Source of the DNA: Acidobacteriota bacterium
Lineage (GTDB): Bacteria > Acidobacteriota > Vicinamibacteria > Fen-336
NCBI GenBank assembly: GCA_016199625.1
Contig: JACQGI010000008.1
Coordinates: 1-55,253 of the forward strand
Direction of reading: 5' to 3'
Length of the DNA: 55,253 bases
Shown: piece after piece, positions 1-55,253 of the stretch
Numbering within the stretch: the first letter of the stretch is position 1
Layout of the letters: each line of letters opens with the position of its first letter
The notes under the pieces: model-generated
What the model saw: only the letters and a program-made list of their open reading frames with translations
The model's database searches: none
What the model was told of the DNA's origin: nothing
Program-made: the position numbers and the translations under genes

Positions 1-744
1 CTCATCCGCTTCGACATGTCGGAGTACATGGAGAAGCACTCGGTCAGCAAGCTCATCGGCTCGCCCCCGGGGTACGTGGGCCACGAGGAGGGGGGCCAGC
101 TGACCGAGCGGGTGAAGCGCAACCCGTACTCGGTGGTGCTCCTCGACGAGATCGAGAAGGCGCATCCCGACGTCTTCAACATCCTGCTGCAGGTCTTCGA
201 GGACGGGCACCTGACCGACGGCCTGGGCAACACCATCGACTTCAAGAACGTCATCATCATCATGACCTCGAACATCGGCGCCCGCTTCATCGAGAAGAAG
301 GGCCGCATGGGCTTCGCCTCCGCCGACCCCAAGGACACCGCCCAGGGGATCAACGAGATGGTCATGGGGGAGGTCAAGCGCACCTTCAACCCCGAGTTCA
401 TCAACCGCATCGACGAGATCATCATCTTCGACGCCCTGACCGACGACGACCTGGTGATGATCACCCGGCTCCTCGTGGACCAGTTGAACTGCAACCTCAA
501 GGAGAAAGGGATCGCCATCCAGATCCGCGACGACGGCGTCGAGTGGCTCCTGAAGAAGACCCTCCCGGACCGGTCCTACGGCGCGCGCCCGCTGCGGCGG
601 GCCATCCAACGCCACATCGAGGACGCGCTCTCCGAGGCCTTCATCCGCGGCCAGATCCGCAGCAACCGTCCCATCGACGTGGGGGTCCAGGACGGCGCGC
701 TCTGGTACTGGCAGGACGGGCGGGGCGGGATACTGTCGCAATGA
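1..744 (+). CDS. clpC: ClpC-type AAA+ protease ATPase subunit, C-terminal part (5' truncated by window)
   Basis: The reading frame is open from base 1, so only the last 247 residues are present. They cover the second AAA+ module of a Hsp100 unfoldase. Visible motifs are the pore-loop region GSPPGYVGHEEGGQLTE, Walker B VVLLDEIEKAH, sensor 1 in IIIMTSNIGA, the arginine-finger stretch FNPEFINRIDEI, and sensor 2 in SYGARPLRRAIQ. The protein would hexamerise and feed substrates to ClpP in the cytoplasm. The sequence resembles ClpC more than ClpA, but the N-terminal and middle domains that separate ClpC from ClpB are outside the window. Its stop codon overlaps the bamA start (ATGA), so translation of the two is probably coupled. 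Confidence 0.88.
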   Translation, partial: LIRFDMSEYMEKHSVSKLIGSPPGYVGHEEGGQLTERVKRNPYSVVLLDEIEKAHPDVFNILLQVFEDGHLTDGLGNTIDFKNVIIIMTSNIGARFIEKKGRMGFASADPKDTAQGINEMVMGEVKRTFNPEFINRIDEIIIFDALTDDDLVMITRLLVDQLNCNLKEKGIAIQIRDDGVEWLLKKTLPDRSYGARPLRRAIQRHIEDALSEAFIRGQIRSNRPIDVGVQDGALWYWQDGRGGILSQ

Positions 745-3182
745 GCTTCCGCCGTTCGATGGCCACATGGGCCCTGAGCGCGGCCCTCGGGGGCGGCGTC
801 CTTCCGGCAGCCGTCGCCCAGGAGGCCGCCCCGATCGTCGAGCGGGTGGAGATCCTCCAGAACCAGTACCTCCAGACAGAGACCCTCCTGTTCTACGTGT
901 CGACGAAGGCGGGGGACCGGTACGACGAGCGTCGGCTCAAGGAGGACTTCCGGCGGCTGTGGGAGACGGGCTTCCTCGACGACCTGCTCCTCGACGTCCA
1001 GGATGGGCCCAAGGGGAAGGTCGTGCGGTTCGTCGTGCGGGAACGCAAGCGGATCCAGATCGTGGACTACCGCGGGAGCAAGGCGCTCACCACGACGAAC
1101 ATCGAGGACCGGCTGAAGGAGAAGGACGCCGCGATCCGCATCGACAGCTTTTACGACCCCGCCAAGGTACGCCGTGCGGAGCAGGTGATCCGGGAGATGC
1201 TCGAGGAGAAGGGCCGGCACTTCGGCACGGTGAAGCACGACGCCAAGACCGTGGGCGGGTCCGGGACGCAGGTCTCCTTCGTCATCGACGACGGCCCGAA
1301 GACGAAGATCAAGGAGATCGACTTCGTGGGCAACGCGGTCTTCTCCGACGGGAAGCTCCGCGGGGCGATGAAGAAGGCGAAACAGGCGGGCTTCTGGAAC
1401 CTGTCGTGGCTGTCGGGGAAGCGCACCTGGACCGAGGAGAAGTGGTCGGGAGGACCGGAGGACCCCCGGGGGGACCAGGGCCGTCTGGAGGCCTTCTATC
1501 TGAACCACGGTTACGTGACGGCGACGGTCGGGCAGCCCGTCATCAGCTACGTGGGCGAGACGGGGGGCAAGAAGCCGACCAAGTGGATGAAGGTGACGAT
1601 CCCGGTGACCGAGGGCGACCAGTACCGGGTCGGCGAGGTGAAGTTCGAAGGGCTCACGGTCTTCAAGGAGGAGGCGATCCGGCCGCTGTTCAAGCTGAAG
1701 AGCGGCGACGTCTACAAGGAGTCGCGGCTCCAGAAGGCCTACGAGAAGCTCCGGGACCTCTATGGGAGCCTGGGGTACTTCCAGTGGACGGGCTACACGA
1801 AGCGCGCCCCGGACGCCGGGCGGAAGGTGGTGGACCTCGTCCTCAGCATGGAGGAGGACAAGCGCTACTACGTCGGGAAGATCCGCTTCGTGGGGAACGA
1901 CTCGACCCGCGACAAGGTGATCCGTCGCGAGGTCTACATGAACGAAGGGGACGTCTTCAACACCGAGGCGCTCAAGCTCTCCATCCGCCGGATCAACCAG
2001 CTCGGGTACTTCAAGCCCATCGAGGGGGCTCCGGAGCTGAGCCAGAGCGACCGCGCAGAGGACAAGCTCGACGTCACGTTCAAGGTCGAGGAGCAGAACC
2101 GCAACCAGTTCACGTTCGGCGCCGGGGTGTCGGGCCTCGAGGGCACCTTCGTCAACGCCTCGTTCTCCACGGCGAACTTCCTCGGTCTGGGCGAGACCTT
2201 CCAGGTGTCCGCCCAGAGCGGCAAGCGGACGAAGAACTACCAGGTCGCCATCACGGAGCCGTATTTCCTCGACCGGCCGATCACGGCGGGCTTCGACGTC
2301 TTCAAGCGCCGGCTCAGGTACGAGACCTTCGGCAACGTCCGGGGCTTCACCCAGGACACGGAGGGGCTGGGCCTCGTCTTCGGCTTCCCCCTGGGACGCT
2401 TCACCAGGATGTTCACCAACTACGCCTACGAGGTCATCGACATCGAGGACCTCGAGGGCACGGACCCGACGACGGGGGAGCCGACGACCGACCCCAACCC
2501 CATCTTCGACCCGTTCTTCTTCGGCGAGGAGGGCCGCAGGCGCGAGAGCCGGCTCAGCCCCTCGGTCGTCTACAACACCGTGGACAACCCCTGGATGCCC
2601 CGGGACGGCTGGCGGCTCACGCTGAGCGCTCCGGTGGCCGGCGGTCCCCTGGGCGGGACCCTCGACTATTTCAAGCCGAACGTCGAGGCCATCGTCTACC
2701 TGCCCCACACGCGGAAGACGGCACTGGGCCTGCGGGCCGAGATGGCCTGGCTCAAGCCGTTCGGAGATACGGCCGTGGTGGACCCCGAGACGGGTCGCAA
2801 CAAGCTGCCGCTGTACCAGCGCTTCTTCCTCGGCGGCGAGACCCAGATCCGTGGGTTCAACATCCGGAGCGTAGGACCCACCCAGACCGTCGACGAGCAG
2901 ACTCGGGCGGTCGGCGGGAACAAGTTCGTGCTCTTCAACGCCGAGTACTACGTCGACGTCGGCGGGCCGCTGCGCTTCCTGCTGTTCTTCGACGCGGGGC
3001 AGGCGTTCCTCGAAGGGGAGGGAATCGACCTCAAGCGCCTGCGGACGTCGACGGGGGCCGAGCTGCGGTTCGTCATGCCGGTGCTCAACGTGCCCTTCCG
3101 CCTCATCTACGCCGTGAACCCGAACCGGGACGCCTTCCAGCCGCGGTCGACCTTCAAGTTCGCCGTCGGCACCACGTTCTGA
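741..3182 (+). CDS. bamA: Outer membrane protein assembly factor BamA
   Basis: A 813-residue Omp85 protein that folds and inserts beta-barrel proteins into the outer membrane. Residues 1-27 form a signal peptide ending in AVA before QEAAP. Five POTRA repeats follow (about 30-450), each with the usual 'G..Y....L..D...L...GYF' pattern. The barrel starts near FGAGVSGLEG and ends in a C-terminal phenylalanine (VGTTF), the outer-membrane sorting signal. The conserved lid-loop motif appears as IRGF in FLGGETQIRGF. Start 741 was chosen because it opens directly on the signal peptide and overlaps the clpC stop; the frame continues upstream but that part is a shadow of clpC. It heads a bamA-ompH-fabZ/lpxA-lpxI cluster, a common diderm arrangement. 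Confidence 0.95.
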   Translation: MSFRRSMATWALSAALGGGVLPAAVAQEAAPIVERVEILQNQYLQTETLLFYVSTKAGDRYDERRLKEDFRRLWETGFLDDLLLDVQDGPKGKVVRFVVRERKRIQIVDYRGSKALTTTNIEDRLKEKDAAIRIDSFYDPAKVRRAEQVIREMLEEKGRHFGTVKHDAKTVGGSGTQVSFVIDDGPKTKIKEIDFVGNAVFSDGKLRGAMKKAKQAGFWNLSWLSGKRTWTEEKWSGGPEDPRGDQGRLEAFYLNHGYVTATVGQPVISYVGETGGKKPTKWMKVTIPVTEGDQYRVGEVKFEGLTVFKEEAIRPLFKLKSGDVYKESRLQKAYEKLRDLYGSLGYFQWTGYTKRAPDAGRKVVDLVLSMEEDKRYYVGKIRFVGNDSTRDKVIRREVYMNEGDVFNTEALKLSIRRINQLGYFKPIEGAPELSQSDRAEDKLDVTFKVEEQNRNQFTFGAGVSGLEGTFVNASFSTANFLGLGETFQVSAQSGKRTKNYQVAITEPYFLDRPITAGFDVFKRRLRYETFGNVRGFTQDTEGLGLVFGFPLGRFTRMFTNYAYEVIDIEDLEGTDPTTGEPTTDPNPIFDPFFFGEEGRRRESRLSPSVVYNTVDNPWMPRDGWRLTLSAPVAGGPLGGTLDYFKPNVEAIVYLPHTRKTALGLRAEMAWLKPFGDTAVVDPETGRNKLPLYQRFFLGGETQIRGFNIRSVGPTQTVDEQTRAVGGNKFVLFNAEYYVDVGGPLRFLLFFDAGQAFLEGEGIDLKRLRTSTGAELRFVMPVLNVPFRLIYAVNPNRDAFQPRSTFKFAVGTTF

Positions 3183-3202
3183 GATTCTTCCAAGGAGAAG
3201 AC

Positions 3203-3877
3203 ATGAGACACGCCGTCTTTTTCGCCGCGCTGTTCGCCGGCGCGGCTGCCGCCGCTGCGGCCCAGGAGGCCGCCCCCGAGAAGCCGCAGGGAGGGGACCG
3301 GCTCGCCCGCATCGCCGTCATCGACATGGGGCGCATCTCCACGGACTCGCTCATGGGCAAGGGCTACGCCGCACAGCTCGAGGCCCTCAAGAACGAGATC
3401 GACTCGGAGGGGACCAAGAAGCAGAACGAGCTGCAGAAGCTCGATCAGCAGATCAAGGCGCTGCAGGAGGAGCTGGAGAAGCAGGCGAGCGTCCTCTCCC
3501 CGGAGGCCGTGGAGAAGAAGAGCCAGGAGATCAAGAAGAAGCAGCGTGACCGCCAGGCCTTCGTCGAGGATGGGCAGGCCGAGCTCGAGCGGATGCGCGA
3601 GCGGGCACGCCAGCAGGCTCAGGTCTTCAACAACGAGTTCCAGCAGAAGATCCGTCCCCACATCGAGGCCGTGGCGAAGGACAAGGGGATCGACATCCTG
3701 CTCGACTCCCAGGTGGCTCTCACGGTGAGCCGGGCCTTCGACGTCACACAGGACGTCATCGTGAAGGCCGACGATGCCGAGAGATCGGGCAAGGCCGCGG
3801 TCGGGGCGGCGAAGCCGCCGGCCGAGAAGCCGGCAGCGGCGGCGAAGCCGAGCCCGGCCCCGAGCCCGCAGCCCTGA
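3203..3877 (+). CDS. ompH: OmpH/Skp family periplasmic chaperone
   Basis: A 224-residue secreted protein of the Skp family, which holds unfolded outer-membrane proteins on the way to BamA. Residues 1-20 are a signal peptide (MRHAVFFAALFAGAAAAAAA). The short strand IAVIDMGRI is the Skp trimerisation core. Residues 60-150 are a long charged coiled coil rich in Lys, Glu and Gln (the Skp tentacle), and IDILLDSQVAL is the closing core strand. Unlike most Skp proteins it carries a 35-residue Ala/Pro/Lys tail after residue 190. A good ribosome site, AAGGAGAAG, lies 2-3 bases before the ATG. It is 20 bases downstream of bamA in the same operon. Confidence 0.9.
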   Translation: MRHAVFFAALFAGAAAAAAAQEAAPEKPQGGDRLARIAVIDMGRISTDSLMGKGYAAQLEALKNEIDSEGTKKQNELQKLDQQIKALQEELEKQASVLSPEAVEKKSQEIKKKQRDRQAFVEDGQAELERMRERARQQAQVFNNEFQQKIRPHIEAVAKDKGIDILLDSQVALTVSRAFDVTQDVIVKADDAERSGKAAVGAAKPPAEKPAAAAKPSPAPSPQP

Positions 3878-3897
3878 GGTGCGGCGCGGAACCCGGG

Positions 3898-3923
3898 GAG
3901 GCCGGGCCCTGGGCCCCGGCCTC
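3898..3923 (+). terminator. Strong GC hairpin between ompH and fabZ-lpxA
   Basis: GAGGCCGGG (3898-3906) is perfectly complementary to CCCGGCCTC (3915-3923) around an 8-base loop. Further G/C pairing is possible outside the arms with a 2-base bulge. No T-run follows, so it is not a classical intrinsic terminator. It could be an attenuator, an mRNA stabiliser or a Rho-linked stop. It sits where lpxD is often found in related operons. Confidence 0.4.
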
Positions 3924-3964
3924 CTCCCCTCGGTCCCCCGGGCGCGAACCAGAGCGGAGCTTCC

Positions 3965-5221
3965 GTGGCCCCTTCCGAGACCATCGACATCGGTCGTCTG
4001 ATCCGGCAGATCCCCAGCCAGTACCCCTTCGTCCTCGTGGACCGGGTCCTCGAGCACGATGCGGGCGGCCTGGTCGGGCTCAAGAGCGTCACAGGATCCG
4101 AGGATTTCTTCGAAGGGCATTTCCCCGGCGCCCCCGTCATGCCCGGTGTCCTCATCATGGAGAGCCTGGCCCAGGCCGCCGGGATCTGGCTCCTCCGGAA
4201 CGCTCCCGATCCTGCCCGCGTCGAGGTCTACGTCGTGGGGATCGACGACGCAAAGTTCCGGCGTCCGGTGGTCCCCGGCGACCAGCTCCGCCTGGAGATC
4301 CGGATCCTCCACCGCCGCGGCGCCCTCTCGCGCGTCCGCGGTGAGGTCCGTGTCGGGGAACACCGGGCCGCCGAGGCGCGACTGCTCCTCCAGTCCATCA
4401 CCCTGGCGACGCCCGAGATCGATCCGACGGCCCGCATCTCGCCGGCGGCCGTTTTGGAGCCGGGCGTGCGCATCGGGCCCTACTGCGTCGTGGGCCCCCA
4501 GGTACGGATCGGATCCGGGACCGTCCTCGAGTCCCACGTCGTCGTCGAAGGGCCCACGGCGATCGGCCACGACAATCGCTTCCATCCGTTCGCCTCGGTG
4601 GGCCTCGCACCGCAGGACCTCAAGTACCGCGGCGAGGCCTCGCGTCTCGTCATCGGCGACCGGAACGTGTTTCGCGAGTTCGTCACGATCCACCGCGGGA
4701 CCGAAGGCGGCGGATGGGTCACGCGCATCGGGTCGGACAACCTCCTCCAGGCCCACGCTCACGTCGCCCACGACTGCTCCGTCGGGAGCCACACGATCCT
4801 CGCCCATGGCGCGACCCTGGGGGGTCACGTGGAGGTGGGGGACTACGCCATGGTCGGGGCCTTCTCCGGGGTGCACCAATTCTGCCGTGTCGGCGCCCAC
4901 GCGTTCCTCGGCGGGTTCACCGTCGCGACCAAGGACGTGCTGCCGTACTCCAAGACCGTGGGCAACAGGGCTTGCATCTATGGGATCAATCAGGTCGGAC
5001 TGCAGCGGCGGAGCTTCTCCCCGGGGAGCATACGGGAGCTGCGCCAGGCCTATCGCGTGCTCCTCCAGAGCCGGCTGAACACCTCCGACGCCGTGCGTCG
5101 CCTCGAGGCCGAGGGTCCCCACACGGCTGAGGTCCGCGCCGTCGTTGAGTTCATCCGCTCGTCGGACCGGGGCGTCATCCTGAAGCGACGGAGTCGCGGG
5201 GACGACGACGCCGAGGAGTGA
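3965..5221 (+). CDS. FabZ-LpxA fusion: 3-hydroxyacyl-ACP dehydratase / UDP-GlcNAc 3-O-acyltransferase
   Basis: One uninterrupted 418-codon frame joins two lipid enzymes. Residues 1-150 are FabZ, with the hot-dog signature GHFPGAPVMPGVLIMESLAQ carrying catalytic His52 and Glu66; FabZ dehydrates 3-hydroxyacyl-ACP. Residues 152-418 are LpxA, a left-handed beta-helix of hexapeptide repeats with catalytic His269 in AHVAHDC, followed by VHQFCRVGAHAF and the C-terminal helical domain. LpxA transfers the same 3-hydroxyacyl group onto the UDP-sugar in the first step of lipid A synthesis. The linker is only a few residues (about 148-153). The start is GTG at 3965 after a weak GGAG. The two activities compete for one substrate, so the fusion joins the branch point between lipid A and membrane lipids. 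No frameshift or internal stop is visible. Confidence 0.93.
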   Translation: MAPSETIDIGRLIRQIPSQYPFVLVDRVLEHDAGGLVGLKSVTGSEDFFEGHFPGAPVMPGVLIMESLAQAAGIWLLRNAPDPARVEVYVVGIDDAKFRRPVVPGDQLRLEIRILHRRGALSRVRGEVRVGEHRAAEARLLLQSITLATPEIDPTARISPAAVLEPGVRIGPYCVVGPQVRIGSGTVLESHVVVEGPTAIGHDNRFHPFASVGLAPQDLKYRGEASRLVIGDRNVFREFVTIHRGTEGGGWVTRIGSDNLLQAHAHVAHDCSVGSHTILAHGATLGGHVEVGDYAMVGAFSGVHQFCRVGAHAFLGGFTVATKDVLPYSKTVGNRACIYGINQVGLQRRSFSPGSIRELRQAYRVLLQSRLNTSDAVRRLEAEGPHTAEVRAVVEFIRSSDRGVILKRRSRGDDDAEE

Positions 5222-6042
5222 TGGGCGAGCCGCTCGGGCTGATCGCCGGCAACGGACGCTTCCCGTTCCTCGTGGCTGCGGCCGCCCGGCGCGCGGGCCG
5301 CCGGATCGTCACCGTGGCGGTCCGCGAGGAGGCGTTCCCGGAGCTGGAGAAGGAAGTCGACGTCTTCCACTGGGTGGGCCTCGGACAGCTCGGCCGGTGC
5401 ATCGAGGTGCTCCGCAAGGAGGGCGTGCGCGAGGCCGTCATGGCCGGGCAGGTGAAGCACCGGCAGATCTTCTCGAACATCGTCCCCGACTTGAAGCTCA
5501 TGGGCGTTCTGGCGCGACTGGCCGTGAGGAACACCGACAGCCTCATCGGGGGGGTGGCGGAGACCCTGGGCCGCGAGGGCATCACGCTCCTGCCGTCGAC
5601 CGAGCTCCTGCAGGACCAGATGGCCGGGGCCGGGGCGCTCACCCGCCTTGCGCCGTCACGGGCGTCGGTCAAGGACGTCGAGTACGGCCGGAAGATCGCG
5701 CGCGCCCTCGCCGGGATGGACCTGGGCCAGACGGTGGTGGTCAAGGACCGCGCGGCCGTGGCTCTCGAGGCCATGGAGGGGACCGACGAGGTGATCCGCC
5801 GGGCGGGTCGCATCGCGGGTCCGGGAACCACCGTGGTCAAGGTCGCGAAGCCGAAGCAGGACATGCGCTTCGACGTGCCGGTCGTTGGGACGGGGACCCT
5901 CGCGGCGATGTCGGAGGCCGGCGCGGCGACGCTGGCGGTGGAGGCGGGACGGACGCTCCTCATCGACCGGACGGACTTCCTGGCGGCTGCGGACCGGGCC
6001 AGGATCGCCGTCCTGGGCATGCAGCCGGGGAACGATGCCTGA
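5221..6042 (+). CDS. lpxI: UDP-2,3-diacylglucosamine pyrophosphatase LpxI
   Basis: A 273-residue protein of the former DUF1009 family. LpxI hydrolyses UDP-2,3-diacylglucosamine to lipid X and UMP, the step done by LpxH in Escherichia coli. Diagnostic motifs are the N-terminal LGLIAGNGRFPFLV, AMEGTDEVIRRAG, and KPKQDMRFDVPVVG, where Asp218 matches the catalytic aspartate known in the Caulobacter enzyme. The ATG at 5221 overlaps the preceding stop by one base (TGATG). A GTG one codon upstream is an alternative. Its place after lpxA matches lpxA-lpxI neighbourhoods in bacteria lacking LpxH. lpxB, which would use its product, is not in this window. Confidence 0.93.
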   Translation: MGEPLGLIAGNGRFPFLVAAAARRAGRRIVTVAVREEAFPELEKEVDVFHWVGLGQLGRCIEVLRKEGVREAVMAGQVKHRQIFSNIVPDLKLMGVLARLAVRNTDSLIGGVAETLGREGITLLPSTELLQDQMAGAGALTRLAPSRASVKDVEYGRKIARALAGMDLGQTVVVKDRAAVALEAMEGTDEVIRRAGRIAGPGTTVVKVAKPKQDMRFDVPVVGTGTLAAMSEAGAATLAVEAGRTLLIDRTDFLAAADRARIAVLGMQPGNDA

Positions 6043-6976
6043 TCCGCTCCGCGTGGCGGTCGTCGGCGTGGGGGCCCTCGGGCAGCACCACGCCCGGGTC
6101 TACGCCTCGCTGGGCGAGGCGCGGCTCACGGGAGTGTACGACGTCGATGCGTCGCGGGCCGCCGGCGTAGCCGAGCGGCACTCCACCCGCCCGTTCGCCC
6201 ACCTGCGGGACGTCATCGCCGCGAGCGACGCCGCGTCCGTGGCCGTCCCGACCGTGGACCATCATCGCGTGTGCCGGGTCCTTCTCGAAGCGGGCAAGCA
6301 CGTCCTCGTCGAGAAGCCGATGACGACCACGCTCGCCGAGGCCGACGACCTCATTCGGCTGGCGGAGAGGAACGGCGTCGTGCTCCAGGTGGGTCACATC
6401 GAGCGGTTCAACCCTGCCGTGGATGTCCTCCGCGAGGCCGTCAGTCGGCCCCGCTTCATCGAGGTCCACCGGCTCGGCTCTTTCTCCGCGCGCAGCCTCG
6501 ACATCGACGTCGTCCTCGACCTCATGATCCACGACCTGGACATCGTGCTCTCCCTGGACGGGTCCGAGCCGCTCCAGGTGGACGCGGTCGGCGTGCCGGT
6601 CCTCACGCCGAAGGTGGACATCGCCAACGCCCGCCTCCGGTTCGCCTCGGGCCTCATCGCCAACCTCACGGCGAGCCGGGTCTCCGCCGAGAAGGTCCGC
6701 AAGTTTCGCGTGTTCTCGCCGCGGACCTACGTATCGGTCGACTTCGCCGCTCGCGAAGCCCGGGTCTACCGGCTCCTCGAGAAAGAGGGCCGCCCCGAGA
6801 TCGACGTCAGGCACACGGCGGCACCCGACCAGGAGCCCCTCCAGCGTCAGCTCCAGGCCTTCCTGGCATCCGCCCGAACGGGAGCGACGCCTGTCGTCTC
6901 CGGCCAGGACGGCCGCCGGGCCCTCTCCCTTGCCCACACCATCCTGGAGAAGATGGGCGACCTCAAGATAGAGTAG
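6035..6976 (+). CDS. Gfo/Idh/MocA family NAD(P)-dependent oxidoreductase
   Basis: A 313-residue dehydrogenase. The N-terminal Rossmann fold has VAVVGVGALGQHHARVYA. The EKPMTTTLAEAD segment (the family's EKP motif with its lysine) and LMIHDLDIVL, which contains the usual catalytic His, are both present. The C-terminal half is the alpha/beta sheet domain. The start ATG overlaps the lpxI end by 8 bases, so it belongs to the lipid A operon. The substrate cannot be read from sequence. A sugar-nucleotide 3-dehydrogenase role like GnnA (making UDP-GlcNAc3N for LpxA in Acidithiobacillus) would fit the location, but the partner aminotransferase gnnB is not here. Confidence 0.85.
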   Translation: MPDPLRVAVVGVGALGQHHARVYASLGEARLTGVYDVDASRAAGVAERHSTRPFAHLRDVIAASDAASVAVPTVDHHRVCRVLLEAGKHVLVEKPMTTTLAEADDLIRLAERNGVVLQVGHIERFNPAVDVLREAVSRPRFIEVHRLGSFSARSLDIDVVLDLMIHDLDIVLSLDGSEPLQVDAVGVPVLTPKVDIANARLRFASGLIANLTASRVSAEKVRKFRVFSPRTYVSVDFAAREARVYRLLEKEGRPEIDVRHTAAPDQEPLQRQLQAFLASARTGATPVVSGQDGRRALSLAHTILEKMGDLKIE

Positions 6977-7013
6977 CCTTTCCGTCGAACCTCCTATATC
7001 TTGTATGTGTCGT

Positions 7014-7043
7014 TTGGAAGCGGCCGTGCGTCTGTGATAGCAT
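7014..7043 (+). promoter_or_regulatory. Candidate sigma-70 promoter upstream of tonB
   Basis: TTGGAA (7014-7019) and TAGCAT (7038-7043) are each 4/6 matches to the consensus hexamers, with an 18-base spacer. They lie in the 109-base gap before tonB. Transcription would start near 7050, leaving a leader of about 36 bases containing the ribosome site AGGGGAG. The gap holds nothing else I can identify. Confidence 0.45.
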
Positions 7044-7085
7044 CGGGGGTTTGATCGTGGCGGCGGGGCGCCTGCAGGGGAGCGC

Positions 7086-8117
7086 ATGACGCAGCGCGTG
7101 GGCTTTCTGGTGTCCGCGATCATTCACTTGATGCTCTTGATGGCATTGATCGAGAACACTGCGAACGCACCGACCCGGCCCGTGCCTCCGGCCGGGCCGC
7201 CCCCGGAACGTCAGGAGGTGGTGTTCCTCCCCCCGCCCGAGGTGCTCCGGCAGTTGCTCCCTGCACCGGATCCCTCCCTCCTTGTGCAGCGAGCACTCGG
7301 GGGGACGCCGCCGGCTATGGCGATCCCCCTGGCTTCGCCGGCGCCCCCGCCATCGCCGACCCCGCCGCCACCACTGGTCCCCAAGGATCGCGTCAGCATC
7401 GGGGGTCCGGGGCCCCGCAAGGAGGGCCCACTGGTCCTTCAGCCCGAGGTGGACATTACGGCGGCGAAGGGCACACCGACCGGCGGTGGACCGCGGCAGT
7501 TGCCCCGTACCGAACCCACGCCAACACCGCCACCCCCGGGAAACGCGGCTGTGGACAGTCCGGCGGTCGTCGCCTCAAAGGACGGCGTGCCGACGCCTCG
7601 GGCACCTGAGGGCCTGCCCCTTGTTCCTGGCGAGGGCCGCGTCGAAAGGGGGCTGCAGGAGCGGGCCGAGCGCGTCGGGGGTGCTCGGAGAGACGGGAGC
7701 CAGCCCTCGATCGCCGGCTCGCTGAGGAACCTGGACCGGAGGCTCCAGGAACCAGGCCCCCTGGGCGTTCCTTCGGGCACGCGACAGCAGGTGGGGCCGC
7801 TCCTGTTCGACCCCGAGGGGGCCGATTTCACCTCCTGGACCAACCACTTCAAGAACGAGGTCTACCGCAATTGGATCGTTCCCCAGCCAGCCCTCATGGG
7901 CTTCCGCGGCCACGTGGACATCGAGTTCACCGTCGAGCGTGACGGGTCCGTGAGCCACTTGGCGATCCTGAAGGGCTCCGGGACGCTCGCCCTCGACCGC
8001 GCGGCCCAGAACGCCATCCTGGGCAGCCGCTTCCAGGCGCTGCCCGCGGACTTCAGGCCGCCGCGGGTGACGATGCAGGCGTCCTTCTTCTACAACGAAG
8101 CGCCGCAAGGATCGTGA
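7086..8117 (+). CDS. tonB: TonB family protein
   Basis: A 343-residue inner-membrane energy transducer. Residues 6-22 form one N-terminal transmembrane helix (VGFLVSAIIHLMLLMAL). A long Pro-rich periplasmic spacer follows (about 30-240, with runs such as PAPPPSPTPPPPL). The C-terminal TonB domain is at about 250-338, including FRGHVDIEFTVERDGSVSHL and LDRAAQNAI. Such proteins pass proton-motive force to outer-membrane receptors, usually with ExbB/ExbD, which are not encoded here. The start has a good ribosome site (AGGGGAG, about 6 bases upstream). The next gene overlaps its stop, so the two are co-translated. Confidence 0.85.
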   Translation: MTQRVGFLVSAIIHLMLLMALIENTANAPTRPVPPAGPPPERQEVVFLPPPEVLRQLLPAPDPSLLVQRALGGTPPAMAIPLASPAPPPSPTPPPPLVPKDRVSIGGPGPRKEGPLVLQPEVDITAAKGTPTGGGPRQLPRTEPTPTPPPPGNAAVDSPAVVASKDGVPTPRAPEGLPLVPGEGRVERGLQERAERVGGARRDGSQPSIAGSLRNLDRRLQEPGPLGVPSGTRQQVGPLLFDPEGADFTSWTNHFKNEVYRNWIVPQPALMGFRGHVDIEFTVERDGSVSHLAILKGSGTLALDRAAQNAILGSRFQALPADFRPPRVTMQASFFYNEAPQGS

Positions 8118-10351
8118 TCCTCCTCCGCGGACTGCGGCGCGGCGGGGCGACACTCGCTGCAGGATTCGTCGTGGCTGCCGCCGTGGCCGCGAGCTGCCGG
8201 AGCCTGCCGGATCGCGCTCCCGTGGGCCCGCCGGCGTTGCCTCAGCCCGCTTTCGACGGCCTCGTCCCGGGGCCGAGCCTCCGCGTGGGCATCCTCACCG
8301 ACGCCCGCCGGGTCTCGATCGCGGCCGAGTCGGCGGTGGACGTGTGGGTCACGGGGGACGGAGCGGGCCGGCCCCGGTCGGTGCAGCGGGCCACCTTCGG
8401 AGCGGTGTCCGGGGCGCTGTCGGAGGCCTCGCGGTACCGTGTCCAGGTGGCGAGCCTCGCGAGCGAGACGGCGGCGCGCCTCGCTTCGACGCGGGCGAAG
8501 GAGGCGTCGGGCCTCCCCCCGACGGTGCAGTGGAACGGGGCGACGAGCACCTACCAGGTGCGCGTGGGTGCCTTTGCCACCCGCGAGGAGGCGCGCGCCC
8601 TGGCGGACCGGCTGTCCTGGACCGGCCTGCGCGGGGCGTTCGTCGCTGAGGAGACCTCTGCGGAGCTCGGTGGCGTCATGAGGCTCCACGAGACCGAGGA
8701 AGAAGTCTCCGCCGCCACGGTCGTGCCGGGATACCCGGGCGAGATCCTCACGGTGGATGGCACTCCCTACCGCGGGCTCATCGAAGTGCGTCCCAACGGG
8801 GCGGGGAGCCTCACGGTCGTGAACATCGTGAACGTCGAGGACTACCTCCGCGGCGTCGTCCCCAACGAGCTGTCGCCGCAGGGCTTCCCCCAGATCGAGG
8901 CGCTCAAGGCGCAGGCTGTGGCTGCGCGGACCTACGCGCTGCGCAACCGAGGGCAGTTCCGCAACAGGGGCTACGACATCTGCGCAACACCGTCCTGCCA
9001 GGTCTACCGGGGCATGGCCACGGAGGACCCCCTCGCGGACCGGGCCGTGGAGGAGACCCGGGGCGTCGTCGGTGCCTGGGGTGACGGCCTGATCAACGCC
9101 CTCTACACCTCGACGTGCGGCGGGCACACCGAGGACAGCCAGCACATCTTCGAGGGCGAGCCGGTGCCGTACCTGAAGGGCGTGGCGTGCGCCCCCGAGC
9201 GGTCGGCCTGGGGCGCGATCCGCACCGCCGCGGCCACCGAAAGCCTCGGCGACGAGGAGGGCCTGAACCGCGACGCCGCGCTGCTGGTGGCTCTGGGCGT
9301 CGTCGAGCCGCGCCTGTACGAGGCGAAGACCCTGAAGGGGTTCGCCACGGACACCGAGGTGCGTTCGTGGACGTCGCGTCTCGTCACCGCCCTCCGGCGC
9401 AAGGGGTGCCCCGGGGCCGAGCCGCCGCTGGCACGCCGGGCGGGGTTCTTCCACCACGTCGTGGCGAGCCTCTGCTGGGAGGAGCGCGCTCAGCGCCTGC
9501 TCTCGCCGGATGATCCCGAGTACCTGCTGCAGGTCGAGGATGGGGCCGAGCTCGCGGGGAACGGCGAGCGACTGGCCGCGGCGCTGTTGATCCAGGAGGG
9601 GGTGCTCTCGCCGTTCCCCGACAACACCCTGCGGCCCGGGATTCCCGTCACGCGGGCCCAGGCCGTGCGCCTGCTCGCGCGCGCGGCCGGGCGGGCCGGC
9701 GTGCCGGGGCTCGTCACCGCCGAGTTCCGGGGCGCCGAGGCTGGAGAGCTCCGCGTGCGCCGCGGCGACGCCCTCGAGTCCCACCCCCTCGACCGCTCGG
9801 CCCGGCTGTTCCGAACCATCGACGGCAGTGCCGTGGCCGCCTCGGAGATCAGCCTGGTTGCAGGCGACGTGGTGCGCTTCGTGACTCAAGAGGGTCGGGT
9901 CGTGTTCCTCGAGGCCGAGCACAGCCGCCTCGGGGCGGCCGCCGATCGCACGTCCCGGTACTATCGCTGGGAGGTCCGCCTGACACCTGCGCAGGTCGCC
10001 CAGGGCCTCTCGCGGTACGGGAGCGTCGGCAGGGTGAAGGACGTCGTGCCGCGGAGGATCGGGGTCTCGGGTCGCGTCGTCGAGCTGGCGGTCGTCGGCA
10101 CCGAGGGAGAGCTGGTGTTGCGGGGGCTGAAAGTCCGCTGGGCCCTGGGCCTCCGCGAGAACCTCTTCGTGGTGGATCGCGAGACAGACGTCCACGGCGC
10201 CGTGGAACGCTTCGTGTTCACGGGCAAGGGATGGGGCCACGGCGTCGGTCTCTGCCAGGTGGGGGCGTACGGCATGGCCGTCGCCGGCGCGACGTACGAG
10301 GAAATCCTCGGGCACTACTACACGGGCATCCGGCTGGACAAGGCCTACTAG
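8114..10351 (+). CDS. SPOR-SpoIID composite envelope protein with SLH-bearing insertion
   Basis: A 745-residue exported protein. Residues 10-28 are hydrophobic and end in AASC, a weak lipobox, so it may be a lipoprotein. Residues 107-177 form a SPOR peptidoglycan-binding repeat (YRVQVASLAS, YQVRVGAFATREEARALADR). The SpoIID lytic-transglycosylase fold starts near 215, with Glu252 in VVPNELSP, ALKAQAVAARTYAL and a conserved Cys pair at 290/295. It resumes at 615-745 with GKGWGHGVGLCQVGAYGMA. Between these halves, about 365-610 is an insertion containing an SLH-like motif (VLSPFPDNTLRPGIPVTRAQ). SpoIID acts on denuded glycan strands during sporulation; a diderm homologue probably remodels septal or side-wall peptidoglycan. 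GTG start overlapping tonB by 4 bases. Confidence 0.82.
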   Translation: MILLRGLRRGGATLAAGFVVAAAVAASCRSLPDRAPVGPPALPQPAFDGLVPGPSLRVGILTDARRVSIAAESAVDVWVTGDGAGRPRSVQRATFGAVSGALSEASRYRVQVASLASETAARLASTRAKEASGLPPTVQWNGATSTYQVRVGAFATREEARALADRLSWTGLRGAFVAEETSAELGGVMRLHETEEEVSAATVVPGYPGEILTVDGTPYRGLIEVRPNGAGSLTVVNIVNVEDYLRGVVPNELSPQGFPQIEALKAQAVAARTYALRNRGQFRNRGYDICATPSCQVYRGMATEDPLADRAVEETRGVVGAWGDGLINALYTSTCGGHTEDSQHIFEGEPVPYLKGVACAPERSAWGAIRTAAATESLGDEEGLNRDAALLVALGVVEPRLYEAKTLKGFATDTEVRSWTSRLVTALRRKGCPGAEPPLARRAGFFHHVVASLCWEERAQRLLSPDDPEYLLQVEDGAELAGNGERLAAALLIQEGVLSPFPDNTLRPGIPVTRAQAVRLLARAAGRAGVPGLVTAEFRGAEAGELRVRRGDALESHPLDRSARLFRTIDGSAVAASEISLVAGDVVRFVTQEGRVVFLEAEHSRLGAAADRTSRYYRWEVRLTPAQVAQGLSRYGSVGRVKDVVPRRIGVSGRVVELAVVGTEGELVLRGLKVRWALGLRENLFVVDRETDVHGAVERFVFTGKGWGHGVGLCQVGAYGMAVAGATYEEILGHYYTGIRLDKAY

Positions 10352-10363
10352 GAACCGTAAAAT
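10335..10363 (+). promoter_or_regulatory. Sigma-70-like promoter for the DUF4388 gene
   Basis: TGGACA (10335-10340, 5/6) and TAAAAT (10358-10363, 5/6) are separated by exactly 17 bases. The -35 box lies inside the end of the SpoIID gene. Transcription would start near 10370, only about 15 bases before the ATG at 10385, giving a very short leader with no clear Shine-Dalgarno sequence. Confidence 0.6.
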
Positions 10364-10384
10364 CCGTCGGGTCTTGAAGATCCG

Positions 10385-11503
10385 ATGACCACCACCGTCC
10401 CCAAGCGGTTCGAGCCTTTCGTCGTGCCAGGGGGACTCAAGGGGCAGCTCTCACAGTTGCCGCTGCCCGAGATCCTCCAACACCTGCGTCTTGCCCAGGC
10501 GACCGGCATCCTCACCCTCGTCTCGGGCGGTGCTCGCAAAGCGCTCTACATCAAGGACGGCCGCGTCGTCTTTGCCTCGAGCAACCTCCCCAACGACCGC
10601 CTGGGCGAGATCCTTCTCCGCGAGGGCAAGATCACGGTCGAGGAGTACGAGGATTCGATCAAGGCGATCTCCAAGGGCAAGCGCCAGGGGAAGGTGCTGG
10701 TCGAGATGGGGGCGCTCTCGCCCAAGGACCTCTGGGAAGGGGTCCAGTTCCAGGTGAAGGAGATCGTCTACAGCACCTTCCAGTGGGACGAAGGGCAGTT
10801 CCACTTCGAGGAGTCCACGCTCCCGGAGAAGGAGCGCATCACCGTAGACCTGGACCTCCTGGACCTGATTCTCGTGGGGATCCGCCGCGTGGACGCCGGG
10901 GGTCCCCTCCAGACCCGCTATCCGGACGGAGACCTCCTCCTGGAGCGCCTGACCGGTCCCCCGCCTGCGGCGCTCGAGCCCTACGAGCTCCACGTCCTGA
11001 ACCTCGTGGACGGCGAGCGCAGCGTCCTCGAGATCTGCCGCGAGAGCGAGATCGGGGACAACGAGACCCTGAAGGTGCTGTACGCCCTCCTCTGCACCGG
11101 CGTCGCGAGAGTCAAGGGCAAGAAGGTCTACACCCTGGATCAGGACTTCGTGCCCGAAGACTCCCTGCACTCGGTCGCGGGCTCCTTCAATCAGATGTAC
11201 GGATACGTGTTCCGCTACATGGTCCGCGAGGTGGGGCCCATCGCCGAGAACGTCCTCGAGAAGTACCTCGGGGGCCTGCGGGAGAGCCGGAAGGACGTCT
11301 TCGCCACCGTGAGGCTGCAGAAGGACGGCACCATCGACTCCACGATCCTCGAGCGCAACATGAACCGCTTCCCTGAGGAGCAGCGCCGGGGCTTGCTCGT
11401 GGACGGGCTCAACGAGCTGTTGTACGCGGAGCTGCTCGCCGTCAAGCGGACGCTGGGCGCCGAACACGAGGCCGCTATCGTCAAGGCGCTGAAGGATCGC
11501 TGA
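10385..11503 (+). CDS. DUF4388 domain protein, probable signalling/regulatory protein
   Basis: A 372-residue cytoplasmic protein. Residues 17-115 match the DUF4388/PatA N-terminal type: LKGQLSQLPLPEILQHLRLAQATGIL, then ALYIKDGRVVFASSNLPNDRLGEIL. This is followed by a segment resembling the type II secretion ATPase N-terminal fold (ILLREGKITVEEYE, GKVLVEMGALSPKDLWEGVQ). The C-terminal 120 residues show no domain I can name. Such domains are common in delta-proteobacterial and acidobacterial regulators of motility or polarity. The biochemical role is unknown. It has its own promoter with a very short leader, unlike the overlapping genes around it. Confidence 0.75.
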   Translation: MTTTVPKRFEPFVVPGGLKGQLSQLPLPEILQHLRLAQATGILTLVSGGARKALYIKDGRVVFASSNLPNDRLGEILLREGKITVEEYEDSIKAISKGKRQGKVLVEMGALSPKDLWEGVQFQVKEIVYSTFQWDEGQFHFEESTLPEKERITVDLDLLDLILVGIRRVDAGGPLQTRYPDGDLLLERLTGPPPAALEPYELHVLNLVDGERSVLEICRESEIGDNETLKVLYALLCTGVARVKGKKVYTLDQDFVPEDSLHSVAGSFNQMYGYVFRYMVREVGPIAENVLEKYLGGLRESRKDVFATVRLQKDGTIDSTILERNMNRFPEEQRRGLLVDGLNELLYAELLAVKRTLGAEHEAAIVKALKDR

Positions 11504-11526
11504 GCCCACCTCGTCCCGGACCCCCG

Positions 11527-11613
11527 ATGACCCGACAGCAGGTGCGCGGCGCCGTGATCCTCCTGGCTATCGCCCTGCTCGTGACCCTCTGGCGCCTGTG
11601 GCCGCACCTCTGA
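11527..11613 (+). CDS. 28-residue single-pass membrane microprotein (candidate)
   Basis: An ATG-to-TGA frame of 28 codons fills the gap between the DUF4388 gene and miaA and overlaps the miaA start by 16 bases. The peptide has a polar/basic N-terminus (MTRQQVRGA), one hydrophobic stretch (VILLAIALLVTLW) and a short tail (RLWPHL), the profile of a one-helix membrane peptide with N-terminus in the cytoplasm. There is no strong ribosome site. It may be a true small protein or a leader whose translation is coupled to miaA. In a GC-rich genome a chance frame of this size is common, so support is moderate. Confidence 0.4.
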   Translation: MTRQQVRGAVILLAIALLVTLWRLWPHL

Positions 11614-12524
11614 TCGCCGTCGTCGGACCCACGGCGGCCGGCAAGAGCGCCCTCGCGCTGGACTTCGCCCGCGCCCACGGGGGCGAGATCGTCTCCTGCG
11701 ACAGCCTCCAGGTCTACCGGGGCCTCGACATCGGAAGCGCCAAGCCCACCGCCGAGGAGCGCGCCCTCGTGCGGCACCACCTCCTCGACGTCGTGGATCC
11801 CCACGAGGATTTCTCCGCGGCGGAATACGCCCGGCGGGGGCGTGAGGCCCTCGCCGACGTCCGCCGGCGGGGGGCGCTTCCCCTCGTCGTGGGAGGCACC
11901 GGGCTCTACCTTCGGGCGCTCCTTTACGGCCTCTTCGAGGGCCCGTCGCGCGACGAGGTCTTCCGGCAGCGCCTCGAAGCCCTCGCCGGTCGGTTCGGCG
12001 ACGCTCGGCTCCATCGCCTCCTGGCCCGCGTGGACGCCGAGGCCGCTGGGCGCGTCGCACCGCGGGACCGGGTCCGCGTCGTGCGGGCCCTGGAGGTGTT
12101 CCGGGCCACGGGCCGAACCCTGAGCGCGCACCACGGGGACGGCGCGACCCCCCTCGAAGGCTACGAGACCCTCATCCTGGGGATCGACCCGGGACGGGAT
12201 GCGCTCCGCCAGGCCGTCGAGCGTCGGACCGACGCGATGCTGGGGCGGGGCCTGCTCGACGAGGTGCGGGGCCTGCTCGCCCGAGGCCTCTCGCCCGACT
12301 CGCGGCCGCTGCGGGCCATCGGCTATCGGCAGGCCGTGGAGGTCGTGCTGGGCCGGCGCGGCGAGGCCGACGCACGCCATGATATCGTCACCGAGACCAT
12401 GCGGTACGCGAAACGCCAGAGGACGTGGTTCCGGCACCAAGCCCGCGTCACCTGGTGCGGGAGCGCCGAGGAGGCCCGGGCCCTGGCCGTGACGTGGCTC
12501 GAGCGGGCGAGGGAGGCTCGGTGA
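11598..12524 (+). CDS. miaA: tRNA dimethylallyltransferase MiaA
   Basis: A 308-residue enzyme that adds the dimethylallyl group to N6 of adenosine 37 in tRNAs reading UNN codons. The P-loop is VVGPTAAGKSALA near the N-terminus. CDSLQVYRGLDIGSAKPT, HHLLDVVDP and GGTGLYLRAL are family signatures, and RYAKRQRTWFR near the C-terminus is the conserved end motif. The length is normal. The start is GTG at 11598, directly on the P-loop strand. It overlaps the following gene by 4 bases (GTGA). No hfq follows it, unlike in proteobacteria. Confidence 0.93.
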   Translation: MAAPLIAVVGPTAAGKSALALDFARAHGGEIVSCDSLQVYRGLDIGSAKPTAEERALVRHHLLDVVDPHEDFSAAEYARRGREALADVRRRGALPLVVGGTGLYLRALLYGLFEGPSRDEVFRQRLEALAGRFGDARLHRLLARVDAEAAGRVAPRDRVRVVRALEVFRATGRTLSAHHGDGATPLEGYETLILGIDPGRDALRQAVERRTDAMLGRGLLDEVRGLLARGLSPDSRPLRAIGYRQAVEVVLGRRGEADARHDIVTETMRYAKRQRTWFRHQARVTWCGSAEEARALAVTWLERAREAR

Positions 12525-13693
12525 CGCGGTTCCGGCGGGCCGTCGTCGTCGTCTGCGACGGACTCGGGGTGGGAGAGGCGCCCGACGCCGAGGCCTTCGG
12601 CGACACGGGCAGCGACACGCTGGGGCATGTGCTCGCGGCGCGCGCCGTCCGCATCCCGAACCTGACGGCTCTCGGCCTGGGCAACCTCACGCCGACGTTC
12701 GCCGGCGCGCGGCACCCGCGGCCCGACGGCGCTTTCGGCAAGATGGCGGAGCGCAGCGCCGGGAAGGACACGGCGACGGGCCACTGGGAGATGACCGGCC
12801 TCGTGACCCCGACGCCGTTCAAGACCTACCCCGGCGGGTTCCCAACCGCCCTCGTCTCCGCCTTCGAAGCTCGCGTCGGCCGGAAGGTCCTCGGGAACAG
12901 GGCCGCCTCGGGGACGGAGATCCTCAAGGAGCTGGGAGAGGAGCACGTCCGCACCGGGCGCCCCATCCTCTACACGTCGGGCGACAGCGTCTTCCAGGTG
13001 GCGGCCCACGAGGACGTCATCCCCGTCGATGAGCTGTACCGGATCTGCCGTGCCGGATACGCGATCGCGTGCCTCGAGTGGGGGGTCTGCCGCGTCATCG
13101 CCCGCCCGTTCGTGGGGACGGGCGCCGCCGACTTCAAGCGCACGCACAACCGGCGCGACTTCCCGGTGCCGCCCCACGGAGAGACGCTCCTCGACAACCT
13201 CGCAAAGGCGGGTTACCCGGTCTTCGGGGTGGGCAAGATCGAGGACATCTTCACCGGACGTGGGATCAGCGCGGCCGTCCACACGAAGTCCGATTCCGAC
13301 GGAGTCGATCAGACGCTCGCCGCCATGGAGCGGATCGACCGAGGCCTCATCTTCACCAACCTCGTGGACTTCGACACCCTGTACGGTCACCGGAACGACG
13401 TGGACGGCTACGCCCGCAACCTCGAGGCGCTGGACGCCCGCGTGCCCGAGATCCTCGGGGCGCTCCGGGAAGACGACGTCTTCCTGGTCACGGCCGATCA
13501 CGGCTGCGACCCGTCGGACGTCTCGACCGACCACACCCGTGAGCACGTGCCGCTCCTCGTCCGGGGCCCTCGCGTTCGACCCGGCACCGACCTCGGTGTG
13601 CGCCCGTCCTTCGCCGACCTCGGGCAGACCCTGGCCGAGAACTTCGCCGTGGGGCCCCTCGCCGCCGGCACCTCGTTCCTGTCCGAGCTGTAG
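12521..13693 (+). CDS. deoB: Phosphopentomutase
   Basis: A 390-residue alkaline-phosphatase superfamily enzyme that interconverts ribose/deoxyribose 1-phosphate and 5-phosphate, linking nucleoside salvage to central carbon. The N-terminal metal site is in VVVCDGLGVGEAPDA. The phosphate-accepting threonine lies in GKDTATGHWEMTG. C-terminal metal ligands are in VTADHGCDPS and STDHTREHVPLL. The 110-residue cap domain typical of DeoB is present. The start is GTG at 12521, overlapping the miaA stop. No nucleoside phosphorylase gene is adjacent, so its role in salvage is taken from the family. Confidence 0.92.
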   Translation: MTRFRRAVVVVCDGLGVGEAPDAEAFGDTGSDTLGHVLAARAVRIPNLTALGLGNLTPTFAGARHPRPDGAFGKMAERSAGKDTATGHWEMTGLVTPTPFKTYPGGFPTALVSAFEARVGRKVLGNRAASGTEILKELGEEHVRTGRPILYTSGDSVFQVAAHEDVIPVDELYRICRAGYAIACLEWGVCRVIARPFVGTGAADFKRTHNRRDFPVPPHGETLLDNLAKAGYPVFGVGKIEDIFTGRGISAAVHTKSDSDGVDQTLAAMERIDRGLIFTNLVDFDTLYGHRNDVDGYARNLEALDARVPEILGALREDDVFLVTADHGCDPSDVSTDHTREHVPLLVRGPRVRPGTDLGVRPSFADLGQTLAENFAVGPLAAGTSFLSEL

Positions 13694-13695
13694 CG

Positions 13696-13821
13696 ACCGG
13701 CTCCTCGTTCCCCTGGACCCTCATCGACTCGCACCCGTCGTGCCGCTTCGCGGCCCAACGGGTGCGCCAGGGGGACTGCGGGGCCGGACACCCGGAACCG
13801 GCTCCTCGTCCCCCTGGACCC
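13696..13821 (+). repeat. 25-bp direct repeats flanking a hairpin (non-coding island)
   Basis: Two 25-base copies at 13696-13720 and 13797-13821 differ at a single position. Both begin ACCGGCTCCTCGT and end CCCCTGGACCC. They lie 101 bases apart in the 187-base gap between deoB and yceD. The segment between them carries a two-tier hairpin and an inverted 10-base match (CCAGGGGGAC at 13767-13776 against GTCCCCCTGG at 13808-13817). No open frame fills it. It may be a small repetitive element or a duplication remnant. Confidence 0.75.
13731..13765 (+). terminator. Two-tier stem-loop after deoB
   Basis: GCACCCGT (13731-13738) pairs with ACGGGTGC (13758-13765). Inside it GCCGC (13742-13746) pairs with GCGGC (13750-13754) around a TTC loop, with a symmetric 3x3 internal loop. 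The structure is 38 bases past the deoB stop and precedes the yceD promoter, so a transcription end is plausible. There is no T-run. Confidence 0.45.
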
Positions 13822-13830
13822 CACAAGTCC

Positions 13831-13858
13831 TTGACAATTCAAGGAGAATGGCTAGAAT
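13831..13858 (+). promoter_or_regulatory. Near-consensus sigma-70 promoter for the fatty acid cluster
   Basis: TTGACA (13831-13836, 6/6) and TAGAAT (13853-13858, 5/6) are spaced by 16 bases. This is the best promoter match in the window. The expected start point is near 13865, about 16 bases before the yceD ATG at 13881. It should drive yceD-rpmF-plsX-fabD-fabG. Confidence 0.78.
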
Positions 13859-13880
13859 CGTGCGTTTGAGCGCACGGCCA

Positions 13881-14429
13881 ATGTTGCTGATCGAAGTCTC
13901 CACGATACCGCCGGAGGGGCTCGACCTCGACGAAGCCCTGGAGGCGGCCGAGGTCCACCTCGATGGGGAGGACGCTTTCCGCCTTGACGTGGGCGGTCGG
14001 CTGGTCTGCCGCCTCGAGAAGGGGGACGACCAATCGGTGCACGTCCGCGGGCACCTGGCCGCCGGGCTCGGGCTCGAGTGCGGCCGCTGCCTCGAGCCCT
14101 TCGCCTTCCCCGTGGAGCAGGACCTCGACCTCTTCTACCTGCCCCACCGGCGCGAAACGGAACTGATGGAGCAGGAGGACGAGGTCGTGCTGACGGACCA
14201 CGACATGGTCGTGGCGTACTACGCCGAGAACCGCCTCGATCTGGGTGAGATGGTCCGGGAGCAGTTCTTTCTGACCCTGCCCATGAAGCGGCTCTGCCGC
14301 GAGACGTGTCTGGGGCTGTGCCCGACGTGCGGGACCAACCGCAACGTCGCTCCGTGTGATTGCCCGGAGCCGCCCACGGACCCGCGGCTGGCCCCTCTGG
14401 CGAAGATCTTCGACAAGGGATCCTCTTAG
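13881..14429 (+). CDS. yceD: YceD family protein (DUF177)
   Basis: A 182-residue member of the DUF177 family, usually found immediately before rpmF as here. In some bacteria and in plants the family has been linked to 23S rRNA accumulation; the exact role is unsettled. The body has the conserved LECGRCLEPFAFPVEQDL (two Cys), then RLDLGEMVREQFFLTLPMK, and the C-terminal Cys-rich motif CLGLCPTCGTN with a further CDC. The ATG at 13881 is 16 bases after the predicted transcript start. In-frame ATG 13848 and GTG 13860 lie in or too close to the promoter and were rejected as starts. Confidence 0.85.
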   Translation: MLLIEVSTIPPEGLDLDEALEAAEVHLDGEDAFRLDVGGRLVCRLEKGDDQSVHVRGHLAAGLGLECGRCLEPFAFPVEQDLDLFYLPHRRETELMEQEDEVVLTDHDMVVAYYAENRLDLGEMVREQFFLTLPMKRLCRETCLGLCPTCGTNRNVAPCDCPEPPTDPRLAPLAKIFDKGSS

Positions 14430-14501
14430 CCGAGCCTTTCTGCGAAACCCACGGACGCGGCCGATGGCGAGCTTCCGGGGAGTTCTTCAAGGAGCCGAGC
14501 A

Positions 14502-14684
14502 ATGCCGAATCCGAAGCGTCGTCACTCCAAGGCCCGTCGCAACACCCGCCGGGCACACGACCACCTGAAGGCCCCGGGCCTGTCGCTCTGTCCCAACTGC
14601 CACGAGCCCAAGCTCCCGCACCGGGTCTGTCCCCATTGCGGGTACTACAAGGGCAAGCCGGCCATCGGCGTCGAGGAAGTCTAG
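14502..14684 (+). CDS. rpmF: 50S ribosomal protein L32
   Basis: A 60-residue protein. The N-terminus [19 protein letters not shown] is the classic L32 start, rich in Lys/Arg. [20 protein letters not shown] holds the four cysteines of the zinc-binding form. The ribosome site CAAGGAGCC lies about 6 bases before the ATG. It sits between yceD and plsX, the common bacterial order that links ribosome and membrane-lipid synthesis. Retention of all four cysteines means zinc would be needed. Confidence 0.96.
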
Positions 14685-14693
14685 GCGCCCGGG

Positions 14694-15734
14694 ATGACCG
14701 GGACCGCGACCCAGCCGCCCCGGGTGGCCGTGGATGCCCTCGGGGGCGACCACGGCCCGCGCGTGGTGGTGGAAGGGGCGGCGGCGGCGTGCCGTGAGCT
14801 GGGGGTGCGCGTCCTGCTCGTCGGACCTCGCGCCATCGTCGTCGAGGAGGTTCGTCGCGCGGGTGCGGAAGGGCTGTCCCTCGAGGTCGTGGACGCGCCC
14901 GAGGCCGTGGACATGGCCGAGAAGGTCACCAAGGCCACCCTCAAGAAGCGTTCATCGATCCACCTGGCGACCGAGCTCGTTCGCGACGGGGGAGCGGACG
15001 CGTTCTTCTCCGCCGGCAACACAGCGGCCTGCTGGACCATCGCCCGCATGGTGCTCGGAACCCTGGAAGAGGTCGACCGGCCCGCCCTTGCCGCCGTCGT
15101 GCCCAACGTCGCGGGCCGCACGGTCCTTCTCGACGTCGGCGCCAACGCCTCGTGCAAGGCACGCCACCTCGAGGAGTTCGCGGTCATGGGGAGCATCTAC
15201 ACGCGGGCCGTCCTCCACGTGCCCAACCCACGCGTCGGGCTCATGAGCATGGGGGAGGAGGAGACCAAGGGGAACGAGCTCGTGAAGGAGGTCCACGAGG
15301 TCCTGAAGGCCTCGGCCTTGAACTTCGTCGGAAACGTCGAAGGGCACGACGTCTTCAACGGACGCGCCGACGTCATCGTGATGGATGGGTTCACCGGCAA
15401 CGTCGTCCTGAAGACCAGCGAGAGCCTCGCCGAGTCGATGATGCACCTGCTCAAGGAGGAGCTGACCCGTACGCGCTTGCGCCTCGTCGGGGCCTGGCTC
15501 TCGCGCGGCGCATTCGAGGCCGTCAAGCGCCGGACCGACGCCTCGGAGTACGGGGGGGCGCCGCTCCTGGGGGTGAAGGGCTGCTGCGTGATCGGCCACG
15601 GGCGCTCCAATGCCACGGCGATCAAGCACGGCATCCGCGTGGCCGCCGAGTTCTTCGCGAGCGGCGTGAACGAGCGCATCGAGTCGGAGCTTCGCGCCCT
15701 GGGGGCGCGGAAGGAGGCGACGCCCAGCGTATGA
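14694..15734 (+). CDS. plsX: Phosphate acyltransferase PlsX
   Basis: A 346-residue enzyme that converts acyl-ACP to acyl-phosphate, the first step of phospholipid synthesis by the PlsX/PlsY route. Conserved blocks are VAVDALGGDHGPRVVVEGA near the N-terminus, ADAFFSAGNTAACW, LLDVGAN, GFTGNVVLKTSES, and GAPLLGVKGCCVIGHGRSN near the C-terminus. The length is typical. The gene begins 9 bases after rpmF and overlaps fabD by 4 bases (ATGA). PlsY is not in the window. Confidence 0.95.
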   Translation: MTGTATQPPRVAVDALGGDHGPRVVVEGAAAACRELGVRVLLVGPRAIVVEEVRRAGAEGLSLEVVDAPEAVDMAEKVTKATLKKRSSIHLATELVRDGGADAFFSAGNTAACWTIARMVLGTLEEVDRPALAAVVPNVAGRTVLLDVGANASCKARHLEEFAVMGSIYTRAVLHVPNPRVGLMSMGEEETKGNELVKEVHEVLKASALNFVGNVEGHDVFNGRADVIVMDGFTGNVVLKTSESLAESMMHLLKEELTRTRLRLVGAWLSRGAFEAVKRRTDASEYGGAPLLGVKGCCVIGHGRSNATAIKHGIRVAAEFFASGVNERIESELRALGARKEATPSV

Positions 15735-16681
15735 GCCTCGCGTTCGTCTTCCCCGGGCAGGGGTCGCAGAAAGTGGGCATGGGAAAGGGCCTGGCCGACG
15801 CCTTCCCGGAGAGCCGCGCCGTCTTCGAGACTGCGGACCGGGCCCTCGGCTTCTCCCTCTCCACCCTGTGCTTCAAGGGACCGGAGTCCGACCTCAAGCT
15901 GACGGCCAACACCCAGCCGGCCATCCTCACAGCGAGCATCGCGGCGTATCAGGCCCTGGTGGCGCGCGGGATACGGCCCGCGTGGGTCGCCGGCCACAGC
16001 CTCGGGGAGTACTCGGCCCTCGTCGCCGCAGGCACCCTGTCCCTCGGCGACGCCGTCGTGGCCGTTCGCCGTCGGGGGGAGTACATGCAGGAGGCGGTCC
16101 CGTTCGGGCAGGGCGCCATGGCGGCGATCCTCGGCCTGGACCTCGCCAGCATCGAGAAGGCGTGCGCCGATGCGGCCCAGGGCGAGGTGGTCGCGCCGGC
16201 CAACATCAACTCGCCCGACCAGGTGGTGATCGCCGGCCACGCGGGGGCCGTGGCCCGCGCGAGCGAGGCCTGCAAGTCCGCCGGGGCCAAGCGCGCCGTG
16301 CCGCTCCCCGTGTCCGCTCCCTTCCACTGCGCCCTCATGATGCCCGCCCAGGAACGGCTCGCAGCGGACCTGGCGCGCCTGACGTTCCAGGACCCCGAGG
16401 TGCCGATGGTCAGGAACGTCGACGCCAGCCCCGTACGCTCGGCACCGGACTGCCGCGACGGGCTGGTCCGGCAGGTGTCCAGCGCCGTCCGCTGGCAGCA
16501 GGTCGTGGAGGTGCTGGCGCGGGAAGGCGTCGACACCTTCGTGGAGGTCGGTCCGGGCTCGGTGCTCTCGGGGCTGGTCAAGCGCATCGCCAAGGGGGTC
16601 CGATTGCTCAACGTCGAGGACGCGGCGAGCCTCGACAAGACGACGGTTGCCCTCGGCGAGAGCACCCGGGTGCAGGGATGA
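15731..16681 (+). CDS. fabD: Malonyl-CoA:ACP transacylase FabD
   Basis: A 316-residue enzyme that moves malonyl from CoA to ACP, supplying the extender unit for fatty acid synthesis. The N-terminal VFPGQGSQKVGMG is diagnostic. The nucleophile is Ser90 in AGHSLGEYSAL and the catalytic His is His199 in SAPFHCALM. QVVIAGH and VEVGPGSVLSGLVKR are further family motifs. It overlaps plsX and fabG by 4 bases each, so the three are translated as a unit. Confidence 0.96.
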   Translation: MSLAFVFPGQGSQKVGMGKGLADAFPESRAVFETADRALGFSLSTLCFKGPESDLKLTANTQPAILTASIAAYQALVARGIRPAWVAGHSLGEYSALVAAGTLSLGDAVVAVRRRGEYMQEAVPFGQGAMAAILGLDLASIEKACADAAQGEVVAPANINSPDQVVIAGHAGAVARASEACKSAGAKRAVPLPVSAPFHCALMMPAQERLAADLARLTFQDPEVPMVRNVDASPVRSAPDCRDGLVRQVSSAVRWQQVVEVLAREGVDTFVEVGPGSVLSGLVKRIAKGVRLLNVEDAASLDKTTVALGESTRVQG

Positions 16682-17427
16682 CGGAGCCGACGTTGAGGGG
16701 CAAGGTGTCGCTGGTCACCGGTGCGTCGCGTGGCATCGGGCGGGCGATCGCCCGCACCCTCGCGACCGCGGGGGCCACGGTGGTCGTCGGCGCCCGGGAC
16801 TCCGCGAAGCTCGAGGAGGTCGTGGCGGAGGTCGGGGCGGCGGGGGGCCGGGCGCTGCCCCTCCGTTTGGACGTGGCCGATCGGGCCTCGGTCGAGGCCG
16901 CCTTCGCGGCGATCCTCGGCGAGCACGGCCGGATCGACCATCTCGTCAACAACGCCGGGATCACCCGGGACAACCTGCTGCTGCGCATGAAGCCCGCCGA
17001 GTGGGACGACGTCCTGGCGACGAACCTCACGGGCACGTTCCTCTGCACCCAGGCAGCGCTCCGGCCCATGCTGAAGCAGCGCGCCGGGCGGATCGTCAAC
17101 GTGACCTCGGTCGTCGGGCTGGCGGGCAACGCGGGGCAGGCCAACTACGCGGCCAGCAAGGCCGGCATCGTGGGCTTCACGAAGTCGATCGCCCGGGAGG
17201 TGGCGTCGCGCGGCATCACGGTGAACGCCGTCGCCCCCGGGTTCATCGAGACCGACATGACCGGGGCGATGACCGAAAAGGCGCGCGACGCCATCGTCTC
17301 GGGCATTCCCCTGGGCCGGGTGGGGCGCCCCGAGGACGTGGCCGGGGTGGTCGCTTTCCTGGTCTCCGATGCGGCCGCGTACGTGACGGGGCAGGTCCTG
17401 GCGGTGGACGGCGGCTTCCACATGTAA
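16678..17427 (+). CDS. fabG: 3-oxoacyl-ACP reductase FabG
   Basis: A 249-residue short-chain dehydrogenase that reduces 3-oxoacyl-ACP with NADPH. The cofactor loop is TGASRGIGRAIA, with NNAG at 91-94. The active site is Ser144, Tyr157 and Lys161 (TSVVGLAG and NYAASKAG). The C-terminal end GQVLAVDGGFHM is typical of FabG. Length and context (fabD before, acpP and fabF after) separate it from the many other SDR enzymes. The start overlaps the fabD stop (ATGA). Confidence 0.95.
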   Translation: MTEPTLRGKVSLVTGASRGIGRAIARTLATAGATVVVGARDSAKLEEVVAEVGAAGGRALPLRLDVADRASVEAAFAAILGEHGRIDHLVNNAGITRDNLLLRMKPAEWDDVLATNLTGTFLCTQAALRPMLKQRAGRIVNVTSVVGLAGNAGQANYAASKAGIVGFTKSIAREVASRGITVNAVAPGFIETDMTGAMTEKARDAIVSGIPLGRVGRPEDVAGVVAFLVSDAAAYVTGQVLAVDGGFHM

Positions 17428-17430
17428 AAT
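17425..17430 (+). promoter_or_regulatory. Possible -10 element for acpP
   Basis: TAAAAT (5/6), directly preceded by TG, overlaps the fabG stop codon. No good -35 lies upstream. A lone TTGACA at 17489-17494 in the same 125-base gap lacks a matching -10. acpP is often transcribed separately at high level, so a promoter in this gap is expected, but which element is used is unclear. The rest of the gap shows nothing else recognisable. Confidence 0.28.
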
Positions 17431-17552
17431 GGCCGCGAGACATGGCACGGACGGCGCCTCGGGGGCATGGATGAGGCAGGGACGTTTCTTGACACGAGGA
17501 CTGGATTAGGGATTCGCGGAGCGAATTCCTTCGCGAGTTCCTGGAGGACTGC

Positions 17553-17801
17553 ATGGAGCCTGTTGCCGATCGCGTGAAGAAGATCATCGTCGAGCAGCTC
17601 GGTGTCGAGGAGGAGTTGGTGACGCCCGAGGCCTCCTTCGTCGACGACCTCGGGGCGGACAGCCTCGACACGGTGGAGCTCGTGATGGCCCTCGAGGAGG
17701 AGTTCGGGATCGAGATCCCCGACGAGGACGCCGAGAAGATCACCCGTGTGAGGGAAGCCGTGGACTACATCGACAAGCACGCGGAGAAGGCCAAGAAGTA
17801 G
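17553..17801 (+). CDS. acpP: Acyl carrier protein
   Basis: An 82-residue acidic protein. Ser37 in [18 protein letters not shown] is the site for the 4'-phosphopantetheine arm that carries growing acyl chains to FabG, FabZ, FabF, PlsX and LpxA, all but FabI-type reductase being encoded in this window. The flanking helices [15 protein letters not shown] and [13 protein letters not shown] are typical. A strong ribosome site, CTGGAGGA, precedes the ATG at good spacing, consistent with high expression. It is followed by fabF after 2 bases. Confidence 0.97.
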
Positions 17802-17803
17802 GG

Positions 17804-19051
17804 ATGTCCGACAAGCGAAGGGTCGTCGTCACAGGCGTCGGGCTCGTGTCGGCCCTCGGGATAGGAACCGAGGAGACCTGGAAGGGTCTCCTCGAGGGCC
17901 GTTCCGGGGCCGCGCCGATCACGCTGTTCGACGCGTCTCAGCACTCCACGCGGTTCGCCTGCGAGGTGAAGGGTTTCGACCCCCAGAACTGGGTGGACAA
18001 GAAGGACGTCAAGAAGATGGACCGGTTCATCCAGTTCGCCGTCGCTGCGTCGGAGTTCGCGATGAGGGACTCCGGCCTCGTGGTGGACGGGGGCAACGCC
18101 GAGATGGTGGGCGTCTACATCGGAAGCGGGATCGGCGGGTTCGCCACCATCGAGAGGGAGCACGAGACGCTCATGAAGAGCGGGCCCAGGCGGATCAGCC
18201 CGTTCTTCATCCCGGCCTCGATCGTGAACCTGGCGTCGGGCTGGGTGTCGATCCGGACCGGGGCGAAGGGGCCCAACTCGGCCACGTGCACGGCTTGCAC
18301 GACGAGCGCCCACGCGGTGGGGGATTCCTACCGGCTCATCCAGCGCGGCGAAGCCGACGCGATGATCGCCGGCGGGAGCGAGGCCGCCATCACACCGCTG
18401 GGTGTGGGCGGATTCTGCGCCATGCGGGCCCTCAGCACGCGTAACGACGCCCCTGAGAAGGCGTCGCGGCCCTTCGACCGCGACCGCGACGGCTTCGTGA
18501 TCGGCGAAGGGGCGGGGATCGTGATCATCGAGGAGCTGGAGCACGCCCGGCGGCGAGGAGCGCGCATCTACTGCGAGGTCGTGGGCTACGGGATGTCCTC
18601 CGATGCCTACCACATCTCCGCGCCGTGCGAAGACGGCGACGGGGCGATCCGGGTGATGCGTCGGACGTTGAAGGACGCCGGCCTGGAGCCGTCGGCCGTG
18701 GGCTACGTCAACGTCCACGGGACGTCGACGCCGGTCGGGGACAGGATCGAGGTGGTGGCCCTGAAGGCCGTCTTCGGTGACCATGCCCACAAGATGGCCG
18801 TGAGCTCGACGAAGTCGATGACGGGCCACCTGCTCGGGGCCGCCGGGGGACTCGAGGTCGGGATCACCGCCCTGGCCCTCAAGGAGCAGGTGCTCCCTCC
18901 GACGATCAACAACGACAACCCGGACCCGCAGTGCGACATCGACTGCGTGCCCAACAAGGCACGGAAGGCCGACCTGCGCTACGCCCTCTCCAACTCCTTC
19001 GGCTTCGGAGGGACGAACGGCGCGCTGCTGTTCCGCCGCTTCGAGGCCTGA
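17804..19051 (+). CDS. fabF: 3-oxoacyl-ACP synthase II FabF
   Basis: A 415-residue condensing enzyme that elongates acyl-ACP with malonyl-ACP. The active triad is Cys165 in TCTACTTSAHA, His305 in NVHGTSTPVGD and His342 in STKSMTGHLLGAAGG. The C-terminal NSFGFGGTNGALLF is the usual gating-loop region. Start ATG 17804 is 2 bases after the acpP stop, giving the very common acpP-fabF pair. The family also makes longer unsaturated chains, but fabA/fabB-type functions cannot be judged here. Confidence 0.96.
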   Translation: MSDKRRVVVTGVGLVSALGIGTEETWKGLLEGRSGAAPITLFDASQHSTRFACEVKGFDPQNWVDKKDVKKMDRFIQFAVAASEFAMRDSGLVVDGGNAEMVGVYIGSGIGGFATIEREHETLMKSGPRRISPFFIPASIVNLASGWVSIRTGAKGPNSATCTACTTSAHAVGDSYRLIQRGEADAMIAGGSEAAITPLGVGGFCAMRALSTRNDAPEKASRPFDRDRDGFVIGEGAGIVIIEELEHARRRGARIYCEVVGYGMSSDAYHISAPCEDGDGAIRVMRRTLKDAGLEPSAVGYVNVHGTSTPVGDRIEVVALKAVFGDHAHKMAVSSTKSMTGHLLGAAGGLEVGITALALKEQVLPPTINNDNPDPQCDIDCVPNKARKADLRYALSNSFGFGGTNGALLFRRFEA

Positions 19052-19066
19052 CGTCCGGAACGGACG
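19052..19066 (+). terminator. Hairpin immediately after fabF
   Basis: CGTCCG (19052-19057) pairs with CGGACG (19061-19066) around a GAA loop, starting one base after the fabF stop. No T-run follows. It may protect the 3' end or help end the fatty acid operon before the etf promoter. Confidence 0.35.
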
Positions 19067-19111
19067 CCACAACGGCAGAGGCCCGGATCGGGACGTGGGC
19101 CAGACGACCCA

Positions 19112-19140
19112 TTGATCATGAATAGCCGTTCAGTTATCCT
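19112..19140 (+). promoter_or_regulatory. Candidate promoter for etfB-etfA-ETF:QO
   Basis: TTGATC (19112-19117, 4/6) and TATCCT (19135-19140, 4/6) are separated by 17 bases. The local sequence is AT-rich compared with its surroundings. Transcription would start near 19147, with a leader of about 39 bases carrying the TAGGAG ribosome site of etfB. Confidence 0.5.
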
Positions 19141-19185
19141 GTCTGGCCTCAGTGAGCCTGCGGCGCCGCTCAAAGTAGGAGACCG

Positions 19186-19965
19186 ATGAAGATCATCGTC
19201 TGCGTGAAACAGGTTCCGGACACCGAGGCCCGGATCCGGATCGCCCCCGAGGGGAACGCCATCGTCGAGAGCGACGTGAACTGGATCGTCTCCCCCTACG
19301 ACGAGTTCGCCGTCGAGGAGGCCCTCCGGATCAGGGAGGCGAAGGGCGGGGAGGTGGTCCTGGTGGGGCTCGGCCCCGAGCGCGGGCAGGCGGCCCTGCG
19401 GAGCGGCCTGGCCATGGGGGCCGATTCTGCAGTTCACCTCAAGGACCCGCTCTTCGACGCCGCCGACACGGCAGGGATCGCCCGCGCCCTGGCCACGGCG
19501 ATCCGGGCCCTGGCGCCCTTCGACCTGGTCTTCACGGGCCAGCAGGGCGTCGGTGGGGACAACAGCCAGATCCCGGGCCTGCTGGCCGAGATGCTGGACC
19601 TCCCGCAGGTCACCATGGCGGTGAAGGTGGAGCTGGAGGAAGGCAAGGCCCTCGTGAACCGCGAGGTCGAGGGGGCCCATGAAGTGTGGGAGACGTCGCT
19701 CCCCGCCGTGGTCTCGGCCCAGAAGGGGCTCAACGAGCCGCGCTACGCGAGCCTCAAGGGCATCATGGCGGCGAAGAAGAAGCCCATCGACGTGAAGGAC
19801 GCCGCGGCCCTCGGCCTCCAGGCGGCGGACCTCGCGCCGAGGACGAAGGTCGTGGCGCTCGAGCTGCCCCCGCCGCGCCCTCCCATCCGGATGATCGAGG
19901 GCGACGCGGACACCCAGGTCAAGGAGCTGCTGCGGCTGCTCCACGAGGAAGCGAAGGTCATCTGA
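19186..19965 (+). CDS. etfB: Electron transfer flavoprotein, beta subunit
   Basis: A 259-residue subunit that binds AMP and helps hold FAD in ETF. The N-terminal MKIIVCVKQVPDTEARIRI and SPYDEFAVEEALRI are diagnostic. DLVFTGQQGVGGDNSQIPGLLAE is the family core, and the C-terminal recognition loop lies after LPAVVSAQKGLNEPRYASLKGIM. ETF takes electrons from acyl-CoA and other dehydrogenases. The ATG follows TAGGAG at ideal spacing. It overlaps etfA by one base. Confidence 0.95.
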   Translation: MKIIVCVKQVPDTEARIRIAPEGNAIVESDVNWIVSPYDEFAVEEALRIREAKGGEVVLVGLGPERGQAALRSGLAMGADSAVHLKDPLFDAADTAGIARALATAIRALAPFDLVFTGQQGVGGDNSQIPGLLAEMLDLPQVTMAVKVELEEGKALVNREVEGAHEVWETSLPAVVSAQKGLNEPRYASLKGIMAAKKKPIDVKDAAALGLQAADLAPRTKVVALELPPPRPPIRMIEGDADTQVKELLRLLHEEAKVI

Positions 19966-20945
19966 TGGCTGGAATCGTCACGTTCGCGGAGCAGAGGGAC
20001 GGCAAACTGCGGCGGGCGTCCCTCGAGGCCGTCTCCGAGGCGCGTCGCCTCGCCGACGCCCTGGGCACGACCGTGGGAGCGGTCCTGATCGGGTCGGGGG
20101 TCGAGGGGCTCGCCGACGAGCTGGCGGCTCACGGCGCCGACGAGGTCTACGTGTTCGACGACGCCGCCCTGTCGCGCTACGCCACCGAGGTGTGGGCGCG
20201 GGCGATGGCCCAGGTGGTGGGCGATGCGAAACCGAAGGCCGTGCTCGTCCCCTTCACGGCCATGGGGAAGGACCTGGCTCCGAGGCTGGCGGCGAAGGTG
20301 GGGGCCGGCCTCCTGTCCGACGTCGTGGGTCTCGCCGTGAAGGACGGGCGCCTCGAGGCGCGCCGGCCCATGTACGCCGGCAAAGCCTACGCCACCGTGC
20401 GGTGGGAAGGCGATCCGCAGATGGCCACGCTGCGGGCGAACGTCTTCGCTCTCGGCGCACGCGACGCCGCGCGGAAGGCCGAGGTCGTGAAGGGCACCGT
20501 GGACACGGCGGCGCGGGCCCGGGCCACGGCCATCCACGCCACCGCGGAGGGGAAGCTCGAGCTGACCGAGGCGCAGGTGATCGTCTCGGGAGGGCGGGGC
20601 CTGAAGGGCCCCGAGCACTTCCACCTCGTCGAGGAGCTCGGCGGCGCCTTCGGCGCCGCCGTGGGTGCGTCCCGGGCCGTCGTGGACGCGGGCTGGGTGG
20701 ACCACCAGATGCAGGTGGGCCAGACGGGCAAGACGGTCTCGCCGACTCTCTACGTCGCCTGCGGCATCAGCGGCGCCATCCAGCACCTGGCGGGCATGTC
20801 CACGTCGAAGTACATCGTGGCGATCAACAAGGACGCCGACGCCCCGATCTTCAAGGTGGCCAACTACGGGATCGTGGGCGACGTCTTCGAGATCCTTCCG
20901 AAGCTGACGGCCCAGGCGAAGGCCTACTTCGCCGCCAAGGGATGA
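19965..20945 (+). CDS. etfA: Electron transfer flavoprotein, alpha subunit
   Basis: A 326-residue subunit. The N-terminal domain carries [19 protein letters not shown]. The C-terminal FAD domain has [46 protein letters not shown] and [13 protein letters not shown], all hallmark ETF-alpha motifs. Together with EtfB it forms the soluble carrier that delivers electrons to the quinone oxidoreductase encoded next. The start shares one base with the etfB stop (TGATG). It is the standard ETF, without the extra iron-sulfur module of some bifurcating forms. Confidence 0.95.
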
Positions 20946-20971
20946 GCGTCTGGACTGACGTGAGGTAGGGG

Positions 20972-22654
20972 ATGGCTGAGCGCGACGTCCTCGAGACCGA
21001 CGTCCTGGTGGTGGGGGGTGGCCCGGCGGGGCTCGCCGCGGCCATCCGCTTCAAGGATCTCCTCGACGAGCACAACAAGACCGCCCAGAAGAAGGTCGAG
21101 GCCTCGGTCATGGTCGTCGAGAAGGCCGGGGAGTTCGGCGGCCACAGTCTCTCGGGGGCCGTGCTCGATCCCATCTCACTGCGGGAGCTCTTCCCGGACT
21201 TCAAGGAAAAAGGCGCCCCGGTGGCGACAGAGGTCACCGAGGACCACGTCTACATGCTGACGTCGTCGGGGAAGATCCCGTTGCCGATCGTCCCGCCGCC
21301 GTTGCAGAACCACGGCAACTACGTCATCAGCCTCAACCAGCTCGTGAAGTGGCTGGCCGCGCAGGCCGAGGCCCGGGGGATCGACTGCCTCGCGGGATTC
21401 CCTGGCGCCGAGATCCTGTACGAGGGCGACCGGGTCGTGGGCGTGCGGACCGGCGACAAGGGGATCGACAAGCACGGAAAGAAGAAGAGCAACTTCGAGG
21501 CGGGGGTGGACCTCCGGGCCAGGGTCACGATCCTCGCCGAGGGCGCGCGGGGGAGCCTCGCAAAGCAGCTCATCTCACGCCTCGAGCTCGACCAGGGGAA
21601 GTTCCCCCAGGTGTACTCCATCGGCGTGAAGGAGCTCTGGGAGGTCCCGAAGGGTCGGTTGCCGAAGGGGGCCGTCATCCACACGATGGGCTATCCCCTC
21701 GACTCCCACACCTTCGGAGGCGGCTTCATCTACGGGTTCACCGAAGAGCGGATCTCGATCGGGCTGGTCGTCGGCCTGGACTACCGCGATCCCTTTCTCG
21801 ACCCCCACGGGCTGTTCCAGAAGCTCAAGGAGCACCCCCTGGTGCGAGCCCTGCTCGAGGGCGGGAAGATGGTCCGGTACGGGGCACGGACGATCAGCGA
21901 AGGGGGCTGGTACTCGATCCCGCGGCCGTACGCCGACGGCGTGCTCCTCGTCGGGGAGGACGCCGGCTTCCTGAACGCCATGCGCCTGAAGGGCATTCAC
22001 CTCGCGTTGAAGACCGGGATGCTCGCGGCCGAGACCGCCCTCGAGGCCGTGGTGGCCGACGACACCTCGGCGGCGAAGCTCAAGGCCTTCGAGGACAGGG
22101 TGAACGCCTCCTACGTCAAGCGGGAGCTCTGGAAGGTCCGCAACTTCCACCAGGGCTTCAAGCATGGCTTGTGGGCGGGCCTCGTCCACAGCGGGCTCCA
22201 GATGTTCTCGGGCGGCCGAGGCCTCGTCGACCCCATGGCGCCGTCGAGGGGCTACGCCGAGGTCCACAAGCTCGCGGAATACTACGGTCCCGGGGCGAGC
22301 CGCGACCGCTTCCAGCGCCTCAGGGCCGACGGCCAGCTCACCTTCGACCGCCTGACCGACGTCTATCACTCCGGTACGAAGCACGACGAAGACCAGCCGA
22401 CGCACCTGCACGTCGCCGATCCGACGGTCTGCGAGACGCGGTGCAAGGAGGAGTTCGGGAACCCCTGCGAGAAGTTCTGTCCCGCAGCGGTCTACGAGAT
22501 GGTCCCGAAGGGCGACGACCCGAAGGACGTGCGGCTCCAGATCAACTTCTCCAACTGCGTCCACTGCAAGACGTGCGACGTCATGGACCCGTACCAGATC
22601 ATCACGTGGGTCACGCCCGAGGGGGGCGGCGGGCCGCGGTATGATGATCTCTGA
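20972..22654 (+). CDS. Electron transfer flavoprotein:ubiquinone oxidoreductase
   Basis: A 560-residue membrane-associated flavoprotein that passes electrons from ETF to the quinone pool. The N-terminal FAD site is VLVVGGGPAGLAAAIRF. GGHSLSGAVLDP and VLLVGEDAGFLNAMRLKGIH are ETF-QO signatures. The C-terminal 4Fe-4S region has Cys residues in CETRCKEEFGNPCEKFC and in NCVHCKTCDVMDP, ending at ITWVTPEGGGGP, the standard end of the family. Its place right after etfBA gives a complete route from acyl-CoA dehydrogenases to respiration. It overlaps the next gene by 14 bases. Confidence 0.95.
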   Translation: MAERDVLETDVLVVGGGPAGLAAAIRFKDLLDEHNKTAQKKVEASVMVVEKAGEFGGHSLSGAVLDPISLRELFPDFKEKGAPVATEVTEDHVYMLTSSGKIPLPIVPPPLQNHGNYVISLNQLVKWLAAQAEARGIDCLAGFPGAEILYEGDRVVGVRTGDKGIDKHGKKKSNFEAGVDLRARVTILAEGARGSLAKQLISRLELDQGKFPQVYSIGVKELWEVPKGRLPKGAVIHTMGYPLDSHTFGGGFIYGFTEERISIGLVVGLDYRDPFLDPHGLFQKLKEHPLVRALLEGGKMVRYGARTISEGGWYSIPRPYADGVLLVGEDAGFLNAMRLKGIHLALKTGMLAAETALEAVVADDTSAAKLKAFEDRVNASYVKRELWKVRNFHQGFKHGLWAGLVHSGLQMFSGGRGLVDPMAPSRGYAEVHKLAEYYGPGASRDRFQRLRADGQLTFDRLTDVYHSGTKHDEDQPTHLHVADPTVCETRCKEEFGNPCEKFCPAAVYEMVPKGDDPKDVRLQINFSNCVHCKTCDVMDPYQIITWVTPEGGGGPRYDDL

Positions 22655-23687
22655 GAGACGCGTCGGGGTCTACGACCATCCGCTGTTCCGCGAGCACGAC
22701 TCGGGCGCCGATCATCCCGAGCGGGCCGCGCGTCTCGACGCGGTGCGCCGCGGGCTGCAGGGCGCGGGCCTGGATGGGCGCACGCGCCTTCTCGAGCCGC
22801 GGCCGTGCACTCGCGAGGAGCTGCTCCGGGTCCACACACCCGAACACGTGGCGCTCGTGGCCTCCACCCGGGGTCGCACTCATCGCTTCGATCCGGACAC
22901 CCAGGCGGGCCCCCGCTCGTACGAGGCCGCGCTGCTGGCCGCCGGGGCGGTGGTGGATGCGGTGGACCGCGTGCTCGACGGCGACCTCGACCGGGCCTTC
23001 TGCGCGGTCCGGCCTCCGGGTCATCACGCGGGACGCGACACCGCCATGGGCTTCTGCCTGTTCAATAACGTCGCCGTGGCCGCGGCCCACGCCTGCGTGC
23101 GGGGGCTCGGGCGCGTGGCCGTCGTGGATTGGGACGTCCATCACGGCAACGGCACGCAGGCGATCTTCTGGGACGATCCCCGCGTCCTGTACCTCTCGTC
23201 CCACCAGTACCCCTTCTATCCCGGGAGCGGAGCCCTGGACGAGGTCGGCGAGGGAGCGGGCCGTGGCTTCACGGTGAACCTGCCCCTTCCGGGCGGGCTG
23301 GGGGACGCGGAGTACGCCCGCCTGTATCGCACCCTCGTGCTGCCCGTTGTCCGTGCGTTCGATCCCGAGCTCCTCCTCGTCTCGGCCGGCTTCGATCCCC
23401 ACGCCGACGACCCCCTGGCGGGGATGGCGGTGACCGCGCGGGGCTTCGCGGAGCTCGCGGCGGTTTGCGTGGAGGCGGCCCAGGGGGCGGCGCGGGGGCG
23501 CATCGTGGTCGGCCTAGAAGGGGGCTACGACCTCGAGGGCCTCGCGTCGTCCGCTGCCGCCGTGGTCGGGCAGCTCGCGGGTGACCCGCCACCGGAGCCG
23601 CTGGGGAGCGTAGCAGGGGCCGTCGAGCGGCTCATCGAGGTGTACCGGCGCCGGCTGGAGGCGTGCTGGCCGGCCCTCCGGGCCTGA
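22641..23687 (+). CDS. Histone deacetylase family (class II-like) amidohydrolase
   Basis: A 348-residue zinc amidohydrolase. The active-site histidines are in RPPGHHAGRDTAMGFCLFNN (His128/His129). Zinc ligands are Asp165 and His167 in VDWDVHHGNGT and Asp252 in SAGFDPHADD. The transition-state Tyr296 is in GLEGGYDLEG. The DHPERAARLD motif is near the N-terminus. Bacterial members remove acetyl groups from protein lysines, polyamines or other amines; which one applies here is unknown. Acetyl-CoA synthetase, often controlled by lysine acetylation, is encoded at 41821. Start ATG 22641 or 22644, inside the end of the ETF-QO gene. Confidence 0.9.
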   Translation: MMISERRVGVYDHPLFREHDSGADHPERAARLDAVRRGLQGAGLDGRTRLLEPRPCTREELLRVHTPEHVALVASTRGRTHRFDPDTQAGPRSYEAALLAAGAVVDAVDRVLDGDLDRAFCAVRPPGHHAGRDTAMGFCLFNNVAVAAAHACVRGLGRVAVVDWDVHHGNGTQAIFWDDPRVLYLSSHQYPFYPGSGALDEVGEGAGRGFTVNLPLPGGLGDAEYARLYRTLVLPVVRAFDPELLLVSAGFDPHADDPLAGMAVTARGFAELAAVCVEAAQGAARGRIVVGLEGGYDLEGLASSAAAVVGQLAGDPPPEPLGSVAGAVERLIEVYRRRLEACWPALRA

Positions 23688-23696
23688 GGGTTTGCC

Positions 23697-24362
23697 GTGT
23701 TCGAGGACCGCGTGGACGCAGGGCTGAAGCTCGGCGCGCACCTGCGTGCGATCGTCCCCAGGGGAAGGGGAGCGACGATCGTCGTCCTGGCGATCCCTCG
23801 CGGCGGCGTGATCGTCGCCGGCCCCGTGGCCGACGCTCTCGGCGCGCCTCTCGACATCGTCGTTCCCAGGAAGATTGGCGCCCCGGGGGAGCCCGAGCTG
23901 GCGGTCGGCGCCCTCGCCCTGGCCGAGGACGAGGAGATCGCGATCGTCGATCCGGTCTCCGTGACGCGCCTGGCCGTTCCCGACGACTACCTGCGCCGGG
24001 AGATCGCCCGGCAAAGGCGGGAGATCGACCGTCGGGTCGAGGCCTACCGCCGTGGCCGGCCGGCCGAGCCCGTGGCCGATCGGACCGCGATCCTTGTGGA
24101 CGACGGCATCGCCACCGGGCTCACGGCGCGCGCCGCCGCGGCCGCCGTAGCCCGCCTTCGCCCGCGGGAGCTCCTCGTGGCGGTCCCGGTGGCGCCGGCG
24201 GAGACCGTCGAGGAGTTCCGGGGGCAAGGGCTCCGGCTCGTGGCTCTCGAGGCCCCGGGGCTGTTCATGGCCGTGGGGCAGTTCTACCGCGACTTCCACG
24301 CGGTGGAAGACGACGAAGTGAGGGCGGTCCTCGACGCCCACAATCCGCCACCTGCGTGCTAG
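23697..24362 (+). CDS. Phosphoribosyltransferase-fold protein (COG1926 type)
   Basis: A 221-residue type I PRTase-fold protein. VVLAIPRGGVIVAGPVADAL is the family N-terminal signature. RTAILVDDGIATGLTARAAA is the PRPP-binding loop with two acidic residues. The C-terminal FYRDFHAVEDDEV is also typical of this group. No specific base substrate is established for the family, so the call stays general. The start is GTG at 23697, 9 bases after the deacetylase gene. The stop is 37 bases before leuS. Confidence 0.85.
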   Translation: MFEDRVDAGLKLGAHLRAIVPRGRGATIVVLAIPRGGVIVAGPVADALGAPLDIVVPRKIGAPGEPELAVGALALAEDEEIAIVDPVSVTRLAVPDDYLRREIARQRREIDRRVEAYRRGRPAEPVADRTAILVDDGIATGLTARAAAAAVARLRPRELLVAVPVAPAETVEEFRGQGLRLVALEAPGLFMAVGQFYRDFHAVEDDEVRAVLDAHNPPPAC

Positions 24363-24399
24363 CATGGCGTGTTTTTGCGCTCCTGACGCGTAGAGAACC

Positions 24400-26871
24400 A
24401 TGACCGAGTACGACTTCGAAGAGATCGAGACGCGCTGGCAGGCCCGCTGGGCGGAGGCGGGCACGTTCGAGGTGACGGAGAACCCGGCCCATCCGAAGTA
24501 CTACTGCCTCGAGATGCTGCCGTATCCTTCCGGGGACATCCACGTCGGCCACGTGCGGAATTACTGCATCACCGACGTGGTGGCCCGGTACAAGAGGATG
24601 CGAGGGTTCAACGTCCTGCACCCCATCGGCTGGGATGCGTTGGGGATGCCGGCGGAGAACGCGGCGATCCAGAGGGGCGTCCACCCCGAGAAGTGGACGC
24701 GCTCGAACATCGCCGGGATGAAGCGCCAGCTCCAGCGGCTCGGGTTCAGCTACCCGTGGAGCCGCGAGATCGCCACGTGCGACCCAGAGTACTACCGCTG
24801 GAACCAGTGGTTCTTCCTCCGGATGCTCGAGCGGGGGATCGCGTACCGGGCGAAGTCGCCGGTCAACTGGTGCCCCAAGTGCCAGACGGTGCTGGCCAAC
24901 GAGCAGGCCGAGGGCGGCGAGTGCTGGCGCTGTCACAGCACCGTCGAGCAGCGGGAGCTCGAGCAGTGGTTCCTTCGCATCACGGCGTACCAGGACGAGC
25001 TGCTCGACGACATGGAGGAGCTCGGGAACTGGCCCGAGCGCGTGCTCGTCCAGCAGCGCAACTGGGTCGGGCGGTCGACGGGCGCCGAGGTGGACTTCCC
25101 CGTGGAGGGAGCGGATCCGATCCGCGTCTTCACCACGCGGATCGACACCATCTACGGGGCCACCTTCATGGTCCTGGCCCCCGAGCACCCGCGGGTGGAC
25201 GCCCTCGTCACGGGGATCCCCGACGAAGCGCGCGTGCGCGAGGCGGTGGCCCGCCTGAGATCCCAGGACCGGCGCGCGCGGCAGGCGGGACAGGTGGAGA
25301 AGGAGGGGGTCTTCACGGGGCGGTACGCGAAGAACCCGTTCGGCGGCGAACGGATCCCGATCTGGGTGGGGAACTTCGTCCTCATGGGGTACGGAACCGG
25401 CGCGATCATGGCCGTGCCGGGCCACGACCAGCGCGACTTCGAGTTCGCGCGGAGGTACGGCCTGGACGTCCGTGTGGTGATCCAGCCCGAGGGCGCCGTC
25501 CTCGACGGTGGGACGCTCGAGGCGGCCCACGCCGGGCCCGGCCGCACCGTGGCGAGCGGGGAGTGGAGCGGCCTCGACTCGGCGGAGGCCATCGCGAGGA
25601 TGACGGTCTTCGCGGAGTCGAAGGGGTTCGGCAGGGGAACGGTCACGTACCGTCTCCGGGACTGGCTCATCAGCCGCCAGCGGTACTGGGGGACGCCGAT
25701 CCCGGTGGTCTACTGCCCGAAAGACGGCCTCCAGGGAGTGCCGGACGAGAAGCTTCCGGTGCTCCTCCCCAAGGATGCCCCCTTCACCGGCGAGGGCGGG
25801 AACCCCCTCGAGAACGTGCCGGAGTTCGTGACCGCCAAGTGCCCGCGGTGCGGTGGCGCCGCCCGGCGCGAGACCGACACCATGGACACTTTCGTGGACT
25901 CCTCCTGGTACTTCTACCGCTATCTCTCGCCGCGGAAGGCCGACGGGCCCTTCGACGCCCGGTCGGCGCGGTACTGGTTCCCCATCGACCTGTACGTCGG
26001 GGGCACCGAGCACGCCATCCTGCATCTCGTCTACGCGCGCTTCTGGACGAAAGTCATGCGTGACCTCGGCCTCGTGACCCTCAACGAGCCCGTGGTGCGC
26101 CTCTTTCCCCAGGGGATGGTCCACAAGGACGGCCAGGTCATGTCCAAGTCGAGGGGCAACACCATCGCCCCCGACGACGTGATCCGGCGCTACGGCGCCG
26201 ACACCCTGCGTCTCTACATCCTCTTCGTGGCGCCGCCCGAGGACGCCCTCGAGTGGAAAGAGGAGGGGATCGAGGGGGCGCACAAGTTCGTGCTGCGGGT
26301 CTGGCGGCTCGTCGACCGGCACGCGACGGACTTCGCCTCGGCCATCCGCACGCCGATTCCCGCCGAGCTCTCGGAGCCCGCCCGAGCCCTGCGCCGGAAG
26401 GTCCACCAGACCATCCAGAGGGTCACGAGCGACGTCGAGGAGCGCATTCACCTCAATACCGCCGTGGCCGCCCTCATGGAGCTCTACAACAAGATCTCGG
26501 AGGTCGAGGAGGCGATCGCCGAGGGGCCCGAGCGGGCCGTGCTCCGCGAGGCCATCGAGGCCCTCGTGCTCCTCATGAGCCCCTTCACGCCCCACGCGTC
26601 CGAGGAGATGTGGGAGCGGATCGGCCGACGGCGTTTCGTCGTGGACCGCCCGTGGCCCGCGGCCGACGCGGCCGTCGCCCGCGAGGAAAGCGTGGAGCTG
26701 GCCGTGCAGGTGGGCGGCAAGGTGCGGGCGAGAATCGTGGTTCCGCGGGACGCCGACGAGCACGTCGTGCGGCCCCAGGCCCTCGCCGCCGTGGCCGAAC
26801 ACGTCCGCGGGAAGGAGATCGTCAAGTTCGTCGTGGTCGCGAACCGCCTCGTGAGCGTGGTGGTGCGGTGA
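24400..26871 (+). CDS. leuS: Leucyl-tRNA synthetase
   Basis: An 823-residue class I synthetase. The HIGH motif appears as HVGH at 48-51 (LPYPSGDIHVGHVRNY). The editing domain includes TRIDTIYGATFMVLAPEHP and GYGTGAIMAVPGHDQRD. The KMSKS loop is VMSKSRGN with Met581-Ser584. A Cys cluster CPKCQTVLANEQ...CWRC forms the zinc region, and the C-terminal tRNA-binding part is normal. WGTPIPVVYC and DTFVDSSWYFYRY fit the bacterial LeuS type. It overlaps lptE by 4 bases, the familiar leuS-lptE-holA order also seen in proteobacteria. Confidence 0.97.
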   Translation: MTEYDFEEIETRWQARWAEAGTFEVTENPAHPKYYCLEMLPYPSGDIHVGHVRNYCITDVVARYKRMRGFNVLHPIGWDALGMPAENAAIQRGVHPEKWTRSNIAGMKRQLQRLGFSYPWSREIATCDPEYYRWNQWFFLRMLERGIAYRAKSPVNWCPKCQTVLANEQAEGGECWRCHSTVEQRELEQWFLRITAYQDELLDDMEELGNWPERVLVQQRNWVGRSTGAEVDFPVEGADPIRVFTTRIDTIYGATFMVLAPEHPRVDALVTGIPDEARVREAVARLRSQDRRARQAGQVEKEGVFTGRYAKNPFGGERIPIWVGNFVLMGYGTGAIMAVPGHDQRDFEFARRYGLDVRVVIQPEGAVLDGGTLEAAHAGPGRTVASGEWSGLDSAEAIARMTVFAESKGFGRGTVTYRLRDWLISRQRYWGTPIPVVYCPKDGLQGVPDEKLPVLLPKDAPFTGEGGNPLENVPEFVTAKCPRCGGAARRETDTMDTFVDSSWYFYRYLSPRKADGPFDARSARYWFPIDLYVGGTEHAILHLVYARFWTKVMRDLGLVTLNEPVVRLFPQGMVHKDGQVMSKSRGNTIAPDDVIRRYGADTLRLYILFVAPPEDALEWKEEGIEGAHKFVLRVWRLVDRHATDFASAIRTPIPAELSEPARALRRKVHQTIQRVTSDVEERIHLNTAVAALMELYNKISEVEEAIAEGPERAVLREAIEALVLLMSPFTPHASEEMWERIGRRRFVVDRPWPAADAAVAREESVELAVQVGGKVRARIVVPRDADEHVVRPQALAAVAEHVRGKEIVKFVVVANRLVSVVVR

Positions 26872-27398
26872 CGGCTCGCCGGGTCCTGGTGGCCATCCTG
26901 GGCCTCGCTCTTTCGGCTTGCGGCTACGCCCTGGTGGGCCGCGGGACCAGCGTCGACCCATCGATCAAGAAGATCGGCGTCCCGCTCTTCCGGGACACGA
27001 CGGGCAAGCCCGGCCTCGACCAGAAGGTCACCCAGAAGGTCATCGAGGAGCTGCTGAAGCGCGGGCGGTTCGACATCGTGCAGGAGGCGGCCGGTGTCGA
27101 CGCGCTCGTGGAGGGCCAGCTCGTCTCGTACCACGCGAACCCCGTGGGGTTCGGCGGCGGGGGAGACGAGTCCCGGACCCAGGCCAGCCGGTATGCCATC
27201 ACCCTCACCGCGAGCGTGCGGTACGCGAAGCCCGGTGAGGAGGAGCCCATCTGGGAGAACGAGTCGTTCTCGTTCCGGGACGAGTACGACGTGGGCGACG
27301 ACCCGGCCGCCTTCTTCGACCGGGAGGACCAGGCCATCGAACGCCTGGCGACCAGCTTCGCCCGCAGCCTCGTGTCCGCGATGCTGGAAGCTTTTTGA
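26868..27398 (+). CDS. lptE: LPS-assembly lipoprotein LptE
   Basis: A 176-residue lipoprotein. The signal peptide ends in the lipobox LSAC with Cys18 as the lipid anchor, followed by GYALVGRG, the usual LptE opening. The body has IGVPLFRDTTGKPGLDQKV and a charged C-terminal half. LptE plugs and assembles the LptD translocon that places LPS in the outer leaflet. The gene order leuS-lptE-holA supports the call where similarity is low. The start is GTG overlapping the leuS stop. The lptD gene is not in the window. Confidence 0.85.
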   Translation: MTARRVLVAILGLALSACGYALVGRGTSVDPSIKKIGVPLFRDTTGKPGLDQKVTQKVIEELLKRGRFDIVQEAAGVDALVEGQLVSYHANPVGFGGGGDESRTQASRYAITLTASVRYAKPGEEEPIWENESFSFRDEYDVGDDPAAFFDREDQAIERLATSFARSLVSAMLEAF

Positions 27399-28414
27399 AG
27401 GGCCGGCCGGTCGCCGTCCACGCCATCATCGGCGACAAGACCTTCGACTCCTTCGTGGCCGAGGAAGCCCTCGAGGAGGCTCTCGCCGCCGCGGTGGGCG
27501 ACGAACGGGCGGACGCGGTGGAAGTCCTGCGGGGCGAGGAGACGTCCTGGGCTCGCGTGCTGGACGCGGTCCGCACGCGGTCCCTGTTCGTGAGCCGACG
27601 TGCGGTCGTGGTGAGGAACGCGGAAGCGCTCAAGGGGGACGCGGAGGGCCTCGACGGGTACCTCGCGGACCCGACGCCGGGCGTGACGCTCGTGCTCGTC
27701 GCCGCGAAGCCGGACCGGCGCCGGACGACCTGGAAACGCGTCCTCGAGAGGGCCGCCGTGGTCAAGGCGGAGCCTCCCAAGGGGCAGGCCTTGCGGGCCT
27801 ACGTCCGCGGCCAGGTCCGGCGCCGGAAGCTGCAGCTGGCCGACGCCGGGGTCGAGGAGGTGCTCGACCGCGTGGGTCAGGACCTGCGCCGGCTCGTGGG
27901 AGAGCTGGACAAGCTCGAGGCCTACGCCGGCGGAAGCTCCGAGGCGCTCACGGCCGAGGATGTAGCTGCGGTCCTCGGGAGGGGCCTGGCCCAGCCGCTC
28001 TACCGGCTAGGCGATGCCCTCGTGGAGCGGAGGACGGCCGACGTCCTCGAGCTGGCCGAGTCCCTCCTGGAGGAGGGCGAAGACGCCTTGCGCCTGCTCG
28101 GCGCCGTGCACCGCTCCCTGCGCCAGCTCCGCGCGGCGGTGTCCCTGCGCGGGAGCCGGGTCTCCAGGGAGGAGGTCGCCGCCCGCCTCGGGCTGCCGCC
28201 CCAGATGGCCTTCAAGGCGCCAGGGCTCCTCGAAGCGGCCCGGGCGTGGTCCGAGAGCCAGCTCGTCGCTGCCCTCGCGGCCGTGGGGGAGGCGGACCGC
28301 CGGATCAAGACGGGCTCGAACCCCCGGGTCGCCCTGGCGGCGGCGATCGTGGCCGCCTGTGGCGGAGCCGGCCCTAGGACTTCGTCGCGCCCAGCGCGGC
28401 CACCCGCCGAGTGA
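27395..28414 (+). CDS. holA: DNA polymerase III subunit delta
   Basis: A 339-residue clamp-loader subunit that opens the beta clamp. The N-terminal VHAIIGDKTFDSFVAEEAL, central RTRSLFVSRRAVVVRNAEAL, and VGQDLRRLVGELDKLEAYAG are typical delta features. The C-terminal collar helices include DALRLLGAVHRSLRQLRAA. The only possible start in this frame is TTG at 27395, overlapping the lptE stop. The 3' end runs 41 bases into the convergent rpsT gene, so the last dozen residues are encoded opposite the S20 tail. Confidence 0.88.
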   Translation: MKGRPVAVHAIIGDKTFDSFVAEEALEEALAAAVGDERADAVEVLRGEETSWARVLDAVRTRSLFVSRRAVVVRNAEALKGDAEGLDGYLADPTPGVTLVLVAAKPDRRRTTWKRVLERAAVVKAEPPKGQALRAYVRGQVRRRKLQLADAGVEEVLDRVGQDLRRLVGELDKLEAYAGGSSEALTAEDVAAVLGRGLAQPLYRLGDALVERRTADVLELAESLLEEGEDALRLLGAVHRSLRQLRAAVSLRGSRVSREEVAARLGLPPQMAFKAPGLLEAARAWSESQLVAALAAVGEADRRIKTGSNPRVALAAAIVAACGGAGPRTSSRPARPPAE

Positions 28415-28649
28415 GGCGGCTCTTGTACCGCCCCGCGGCGTTGTCGTGGATCACGCCCTTCTTGGCGGCGCGATCGATGGCCCCCACCGTCTCCGGGAGC
28501 ATCTCCTTGGCCGACTCGGCATCGCCCTGGGCGAGTGCCGTCCGCAGCTTCTTGACCTGCGTCTTGAGCTGCGACAGGTTCTGCTTGTTGTTGGCCCGCC
28601 GCTTGAGGCTCTGCCTCTGCTGCTTGAGGGCCGACGCGTGATGGGCCAC
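28374..28649 (-). CDS. rpsT: 30S ribosomal protein S20
   Basis: A 91-residue basic protein. The motifs HHASALKQQRQSLKRRANNK and KKGVIHDNAAGRYKSRLTRR are classic S20. The start is GTG, preceded at good spacing by a full AGGAGG on the minus strand. It has its own promoter upstream. Its stop lies inside the end of holA, giving a 41-base convergent overlap. Divergent murJ starts 74 bases away. Confidence 0.97.
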   Translation of the reverse strand: MAHHASALKQQRQSLKRRANNKQNLSQLKTQVKKLRTALAQGDAESAKEMLPETVGAIDRAAKKGVIHDNAAGRYKSRLTRRVAALGATKS

Positions 28650-28681
28650 TCCGTGCCTCCTCTAACAAACAACAAAAGATC

Positions 28682-28710
28682 AGTTTAGCGGGATTGCGCT
28701 CCCAGGTCAA
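28682..28710 (-). promoter_or_regulatory. Promoter of rpsT
   Basis: On the minus strand TTGACC (28710-28705, 5/6) and TAAACT (28687-28682, 4/6) are separated by 17 bases. The predicted start near 28675 leaves a leader of about 26 bases that includes AGGAGG. The AT-rich patch between the two elements and the gene is unusual for this region. Confidence 0.65.
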
Positions 28711-28723
28711 GGACGGGCAGTCG

Positions 28724-30274
28724 ATGGTCGAGGCGGCAGGCCTGATCTCCGGCCTCACCCTCGTCTCCCGCATCCTCGGCCTCGTGCGTGAGCAGGTCTT
28801 CGCGGCGCTCCTGGGTGCGGGCCTTCACGCCGACGCGTTCCAGATCGCCTTCCGGATCCCCAACCTCCTCCGGGACCTCTTCGCAGAGGGGGCGCTCTCC
28901 GCCGCGTTCGTGCCGACCTACGCGCGGGTCCAGGCGGAGGAGGGCCGCGAGCAGGCGCACCGCCTCGGCAGCCGGCTGCTGGCGCTCCTGGCCGTGGTCC
29001 TGGGGGCGCTGGTGGGAGCCGGGCTCCTCCTGGCGGGCCCCCTGGTGTCGGCGCTGGCTCCCGGCTTCGACCTCGTTCCCGGGAAGGCGGAGATCACGGT
29101 CCTGCTCACGCGCGTCATGCTGCCGTTCCTGCCCCTCGTCTCCTTCGCCGCGGTGGCCATGGGCATGCTCAACGCCGAGGAGCGGTACGCCGCGCCGGCG
29201 TTCGCACCCGCCATGTTCAACGTCGTGGCGATCGTCTGGGCGGCCGGTCTGTGGGCGCTCGGCTTCGCCCCGGAGCAGGTGGCACTCGGCTGGGCAGTGG
29301 GGACGCTCCTCGGCGGCGCGGCCCAGTTCCTCGTCCAGGTGCCTCCCCTCGTGCGCGGGGGATGGCGATTCCGGCCGGAGTGGGCGCCCGCCGATCCCGC
29401 AATACGACGTATCGGCGCTCTCATGGCCCCCGCGACCCTGGGCCTCGCCGCGGTGCAGGTGAACATCTTCGTCAACAGTGTCTTCGCCTCCCACGAGGCC
29501 GGGGCGGTGGCTTGGCTCAACTATGCGTTCCGCATCCTGTACCTGCCCATCGGTCTCTTCGGCGTGGCCCTGGGAACCATCGCCACCACCGGGCTCGCGC
29601 GTCGCGCCGCCACCGGCGACCTGGACGGCCTGCGCGAGACGCTGCGCCAGACGCTTCGGATGCTGGCGTTCCTCACGCTGCCGGCAACCGTGGGCCTCGT
29701 GGTGCTGGGTGCTCCGATCGTACGCCTGGTCTACCAGCGCGGCCGCTTCCAGCCCAGCGACACGGACGCCACGGCGGCGGCCCTCGGCCTCTACGCGATC
29801 GGCCTGCTGGCGTACACCGGCGTCAAGGTGCTGGCGCCGGCGTTCTATGCCCTGGGGGCTCCCCGGGTTCCCCTAGTCGCCAGCGTCGCCGCCGTCCTCA
29901 CGAACCTCGCGGTCAACCTGGCGCTGTTCGACCGTGTTGGGTTCCGCAGCGTCGCCCTCGGGACGAGCTTGGGATCCTTCGTGAACGTCCTGGTGCTGTT
30001 GGCTCTCTTCGAGCGGCGTGTAGGGGGCCTTCGCGCCCACGGCCTCGGACGCGCGCTGGTGCGGATCGCGGCGGCCACGGTCCCCATGGGACTGCTCGCC
30101 TGGGGAGCCGCGCGCGGCCTCGAGTCCTGGCTCGGGACCCAGGGGCTTGCCGCACAGCTTGCGAACGGGCTCCTCCCGGTGGGCCTGGGAGTGCTGGCCT
30201 ATGCGAGCGTGGCCCTCGGTTCGGGCTTCCCGGAAGCGCGGTCGATCGCCTCCGCTCTGCGCCGGCGCCGCTGA
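28724..30274 (+). CDS. murJ: Lipid II flippase MurJ
   Basis: A 516-residue polytopic membrane protein of the MOP/MviN family that flips lipid II across the inner membrane. The N-terminal TLVSRILGLVREQVFAALLG and FRIPNLLRDLFAEGALSAAFVP are hallmark motifs. About 13-14 hydrophobic segments follow, and VRLVYQRGRFQPSDT is another conserved loop. ATG 28724 was chosen because it opens just before the first conserved segment. An in-frame TTG at 28694 would add 10 residues but lies in the rpsT promoter. The 131 bases after it, before xerD, show no gene. Confidence 0.93.
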   Translation: MVEAAGLISGLTLVSRILGLVREQVFAALLGAGLHADAFQIAFRIPNLLRDLFAEGALSAAFVPTYARVQAEEGREQAHRLGSRLLALLAVVLGALVGAGLLLAGPLVSALAPGFDLVPGKAEITVLLTRVMLPFLPLVSFAAVAMGMLNAEERYAAPAFAPAMFNVVAIVWAAGLWALGFAPEQVALGWAVGTLLGGAAQFLVQVPPLVRGGWRFRPEWAPADPAIRRIGALMAPATLGLAAVQVNIFVNSVFASHEAGAVAWLNYAFRILYLPIGLFGVALGTIATTGLARRAATGDLDGLRETLRQTLRMLAFLTLPATVGLVVLGAPIVRLVYQRGRFQPSDTDATAAALGLYAIGLLAYTGVKVLAPAFYALGAPRVPLVASVAAVLTNLAVNLALFDRVGFRSVALGTSLGSFVNVLVLLALFERRVGGLRAHGLGRALVRIAAATVPMGLLAWGAARGLESWLGTQGLAAQLANGLLPVGLGVLAYASVALGSGFPEARSIASALRRRR

Positions 30275-30405
30275 CCGACGCTCGTCTTCGAGCCACCGCG
30301 AACGCCGGGGCACAAGGTATGGCCTGGGCAGCCCGCGACATCCCCATGCCTTGTGGTCCTGTGCTCACGCGTGCTACCCTCCGGGCGACGAGGGAGCCAC
30401 CGGAG

Positions 30406-31293
30406 ATGTTGCTGCCCCGTATCGCGGAGGAGTATCTCGACCACCTTCGGGTGGAGCGCGGACTCTCGCCGAACACCCTCGTCGCGTATCGCCAGGACCT
30501 CGTGCGTCTCGTGGCCTGGATGGGGGCCAGGACGGACGTGTTGGTGCTCACGCAGGGAGACCTGTCGGAGTTCATCGTCGCCCTGCGCGGCGAGGGCCTG
30601 TCGCCGCGGTCGGTGGCCCGGGCCGTCCACGCCTTGCGGGGCTTCTTCCGCTTCGCCGTCCGGGAGGGTCGGCTCGGGGCCGACCCGATGGAGAACCTCC
30701 GGGCTCCCCGGGTCTTCCGGGCGCTTCCACGCTACCTCAGCGCGGGACAGGTGGATGCGCTTCTCGCGGCGCCCGATACGGCGACGCCCCTGGGCCTGCG
30801 CGATCGGGCCATCCTCGAGGTCATGTACGCGACGGGCCTGCGCGTCTCGGAGTTGATCGGCCTCAAGCCGGCCGATCTCGACCTCGAGCTCGGCCTCGTG
30901 ACGTGCTTCGGCAAGGGGCGGAAGGAGCGGCTGGTCCCGCTCGGCCAGGCGGCCCGTCGCTGGGTCGTCCGCTATCGGGACGAGGTCCGGCCGGCCCTCG
31001 CCCGGGGCCGGCCCGAGGAGCGCCTGTTCCTGAACCATCGGGGCGGAACGCTGTCACGGATGGGTCTGTGGACCATCGTCCGCCGGCACGCGGTGACCGC
31101 CGGTGTCCAGCGGGTGCTGACCCCCCACGTGCTGCGACACTCCTTCGCCACCCACCTGCTCGAGCGAGGGGCCGACCTCCGCGCGCTCCAGGCCATGCTG
31201 GGCCACGCCGACATCTCGACGACGCAGATCTACACCCACGTGTCCCGCGAACGCCTGCGCCGCGTGTACGACCAGTTCCACCCGCGGGCGTAG
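30406..31293 (+). CDS. xerD: Tyrosine recombinase XerD
   Basis: A 295-residue integrase-family recombinase that resolves chromosome dimers at dif. The N-terminal SAM-like core-binding domain runs to about 105. Catalytic residues are Arg146 (ATGLRVSEL), Lys170 ([11 protein letters not shown]), His241/Arg244 ([12 protein letters not shown]), His267 ([10 protein letters not shown]) and nucleophile Tyr276 ([10 protein letters not shown]). Length and lack of extra domains fit housekeeping XerD rather than a mobile-element integrase. ATG 30406 follows AGGGAG. An in-frame ATG at 30346 would add a poorly conserved extension. Confidence 0.9.
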
Positions 31294-31306
31294 ACTACGT
31301 AGACTA
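31289..31306 (+). repeat. Perfect 9-bp tandem repeat at the xerD stop
   Basis: CGTAGACTA occurs twice head to tail at 31289-31297 and 31298-31306. The first copy contains the xerD TAG stop. The unit junction CTACGTAG is itself palindromic. It is at the start of the 123-base gap before metK; the rest of that gap shows only a weak extended -10 (TGTGATACC near 31333-31341). Confidence 0.6.
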
Positions 31307-31337
31307 TCGGGCCCTGTGCCCCTCGGGTAAGGTGTGA

Positions 31338-33905
<2,568 letters not shown>

Positions 33906-33953
33906 GCCCGCCAGGCCCGGGAGGGCGAGCTGTCGTGAACGTCGAGGCTGCCG

Positions 33954-35741
33954 GTGTCATCGGCTGAGCCCGCCGCACCGAAGCGCCGCCGGCTGCCGTG
34001 GGCGTCTTCGCTGCTCCTGGCGGTCTTCGTCCTCCTCGGCGCCTACCTCCTCCACGCGGCCCTCTGGCGTCCGCTGGGTGTCACGGGGGAGCCGCCCGCC
34101 GACGGCTTCCGGCGCGTCGCGGGCGTCGTGCACGTCCACACCACGGCGTCAGACGGCGGCGGCACCCCGCAGGAGGTGATCGCGTCGGCCCGGGCCGCGG
34201 GCCTCGACTTCCTCGTCCTCACGGACCACAACAACCTCGACGCCAAGGCCTTCGAGGGCCGGCACGATCGCCTGCTCGTCCTCGTCGGCACCGAGATCTC
34301 GACGACCGCCGGCCACGTGCTCGGCATGGGGATCCCGGATCCGACCTTCCGATTCTCCGGCGACGCCGAGGACGCCCTCGACGACGTTCGTGAACTGGGC
34401 GGCGTCTCGTTCGCGGCGCATCCGACCAGCCCGCTCCCGGCGTTCCGCTGGACGGGGTGGGGGCTGTCGGGTCCGTGGGGCGTCGAGCTGATCAACGGGG
34501 ACAGCCAGTGGCGGGAGGCCGGCTGGCTTCGCCTGGCTCGCACGGCGGTGCTCTATGCCGCGAACCGACGCTACGCGCTTCTCACGAGCCTGTCGCCGCC
34601 CGACGCGACCCTGGCACGGTGGGACTCGCTCCTGCGGCAGCGGAACGCGGCAGGCCTGGCGGGGGCCGACGCCCACAGCCACGTCCGCTTGGGGAAGCAG
34701 GCCGGCGTGCGCTTCCCGTCCTACGAAGCGCTCTTCGGCCTCGTGCGCAATCACGTTCTTCTCGAAGGCCCGCCTACCGGCGACCCGGCGGCGGACGGCC
34801 GGGCGATCCTGGGGGCGCTGGCCCGCGGGCGATCCTACGTGGCGCTCGACGCCCTCGCTCCCGCCGGCGGCTTCTCCTTCGTCGCCGAGCGCGACGGCGG
34901 GCGCTGGACGATGGGGGACGTCGTCCCGGCCGGGGGCCCCGTGACGTTTCGCGCGGGCGGCCAGCTTCCCGCCGGTGCGCGCCTCCTGCTCCTGCGCGAC
35001 GGCCGCGTGGTGTCGCAGTCCGAGACGCGTCTCGAGTTTGCTAGCCCCGAGCCGGGCGTGTACCGGGTGGAGGTCCGCCTCCGCGGGTGGGACGTGCCGT
35101 GGGTGATCTCGAATCCCCTGTACGTCTTCGACTCCGTGACGGCCGAGGAGCGCGTCCGCCGGGGCGCGTGGCCGGCGCCGGCTCAGGCGCCCGCCGCGGC
35201 GCGAATCCTGGAGAGCTTCGAGGGGGCGTCGGCGTTCGCGCCCGAGTTCGACCCGTCGTCCTCGGTGGCGGCGCCGACGGTGGACCCGACGGCCGGTCCG
35301 GACGGGAGGGGGGCGGCGCGCATGGCGTTCGCCCTCGGCGCCCCGGGTCCGGGGCGGCCCTACACGTGGTGCGCTCTCGTGGATCGCGCGAAGCGCGACC
35401 TGTCCGGCCGGGCCGGCCTCGTGTTCTCGATCCGGGGGGACGGCGCCTTCCGGCTGTGGGTGCAGGTCCGCGACGAGAACCCCGCATCCGCCGACGAGGG
35501 CACCGAATGGTGGTTCGCCTCGGTGCGCACGTCGCCCGAGTGGCGCCGTGTCGCCTTGCCCTTCGCGCGCCTGCGCTCGCTGAACAAGGCCACCGACGGC
35601 AGGCTGGACCTGGACAGGGTCCGCGGCCTCGCGTTCATCCTGGACGGTGGCGCGGTCAAGGTGGGAACCCGGGGCACCGTCTGGATCGACGACGTGGGAG
35701 TCTACGATCCGGTCACGCCGACGCTGAAGCCCGCCTCCTGA
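33954..35741 (+). CDS. Membrane-anchored PHP-domain protein with C-terminal beta-sandwich
   Basis: A 595-residue protein. Residues 17-38 form a transmembrane anchor after a basic N-terminus (PKRRRLPWASSLLLAVFVLL). Residues 60-300 are a PHP metal-dependent phosphoesterase domain: VVHVHTTASDGGG, VLTDHNN, GTEIST, AAHPTSP and GADAHSHVRLGK supply likely metal ligands. After a beta-rich segment (about 310-400), residues 425-590 resemble a galactose-binding/CIA30-like jelly roll (FSIRGDGAFRLWVQVRD, DDVGVYDP). The catalytic part should face the periplasm. The substrate is unknown; phosphoester or glycan-linked phosphate are possibilities. GTG start at 33954 after GGGAGGGCGAGC. The 3' end overlaps the convergent membrane gene by 29 bases. 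Confidence 0.75.
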   Translation: MSSAEPAAPKRRRLPWASSLLLAVFVLLGAYLLHAALWRPLGVTGEPPADGFRRVAGVVHVHTTASDGGGTPQEVIASARAAGLDFLVLTDHNNLDAKAFEGRHDRLLVLVGTEISTTAGHVLGMGIPDPTFRFSGDAEDALDDVRELGGVSFAAHPTSPLPAFRWTGWGLSGPWGVELINGDSQWREAGWLRLARTAVLYAANRRYALLTSLSPPDATLARWDSLLRQRNAAGLAGADAHSHVRLGKQAGVRFPSYEALFGLVRNHVLLEGPPTGDPAADGRAILGALARGRSYVALDALAPAGGFSFVAERDGGRWTMGDVVPAGGPVTFRAGGQLPAGARLLLLRDGRVVSQSETRLEFASPEPGVYRVEVRLRGWDVPWVISNPLYVFDSVTAEERVRRGAWPAPAQAPAAARILESFEGASAFAPEFDPSSSVAAPTVDPTAGPDGRGAARMAFALGAPGPGRPYTWCALVDRAKRDLSGRAGLVFSIRGDGAFRLWVQVRDENPASADEGTEWWFASVRTSPEWRRVALPFARLRSLNKATDGRLDLDRVRGLAFILDGGAVKVGTRGTVWIDDVGVYDPVTPTLKPAS

Positions 35742-37248
35742 TCCCTCGGGCCGCCTCGTCCACGAGCAGGGCGAGGGCGAGGAGGTGCACGACGGCGAAG
35801 CACTGGGCCTCGAGCGCGCTCGCCGTGGTGATCGCCACCGGCAACGTGAGGGCGGCGCACGCGACGCACCCGAGCAGGAGCAGCGCGGGGCCCAGACGAG
35901 CGCGGGCGTCACGGAAGCGGACGGTCCGGGGACCCGCCCACCAGAGCCCGGCGAGCAGCGCCGGTGGCAGGAGCAGGAGCTCCACGGGGACCTCCCGCAG
36001 CGCGCCTCCGAGCCCGACGAAGTCCGCCGTCGTCGTGAGGCGGTAGTACACGTCCATCACGCCTTCGTTGGCCGAGGTGGAGGGTGCCATCGTCAGGCCG
36101 TCCCTCGGGCCGAAGGGCCACAGCTTCGAGAGGGTGGCCGTGGCGACGAGCCTCTTGGCGAGGATGGCGGCGTACCAGGACGGGTCCTCGGCGACGTGGC
36201 GCAGGACGAGACGCCGGAGGGTGCGTTCCTGGTCCGCTGTCCAGGTCGGGCCGGCGAGGACCCTGGGGATGGAGTGGCCCTCCCGCCGGAGGACGTTGCG
36301 GGCCTCCGGATCGAACCAGGCATGCCCCTTCTCCCGGTCGAAGTCGCCGAGGCCCTCCCAGATGCCCACCCAGGCCTCGTGGTGGCCCGGCTGTCGGACC
36401 ACCGCGTAGGGGGCGAGGAGGAGCACAAGGCCGAGCGCGGCGAGGCCGGTCACGACGCGCAGGCTCGGTCCCGCCGCAGCGCGCCGCGCGCCGAGGATCA
36501 AGGCGAGGGCGTAGCCGGGGAGGAGGAGGATCGTGCCGCCACGGCAGAGGACGCAGCAGGCGAACACGAGCCCCGCGGCGGCCGCCCGCACGAGGAGCGA
36601 CCGTGGCGTCGGCGGGTCCCCCAGCAGGGCATGGGCCGCGAGCGGCACGAGGGTGAGGAGGCCGACGAGGTAGAAGCCGACGGCGGAGTAGGGGAGCGAC
36701 AGGACCTCCACGACGAACGGGAGGGAGACGAGCGCCAGGGGGAACGTCATGGCGGCGACCGGCCGGCCGGCGGTGGCGAGCTCCCAGGCGATCCACGCGA
36801 GGACCGGCATCGCCGCGAGGGTGCCGAGCCAGAGGCCCAGGTAGGGGGCGACGCCGCCGAGCAGGCGGAAGCCTGCGCCCAGGAGGAGGGCGCGCCCGGG
36901 ATCGTCGTTGTGTCGGAGGACCACGCGCCCGCGGTCGAGGAACGGCTTGACGGGAACGGTCCGCCAGAACTGCCAGGGGCGAACGCCCGCCTCGCCGGCG
37001 ACACGGGACAGGTAGCGCTGGTAGGCGTGGCGCAGGTCGGCCCCCGCCCCTCCGGCGACGGTCGCGGTGGGCACCGGCCTCGGGTCGCCGCGATCGAGAT
37101 GGTGCGACGCGGCCACGGTCACGTCCTCCCAGAAGCGCCGCGGCGTGCGGAGCGACGCGAGGTCGCCTGAGCGACGCGCGGCGGTGTCGTACCCGAGGAG
37201 GACGCAAGCGGAGAGCCCAGCCAGGACGGCGACGGGGATCCGACGCAA
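35713..37248 (-). CDS. Polytopic membrane protein of unknown function
   Basis: A 511-residue protein with about ten hydrophobic segments (for example VAVLAGLSACVLLGY, YLGLWLGTLAAMPVLAWIAW, LLLLPGYALALILGA and a Leu-rich helix near the C-terminus). The soluble stretch after the first helix (ASHHLDRGDPRPVPTATVAG) faces outside. The overall plan resembles GT-C membrane glycosyltransferases, with large loops between helices, but I see no DxD/ExD signature in the first loop clear enough to assign it. The start is TTG, 3 bases after the lptFG stop on the same strand, so it is probably in that operon and may act on LPS or another envelope glycan. Confidence 0.65.
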   Translation of the reverse strand: MRRIPVAVLAGLSACVLLGYDTAARRSGDLASLRTPRRFWEDVTVAASHHLDRGDPRPVPTATVAGGAGADLRHAYQRYLSRVAGEAGVRPWQFWRTVPVKPFLDRGRVVLRHNDDPGRALLLGAGFRLLGGVAPYLGLWLGTLAAMPVLAWIAWELATAGRPVAAMTFPLALVSLPFVVEVLSLPYSAVGFYLVGLLTLVPLAAHALLGDPPTPRSLLVRAAAAGLVFACCVLCRGGTILLLPGYALALILGARRAAAGPSLRVVTGLAALGLVLLLAPYAVVRQPGHHEAWVGIWEGLGDFDREKGHAWFDPEARNVLRREGHSIPRVLAGPTWTADQERTLRRLVLRHVAEDPSWYAAILAKRLVATATLSKLWPFGPRDGLTMAPSTSANEGVMDVYYRLTTTADFVGLGGALREVPVELLLLPPALLAGLWWAGPRTVRFRDARARLGPALLLLGCVACAALTLPVAITTASALEAQCFAVVHLLALALLVDEAARGIRRRASASA

Positions 37249-37251
37249 CCC

Positions 37252-39648
37252 TCAGGTCTCCAGGGTGAGCATGAGGTACAGGCCGGCGGCGGAGAACAGC
37301 AGGTTCGGGGCCCAGACGGCGAGGACGGCGGGCAGCAGCGCGTTGTTGCCGAGGGCCTCGAAGATGGCCAGGCAGGCCCACAGGACGATGGCGATGACGA
37401 TGCTGATCCCGACGCCGTAGAGAGCGCCGTGTCGTCCCACGACGAACGCGAAGGGAATCCCGATGAGGGTCATCACCACGCCGATGGTCGGGAAGGCCAG
37501 CTTGCGATGGAGCTGGACGCGGAGCTTCGTCACGTCGAACCCCTTCGCCTCGAGGGCCGCGATGTGGGTGCGCAGCTCGCGAAAACCCAGGCCGTCCGAC
37601 CCCTTCTCCTCGCGGCGGAAGTAGGCCGGCGGCTCGACCTCGCGTGTCCGCGCGGCCTGGAAGTTGCGGAAACCCGAGCGCTCGCCGAAGCTGCGCCTCC
37701 ACCCACGCTCGAGGTCGTACGCGATGCCGTTCCAGGCGGCGCGTGCCGCGAACAGCCGATCGCGGAGATCCCAGCCCTTCGGGTCCACGTCGTAGACCGA
37801 CAGGCCGTAGAGGGAGAAGCCCTCGTGGCCCGGGTTCGCCTGCCCCTCCACGAGGTACTCGTAGTTGTACAGCCTCTCGTCGCTGCCGATGATCCACCGG
37901 TGGTCGAGGGCGCTGGCGGTCTGGGGTGGCCGTCCCTTGATGACGTTGAAGTCCTGGCTCGCCACGCGGTTGGTGAACGGGAGCAGGAACTCGCCCATGC
38001 CCATGAGGACGAGGCTGCACAGGGCCCCGAGGAGGACGGCGGGCAGGGTCGCCCGGTACACGCTGACGCCGCCGGCCTTCATGGCGGTCACCTCGTTGCG
38101 GCGGGCGAGGATGCCGAAGGTGGTCAGGGTGGCTACCAGGACGGCGAAGGGGGCGATCAGGTGGAGGATGAACGGCGCGTGGAAGAGGTAGTAGTGCACT
38201 ACCACCTTTCCCTTCACCTTGTGCTGCTGGATGTCGTCGAAGAGATCGAGGAACTCCCCGAGGAGGAAGAAGGACCAGAAAGCGACGAGGACCAGGAAGA
38301 AGTGCCCCACGTACGCGCGTGCGACGTAGCGGTCCAGGATCCCCGGGAAGCGCACCGTCAGGCGGGGGACCTTGACCACGACCACGGGACGACGTCGCAC
38401 GGTGGCGAGCGGTGGCCGCCCCGGGCCCTTCGCGAGGGCAGGCTTCTCCTCGGCCCGACGGATGCGCGGCAGCCACGACGTGTAGTGGCTGGGGTCGAGG
38501 GGGTCGAACGCCGCCTCGTGCTGGTTCAAGGCGAGGAGTACCAGGGCCAGGGCACCCAGGAGGATGTTGGCCCCCCACATCCCCAGGAAGGGAGACAGCA
38601 TGCCCGTGTCGCCCGCCTGCTCCCCGAGGCGGATGATCACGTAGTAGATGAAGATGACGGCGATGGAGAGGCCGAAGGCCGCCGAGCGCGCTTCCTTCTT
38701 GCTTCCCAGGCTGAGGCCGAGGCCGAGGAGCCCGAAGACGAGGCATGCCGCGGGGATCGCGAACTTCTTGTGCCACTCCACGCGGAAGCCCGCGGTCTCC
38801 CGCGGTGCCTTGCCCTGGCTTCGCAGCTCCGCCACGCGGGCCGAGAGCTCGCCGAGGGTCATCTCCCGGTCGCCCTTGGGCAGGTCGATCTGGGGAAAGA
38901 ACTGCTCGAAGGGGAGGGGGAAGTCGCCCGAGGCGAAGCGCTGCTGCTCGTAGAGCTCGGGCTGGGCCGGGTCGAGGGCGTGGATCGCCCCGTTCTCGAG
39001 GTGAAGCTCCACGGCCTTGCGGTGCTCGTCGATGACGAGGCGCCCCGAGCGGGCTAGAATCACGCGGGGCTTCTGGGGGATGCGGGCGTCGTGGATGAAC
39101 ACGTCCTTCCACAGCCCCGTCTCCGCCGGGATGTCGGAGATGTAGACGACCATGCCCCCCACGAGGTCGTCGTTGAAGACGCGTGGCTTCAGGGAGGTCT
39201 TGGCCTTGTTCGCCGCGACGTTGAAGAGCACCCGGCGGTGGGCCTGGTTCGCCGCGGGCAGCGCCACGGCCATGACCCAGAAGGTGGCGAGGCAGGTCGC
39301 GACCGACAGCGCGAGGAGGGGACGCAGAAGCCGCAGCGGGCTCACGCCGCTCGCCCGTAGCGCCACGATCTCGCAGTCGCTCGCGAGTCGGCCGAAGGCC
39401 AGGAGTATTCCCAGGAGGAACGCCATGGGGATGGTCACGGCCAGGATGCTCGGCAGGAGGTAGACGAAGACGCGAACGACGGTCGGCAGGTCGGCGCCCC
39501 GGGAGATCAGCACGCCCATGAGGACCGTGATCTGCTGCAGGAGGAGGATGAACGTAAACAGCAGGAGTCCGAGGCCGGTGGGCGGGAGGATCTCCCGGAC
39601 GATGTACCGGTCGAGCAACGTCGGCCGGAGGCGCGCGAGCGGCGTCAC
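37252..39648 (-). CDS. LptF-LptG fusion, LPS export permease
   Basis: One continuous 798-residue frame contains two YjgP/YjgQ permeases. Residues 1-375 match LptF: three N-terminal helices, a periplasmic jelly-roll (YISDIPAETGLWKDVFIHD), and three C-terminal helices. Residues 376-433 are a basic/Pro linker (RRAEEKPALAKGPGRPP, TVRRRPVVVVKVP). Residues 434-798 match LptG (ILDRYVARAYVGHFFLVL, ILARRNEVTAMKAGGVSVYR, HRKLAFPTIGVVMTLIGIPFAF). LptF and LptG normally form a heterodimer with the LptB ATPase that pulls LPS from the inner membrane. Fusion fixes 1:1 stoichiometry and, with an even number of helices per half, preserves topology. The start is GTG, only 2 bases from the divergent GH57 start. 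Confidence 0.93.
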   Translation of the reverse strand: MTPLARLRPTLLDRYIVREILPPTGLGLLLFTFILLLQQITVLMGVLISRGADLPTVVRVFVYLLPSILAVTIPMAFLLGILLAFGRLASDCEIVALRASGVSPLRLLRPLLALSVATCLATFWVMAVALPAANQAHRRVLFNVAANKAKTSLKPRVFNDDLVGGMVVYISDIPAETGLWKDVFIHDARIPQKPRVILARSGRLVIDEHRKAVELHLENGAIHALDPAQPELYEQQRFASGDFPLPFEQFFPQIDLPKGDREMTLGELSARVAELRSQGKAPRETAGFRVEWHKKFAIPAACLVFGLLGLGLSLGSKKEARSAAFGLSIAVIFIYYVIIRLGEQAGDTGMLSPFLGMWGANILLGALALVLLALNQHEAAFDPLDPSHYTSWLPRIRRAEEKPALAKGPGRPPLATVRRRPVVVVKVPRLTVRFPGILDRYVARAYVGHFFLVLVAFWSFFLLGEFLDLFDDIQQHKVKGKVVVHYYLFHAPFILHLIAPFAVLVATLTTFGILARRNEVTAMKAGGVSVYRATLPAVLLGALCSLVLMGMGEFLLPFTNRVASQDFNVIKGRPPQTASALDHRWIIGSDERLYNYEYLVEGQANPGHEGFSLYGLSVYDVDPKGWDLRDRLFAARAAWNGIAYDLERGWRRSFGERSGFRNFQAARTREVEPPAYFRREEKGSDGLGFRELRTHIAALEAKGFDVTKLRVQLHRKLAFPTIGVVMTLIGIPFAFVVGRHGALYGVGISIVIAIVLWACLAIFEALGNNALLPAVLAVWAPNLLFSAAGLYLMLTLET

Positions 39649-39650
39649 TC

Positions 39651-41828
39651 ATGAATCCTAGCATGCAGCCCGTTCGGGTCCTCTTTCTGTGGCACATGCA
39701 TCAGCCCAGCTATCGCGACCCCCTCGACGGCGTCGTCGTGCTCCCGTGGGTGCGACTCCATGCCCTCAAGGACTACCTCGGCATGGTCCGCCTCCTGGAC
39801 GACGTCCCGGAGGTCCGGGTGACCTTCAACCTCGTGCCGTGCCTCGTCGACCAGGTCGAGGCGCTGGTGCGCGGCGACGGCGACGATCCCCTCCAGAGGG
39901 TCACCCGAAAGCCCGCGGAGAGCCTCGACGAGGGGGAGCGCGTCCTCGCGCTCAAGGGCTTCTTCCAGGCGCACCGCCAGAACCTCGTCGGGCGCTTCCC
40001 CCGCCTCGTGGAGCTCCTCGAGAAGCGCGGCGCGGCGCGGGACGAGGCGGCGCTGGCCGAGGCTGCCCGGCGTTTCTCGTCGGAGGACCTGCGCGACCTG
40101 CAGTTGGTGGCGAAGCTCGCCTGGTTCGACCTGGACTGGCAGGCCTCGGACCCCGTGGTGCGTGGCCTCGTGGAGAAGGGGCGGGGCTTCAGCGAGGAGG
40201 ACAAGCTCCGGCTCGCCGAGCGCGAGGAGGCGCTCCTGGGCCAGATCCTGCCCGCCTACCGTCGGGCGGCGGAGAGAGGGCAGGTGGAGCTGTCCACGTC
40301 GCCGTACTACCACCCGATCCTGCCGCTCCTGTCCGATTCCGCGGCGCACCACGAGGCGCACCCGGGAGCGCCGCTCCCGCGGCGCTACCGGCATCCCGAG
40401 GATGCGGCGGACCAGGTGCGCCGGGCGGTGGCTCGCCACGCCGCCGTCTTCGGCGCGCCCCCCGCCGGGCTCTGGCCCTCCGAGGGGTCCGTCTCCGACG
40501 AGGCGGTCCTGGAGATGGCGCGTGCCGGGATCCGATGGACGGCATCGGACGAGGGCGTGCTCGAGCGCAGCATCGGGCGCCCGCTGCACCGTGACAGTCG
40601 CGGCACCGCTCATCCCCTCGAGGTGCTCTACACGCCGTGGGTGCGCCGGACGGCGGCGGGAGACGTGGCGATGGTGTTCCGGGACCGCGCGCTCTCCGAC
40701 CTCATCGGCTTCTCGTACGCCGGCATGGACCCGGAGCACGCGGCCCACGACATGCTCGACCGCTTCCGGAGGGTGGGGGAGCGCTGGCGGGCCCAGGGCC
40801 TTCCCGGGGCCCCGCTCGTCAGCGTGATCCTGGACGGGGAGAACGCCTGGGAATACTTCCGCGAGGGGGGCCGCGTCTTCCTCGCCCGGCTCTATCGGGG
40901 CCTCGCCGAGGACCCCGCCCTCGAGGCCGTGACCGTGAGCCAGGCCCTGGAGACGGCCCCGCAGCGGGAGCTGCCGCGCGTCTTCGCCGGGAGCTGGATC
41001 CACGCCGACTTCTCCGTCTGGATCGGCCACGCCGACGACCGACGGGCCTGGGATCTGCTCGGTGAGGCGCGGGACGCCCTCGATCGGCAGGCCGAGCGGG
41101 TGACGACCGAGGCGCTGGAGAAGGCCTGGGAGGCCTTCCGCGCCGCCTGCGGCAGCGACTGGTGCTGGTGGTACGGCGAAGAGCATCACTCGGAGAACGA
41201 CTTCGAGTTCGACCGGCTGTTCCGGCGGCACCTTCAGGCCGTGTACGTCTTCCTCGGGCTGGCCGTGCCCGAGGCCCTGGGCGAGACGCTGATCACCACC
41301 CGTCGCCTCGAGGTCCGGCACAGCCGGCCCACCGGAGCCGTCGAGCCGACTCTCGACGGCCGGATCTCGAGACCCGACGAATGGGTGGCTGCCGGCGTCC
41401 ACCGCGTCCCACTGGTCGGAAACGCCATGCGGCGCGGGTCCGTGGAGGTGCGGGCTCTTCGCTTCGGGCTCGGGGCCGAGCAGGTCCACCTCCTGGTGGA
41501 GACCGCCGGGCCGGCGCGAGCGCTCCTCGGCCGCTGCGACGTGGTTCTGAGCTTCCCCGGGCCGACGGCATTGCGCTATCGTGTGGGCGCACGAGGCGCC
41601 GTCCGTCGCGAGGAGCGCACGGGGCTGGGGTGGGTCGCAGCTCCGACGTCGGCGCGGGCCGCCGCCGAGGAGTTCCTCGAGGCTTCGGTGCCCATCTCGG
41701 AGCTGCGGCCGGCGCCGGGACGCCGGGTGGAGTTCCGGGTCGTGCTCCTCCAGGGAGAAGTGGAGGTCGAGCGGCATCCCGAGACCGGGCCCATCGAGGT
41801 GAGCCTCGAGGAGGTGACGCGTGGCTGA
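39651..41828 (+). CDS. Glycoside hydrolase family 57 protein
   Basis: A 725-residue GH57 enzyme, the family of alpha-amylases, amylopullulanases and branching enzymes. The N-terminal [13 protein letters not shown] is the first conserved region. The likely nucleophile Glu is in [11 protein letters not shown] (residue about 278), and the acid Asp is in [11 protein letters not shown] (about 395). [14 protein letters not shown] is another subfamily block. The last 180 residues look like a beta-rich accessory domain. No signal peptide, so it probably acts on cytoplasmic glycogen or maltodextrin. ATG 39651 is used; ATG 39663 fits the conserved start better. The stop overlaps the acs start. Confidence 0.87.
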
Positions 41829-43764
41829 CATCGAGTCCGTCCTGAAGGAGAGCCGGATCTTCGAGCCGCCGTCGACGTTCCGGCAGGCGGCCCACGTGAA
41901 GAGCTTGGAGGAGTACCGGGCTCTCTACAGGCGGAGCGTCGATGAGCCCGAGGCCTTCTGGGGGGAGCAGGCGGAGTCGCTGCGATGGTCGAAGCGGTGG
42001 GAACGCGTCCTCGAGTGGGACCCGCCGTTCGCCAGTTGGTTCGTGGGCGGCTGCCTGAACCTGTCGGAGAACTGCCTCGACCGCCACGTGGCCACCTGGC
42101 GCAAGAACAAGGCGGCCCTCGTGTGGGAGGGAGAGCCGGGGGACACGCGGGTGCTGACGTACCACGACCTGCTCCGGGAGGTCTGCCGGTTCGCCAACGT
42201 CCTCAAGGCCCTGGGCGTCGTCAAGGGCGACCGCGTGGGGATCTACATGCCGATGATTCCCGAGGCCGCCGTGGCCATGCTGGCCTGCGCCCGGATCGGC
42301 GCGACCCACAGCGTCGTGTTCGGCGGCTTCTCGGCCGAGGCGCTCCGGGATCGGATGAACGACGCGCAGGCACGGGTCATCGTGACCGCGGACGGCGCCT
42401 ACCGGCGCGGAGCGGTCGTGCCGCTCAAGGCGAACGTCGACGCGGCGCTGGCCGGAGCTCCTTCGGTGGAGAACGTCGTCGTCGTGCGACGGACCGGGGA
42501 GGAGGTGCCGTTCCACGCAGGTAGGGACCACTGGTGGCACGAGCTGATGGAGGCGGCCTCCGCGCAGTGCCCGGCCGAGCCCCTGGACGCCGAGCACCCC
42601 CTCTTCATCCTGTACACTAGCGGGACCACCGGACGGCCGAAGGGCGTCGTGCACACGACCGGCGGCTACCTGCTCCAGGCGAGCCTCACGATGAAGCTGG
42701 TGTTCGACGTCAAGGACGAGGACACCTACTGGTGCACCGCGGACATCGGCTGGGTCACCGGGCACAGTTACGTGGTCTACGCTCCACTGGCCAACGGCGC
42801 CACCACCTTCATGTACGAAGGCGCGCCCAACCACCCGGAGCCCGATCGGTTCTGGCGCATCGTGGAGCGCCACGGGATCACGGTGCTCTACACCGCGCCG
42901 ACGGCGATCCGCGCCTTCGTGCGCTGGGGCGAGCAGTGGCCGAGGAAGCACGACCTGACGAGCCTCCGCCTCCTGGGCACCGTGGGCGAGCCGATCAACC
43001 CCGAGGCCTGGATGTGGTACCACAGCGTCATCGGCGGCGGGCGCTGCCCCATCGTGGACACGTGGTGGCAGACCGAGACCGGCGCCATCATGATCACGCC
43101 GCTTCCAGGCGCGATCGCCACCAAGCCGGGCTCGGGCACGCTGCCGTTCTTCGGCGTGGAACCGGAGGTCGTGGACAAGGACGGACACGCCGTCCCTCCG
43201 GGAGCCGGGGGCTACCTGGTGATCAAGAAGCCCTGGCCGTCCATGCTGCGGACGGTGTACGGTGATCCGGAGCGGTACGTGGAGACGTACTGGAAGCGTT
43301 TCCCGGGGATCTACTTCACCGGAGACGGCGCGCGGCGCGACGCGGACGGCTACTTCTGGATCATGGGCCGGGTGGACGACGTCATCAACGTCGCGGGTCA
43401 TCGCCTCGGGACGATGGAGGTGGAGAGCGCGCTCGTGTCGCACCCGCGTGTGGCGGAGGCCGCGGTCGTAGGCCGCCCAGACGAGCTGAAGGGCCAGGCG
43501 CTCGTGGCCTTCGTGACGCTCCAGGCGGGGATTGCGCTCAACGAGGGCCTGCGCGCGGAGTTGAAGGAGCACGTCGTCAAGGAGATCGGGGCCATCGCCC
43601 GGCCGGACGAGATCCGGTTCAGCGAGGCCCTGCCGAAGACGCGGAGCGGGAAGATCATGCGCCGGCTCCTCCGCGACATCGCCGCCGGGCGCGACACAAT
43701 CGGCGACACGACGACCCTCGAGGACTACTCCGTTCTCGCGCGGCTCCGGGAAGAGGAGGAGTAA
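41821..43764 (+). CDS. acs: Acetyl-CoA synthetase
   Basis: A 647-residue AMP-forming enzyme that activates acetate. [20 protein letters not shown] is the P-loop. [36 protein letters not shown] and [20 protein letters not shown] are Acs-specific. [16 protein letters not shown] near the C-terminus holds the lysine that is acetylated to switch Acs off in other bacteria; the deacetylase-family gene at 22641 is a conceivable but not typical partner. GTG start at 41821 after GGAGGTGACGC, overlapping the GH57 gene by 8 bases. The following thrB starts 2 bases after its stop. Confidence 0.95.
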
Positions 43765-43765
43765 G

Positions 43766-44683
43766 GTGGACGCTGTCCGAGTCTACGCGCCGGGGACCGC
43801 GTCCAATCTGGGCCCGGGTTTCGACTGCCTGGGCGTGGCGTTCACGGGGAAGGGGGACCTCGTGACCGCGCAGCGCGTGGCGAGTCCCGGAGTGCGCGTG
43901 CTGGCTGTGTCCGACCCGCTGATCCCGACGGATCCCGCTCGGAACACGGCGGCCATCGCCGCAGCCGCCGCCCTGCGCCGGTCGGGGTCCCCGGTCGGTC
44001 TGGAGCTGACCGTCGAGAAGGGCCTGCCGCTGTCGGGAGGCATGGGGGGCAGCGCAGCGTCGGCGGTGGCGGGCGCCGTGGCGGCCGCCGCGGTCCTGGA
44101 GGCGCGGCTCTCCATGTCGGACCTCCTCGAGTGCGCGCTCGAGGCCGAGGCTGTGGTCGCCGGCCGCCACGCGGACAACGTGGCGCCCTCGCTCCTGGGC
44201 GGCGCCGTGATCGTCGCGGGCCTCGATCCTCCACGGGTGACGCCGGTTCGCGTCCACCCCGCCGTGGCCCTGGTGCTCGTGACGCCCGACTACCGCGTGG
44301 AGACGGCCCGGGCACGCGCCGTCCTTCCGGAGGCCGTGGCCCGTGGCGAGGCCGTGAGCCAGGCCGCCGCCCTGGCCCGCCTGGTCCTCGGCCTCGAGAG
44401 GGGCGACGGCGACCTGATCCGCGAGTCGATGGTGGACCGCATCGCCGAGCCGGCGCGCCGGCCGCTCTATCCCGGCTACGACGAGGCGCGAGCGGCCGCC
44501 TTCGAGGCGGGGGCGTTCGGGGTGGCCGTGAGCGGCGCGGGGCCCACGCTCATCGCCCTGGCGCACTGGGGCATCGCCGCGTCGGTGGGTCAGGCGATGG
44601 TCGAGGGTTATCGCCGGATCGGCCTCGCGGCCGTGGCGCATCCCGCCGAGGTGGACACGGCCGGAGCTCGGGTCCTGGCGTGA
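43766..44683 (+). CDS. thrB: Homoserine kinase
   Basis: A 305-residue GHMP kinase that phosphorylates homoserine. The N-terminal VYAPGTASNLGPGFDCLG is the substrate motif. PLSGGMGGSAASAVAGAVAA is the phosphate loop, and FGVAVSGAGPTLIAL is the C-terminal GHMP motif. Length and the following thrC gene settle the identity among GHMP kinases. GTG start at 43766 after GGAGGAGTAAG. It is in one run with acs and thrC. thrA/hom is not in the window. Confidence 0.92.
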   Translation: MDAVRVYAPGTASNLGPGFDCLGVAFTGKGDLVTAQRVASPGVRVLAVSDPLIPTDPARNTAAIAAAAALRRSGSPVGLELTVEKGLPLSGGMGGSAASAVAGAVAAAAVLEARLSMSDLLECALEAEAVVAGRHADNVAPSLLGGAVIVAGLDPPRVTPVRVHPAVALVLVTPDYRVETARARAVLPEAVARGEAVSQAAALARLVLGLERGDGDLIRESMVDRIAEPARRPLYPGYDEARAAAFEAGAFGVAVSGAGPTLIALAHWGIAASVGQAMVEGYRRIGLAAVAHPAEVDTAGARVLA

Positions 44684-45933
44684 GCGCCGCGCTCGCCTGC
44701 GCGGCGTGCGGCCGGCGCTTTCCCGTGGGGTCGCCGCTCGTCCAGTGCCCGTGCAGCGGCCTCCTGGAGGTGGTTCAGAAGCCACGCCGGGGGGCCGGGG
44801 CCCTCCGCGCCGCCTTCGACCGGCGACGCGTCTCGGACCGCGTGGGGCAGGGGAGCGGCGTCTGGCGGTTCCGCGAGCTGCTCCTCCCGGGTGGCGGGCC
44901 CATCGTCACGCATCCCGAGGGCGACACCGCCCTCTACCGTCGTGCTGCGCTGGCGCGCTTCGCGGGAGTCGAGGACCTCGCCGTCAAGCACGAAGGCGAG
45001 AACCCCACGGGCAGCTTCAAGGACCGCGGGATGACCGTCGCCGTGACGCACGCCGTGCGCAGCGGTGCGCGGGCGGTCGCGTGCGCCTCCACCGGCAACA
45101 CGTCCGCGTCGATGGCGGCGTACGCCGCGCAGGCGGGGCTTCCGGCCCTCGTCTTCGTTCCCGCGGGGAAGGTCGCCGCCGGCAAGCTCGCCCAGGCCCT
45201 GGCGTACGGCGCGCGGACGCTCCTCGTGCGAGGCGACTTCGACGCCTGCCTGCGCCTCGCGCGCGAGGCCGCCCATGCCTTCGGGATCACGCTTCTGAAC
45301 TCCGTGAACCCGTGGCGCATCGAGGGGCAGAAGACCATCGTCCTCGAGATGCTGCAGCAGCGCGGCTGGGACCCGCCGGACTGGATCGTCGTGCCCGCGG
45401 GCAACCTCGGCAACACGGCGGCCTTCGGCAAGGCCCTGCGCGAGGCGCGGGATCTAGGCCTCATCCGCCGCGTCCCGCGCCTCGCGTCGATCCAGGCCGC
45501 GGGGGCCGCGCCGTTCTATCGCAGCTTCCGCGTCGGCTTCCGGCGGCGCTTCCGCGTGGCGGCGGACACCGTGGCCACCGCCATCCGCATCGGCGATCCG
45601 GCGAGCTACGACCGGGCGGTGGCGTCGATCCGCGAGACCGACGGCGTCGTCGCCGCGGTGACCGACCGCGAGATCCTCGAGGCGAAGGCGGCCGTGGACG
45701 CCGCGGGGATCGGCTGCGAGCCGGCCTCGGCGGCCGCCGTGGCGGGGGCACGCCAGCTCCGGCGCCGCGGCCTGATCCGACGGGGGCAGTCGGTCGTCGC
45801 CGTCCTCACGGGCCACCTTCTCAAGGACCCGCAGACGGTCATGGACTTCCACCTCGGCCGCCGCCGCGGTGCGAACGCCCCCATCGAGATCGCCCCGACC
45901 CTCGCCGCGGTGGCCCGTGTGCTGAAGGGCTGA
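44680..45933 (+). CDS. thrC: Threonine synthase
   Basis: A 417-residue PLP enzyme that turns O-phosphohomoserine into threonine. The pyridoxal lysine is Lys114 in ENPTGSFKDRGMTVAV. CASTGNTSASMAAYAAQAGL and VPAGNLGNTAAFGKAL are the phosphate/PLP loops. The N-terminus carries a small zinc-ribbon-like element (Cys7, Cys10, Cys23, Cys25), common in this branch of ThrC. GTG start overlapping the thrB stop by 4 bases. Only 22 bases separate it from the convergent histidine kinase gene. Confidence 0.93.
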   Translation: MSAALACAACGRRFPVGSPLVQCPCSGLLEVVQKPRRGAGALRAAFDRRRVSDRVGQGSGVWRFRELLLPGGGPIVTHPEGDTALYRRAALARFAGVEDLAVKHEGENPTGSFKDRGMTVAVTHAVRSGARAVACASTGNTSASMAAYAAQAGLPALVFVPAGKVAAGKLAQALAYGARTLLVRGDFDACLRLAREAAHAFGITLLNSVNPWRIEGQKTIVLEMLQQRGWDPPDWIVVPAGNLGNTAAFGKALREARDLGLIRRVPRLASIQAAGAAPFYRSFRVGFRRRFRVAADTVATAIRIGDPASYDRAVASIRETDGVVAAVTDREILEAKAAVDAAGIGCEPASAAAVAGARQLRRRGLIRRGQSVVAVLTGHLLKDPQTVMDFHLGRRRGANAPIEIAPTLAAVARVLKG

Positions 45934-45955
45934 CGGAGGAGGGTCGGCGCGGCGG

Positions 45956-47626
45956 CTACGACGAGGCCGGCGGGGTCTTGGCGCGGGCGGCCGCGACGGT
46001 CCGGCGGTGGGCCTGGGCGGCTCGAGCGTCCAGGGGCAGCACGAGGCCGAAGGTGCTGCCCTTCGCGAGCTCCGACTCCACCCAGATCTGCCCCCCGTGG
46101 CCCTCGACGATGAGCCGGCAGATGTAGAGGCCGAGGCCCGTCCCCGAGATCCGGTCGTGCTCCTCGCTCCGGACCCGCTGGAACTTCTGGAAGAGCCGGG
46201 GGATCTGGTCGGCGGGAATCCCGAGGCCGTGGTCCACGACCTCGAGGACCACGTGCTGTGACCCGCGCTCCCGGCAGCGGATGGTGATCGAGCCGCCGCC
46301 AGGGGAGTACTTGATGGCGTTGGTGACCAGGTTCGTGAGCACCTGCCGCAGGCGGTCGGGGTCCGCCAGGATCTTCGGGAACGTCGCGGGGATGTCCATG
46401 AGGATGGAATGCTCCGACAGCCCGAGGGGCACCGAGTCGAGGATGAAGGGGCCCAGATCGATCTCGCTCCAGTGGTACTCGGCCTCCCCCGTCTCCATCC
46501 GCGTGATGAGCAGGGTGTCGTCGGCGAGGCGGGCCAGGTTCTCCGTCTCGTTGATCACCGTGCGCATGAACTCCTGTCGCGCGTCGGCCGGGATGTCGGG
46601 CTCCTCGAGGACCAGCTCGGCGAAGCCGCGGATGGCCATGAGGGGCTTGCGGAAGTCGTGGGCCACGATGGCCACGAACTCGCTCTTGAGCCGGTCGTAT
46701 TCCTGGAGCAGGGCGTTGGCGCGTTTCAGCTCCTCGTGGAGACGCATGTTCTCCACGGCGACGCTCGCCTCGCCGGCGACGGCCAGGAGCAGGTTCAGGT
46801 CCTCGTCGGTGAACGGGCTGTCGGCGTGGCGGTCGGCGACGAGGATGAGGCCCGTCACCTGCGGCCCGCGCACGAGGGGCGCTATGAGGAGGGAGTGCAG
46901 GTCCAGCTCCGTCGCCATGTCGGGGAGCAGGCGGCTGTCGCTCTGGGGCTTGTTGGCGATGAGCGGGCCGTTCTTGCGGAAGTTCCAGCGCGAGCGCGCC
47001 TCGCCGTCCACGGGATAGCGCACGCGTCCGACCACCTCCGGGGCGATGCCGAACCCGGGCGTCTGGGCGACCATCTGCCGCCGCTCCCGCTCGAACAGGA
47101 GCACGAGGCCCTTCTGGGCCCGGAGGAGCTGCGCGCTCTGCGCCGCCAGGTGCCCGAAGAGGCCCTCCGGGCCGGCGGCCAGGGAGAAGGCCCAGGAGAT
47201 CTTGTACAGGCCGAGCAGCTCGTCGACCTTCCGCTGCAGGAACCGGCGCTCGGCCTGGTGGCGCAGGAGACCGCCCACGCGCAGGTCCAGCTCGCCGGGA
47301 TCGACGGGCTCCCGGATGATCTCGTCGGCCTCGACGAGGGAGTCGGAGTCCTCCCGGCCCACGACGACCAGGACCGGGAGCTCGGCCCCTAGGGCCTGGC
47401 GCGCGGCGCGGATGACGCCCGCCACGGGCGGCTCGGTGAACGTGAGCGAGGCTACGAGGAGGTCCGGGGAGGCCTCGACGACGGTCTGCGGAACCCTGCG
47501 GCCCTCCGGGACGAGGGTGACGCGGTGGCCGGCCGAACGCAGCATGCGGGCCAGACCCTCGCCCCGGTCGGTGTCGCCGTGGAGGAGGGCGACGTGTCCG
47601 GTCGGGGCGGAACGGCCGAGGATCAT
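45956..47626 (-). CDS. Sensor histidine kinase with degenerate receiver and GAF domains
   Basis: A 556-residue soluble kinase with no membrane helix. Residues 10-120 have a receiver-like fold, but the expected phospho-acceptor position reads VASLTF, with Ser in place of Asp, so it is probably a pseudo-receiver. Residues 150-295 are a GAF domain (LLIAPLVRGPQVTGLILVAD). The HisKA phosphorylation site is His323 in VAHDFRKPLMAIRGF. The ATPase domain has N436 in TNLVTNAIKYSP, DHGLGI (465-470) and GTGLGLYIC. It is translated from a start overlapping the response-regulator stop (ATGA), so the two probably form one pathway. The signal is unknown. Confidence 0.88.
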   Translation of the reverse strand: MILGRSAPTGHVALLHGDTDRGEGLARMLRSAGHRVTLVPEGRRVPQTVVEASPDLLVASLTFTEPPVAGVIRAARQALGAELPVLVVVGREDSDSLVEADEIIREPVDPGELDLRVGGLLRHQAERRFLQRKVDELLGLYKISWAFSLAAGPEGLFGHLAAQSAQLLRAQKGLVLLFERERRQMVAQTPGFGIAPEVVGRVRYPVDGEARSRWNFRKNGPLIANKPQSDSRLLPDMATELDLHSLLIAPLVRGPQVTGLILVADRHADSPFTDEDLNLLLAVAGEASVAVENMRLHEELKRANALLQEYDRLKSEFVAIVAHDFRKPLMAIRGFAELVLEEPDIPADARQEFMRTVINETENLARLADDTLLITRMETGEAEYHWSEIDLGPFILDSVPLGLSEHSILMDIPATFPKILADPDRLRQVLTNLVTNAIKYSPGGGSITIRCRERGSQHVVLEVVDHGLGIPADQIPRLFQKFQRVRSEEHDRISGTGLGLYICRLIVEGHGGQIWVESELAKGSTFGLVLPLDARAAQAHRRTVAAARAKTPPASS

Positions 47627-48030
47627 TTCTGTGACAGCTCCGGCTTCTCGTTCCGCTCGATGCTGGTGAAGAGGTTTGCGATGGAGCGCAGCGACGCGCG
47701 GGCGATGGGCTTCACGAGGTAGGAGTCCCCCCCGGCCTCACGGCCCGCCGCGTAGTCCTTGAGGTCGCCGCGAGCCGTCACGAAGACGATGGGGACGTGC
47801 TGGTCGACGTGGCGGAGCGCCTTGCAGACGGCGTAGCCGTCCATGTCCGGCAGGTTCACGTCGAGCAGGACCATGTCGAAAGGGCCCTGGCGGTCGGCGG
47901 CCTTGAGGCAGTCGGTACCGGTGGCGGCCTCGACGATCTGGAAGCTCTGCGACTTCTCCGCCTCCAGGACCGTACGGATGAGAGCACGGGTCGGGGCATG
48001 GTCGTCGACGACGAGCACACGCTTGGGCAT
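47623..48030 (-). CDS. Single-domain response regulator
   Basis: A 135-residue receiver with no output domain. VLVVDDH gives the acidic pair (Asp9/Asp10), Asp57 in MVLLDVNLPDMDGY is the phosphorylation site, Thr85 lies in VFVTARG, and Lys107 in YLVKPI completes the site. It is the first gene of the RR-kinase pair. Without a DNA-binding domain it must act through protein contacts or as a phosphorelay step. It has its own promoter on the minus strand. Confidence 0.9.
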   Translation of the reverse strand: MPKRVLVVDDHAPTRALIRTVLEAEKSQSFQIVEAATGTDCLKAADRQGPFDMVLLDVNLPDMDGYAVCKALRHVDQHVPIVFVTARGDLKDYAAGREAGGDSYLVKPIARASLRSIANLFTSIERNEKPELSQK

Positions 48031-48069
48031 TCGACCTTCCGAGGAGGGAGGGTGCGGTCCGGACGCACC

Positions 48070-48098
48070 ATTCTAGGGCCCGCGCCGCGGCACCGCAA
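48070..48098 (-). promoter_or_regulatory. Candidate promoter of the two-component pair
   Basis: On the minus strand TTGCGG (48098-48093, 3/6) and TAGAAT (48075-48070, 5/6) are spaced 17 bases. The start would be near 48063, 33 bases before the response-regulator ATG. The 117-base intergenic gap (48031-48147) also carries a TAGGAT at 48135-48140 on the plus strand, 7 bases before the next gene, without a clear -35. Confidence 0.5.
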
Positions 48099-48147
48099 GG
48101 CGCGCGCGGAGACGTGGAGACGTCCGGGGCGCGGTAGGATTCGGCCC

Positions 48148-49245
48148 ATGCTCGCCCACGCCCTCTCTCTCCTCTCCCTCGCGGCGCCGGTCTCGGGCGC
48201 TCCCTCGGGACCCGCGGTGGACGTCGCGACGGCGGCGCGCTTCGCCGACCTGGCCCTCGGCTGTGTGGCCCGGGAGTACCCCAACAAGATCGCCCACGTG
48301 CTGAACGGGGACCCGGACGTGAAGCCCCCGCGGGAGCTCACCCCGGCCTTCTTCGGCTGCTTCGACTGGCACTCGGCGGTGCACGGCCACTGGCTCCTGG
48401 CGCGCCTCGCCCGCACGTTCCCCGATGCAGCCTTCGCCCGGGCTGCGCGCGCCGCGCTGGGGCGGAGCCTCACCCCCGAGAAGATCGCGACCGAGGTGGG
48501 CTATCTCGAGGGCGGGGGCCGGGCGAGCTTCGAGCGCCCGTACGGGCTCGCGTGGCTGCTGCAGCTCGCCGGCGAGCTGCGCGAATGGCGGACCGACGAG
48601 GCGCAGGTATGGGCTGCGGCCCTCGAGCCGCTGGAGCGGGCCGCCGCCCGGCGCCTGGCCGAATGGCTGCCCAAGCTGACCCGGCCCATCCGGGTGGGCG
48701 AGCACTCGCAGACCGCCTTCGCCTTCGGCCTGGCCCTCGACTGGGCCCGGGGCGCAGGCGACCGCGACGGGACGGCTCTCCTGGAAGCCCGCACCCGGGA
48801 CTTCTACCTCGGCGACCGGGACTGTCCCCTCGGTTACGAGCCGTCCGGGGAGGACTTCCTCTCGCCCTGTCTCGCCGAGGCCGACCTCGTGCGCCGCGTC
48901 CTCGCGCCGGACGCGTACGCGCGCTGGCTTCGAAGCTTCCTGCCCCGACTTCCGCGAGACGGCTCGGGGCGCTGGCTCCCGCCCGCCGTGGTGACCGACC
49001 CGAGCGACCCGAAGCTCGCCCACCTGGACGGCCTCAACCTGAGCCGCGCCTGGATGCTCGAGGGGATGGCCGCGGGCCTTCCCCAGGCCGACCGCCGTCG
49101 GCTGTCGCTCGTGGCGGCGGCCCGGGCGCACCGCGAGGCGGGTCTCCGATCGGTGACCGGGGAACACTACGAAGGCGGGCACTGGCTCGGCACTTTCGCG
49201 GTGTACCTCGTGACGGGGCGGGGCCTGGCGTCCGCCCGGCGATGA
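48148..49245 (+). CDS. DUF2891 family exported protein
   Basis: A 365-residue protein. Residues 1-18 look like a signal peptide (MLAHALSLLSLAAPVSGA). The body matches DUF2891: CVAREYPNKIAHVLNGD, FFGCFDWHSAVHGHWLLARL, RPYGLAWLLQLAGEL and GEHYEGGHWLGTFAVYLVTGR. The alpha/alpha-barrel-like helical content and the conserved Asp, Trp, His and Tyr residues recall glycan-acting enzymes, but no reaction is established for the family. The upstream TAGGAT is close enough that the transcript could be nearly leaderless. It overlaps the acyltransferase gene by 4 bases. Confidence 0.8.
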   Translation: MLAHALSLLSLAAPVSGAPSGPAVDVATAARFADLALGCVAREYPNKIAHVLNGDPDVKPPRELTPAFFGCFDWHSAVHGHWLLARLARTFPDAAFARAARAALGRSLTPEKIATEVGYLEGGGRASFERPYGLAWLLQLAGELREWRTDEAQVWAAALEPLERAAARRLAEWLPKLTRPIRVGEHSQTAFAFGLALDWARGAGDRDGTALLEARTRDFYLGDRDCPLGYEPSGEDFLSPCLAEADLVRRVLAPDAYARWLRSFLPRLPRDGSGRWLPPAVVTDPSDPKLAHLDGLNLSRAWMLEGMAAGLPQADRRRLSLVAAARAHREAGLRSVTGEHYEGGHWLGTFAVYLVTGRGLASARR

Positions 49246-49829
49246 CGATCGCACGTCTTCCCGACGCCGTCCCCCACCAGGGCAACGTCCTGACGAGGGC
49301 CATCGGCCGCCTGGGCCTCGCCCTCTGCCGCTTCCGCATCGCCGGGGCCATCCCGGACATCGGGCGTTGCGTGATGATCGTGGCGCCTCACACGTCGAAC
49401 TGGGACTTCGTCGTGGGCATGTCGGCGAAGCTGGCCCTCGGGCTCCGCGTGCAGTTCATCGGCAAGCACACGCTGTTCCGATGGCCCCTCCTGGCCGGAC
49501 TGATGCGCTGGCTCGGGGGGATCCCCGTGGACCGCGCCGCGGCGGGCGGGATCGTGGACGAGGCGGTCGCCTGGCTGCAGCGGCACGACCGGCTCTTCGT
49601 CGTGATCGCGCCCGAGGGGACGCGGAAGCGGGTCGAGAGCTGGAAGTCGGGCTTCTACCGCATCGCCGTGGGGGCCGGCGTCCCGATCCTCCCCGTGGCT
49701 CTCGACTACGCCGACCGGGCCGTGACCATCGGCCCGGTCTTCGCCCCTTCGGGCGACTACGACCAGGACCTGCCGCGGCTCCACGCGTACTTCCGCCGGG
49801 AGATGGCGCTGCGTCCCGAGGGCTACTGA
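49242..49829 (+). CDS. Lysophospholipid acyltransferase (PlsC-like) family protein
   Basis: A 195-residue member of the 1-acylglycerol-phosphate acyltransferase superfamily. The catalytic HX4D motif is in IVAPHTSNWDFVVGM, the phosphate-binding block is VIAPEGTRKRV, and GFYRIAVGAGVPILPVALDY is the third motif. It is shorter than typical PlsC (about 240) and belongs to a compact group whose acceptor is uncertain. A hydrophobic N-terminal stretch suggests membrane association. It starts in an ATGA overlap with the DUF2891 gene and its stop abuts the convergent ftcD stop with no gap. Confidence 0.85.
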   Translation: MTIARLPDAVPHQGNVLTRAIGRLGLALCRFRIAGAIPDIGRCVMIVAPHTSNWDFVVGMSAKLALGLRVQFIGKHTLFRWPLLAGLMRWLGGIPVDRAAAGGIVDEAVAWLQRHDRLFVVIAPEGTRKRVESWKSGFYRIAVGAGVPILPVALDYADRAVTIGPVFAPSGDYDQDLPRLHAYFRREMALRPEGY

Positions 49830-51446
49830 TCAGCGCTTCTCGAGGACGTCCAGGACTTCGTCGAGCTTCGCCCGCGCCCGAGCCGCCAGGGCCTGGGCCT
49901 CGTCGGTCGTGCGGGTCCGGAACGTCTCGTCCTCCACGTCCCTGAGGTTGATGAGGACGTTCTTCCACGCCCCCCAGATGCCGGTCTCGAGCGCCTTGGC
50001 CCCGACCTCGAGGTCGGAGCGCGAGGCGACGTTGCCGTGGGCAGCCATCCCGACCAGGGCGTCCCAGCAGCCGTCGGCGAGGCGCATGGTCCGGAGGGGC
50101 ACCTCGATGGCCTTCCTGAGCCCGGCCTGGAGGGCCGCGTGGCGGGCGGCGCGCTGCTCCTCGGAGTCCTTGGGCAGCCCCGACGCGGCGACGAAGTCGT
50201 TGAAGGCCCGCGTGTCCTCGTCGATCATCGGGACGAGCTCCTCCATCGCCTCGTGGAGGGGCGGGATGAGGTGGCGCATGACCGCGTCCTTCGCCTCGAA
50301 CTTCCGCTTGCCGTAGGTCATCCAGCCGACCATGGCGCCCAGGGCCGCGCCCAGGCTCGCGATGAGGGCCGAGGCCGATCCGCCGCCGGGCGCCGGGGTG
50401 CGCGAGCCCAGCAGCTCCACGAAGCCCCGCACCGTGAGGCCGGCGAGGGGCTCGGCGCCGTCCTCGGCGATCCTGTACTCGATGATCCGCTTCCCGGGCA
50501 CGAAGGGCGAGACCGAGGAGAGGCCCAACCGCTCGGCGGCCAGACGGATCTTCTGCCGCTCGTCGAGGAGGAACAGGCCCTCCTTCCGGACGTAGTGCTC
50601 GGCCGCCATGAGGATCGCCTGGAGGGGGATGAGGCCGACGAGCTCGGAGCCCGCGACGCCGACCTTCAGCCTGGCGGCCTCCTCGAGGCATGCCTCGAAA
50701 GCCACGTGGGGCGGCGTCACGGTGTAGTCGTCCAGGTTGATGGAAACCTGGGCCATGCCGTACTCCTCGACCCACCAGCCGATGGCCTTCACCTTCGGGA
50801 GGCGTCCCGGCTCGCCGGGGCCGCGCCCCTGCTCGCGGATGTCGAGGGCGATGCGGTGGGCCTGCTCCTTGGTGCCGAGGACGTTGACGTTGTACGCGAT
50901 GAGGAAGAAGCGGGCGCCGGTGACCGTCGCGCCCCAGCTCGGGACGAGCTCGGCCGGGCCGAAGTCCGGCGCCCACTCCGGCCGGCCGATCTTCTCGGCG
51001 AGCCCCTCGTACTCCCCCGCGCGGATTTGCTTGAGGCTGGTGCGGTGGGGCTGCGTCGCGGCGGCCTCGTACAGGTAGACCGGAATCCCCAGCTCCGCGG
51101 CGGCGCGCCTGCCGAACGCCTTCGCGCACTCGACGCAGTCGTCCATGGTCACGCCCGCCACCGGCACGAACGGGCAGACGTCCAGGGCGCCGATCCGCGG
51201 ATGCTCGCCTCGGTGGCGCCGCATGTCGATCCGGTCGCGGGCCACGCGCGCGGTGGCCAGAGCGCCTTCGACCACGGCCTCGGGGGAGCCGACGAACGTG
51301 TAGACGGTCCGGTTCGTGGACTGCCCCGGGTCCACGTCGAGGAGCGTGCAGCCCGGCGTCCTGCGCACGGCGTCGGCGATGGCGTCGATGACGGCGCGGT
51401 CGCGCCCCTCGGAGAAGTTGGGGACGCATTCGACGATCTTCTTCAT
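49830..51446 (-). CDS. ftcD: Bifunctional glutamate formimidoyltransferase / formimidoyl-THF cyclodeaminase
   Basis: A 538-residue two-domain enzyme of the histidine-degradation route. Residues 1-325 are the formimidoyltransferase (VECVPNFSEGRD, RHRGEHPRIGALDVCPFVPV, GIPVYLYEAAA, VSINLDDYTVTPPH). Residues 335-538 are the cyclodeaminase (SRTPAPGGGSASALIASLGA, followed by helical segments). It moves the formimino group from formiminoglutamate to tetrahydrofolate and releases ammonia, giving methenyl-THF. The fusion is as in animals; many bacteria have separate genes or none. No hutH, hutU or hutI is adjacent. It starts 14 bases from the divergent glycosyltransferase gene. Confidence 0.93.
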   Translation of the reverse strand: MKKIVECVPNFSEGRDRAVIDAIADAVRRTPGCTLLDVDPGQSTNRTVYTFVGSPEAVVEGALATARVARDRIDMRRHRGEHPRIGALDVCPFVPVAGVTMDDCVECAKAFGRRAAAELGIPVYLYEAAATQPHRTSLKQIRAGEYEGLAEKIGRPEWAPDFGPAELVPSWGATVTGARFFLIAYNVNVLGTKEQAHRIALDIREQGRGPGEPGRLPKVKAIGWWVEEYGMAQVSINLDDYTVTPPHVAFEACLEEAARLKVGVAGSELVGLIPLQAILMAAEHYVRKEGLFLLDERQKIRLAAERLGLSSVSPFVPGKRIIEYRIAEDGAEPLAGLTVRGFVELLGSRTPAPGGGSASALIASLGAALGAMVGWMTYGKRKFEAKDAVMRHLIPPLHEAMEELVPMIDEDTRAFNDFVAASGLPKDSEEQRAARHAALQAGLRKAIEVPLRTMRLADGCWDALVGMAAHGNVASRSDLEVGAKALETGIWGAWKNVLINLRDVEDETFRTRTTDEAQALAARARAKLDEVLDVLEKR

Positions 51447-51460
51447 GCGGGTCGAAGGCT

Positions 51461-52330
51461 ATGACGGGGCCCGGGACGGGTCAAGCGCCGTACCTCTCGG
51501 TGATCACCGTGCAGGATCACCGCTACCTCTGCCCGACCCGCGGCAAGTGGACCGCCGACGGCCGCGTTTGCGCCGAGCCGTTGGGGGCGGACGTGTGCCG
51601 GGGCTGTTTCGAGGAGCAGGCGTACCTTCGCGGGGTGTACGCGCTCACGCAAGAGCGGCTCGCTGCGGTCCGGCGGATGCGCGCCGTGGTGGTCCTCTCG
51701 CGCTACATGAAGCGCGAGCTGGCAGGGGCGGGGGTTCCCGGGTGGCGGATGGCCGTCATCCCGCCGTTCGTCCACGGCCTCGACCGGGGCGCGTCTCCCG
51801 AACGGGGCCCCTGCCTGCTCTTCGCCGGGCGACTGGCGGCCAGCAAGGGCGTCCACGACGCCGTGGCGGCCTGGCGCGCGTCCGGGCTGGACCTCCCCCT
51901 CGTCTTCGTGGGGACGGGGTCCGCGCGCGCCGCACTCGAGTCCGAGGGGCACGAGGTGCTCGGCTGGGTGGACCACGTGCGCCTCTCGCGCCTCTACCGC
52001 GCGGCGCTGGCCGTCCTGATGCCGCCGCGGTGGCAGGAGCCGTTCGGGATCGTCGGCCTCGAAGCGCTGACCCTGGGCAGGCCGGTCTTGGCGTGGGAGA
52101 GCGGGGGGATCGCCGAATGGCACCCGGGAGGGCCGACCCTTGCGGCTTGGGGAGACGAGGCCGGGCTGGCGCGGGCGGTCGTGGCTGCCGTGGCGCAGGG
52201 ACGAGCCGAGCCGCCGGGCGGCTTCGAGCGGGAGGCGCTCATGGCCCGGCTGCTGGCCGTCTACCGGTCGGTGGCCGGGTCAGCCCGCCCGGGACGGCTT
52301 GGATCGCCGCGCGGTTCGGATAGGATATAG
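51461..52330 (+). CDS. Glycosyltransferase family 4 protein, N-terminally truncated
   Basis: A 289-residue GT-B glycosyltransferase fragment. The first recognisable segment, VITVQDHRYLCPTRGKW, corresponds to a motif normally about 100 residues into GT4 enzymes. A Cys-rich loop (VCAEPLGADVCRGCF) follows, then VVLSRYMKREL. The donor-binding half is complete: LLFAGRLAASKGVHDAV, VFVGTGSA, VLMPPRWQEPFGIVGLEAL with the EX7E motif, and GRPVLAWESGG. The N-terminal Rossmann half is missing, and there is no room for it because ftcD begins 14 bases upstream on the other strand. It may be inactive, a partner of another subunit, or a remnant of a rearrangement. Confidence 0.75.
   Translation: MTGPGTGQAPYLSVITVQDHRYLCPTRGKWTADGRVCAEPLGADVCRGCFEEQAYLRGVYALTQERLAAVRRMRAVVVLSRYMKRELAGAGVPGWRMAVIPPFVHGLDRGASPERGPCLLFAGRLAASKGVHDAVAAWRASGLDLPLVFVGTGSARAALESEGHEVLGWVDHVRLSRLYRAALAVLMPPRWQEPFGIVGLEALTLGRPVLAWESGGIAEWHPGGPTLAAWGDEAGLARAVVAAVAQGRAEPPGGFEREALMARLLAVYRSVAGSARPGRLGSPRGSDRI
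52299..52326 (+). promoter_or_regulatory. Possible promoter upstream of the DUF349 gene
   Basis: TTGGAT (52299-52304) and TAGGAT (52321-52326) are 16 bases apart, with the AT-rich run TATAGAGTTTT just downstream. They overlap the end of the glycosyltransferase gene. The start would be near 52333, about 17 bases before the ATG at 52350. Confidence 0.38.
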
Positions 52331-52349
52331 AGTTTTGGGGAACGAATTG

Positions 52350-54806
52350 ATGGCCCTGCTCGACCGCTTTCGCCCGCGCCGCAACCCCTGGGAGCATCCG
52401 GATGCCGATGCCCGGGCTGAGGCGGTGCGCCACATCCCCGCCCAGGAGCAGGACCTCCTCGGCCGGATCGCCCGCGAGGACGCCGATGCGAGAGTCCGTC
52501 GCGCTGCGGTCCGCAAGCTCCGGGGTCCGGCCGCTCTCGTGGCCGCTGCCGGTGACGCCGCCCCCGGCGTCAGGGAGGAGGCGGCTGAGGCGCTCCTGGC
52601 GCTGGCCCTGGGTGAGGACCCCTCCGTGGCCGAGGCCGCGCTCGCAGGTCTCGTGGAGACCCGGCCCCTCGTCAGCATCGCGCGCACGGCGGCGCTGGCC
52701 TCGACACGCCTCGCCGCGGCCGAGCGGATCGGCGACGCGCGGACCCTGGCGGTCCTGGCCCGTACGGCCGAGGACCCGGCCGTCCGCCGCTCGGCGCTGG
52801 CGCGGGTGGACGATGCGGGGCTCGTCCTCGAGGTGGCCCTGAAGAGCGAGCACAAGGACGTCGCCGTCGCGGCGGTGGACCGGATCGAAGGCCGACCGGC
52901 CCTCGAGACCGTGGCCGAACGGGCGAAGCACAAGGCCGCGTCGCGGCGCGCCCGGGCGATCCTGGAGACCGGTGAGAGCGGCACCACGCCGGCTGCCGAG
53001 GAGAACGAACCGGCCGAGTCGCCGGCCGCGGTCGACGCGTCCGAGGCGGCGCCGCCGGCGGACTCGGCGGTTCCTGCCGTTCCCGACGGCGAATCGGCCC
53101 AGCCAGCCGAGGCCGTCGCCGCCGAGAGCGCGCCCGCGCCCGCCGTCGAGGGGCTGGGGGCGACACCGGAAACGGCTCCGGCGGGCCTGGCCCCGGACGG
53201 TCCGGGGGTCGCGGAAGTGACTGCACCCGCCGCCGCAGAGATCGTCGTGCCCCCGGCGCCGGAAGGGCCAGCGGTTCCAGCGCCCGACGCGGCGGCGGAG
53301 CGGCGGAAGGCGGAGGAGGAGCGCCTGCGGAAGGTGGCGCGGTTCGAAAAGCTCTGCGACCGCCTCGAGGCGTTGACCAAGGCCGAGAAGGCCACGCGGC
53401 GCGACGCCGAGGTGGGCCTGCGCGACGCGCGAGCGGCCCAGGCCGCGCAGGCGGGGGTTCCGGGCAGGGTCCGGCAGCGGCTGCGAGAGGCGCGTGCCGG
53501 GCTCTTCGCCCGCGCCCAGGAGCTGCGCGAGGCCGACGAGTGGAGCCGGTGGGGCAACGCCACCGTCCAGGAAGAACTGTGCCGGCGCATGGAAGCCCTC
53601 GCGCCCGTCGCGGACCTCGAGCGCGTCGCCCGGGAGATGCACCAGTGCGACGCGCGCTGGGCCGAGGTGCGGTACGCCCCGAAGGGGGAGGCCGAGACGC
53701 TGCGCGACCGCTACCAGGCCGCCCGCTCGGCGGTCAAGGCCCGCGTGGACGAGTACCTGGCGGAGAAGGCGAAGAAGGAGGCGGAGAACCTCGAGGCGAA
53801 GCGAGGCCTCTGCGAGCGGGCCGAGGCCCTCGCGGACTCCACGGACTGGCTCAAGACGGCCGAGGAGCTGAAGGCTCTGCAGGCGCAGTGGAAGGCCGTC
53901 GGCCCGGTCCCGCGGCCCGTGTCCGAAGCCGTCTGGAAGCGCTTCCGCGGCGCGTGCGACCGGTTCTTCACCCGTCGCGAGGAAGACCTGAAGCACAAGA
54001 AGGAAGAGTGGTCCGCGAACCTCGTGAAGAAGGAGGCGCTGTGCGTGCGCGCCGAAGCCCTCGCGGAGTCCACCGACTGGGAGGCCGCTGCGGCGGAGGT
54101 CCGGCGGCTGCAGACGGAGTGGAAGGCGATCGGGCCGGTGGCGCGGAAGAAGTCCGAGGCCGTGTGGCAGCGCTTCCGGAAGGCCTGCGACGCTTTCTTC
54201 GAGCGCTACAAGCGCAAGGACGCCCTCGCCCTCGAGGCGAAGCGCGCGGAGCGCGAGGCCGTCTGCCGCGAGCTGGAGGAGCTGATCCCCGCGGAAGGGA
54301 GCCCCGTCCCCGAGGACCTCGCGGCGAAGGTCGTCGCCCTTCAGGGCCGCCTGCGGCAGGGGGTTTCGCTGCCCCACGACGAGGAGGAGGCGCTGGCGCG
54401 GCGCTTCGTGGAGGCGCGGAACCGGCTGGTCGCCGGACACCCGGAGAGCTTCCGCGGGACGGAGCTGGACCCCGAGACGAGCCGCACGCGGAAGGAGAAG
54501 CTCTGTGCGCGCGTCGAGGCGCTGGTGGCCTCGGCCGAGGCCGGGGGCGAAGGCGACCTCTCGGGCGAGTCGTTGGCGCGGCGACTGAAGGAGGCCCTGG
54601 CGGCCAACACCATGGGCGCCGGGGCCGACGTGGAGGCGCGGAAGCGCGCGGAGGCCGAGGAAGTGAAGTCCGCCCAGGCGGCGTGGAACCGCCTCGGGCC
54701 CGTTCCGGGCGCGGCCGGCACCGCCCTCGAGGAGCGGTTCCGGTCGGCCTGCACGCGCTTCTTCGAGATCCGGCGGATCGGGCGGGGGGCGGTCGTGCGG
54801 ACCTGA
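52350..54806 (+). CDS. DUF349 repeat protein with HEAT-like N-terminus
   Basis: An 818-residue cytoplasmic protein. Residues 10-210 are short Ala/Arg-rich helical repeats of HEAT type (for example ARVRRAAVRKLRG, GVREEAAEALLALAL, PAVRRSALARVDDAG). Residues 212-315 are a low-complexity Ala/Pro/Glu linker. Residues 320-818 are charged coiled coil with at least three clear DUF349 repeats near 509-540, 587-620 and 775-807, each of the form 'QW..VGPVP....AVW.RFR.ACD.FF', and a weaker one near 430-460. No reaction is known; DUF349 proteins may bind nucleic acid or act as scaffolds. ATG 52350 follows TGGGGAA; frame upstream overlaps the glycosyltransferase and is not used. Confidence 0.8.
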   Translation: MALLDRFRPRRNPWEHPDADARAEAVRHIPAQEQDLLGRIAREDADARVRRAAVRKLRGPAALVAAAGDAAPGVREEAAEALLALALGEDPSVAEAALAGLVETRPLVSIARTAALASTRLAAAERIGDARTLAVLARTAEDPAVRRSALARVDDAGLVLEVALKSEHKDVAVAAVDRIEGRPALETVAERAKHKAASRRARAILETGESGTTPAAEENEPAESPAAVDASEAAPPADSAVPAVPDGESAQPAEAVAAESAPAPAVEGLGATPETAPAGLAPDGPGVAEVTAPAAAEIVVPPAPEGPAVPAPDAAAERRKAEEERLRKVARFEKLCDRLEALTKAEKATRRDAEVGLRDARAAQAAQAGVPGRVRQRLREARAGLFARAQELREADEWSRWGNATVQEELCRRMEALAPVADLERVAREMHQCDARWAEVRYAPKGEAETLRDRYQAARSAVKARVDEYLAEKAKKEAENLEAKRGLCERAEALADSTDWLKTAEELKALQAQWKAVGPVPRPVSEAVWKRFRGACDRFFTRREEDLKHKKEEWSANLVKKEALCVRAEALAESTDWEAAAAEVRRLQTEWKAIGPVARKKSEAVWQRFRKACDAFFERYKRKDALALEAKRAEREAVCRELEELIPAEGSPVPEDLAAKVVALQGRLRQGVSLPHDEEEALARRFVEARNRLVAGHPESFRGTELDPETSRTRKEKLCARVEALVASAEAGGEGDLSGESLARRLKEALAANTMGAGADVEARKRAEAEEVKSAQAAWNRLGPVPGAAGTALEERFRSACTRFFEIRRIGRGAVVRT

Positions 54807-54863
54807 TCGGCCGCGTCCTTCGCCCGGACGCCCAGACGGGAAGCAGGGGAGGTGGGAGGCCCA

Positions 54864-55253
54864 ATGGCTCAGGCGGAGCTCGACGTCGCCCGGCTCAACG
54901 ACGTGGTTCGCGAGGAGTCGCTGGCGGTCCAGGCGGCGGTGGCCGAGGTGCGGAAGGTCATCGTGGGGCAGCGATACCTCGTGGACCGGATGATGGTGGC
55001 GCTCCTCTGCCGCGGCCACCTGCTGGTGGAGGGGGTGCCGGGCCTCGCGAAGACCTTGGCGGTGAAGACCCTGGGCCAGGTCCTGGGCCTGCAGTTCGCC
55101 CGGATCCAGTTCACCCCCGACCTGCTGCCCGCCGACCTCGTGGGCACGCTGGTCTTCCAGCAGAAGACGGGGGAGTTCGTGGCGCGGAAGGGACCGGTGT
55201 TCACGAGCCTGCTCCTCGCCGACGAGATCAACCGGGCGCCCGCCAAGGTCCAG
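54864..55253 (+). CDS. MoxR family AAA+ ATPase (3' truncated by window)
   Basis: The first 130 codons of an AAA+ protein. [18 protein letters not shown] is the MoxR lead-in, [19 protein letters not shown] is Walker [14 protein letters not shown] is the MoxR-specific loop, and [14 protein letters not shown] is Walker B, at which the window ends. MoxR ATPases act as chaperones, often with VWA-domain proteins encoded next to them, which would lie beyond the window. ATG 54864 is preceded by GGAGGTGGGAGG. The gap from the DUF349 gene is 57 bases. Confidence 0.92.

Follow-up and report, generated by a model that had tools for sequence, protein, structure and literature searches.

A fabZ-lpxA fusion gene in Vicinamibacteria links two enzymes of the lipid A branch point

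The fused gene and its predicted product

The window, by which we mean the whole 55,253-nucleotide stretch of DNA analysed here, comes from a genome of the class Vicinamibacteria (Acidobacteriota; assembly GCA_016199625.1, contig JACQGI010000008.1). On its forward strand, an open frame of 418 codons runs from a GTG start to a TGA stop and encodes the dehydratase FabZ followed directly by the acyltransferase LpxA. The features of the locus, all on the + strand, are as follows.

744..3182, +: bamA, conserved upstream neighbour, start approximate (TIGR03303, 506 bits; synteny)
3203..3877, +: skp/ompH-like chaperone gene (NF008047, weak; synteny)
3956..3959, +: Shine-Dalgarno-like GGAG, 5 nt before the GTG start (sequence)
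3965..5221, +: fabZ::lpxA fusion gene, 418 aa (uninterrupted frame; orthologous fusions in 55/74 class genomes)
3983..4390, +: FabZ (hotdog dehydratase) domain, aa ~7-142 (NF000582/PF07977; Foldseek 3d6x)
4118..4120, +: codon of FabZ catalytic His52 (invariant in 41 fusions)
4160..4162, +: codon of FabZ catalytic Glu66 (invariant in 41 fusions)
4391..4411, +: junction, aa 143-149, where the last FabZ strand (133-146) ends and a short turn leads into the first LpxA rung (151); no ATG
4412..5185, +: LpxA (left-handed beta-helix acyltransferase with C-terminal helices), aa ~150-407 (NF003657/TIGR01852/PF13720; Foldseek 5dem)
4769..4771, +: codon of LpxA catalytic His269, E. coli His125 (1lxa alignment; invariant in 41 fusions)
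5221..6042, +: lpxI, overlapping the fusion stop codon (TGATG) (PF06230/PF17930)
6035..6976, +: Gfo/Idh/MocA oxidoreductase, conserved downstream neighbour (PF01408)

An earlier note on this DNA had described one frame holding a complete FabZ, a few residues and a complete LpxA, and family scores, the open frame and the presence of both folds in a predicted structure bear this out. Its coordinates and its choice of His52, Glu66 and His269 were also correct, as judged by the FabZ motif and the alignment with 1lxa. The FabZ domain scores 94 bits against PF07977 and 142.7 against NF000582, above the cut-off of 113, and falls slightly under the cut-off of TIGR01750 (139.5 versus 155.15). His52 and Glu66 lie in the motif EGHFPGAPVMPGVLIMESLAQ. 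Fold and HFPG/Glu active site are common to this domain and E. coli-type FabZ (NF000582, TIGR01750); the latter is usually a separate protein of ~150 aa, whereas the fused domain is joined at its C terminus and lacks the usual C-terminal tail.

The LpxA half exceeds the cut-offs of both NF003657 (342.6 bits, cut-off 226) and TIGR01852 (313.8 bits, cut-off 231) and includes the C-terminal Acetyltransf_11 domain PF13720. Alignment with 1lxa places E. coli His125, His122, His144 and His160 at His269, His266, His288 and His304, so that the fused LpxA is full length and has the same active-site His set as known LpxA (NF003657, TIGR01852; 1lxa, 5dem), with 45-50% identity to the solved structures. 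Unlike ordinary LpxA, it has no start Met, its N terminus running on from FabZ. Identification as LpxD was rejected (TIGR01853, 66.6 versus a cut-off of 242.5), as was identification as LpxC-FabZ, there being no LpxC domain in the protein and a score of 150 against NF009667, for which the cut-off is 465.

The earlier note had named an interruption between the domains as one finding that would refute a fusion. No stop or frameshift occurs within 4390-4450 of the window, and the same frame is present in two closed isolate genomes. The linker in the window's protein is ~5 residues, and in most of 48 distinct fusions the first LpxA rung follows the last FabZ strand after 3-5 residues, with 8-16 in family f4. 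Across 41 aligned orthologues, at 46-73% identity, the frame stays open, and FabZ His52, Glu66 and Pro60 and LpxA His266, His269, His288 and His304 are all invariant; a chance open frame is thereby excluded.

A single-chain AlphaFold2 model built on a 91-row alignment has a pLDDT of 94.5 and a pTM of 0.83, the latter seemingly higher than would be expected for two freely floating domains. In the model, the last FabZ strand spans 133-146 and an LpxA helix begins at 151, with a pLDDT of 93 for the junction block. Foldseek matched the model to Pseudomonas LpxA (5dem) and Campylobacter FabZ (3d6x), with TM scores, taken on the target, of 0.97 and 0.86, respectively.

Distribution and origin of the fusion

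The window's genome is fragmentary (1.37 Mb, 44 contigs, 63% complete), and the fusion is the single match in it. A search of this genome and its relatives gave an uninterrupted full-length fusion frame in 43 genomes; with the relatives and a phylum sample taken together and doubtful cases checked, 55 of the 74 genomes examined from class Vicinamibacteria have an uninterrupted fusion. Of the remaining 19, four have the gene cut by a contig end or a frame error (G001, G015, G348, G371), ten are f3 family members without lpxA, and four belong to family f10, in which fabZ and lpxA are separate adjacent genes in three and no pair was found in G042. No fabZ-lpxA pair was found in the last, G059. 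Both closed Luteitalea genomes carry the fusion: that of L. pratensis, a single contig of 7,480,314 bp, and that of strain TBR-22, of 6,468,984 bp. These sizes are those published for the chromosomes of L. pratensis HEG_-6_39, sequenced with PacBio plus Illumina at QV60 (PMC4882960), and of Luteitalea sp. TBR-22 (PMC8852301); both organisms belong to class Vicinamibacteria of the Acidobacteriota (PMC8852301).

The earlier note had proposed mapping the architecture by phylum, and in the phyla sampled here it was found only in Vicinamibacteria. An uninterrupted full-length match was found in none of 345 genomes from other classes of Acidobacteriota, and no fusion was found in 299 genomes of Pseudomonadota, 145 of Verrucomicrobiota or 120 of one further phylum (that holding locus L061). 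The open-frame length given by the search reads through stops, and 55 further loci were therefore read directly; none is fused. Among genomes not read in this way, fusions with a very long linker could escape detection. Long frames elsewhere (G723, G729, G759, G749, G913, G886 and others) proved on direct reading to be stop read-through or chance extension, and a triple LpxC-FabZ-LpxA fusion, considered for Verrucomicrobiota, was not found in the 145 genomes; several loci read in that phylum have LpxC-FabZ followed by lpxA.

Outside the class, the same two genes commonly stand side by side. They are usually adjacent in other Acidobacteriota, often with the neighbours of the fusion (bamA, skp, lpxI and the Gfo gene), and in adjacent pairs from other Acidobacteriota and from Pseudomonadota the gene order is that of the fusion, with at least one stop codon between the genes where the fusion has none. 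Within the class, two f10 loci (L077, L078) show a 4-nt overlap of the ATGA type between the fabZ stop and the lpxA start. On the reading favoured here, the fusion arose from adjacent or overlapping genes in the ancestral order skp-(lpxD)-fabZ-lpxA-lpxI, probably once and within Vicinamibacteria.

Phylogenetic analysis of FabZ plus LpxA recovers the class as monophyletic (100/99) and places unfused f10 inside it with weak support (89/69). Holding all fusions as one clade is not rejected, either on the FabZ-LpxA protein (p-AU 0.476) or on the neighbouring genes (p-AU 0.396). In a tree of ClpB, BamA, LpxI and Gfo, f10 groups with f3 (support 100), the two together forming a third lineage of the class. 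A single fusion event after f3 and f10 had split off is the simplest reading, not a proven one; two fusions, or one fusion and a fission, are also compatible with these trees.

Gene neighbourhood and further FabZ and LpxA copies

The order clpB-bamA-skp-fabZ::lpxA-lpxI-Gfo is kept in fused genomes whose loci extend far enough, with skp below detection in a few. In the window, there is no lpxD between the skp-like gene and the fusion, its usual place, and no room for one; L. pratensis has an LpxD-like gene close to lpxB. Both the window's genome and the fused relatives tested have LpxC and LpxB, the LpxC of the window's genome being a separate gene on contig C23. The Gfo/Idh/MocA gene at 6035-6976 could, as a guess, be of the GnnA type, making an amino-sugar substrate for LpxA.

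Family f3 presents a different picture. LpxC and LpxB are absent from all eight f3 genomes tested, with no LpxA match either, and at four f3 loci (L144-L147) a divergent fabZ lies between bamA/skp on its upstream side and spoIID on its downstream side; lpxA, lpxI and the Gfo gene were not detected there. Lipid A synthesis has likely been lost in this family, within the class. The same four loci keep clpB-bamA-skp, and tonB was seen in one.

The other refuting finding named in the earlier note was a separate full-length fabZ and lpxA elsewhere, with the fused copy unexpressed. Neither gene was found in the window's genome, at its 63% completeness, and the window's plsX-fabD-fabG-acpP-fabF cluster (14694-19051) contains no fabZ. 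Relatives give a more mixed result, some having an extra LpxA, while their other FabZ-like gene lacks HFPG. Scanning with PF07977 gave two loci each in G005 (99% complete) and G057 (97%), namely the fusion and a ~150-aa paralogue in which HFPG is replaced by AGPGG or variants and the Glu is kept. This paralogue is present in many genomes of the class (L126-L134, L148, L151) and in G005 adjoins an S4/pseudouridine synthase gene. L. pratensis has the fusion, the HFPG-less paralogue and a further short FabZ-like protein with GHFPD. Since the FabZ-like gene that all scanned genomes have besides the fusion lacks HFPG, the principal or even the only canonical FabZ among the PF07977 matches in these genomes is probably the fused domain.

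For LpxA, additional stand-alone copies with the catalytic His occur in some f1, f6 and f10 genomes (L116-L125), at 38-44% identity to the fused LpxA, and LpxA is therefore not always tied to FabZ in this class. The search of relatives found no such copy in L. pratensis. In G005 the stand-alone LpxA has an amidohydrolase gene as its neighbour and not genes of lipid A synthesis.

Proposed function and competing explanations

The FabZ fusions that we found described are lpxC/fabZ (PMC3087551, PMC516016), and the earlier note was right to treat FabZ-LpxA as a different pairing. We found no description of a FabZ-LpxA fusion in the literature and no FabZ-LpxA model in an NCBIfam scan; other databases may already list the architecture. 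LpxC-FabZ (PRK13188/NF009667), known from the Bacteroidetes, Chlorobi and Verrucomicrobia and thus from a different phylum, likewise joins FabZ to a lipid A enzyme of the same ancestral gene cluster, and the logic of tying two branches together is shared. The differences are that FabZ is C-terminal to LpxC and N-terminal to LpxA, and that LpxA shares the acyl-ACP substrate of FabZ, whereas LpxC does not.

That substrate, (3R)-hydroxyacyl-ACP, goes to lipid A when LpxA takes it and to elongation when FabZ does (PMC3087551). In E. coli and Klebsiella, but not in P. aeruginosa, lpxA/lpxC defects are suppressed by mutations in fabZ (PMC12152623). On sequence grounds, we consider it quite likely that fabZ::lpxA encodes a bifunctional branch-point enzyme that fixes FabZ and LpxA at 1:1. 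The N-terminal FabZ would dehydrate hydroxyacyl-ACP for fatty acid and phospholipid synthesis, serving general fatty acid synthesis, and the C-terminal LpxA would move the same acyl group to UDP-GlcNAc in the first step of lipid A synthesis. Joining competitors would give no channelling between steps; instead, the fusion would hold the two enzymes at 1:1 in one location shared for acyl-ACP, and such coupling may buffer the ratio of lipid A to phospholipid.

The FabZ hexamer is built from three dimers and has 32 symmetry; LpxA forms a C3 trimer. The earlier note pointed out that the fusion makes a trimeric LpxA carry FabZ units that usually form hexamers. This need not be a conflict, as the FabZ hexamer contains the three-fold axis that an LpxA trimer requires. 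Given these symmetries, two LpxA trimers could cap a FabZ hexamer coaxially, and the fusion may form a 32-symmetric particle of six chains, with a FabZ hexamer as core and LpxA trimers on both three-fold faces.

The most serious rival is that overlapping, translationally coupled operon genes merged by drift and that both activities persist with no regulatory or structural benefit, to which we assign somewhat less than an even chance. The f10 overlaps lie a small step from fusion, adjacency of the two genes is ancestral across the phylum and beyond, and the join consists of a minimal linker to which no domain has been added. In the fused lineages, nonetheless, no intact split copy was seen despite ~50% divergence, retention that would not by itself prove selection, and a fixed ratio should matter for enzymes that compete for one substrate and whose mutations interact by suppression in E. 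coli (PMC12152623). That just one of the two halves, either LpxA or FabZ, is still catalytic and the other is a relic serving as scaffold appears improbable. The FabZ half does diverge more than LpxA among distant members and falls below the TIGR01750 cut-off, and some genomes have an extra LpxA; against this, His52, Glu66, Pro60 and the LpxA active-site His residues are invariant, and G005 and G057 have no other canonical FabZ by the PF07977 scan.

It is very unlikely that internal initiation or proteolysis gives two separate proteins from the fused gene, FabZ and LpxA. An in-frame GTG does lie near the junction in some orthologues, but the 48 distinct fusions have no conserved start codon there: an ATG occurs within -20 to +12 codons in 9 of them, at scattered positions, and the commonest candidate, a GTG at +9 (22/48), is inside LpxA proper. 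The linker, predicted with high confidence, is also too short for an exposed cleavage loop. An assembly or binning artefact might be suspected in a fragmentary metagenome-assembled genome that is 63% complete, yet the same frame is found in 54 other genomes, including two closed isolates, one of them sequenced with PacBio plus Illumina at QV60 (PMC4882960), which leaves this explanation a negligible chance.

Work on the balance of lipid A and phospholipid in Gram-negative bacteria has centred on E. coli and the degradation of its LpxC. A bolder and rather doubtful proposal is that most Vicinamibacteria have no canonical FabZ other than the fusion, which would also be their main LpxA and would act as a dedicated branch-point particle whose abundance and geometry, and not LpxC proteolysis alone, set the partition of hydroxyacyl-ACP. 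With two competitors for a branch substrate locked at 1:1 in most of a class of soil bacteria, including the cultured and sequenced L. pratensis, the effect of the ratio is directly testable, and a sister lineage in which lipid A synthesis has seemingly been lost provides a natural comparison.

Other parts of the window gave further observations. The LPS exporter subunits LptF and LptG, as a rule separate proteins, form one chain of 798 aa at 37252-39648 (- strand); in the 20 other Acidobacteriota genomes searched, both halves were matched in one apparent frame (one match is partial, and the frame length reads through stops), and such matches include f3 genomes without lpxA, lpxB or lpxC. SPOR, SpoIID and SLH-like domains are combined in one protein at 8114-10351 (+), in a Gram-negative envelope operon, and at 22641-23687 (+) a histone-deacetylase-family gene adjoins an ETF-quinone oxidoreductase gene.

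Follow-up and report, generated by a model that had tools for sequence, protein, structure and literature searches.

The LPS exporter LptB2FG is built on two separate permease subunits, LptF and LptG, and a 2022 survey contains the statement that both are "apparently lacking in Acidobacteria" (PMC8871954). A locus in a 55,253-nucleotide stretch of DNA from an Acidobacteriota bacterium (contig JACQGI010000008.1), the whole of which is called the window here, raises the question of whether both subunits can be made as one chain, and of what transporter such a chain would form. We consider it very probable that this gene encodes the whole LptB2FG permease as one polypeptide, that it descends from the fusion of an ancestral gene pair and has been kept phylum-wide, and that the basic transport cycle is unchanged.

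One reading frame with two permease halves

A preliminary description of the window had proposed, at 37252-39648, two complete YjgP/YjgQ halves joined by a basic, Pro-rich linker of about 58 residues, and had named 38360-38520 as the place to look for a stop. The frame was borne out. It lies on the minus strand, begins with GTG and runs for 798 codons to its sole, terminal stop, and the window sequence has no stop at 38360-38520. PF03739 matched the protein twice (536.6 bits summed, Pfam), and both halves scored above the cut-offs of NCBIfam equivalogs. The features of this gene, lptFG, are as follows.

37252..39648, minus strand: fused lptF-lptG gene, 798 aa; a single open frame with PF03739 twice and both NCBIfam equivalogs above cut-off
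38530..39618, minus strand: LptF half, residues 11-373; TIGR04407, 347.1 bits against a cut-off of 230 (NCBIfam); clusters with separate LptF (99/95)
37267..38340, minus strand: LptG half, residues 437-794; TIGR04408, 340.4 bits against a cut-off of 240 (NCBIfam); modelled by AlphaFold2 at pLDDT 79.6, with LptG chains as best Foldseek matches
38344..38517, minus strand: linker, residues 378-435, 58 aa, net charge +7; the span between the profile ends
39370..39372, minus strand: coupling-helix Glu of the LptF half, E93, equivalent to E. coli LptF E84; E in 82 of 84 N halves of the phylum
38092..38094, minus strand: coupling-helix Glu of the LptG half, E519, equivalent to E. coli LptG E88; E in 80 of 81 C halves of the phylum
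38254-38256, minus strand: codon of E465, at the position of LptG K34; a natural Glu

The linker is basic and Pro-rich, and its ends (EAAFDPLDPSHY... and VVVVKVPRL) are kept in near relatives. Internal duplication of one permease was considered and rejected, the halves being LptF and LptG respectively by NCBIfam and in a phylogenetic tree, not copies of each other. In sequence comparisons, LptF chains of solved structures fell on the N half and most such LptG chains on the C half; the best sequence match of LptG chains 6mjp_G and 8frl_G is the N half. The two subunits that are separate in LptB2FG are thus encoded here in one stop-free frame. A search of the organism's own genome for separate lptF and lptG found none, and its 44 contigs contained no PF03739 match outside lptFG (1.37 Mb, 63% complete, so that a separate pair could be missed). 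Judged by sequence, LptFG is a variant that would work like LptB2FG.

Several neighbouring genes were recorded. A 511-aa hydrophobic protein without a Pfam match (35713-37248, minus strand) begins 3 bases past the lptFG stop and is a possible operon partner. Divergent GH57 and acs-like genes (39651-43764, plus strand) adjoin lptFG on its other side; both are kept beside it in loci L032 and L034, and GH57 also in L167.

Distribution and origin of the fusion

The preliminary description implied a peculiarity of this organism, but the fusion is near-universal in the phylum. We translated loci by script from 89 distinct Acidobacteriota genomes (82 search loci, six fetched regions and the window; L129 was left out because it is from the same genome as L104) and found both halves, complete or partial, in one stop-free frame in 85. 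The sample was not a random draw: it consists of the matches that scored best in each search together with the set of 40 described below, chosen for low scores or odd counts. Some of the 85 are truncated or interrupted; in L029, for instance, a frameshift breaks the LptG half. The other four (L080, L086, L087 and L088) end at a contig edge. Among 60 genomes sampled up to class level, the own genome included, LptF and LptG units shared one frame in 55; three genomes of 66-78% completeness (G001, G015 and G038) had no real PF03739 match, and two (G043 and G052) held fragments, that of G043 ending with its contig inside a linker resembling the window's. A further 40 genomes of the phylum, chosen for low scores or odd match counts in the phylum search, had both units in one frame in 34 cases and contig-edge fragments in 6. 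A genome with separate lptF and lptG alone was seen in 0 of the 60 and 0 of the 40, and the four contig-cut genomes and the fragments in the genome sets could conceal exceptions. More widely, PF03739 was found in 196 of 197 genomes of the phylum (at least 150 matches). Plasmid records gave 27 matches, none spanning 80% of the query.

These data bear directly on whether a sequencing or assembly artefact has joined two genes. The contig comes from a metagenome-assembled genome, and DNA of 71% GC gives long open frames by chance, but the same fusion occurs in independent assemblies, in one-contig genomes (G138, G084 and G160) and in low-GC members, which refutes the artefact at the level of the phylum and leaves it a negligible probability. 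A chance open frame is excluded because relatives with 59-65% best-segment identity to the window's LptFG are fused alike, as are the low-GC members, at 770-772 aa (L128/L129).

Additional permease genes were observed beside the fused one. G182 has a second, separate, overlapping pair of 359 and 353 aa (L123, G182:C21), which clusters with E. coli in the tree and was probably acquired, and G108 has a partial paralogue (L124).

A maximum-likelihood tree was built from 96 rows, namely both halves from 38 genomes and 20 separate proteins. In this single tree, the C halves of LptFG formed one clade (100/96) and the N halves grouped with separate LptF (99/95). Two long branches, E. coli LptF and the extra LptF of G182, nest inside the N halves in the best tree; a tree constrained to N-half monophyly is not rejected (p-AU 0.392). 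Because the C halves are one clade and N-half monophyly is not rejected, a single lptF-lptG fusion at or near the base of Acidobacteriota would be the simplest, if unproven, reading. An adjacent ancestral lptF-lptG pair would have lost its intervening stop early in the phylum, and the fusion would then have been retained. An alignment that also included separate LptF and LptG placed LptG rows on the N half and was dropped.

Listed frame lengths may run through stops, so that script-translated frames were relied on. Outside the phylum, candidate fusions in Poribacteria (G255, 768) and in the Spirochaetota set (G324, 901) were rejected, since each had a stop between the two genes on reading. All 24 Poribacteria carry lptF and lptG separately (23 by listed frames and G255 by reading), and the two are also separate genes in Treponema and E. 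coli; in the Bacteroidota set of 31 genomes, no frame as listed held two whole permease units. In G255 just one TAA and a gap of 24 bases precede the in-frame LptG, and fusion is therefore a small step. The Spirochaetota set comprised 31 genomes, with a PF03739 match in 28. One of them, G311, contains an 826-aa open reading frame (L194:1206-3686) with two weak PF03739 halves that score 71.4 and 58.9 bits with NCBIfam, below the cut-offs; this is possibly an independent, odd fusion. A PF03739 unit broken by a long insert (L195) is also present in G311.

The survey that reported lptF and lptG to be lacking selected matches by E-value, length, coverage, copy number and taxonomy (PMC8871954), and a fused, double-length gene was probably lost at this step. 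Another paper lists a 'permease LptF/LptG' for one acidobacterium (PMC8787282). We found no description of an LptF-LptG fusion, nor of an LptC-LptA or FabZ-LpxA fusion, in the open-licence literature searched, to which our claim of novelty is limited; LptFG proteins with two domains may well be familiar to database annotators. The likely reason for the published absence matters, as that absence feeds arguments on outer-membrane evolution.

Partner genes and other joined LPS proteins

Further LPS genes were found in the window and elsewhere in the own genome.

3965..5221, plus strand: FabZ-LpxA fusion of the lipid A pathway, 418 aa; both parts by NCBIfam
L113:1456-3462, the same as L115:7647-9653 (G000:C1): LptC-LptA fusion, 668 aa; LptC and LptA profile matches
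L115:9661-10401: lptB, 246 aa; assigned by direct reading

In the FabZ-LpxA protein, LpxA (TIGR01852) scored 313.8 bits against a cut-off of 231 and FabZ (NF000582) 142.7 bits against 113. This gene is circumstantial support for LPS in the organism itself. The window also encodes, at 8114-10351 on the plus strand and behind a TonB-like gene, a 745-aa protein with SPOR and SpoIID matches and a weak SLH match.

In the 668-aa protein, LptC matched residues 14-183 (63.8 bits against a cut-off of 38) and LptA residues 534-663 (84.0 bits against 71.7). Its gene is followed 7 bases on by lptB and then by a gene read as rpoN. The lptB orthologues that occupy the corresponding position in L117 and L118 scored 355.5 and 360.2 bits with TIGR04406 (cut-off 240). 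Comparable LptC-LptA loci were collected beyond the own genome (L116, L117, L118, L170-L174 and L176-L184). The 18 proteins, from 18 genomes, have 491-855 aa, a single hydrophobic segment at the N-terminus with none later, and extra LptA-like repeats. In 13 of 18, and in the own genome as well, lptB starts between -23 and +18 bases from the LptC-LptA gene. A motif search beside the LptC-LptA gene found no lptB in L171 and L183; in L116 lptB is 1.6 kb away or elsewhere, and in L173 the genes overlap through start choice.

When 19 proteins were scanned as a family, Pfam recognised LptC in 17 of them and NCBIfam in 19, and LptA was present in every one, with E-values up to 0.01. One of the 19, L169, was rejected as LptC-LptA because it is LptD, and weak LptC matches are for this reason not specific. 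PF06835 matched in only 50 of 80 genomes, and LptC is therefore often too divergent to detect. PF03968 matches lay in listed frames of at least 490 aa in 22 of 24 genomes; an LptA of about 180 aa was seen in none of the 24, and G084 and G138 had no PF03968 match. LptD gave matches in 6 of 12 relatives' genomes and none in the own genome (63% complete). The suggestion that this lineage has a habit of joining LPS proteins, which the preliminary description drew from FabZ-LpxA, is supported; that fusion is real as well, and LptC-LptA is the better support.

Conserved residues, the linker and a proposed mechanism

The AlphaFold2 model of the C half places a beta domain between two sets of three helices, and its best Foldseek matches were the LptG chains 6mit_G, 6mjp_G and 9doh_G. 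A full-length model (six fused sequences) was poor (pLDDT 49) and was kept out of the fold search; the order of three membrane helices, jelly-roll and three membrane helices is seen for the C half in the better model and for the N half only in this low-confidence one. The coupling-helix Glu residues present in both halves are those that, in a published review, contact LptB (LptF E84 and LptG E88; PMC10094684).

The positions that meet the substrate are less well kept. In Shigella LptG, K34, K62, R133 and R136 are basic and contact lipid A phosphates, and K34E and R136E are reported as lethal (PMC6744409). The protein in the window has E465, F493, S564 and F567 at these places. Across the C halves of the phylum, K or R occupies the K34 position in 0 of 81 and D or E in 31 of 81, and the R136 position is K or R in 43 of 81. 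Because the positions of K34, K62 and R133 are mostly non-basic, substrate recognition must, as far as the alignment tells, differ from that of Shigella LptG. The loss of K34 is not tied to fusion, because LptG of Treponema and Bacteroidota has D there; the E. coli-like LptG of G182 is likewise without K34.

A changed contact site could suggest that LptFG, although a PF03739 permease, transports some glycolipid or envelope lipid in place of LPS, and PF03739 proteins are present in the control genomes of Synechococcus, Thermus and Thermotoga too. However, the halves score above the equivalog cut-offs for LptF and LptG, the own genome has LptB, LptC-LptA and LpxA genes, LptD is matched in half of the 12 relatives, and the K34 residue is also missing from the separate LptG proteins named above. 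We regard a substrate other than LPS as quite improbable and infer that LPS is what this permease carries.

Linkers across the phylum measure 24-107 aa (median 50), show little conservation outside families and are net positive in 81 of 85 fused proteins. The linker must be cytoplasmic, because each half has six membrane helices and cytoplasmic coupling loops, and this location fits the basic charge. A long, basic and poorly conserved segment should be exposed, and the fused frame might be translated and then cut there by a protease, or an internal start might precede LptG; a two-chain transporter, in the case of cleavage an ordinary LptB2FG, would result. Against this, 85 of 89 genomes retain a junction free of stops, re-splitting by a stop codon would be easy if separate chains were needed and yet split-only genomes were seen in 0 of 60 + 40, and the linker ends are conserved in near relatives. 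Such a split is unlikely, and we infer that the chain stays intact.

In the intact chain, TM1-TM3, the jelly-roll and TM4-TM6 of LptF would be followed by the cytoplasmic basic linker and then by TM1-TM3, the jelly-roll and TM4-TM6 of LptG, and two LptB ATPases would dock on both conserved coupling helices. LPS would enter via the side gate between TM5 of F and TM1 of G and would be handed to LptC, part of the long LptC-LptA protein. The review cited above places LPS entry at the TM1G/TM5F gate (PMC10094684), and in Shigella LptB2FGC the LptC helix lies between TM1 of G and TM5 of F (PMC6744409). Because the linker runs from TM6 of F to TM1 of G, it would lie on the LptC-gate side, where the LptC helix of E. 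coli and Shigella sits. The tether would enforce 1:1 pairing and co-insertion of F and G, its presumed effects on gating and stoichiometry leaving the basic cycle unaltered. That the fusion sets stoichiometry, as first suggested, is reasonable to suppose, and LptB2FG already pairs F and G 1:1.

The most likely reading of these sequences is a normal LptB2FG(C) exporter in which the permease pair and, separately, the bridge are covalently joined. There is perhaps an even chance that the machine is hard-wired, with the five E. coli proteins B, F, G, C and A reduced to LptB, LptFG and LptC-LptA; the last of these (490-855 aa, with an N-terminal membrane helix and several jelly-rolls) would span the periplasm at fixed length, and the F-G tether at the LptC-helix gate could restrain that helix. 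Acidobacteria seem to assemble a normally many-part LPS export machine from fewer, pre-joined pieces. Together, the LptFG and LptC-LptA fusions yield a model that can be tested, in which the Lpt machine of a large phylum has its subunit ratio and bridge length fixed. A natural single-chain LptFG would also be of use to structural biology and to the question of whether the halves must part at the LptC gate.

Compared with known systems, LptFG resembles the LptB2FG(C) structures from E. coli, Shigella, Vibrio, Klebsiella and Acinetobacter in its two PF03739 units of 3TM-jelly-roll-3TM, in the coupling-helix Glu, in its partner genes LptB, LptC and LptA, and in a C-half model closest to LptG chains. 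It differs from them in being one polypeptide with a basic, presumably cytoplasmic linker, whereas those have two chains, and in missing several of the basic residues that contact lipid A phosphates. Separate, adjacent lptF-lptG genes in Poribacteria, Treponema and E. coli have the same order, F then G, and in E. coli, L037 and Treponema L040 they overlap or nearly abut, but a stop codon stands between them. Full-length ABC transporters carry both membrane domains on one chain, usually together with ATPase domains. LptFG is like them in covalently pairing two non-identical membrane domains, and unlike most of them in that its ATPase, LptB, is separate.
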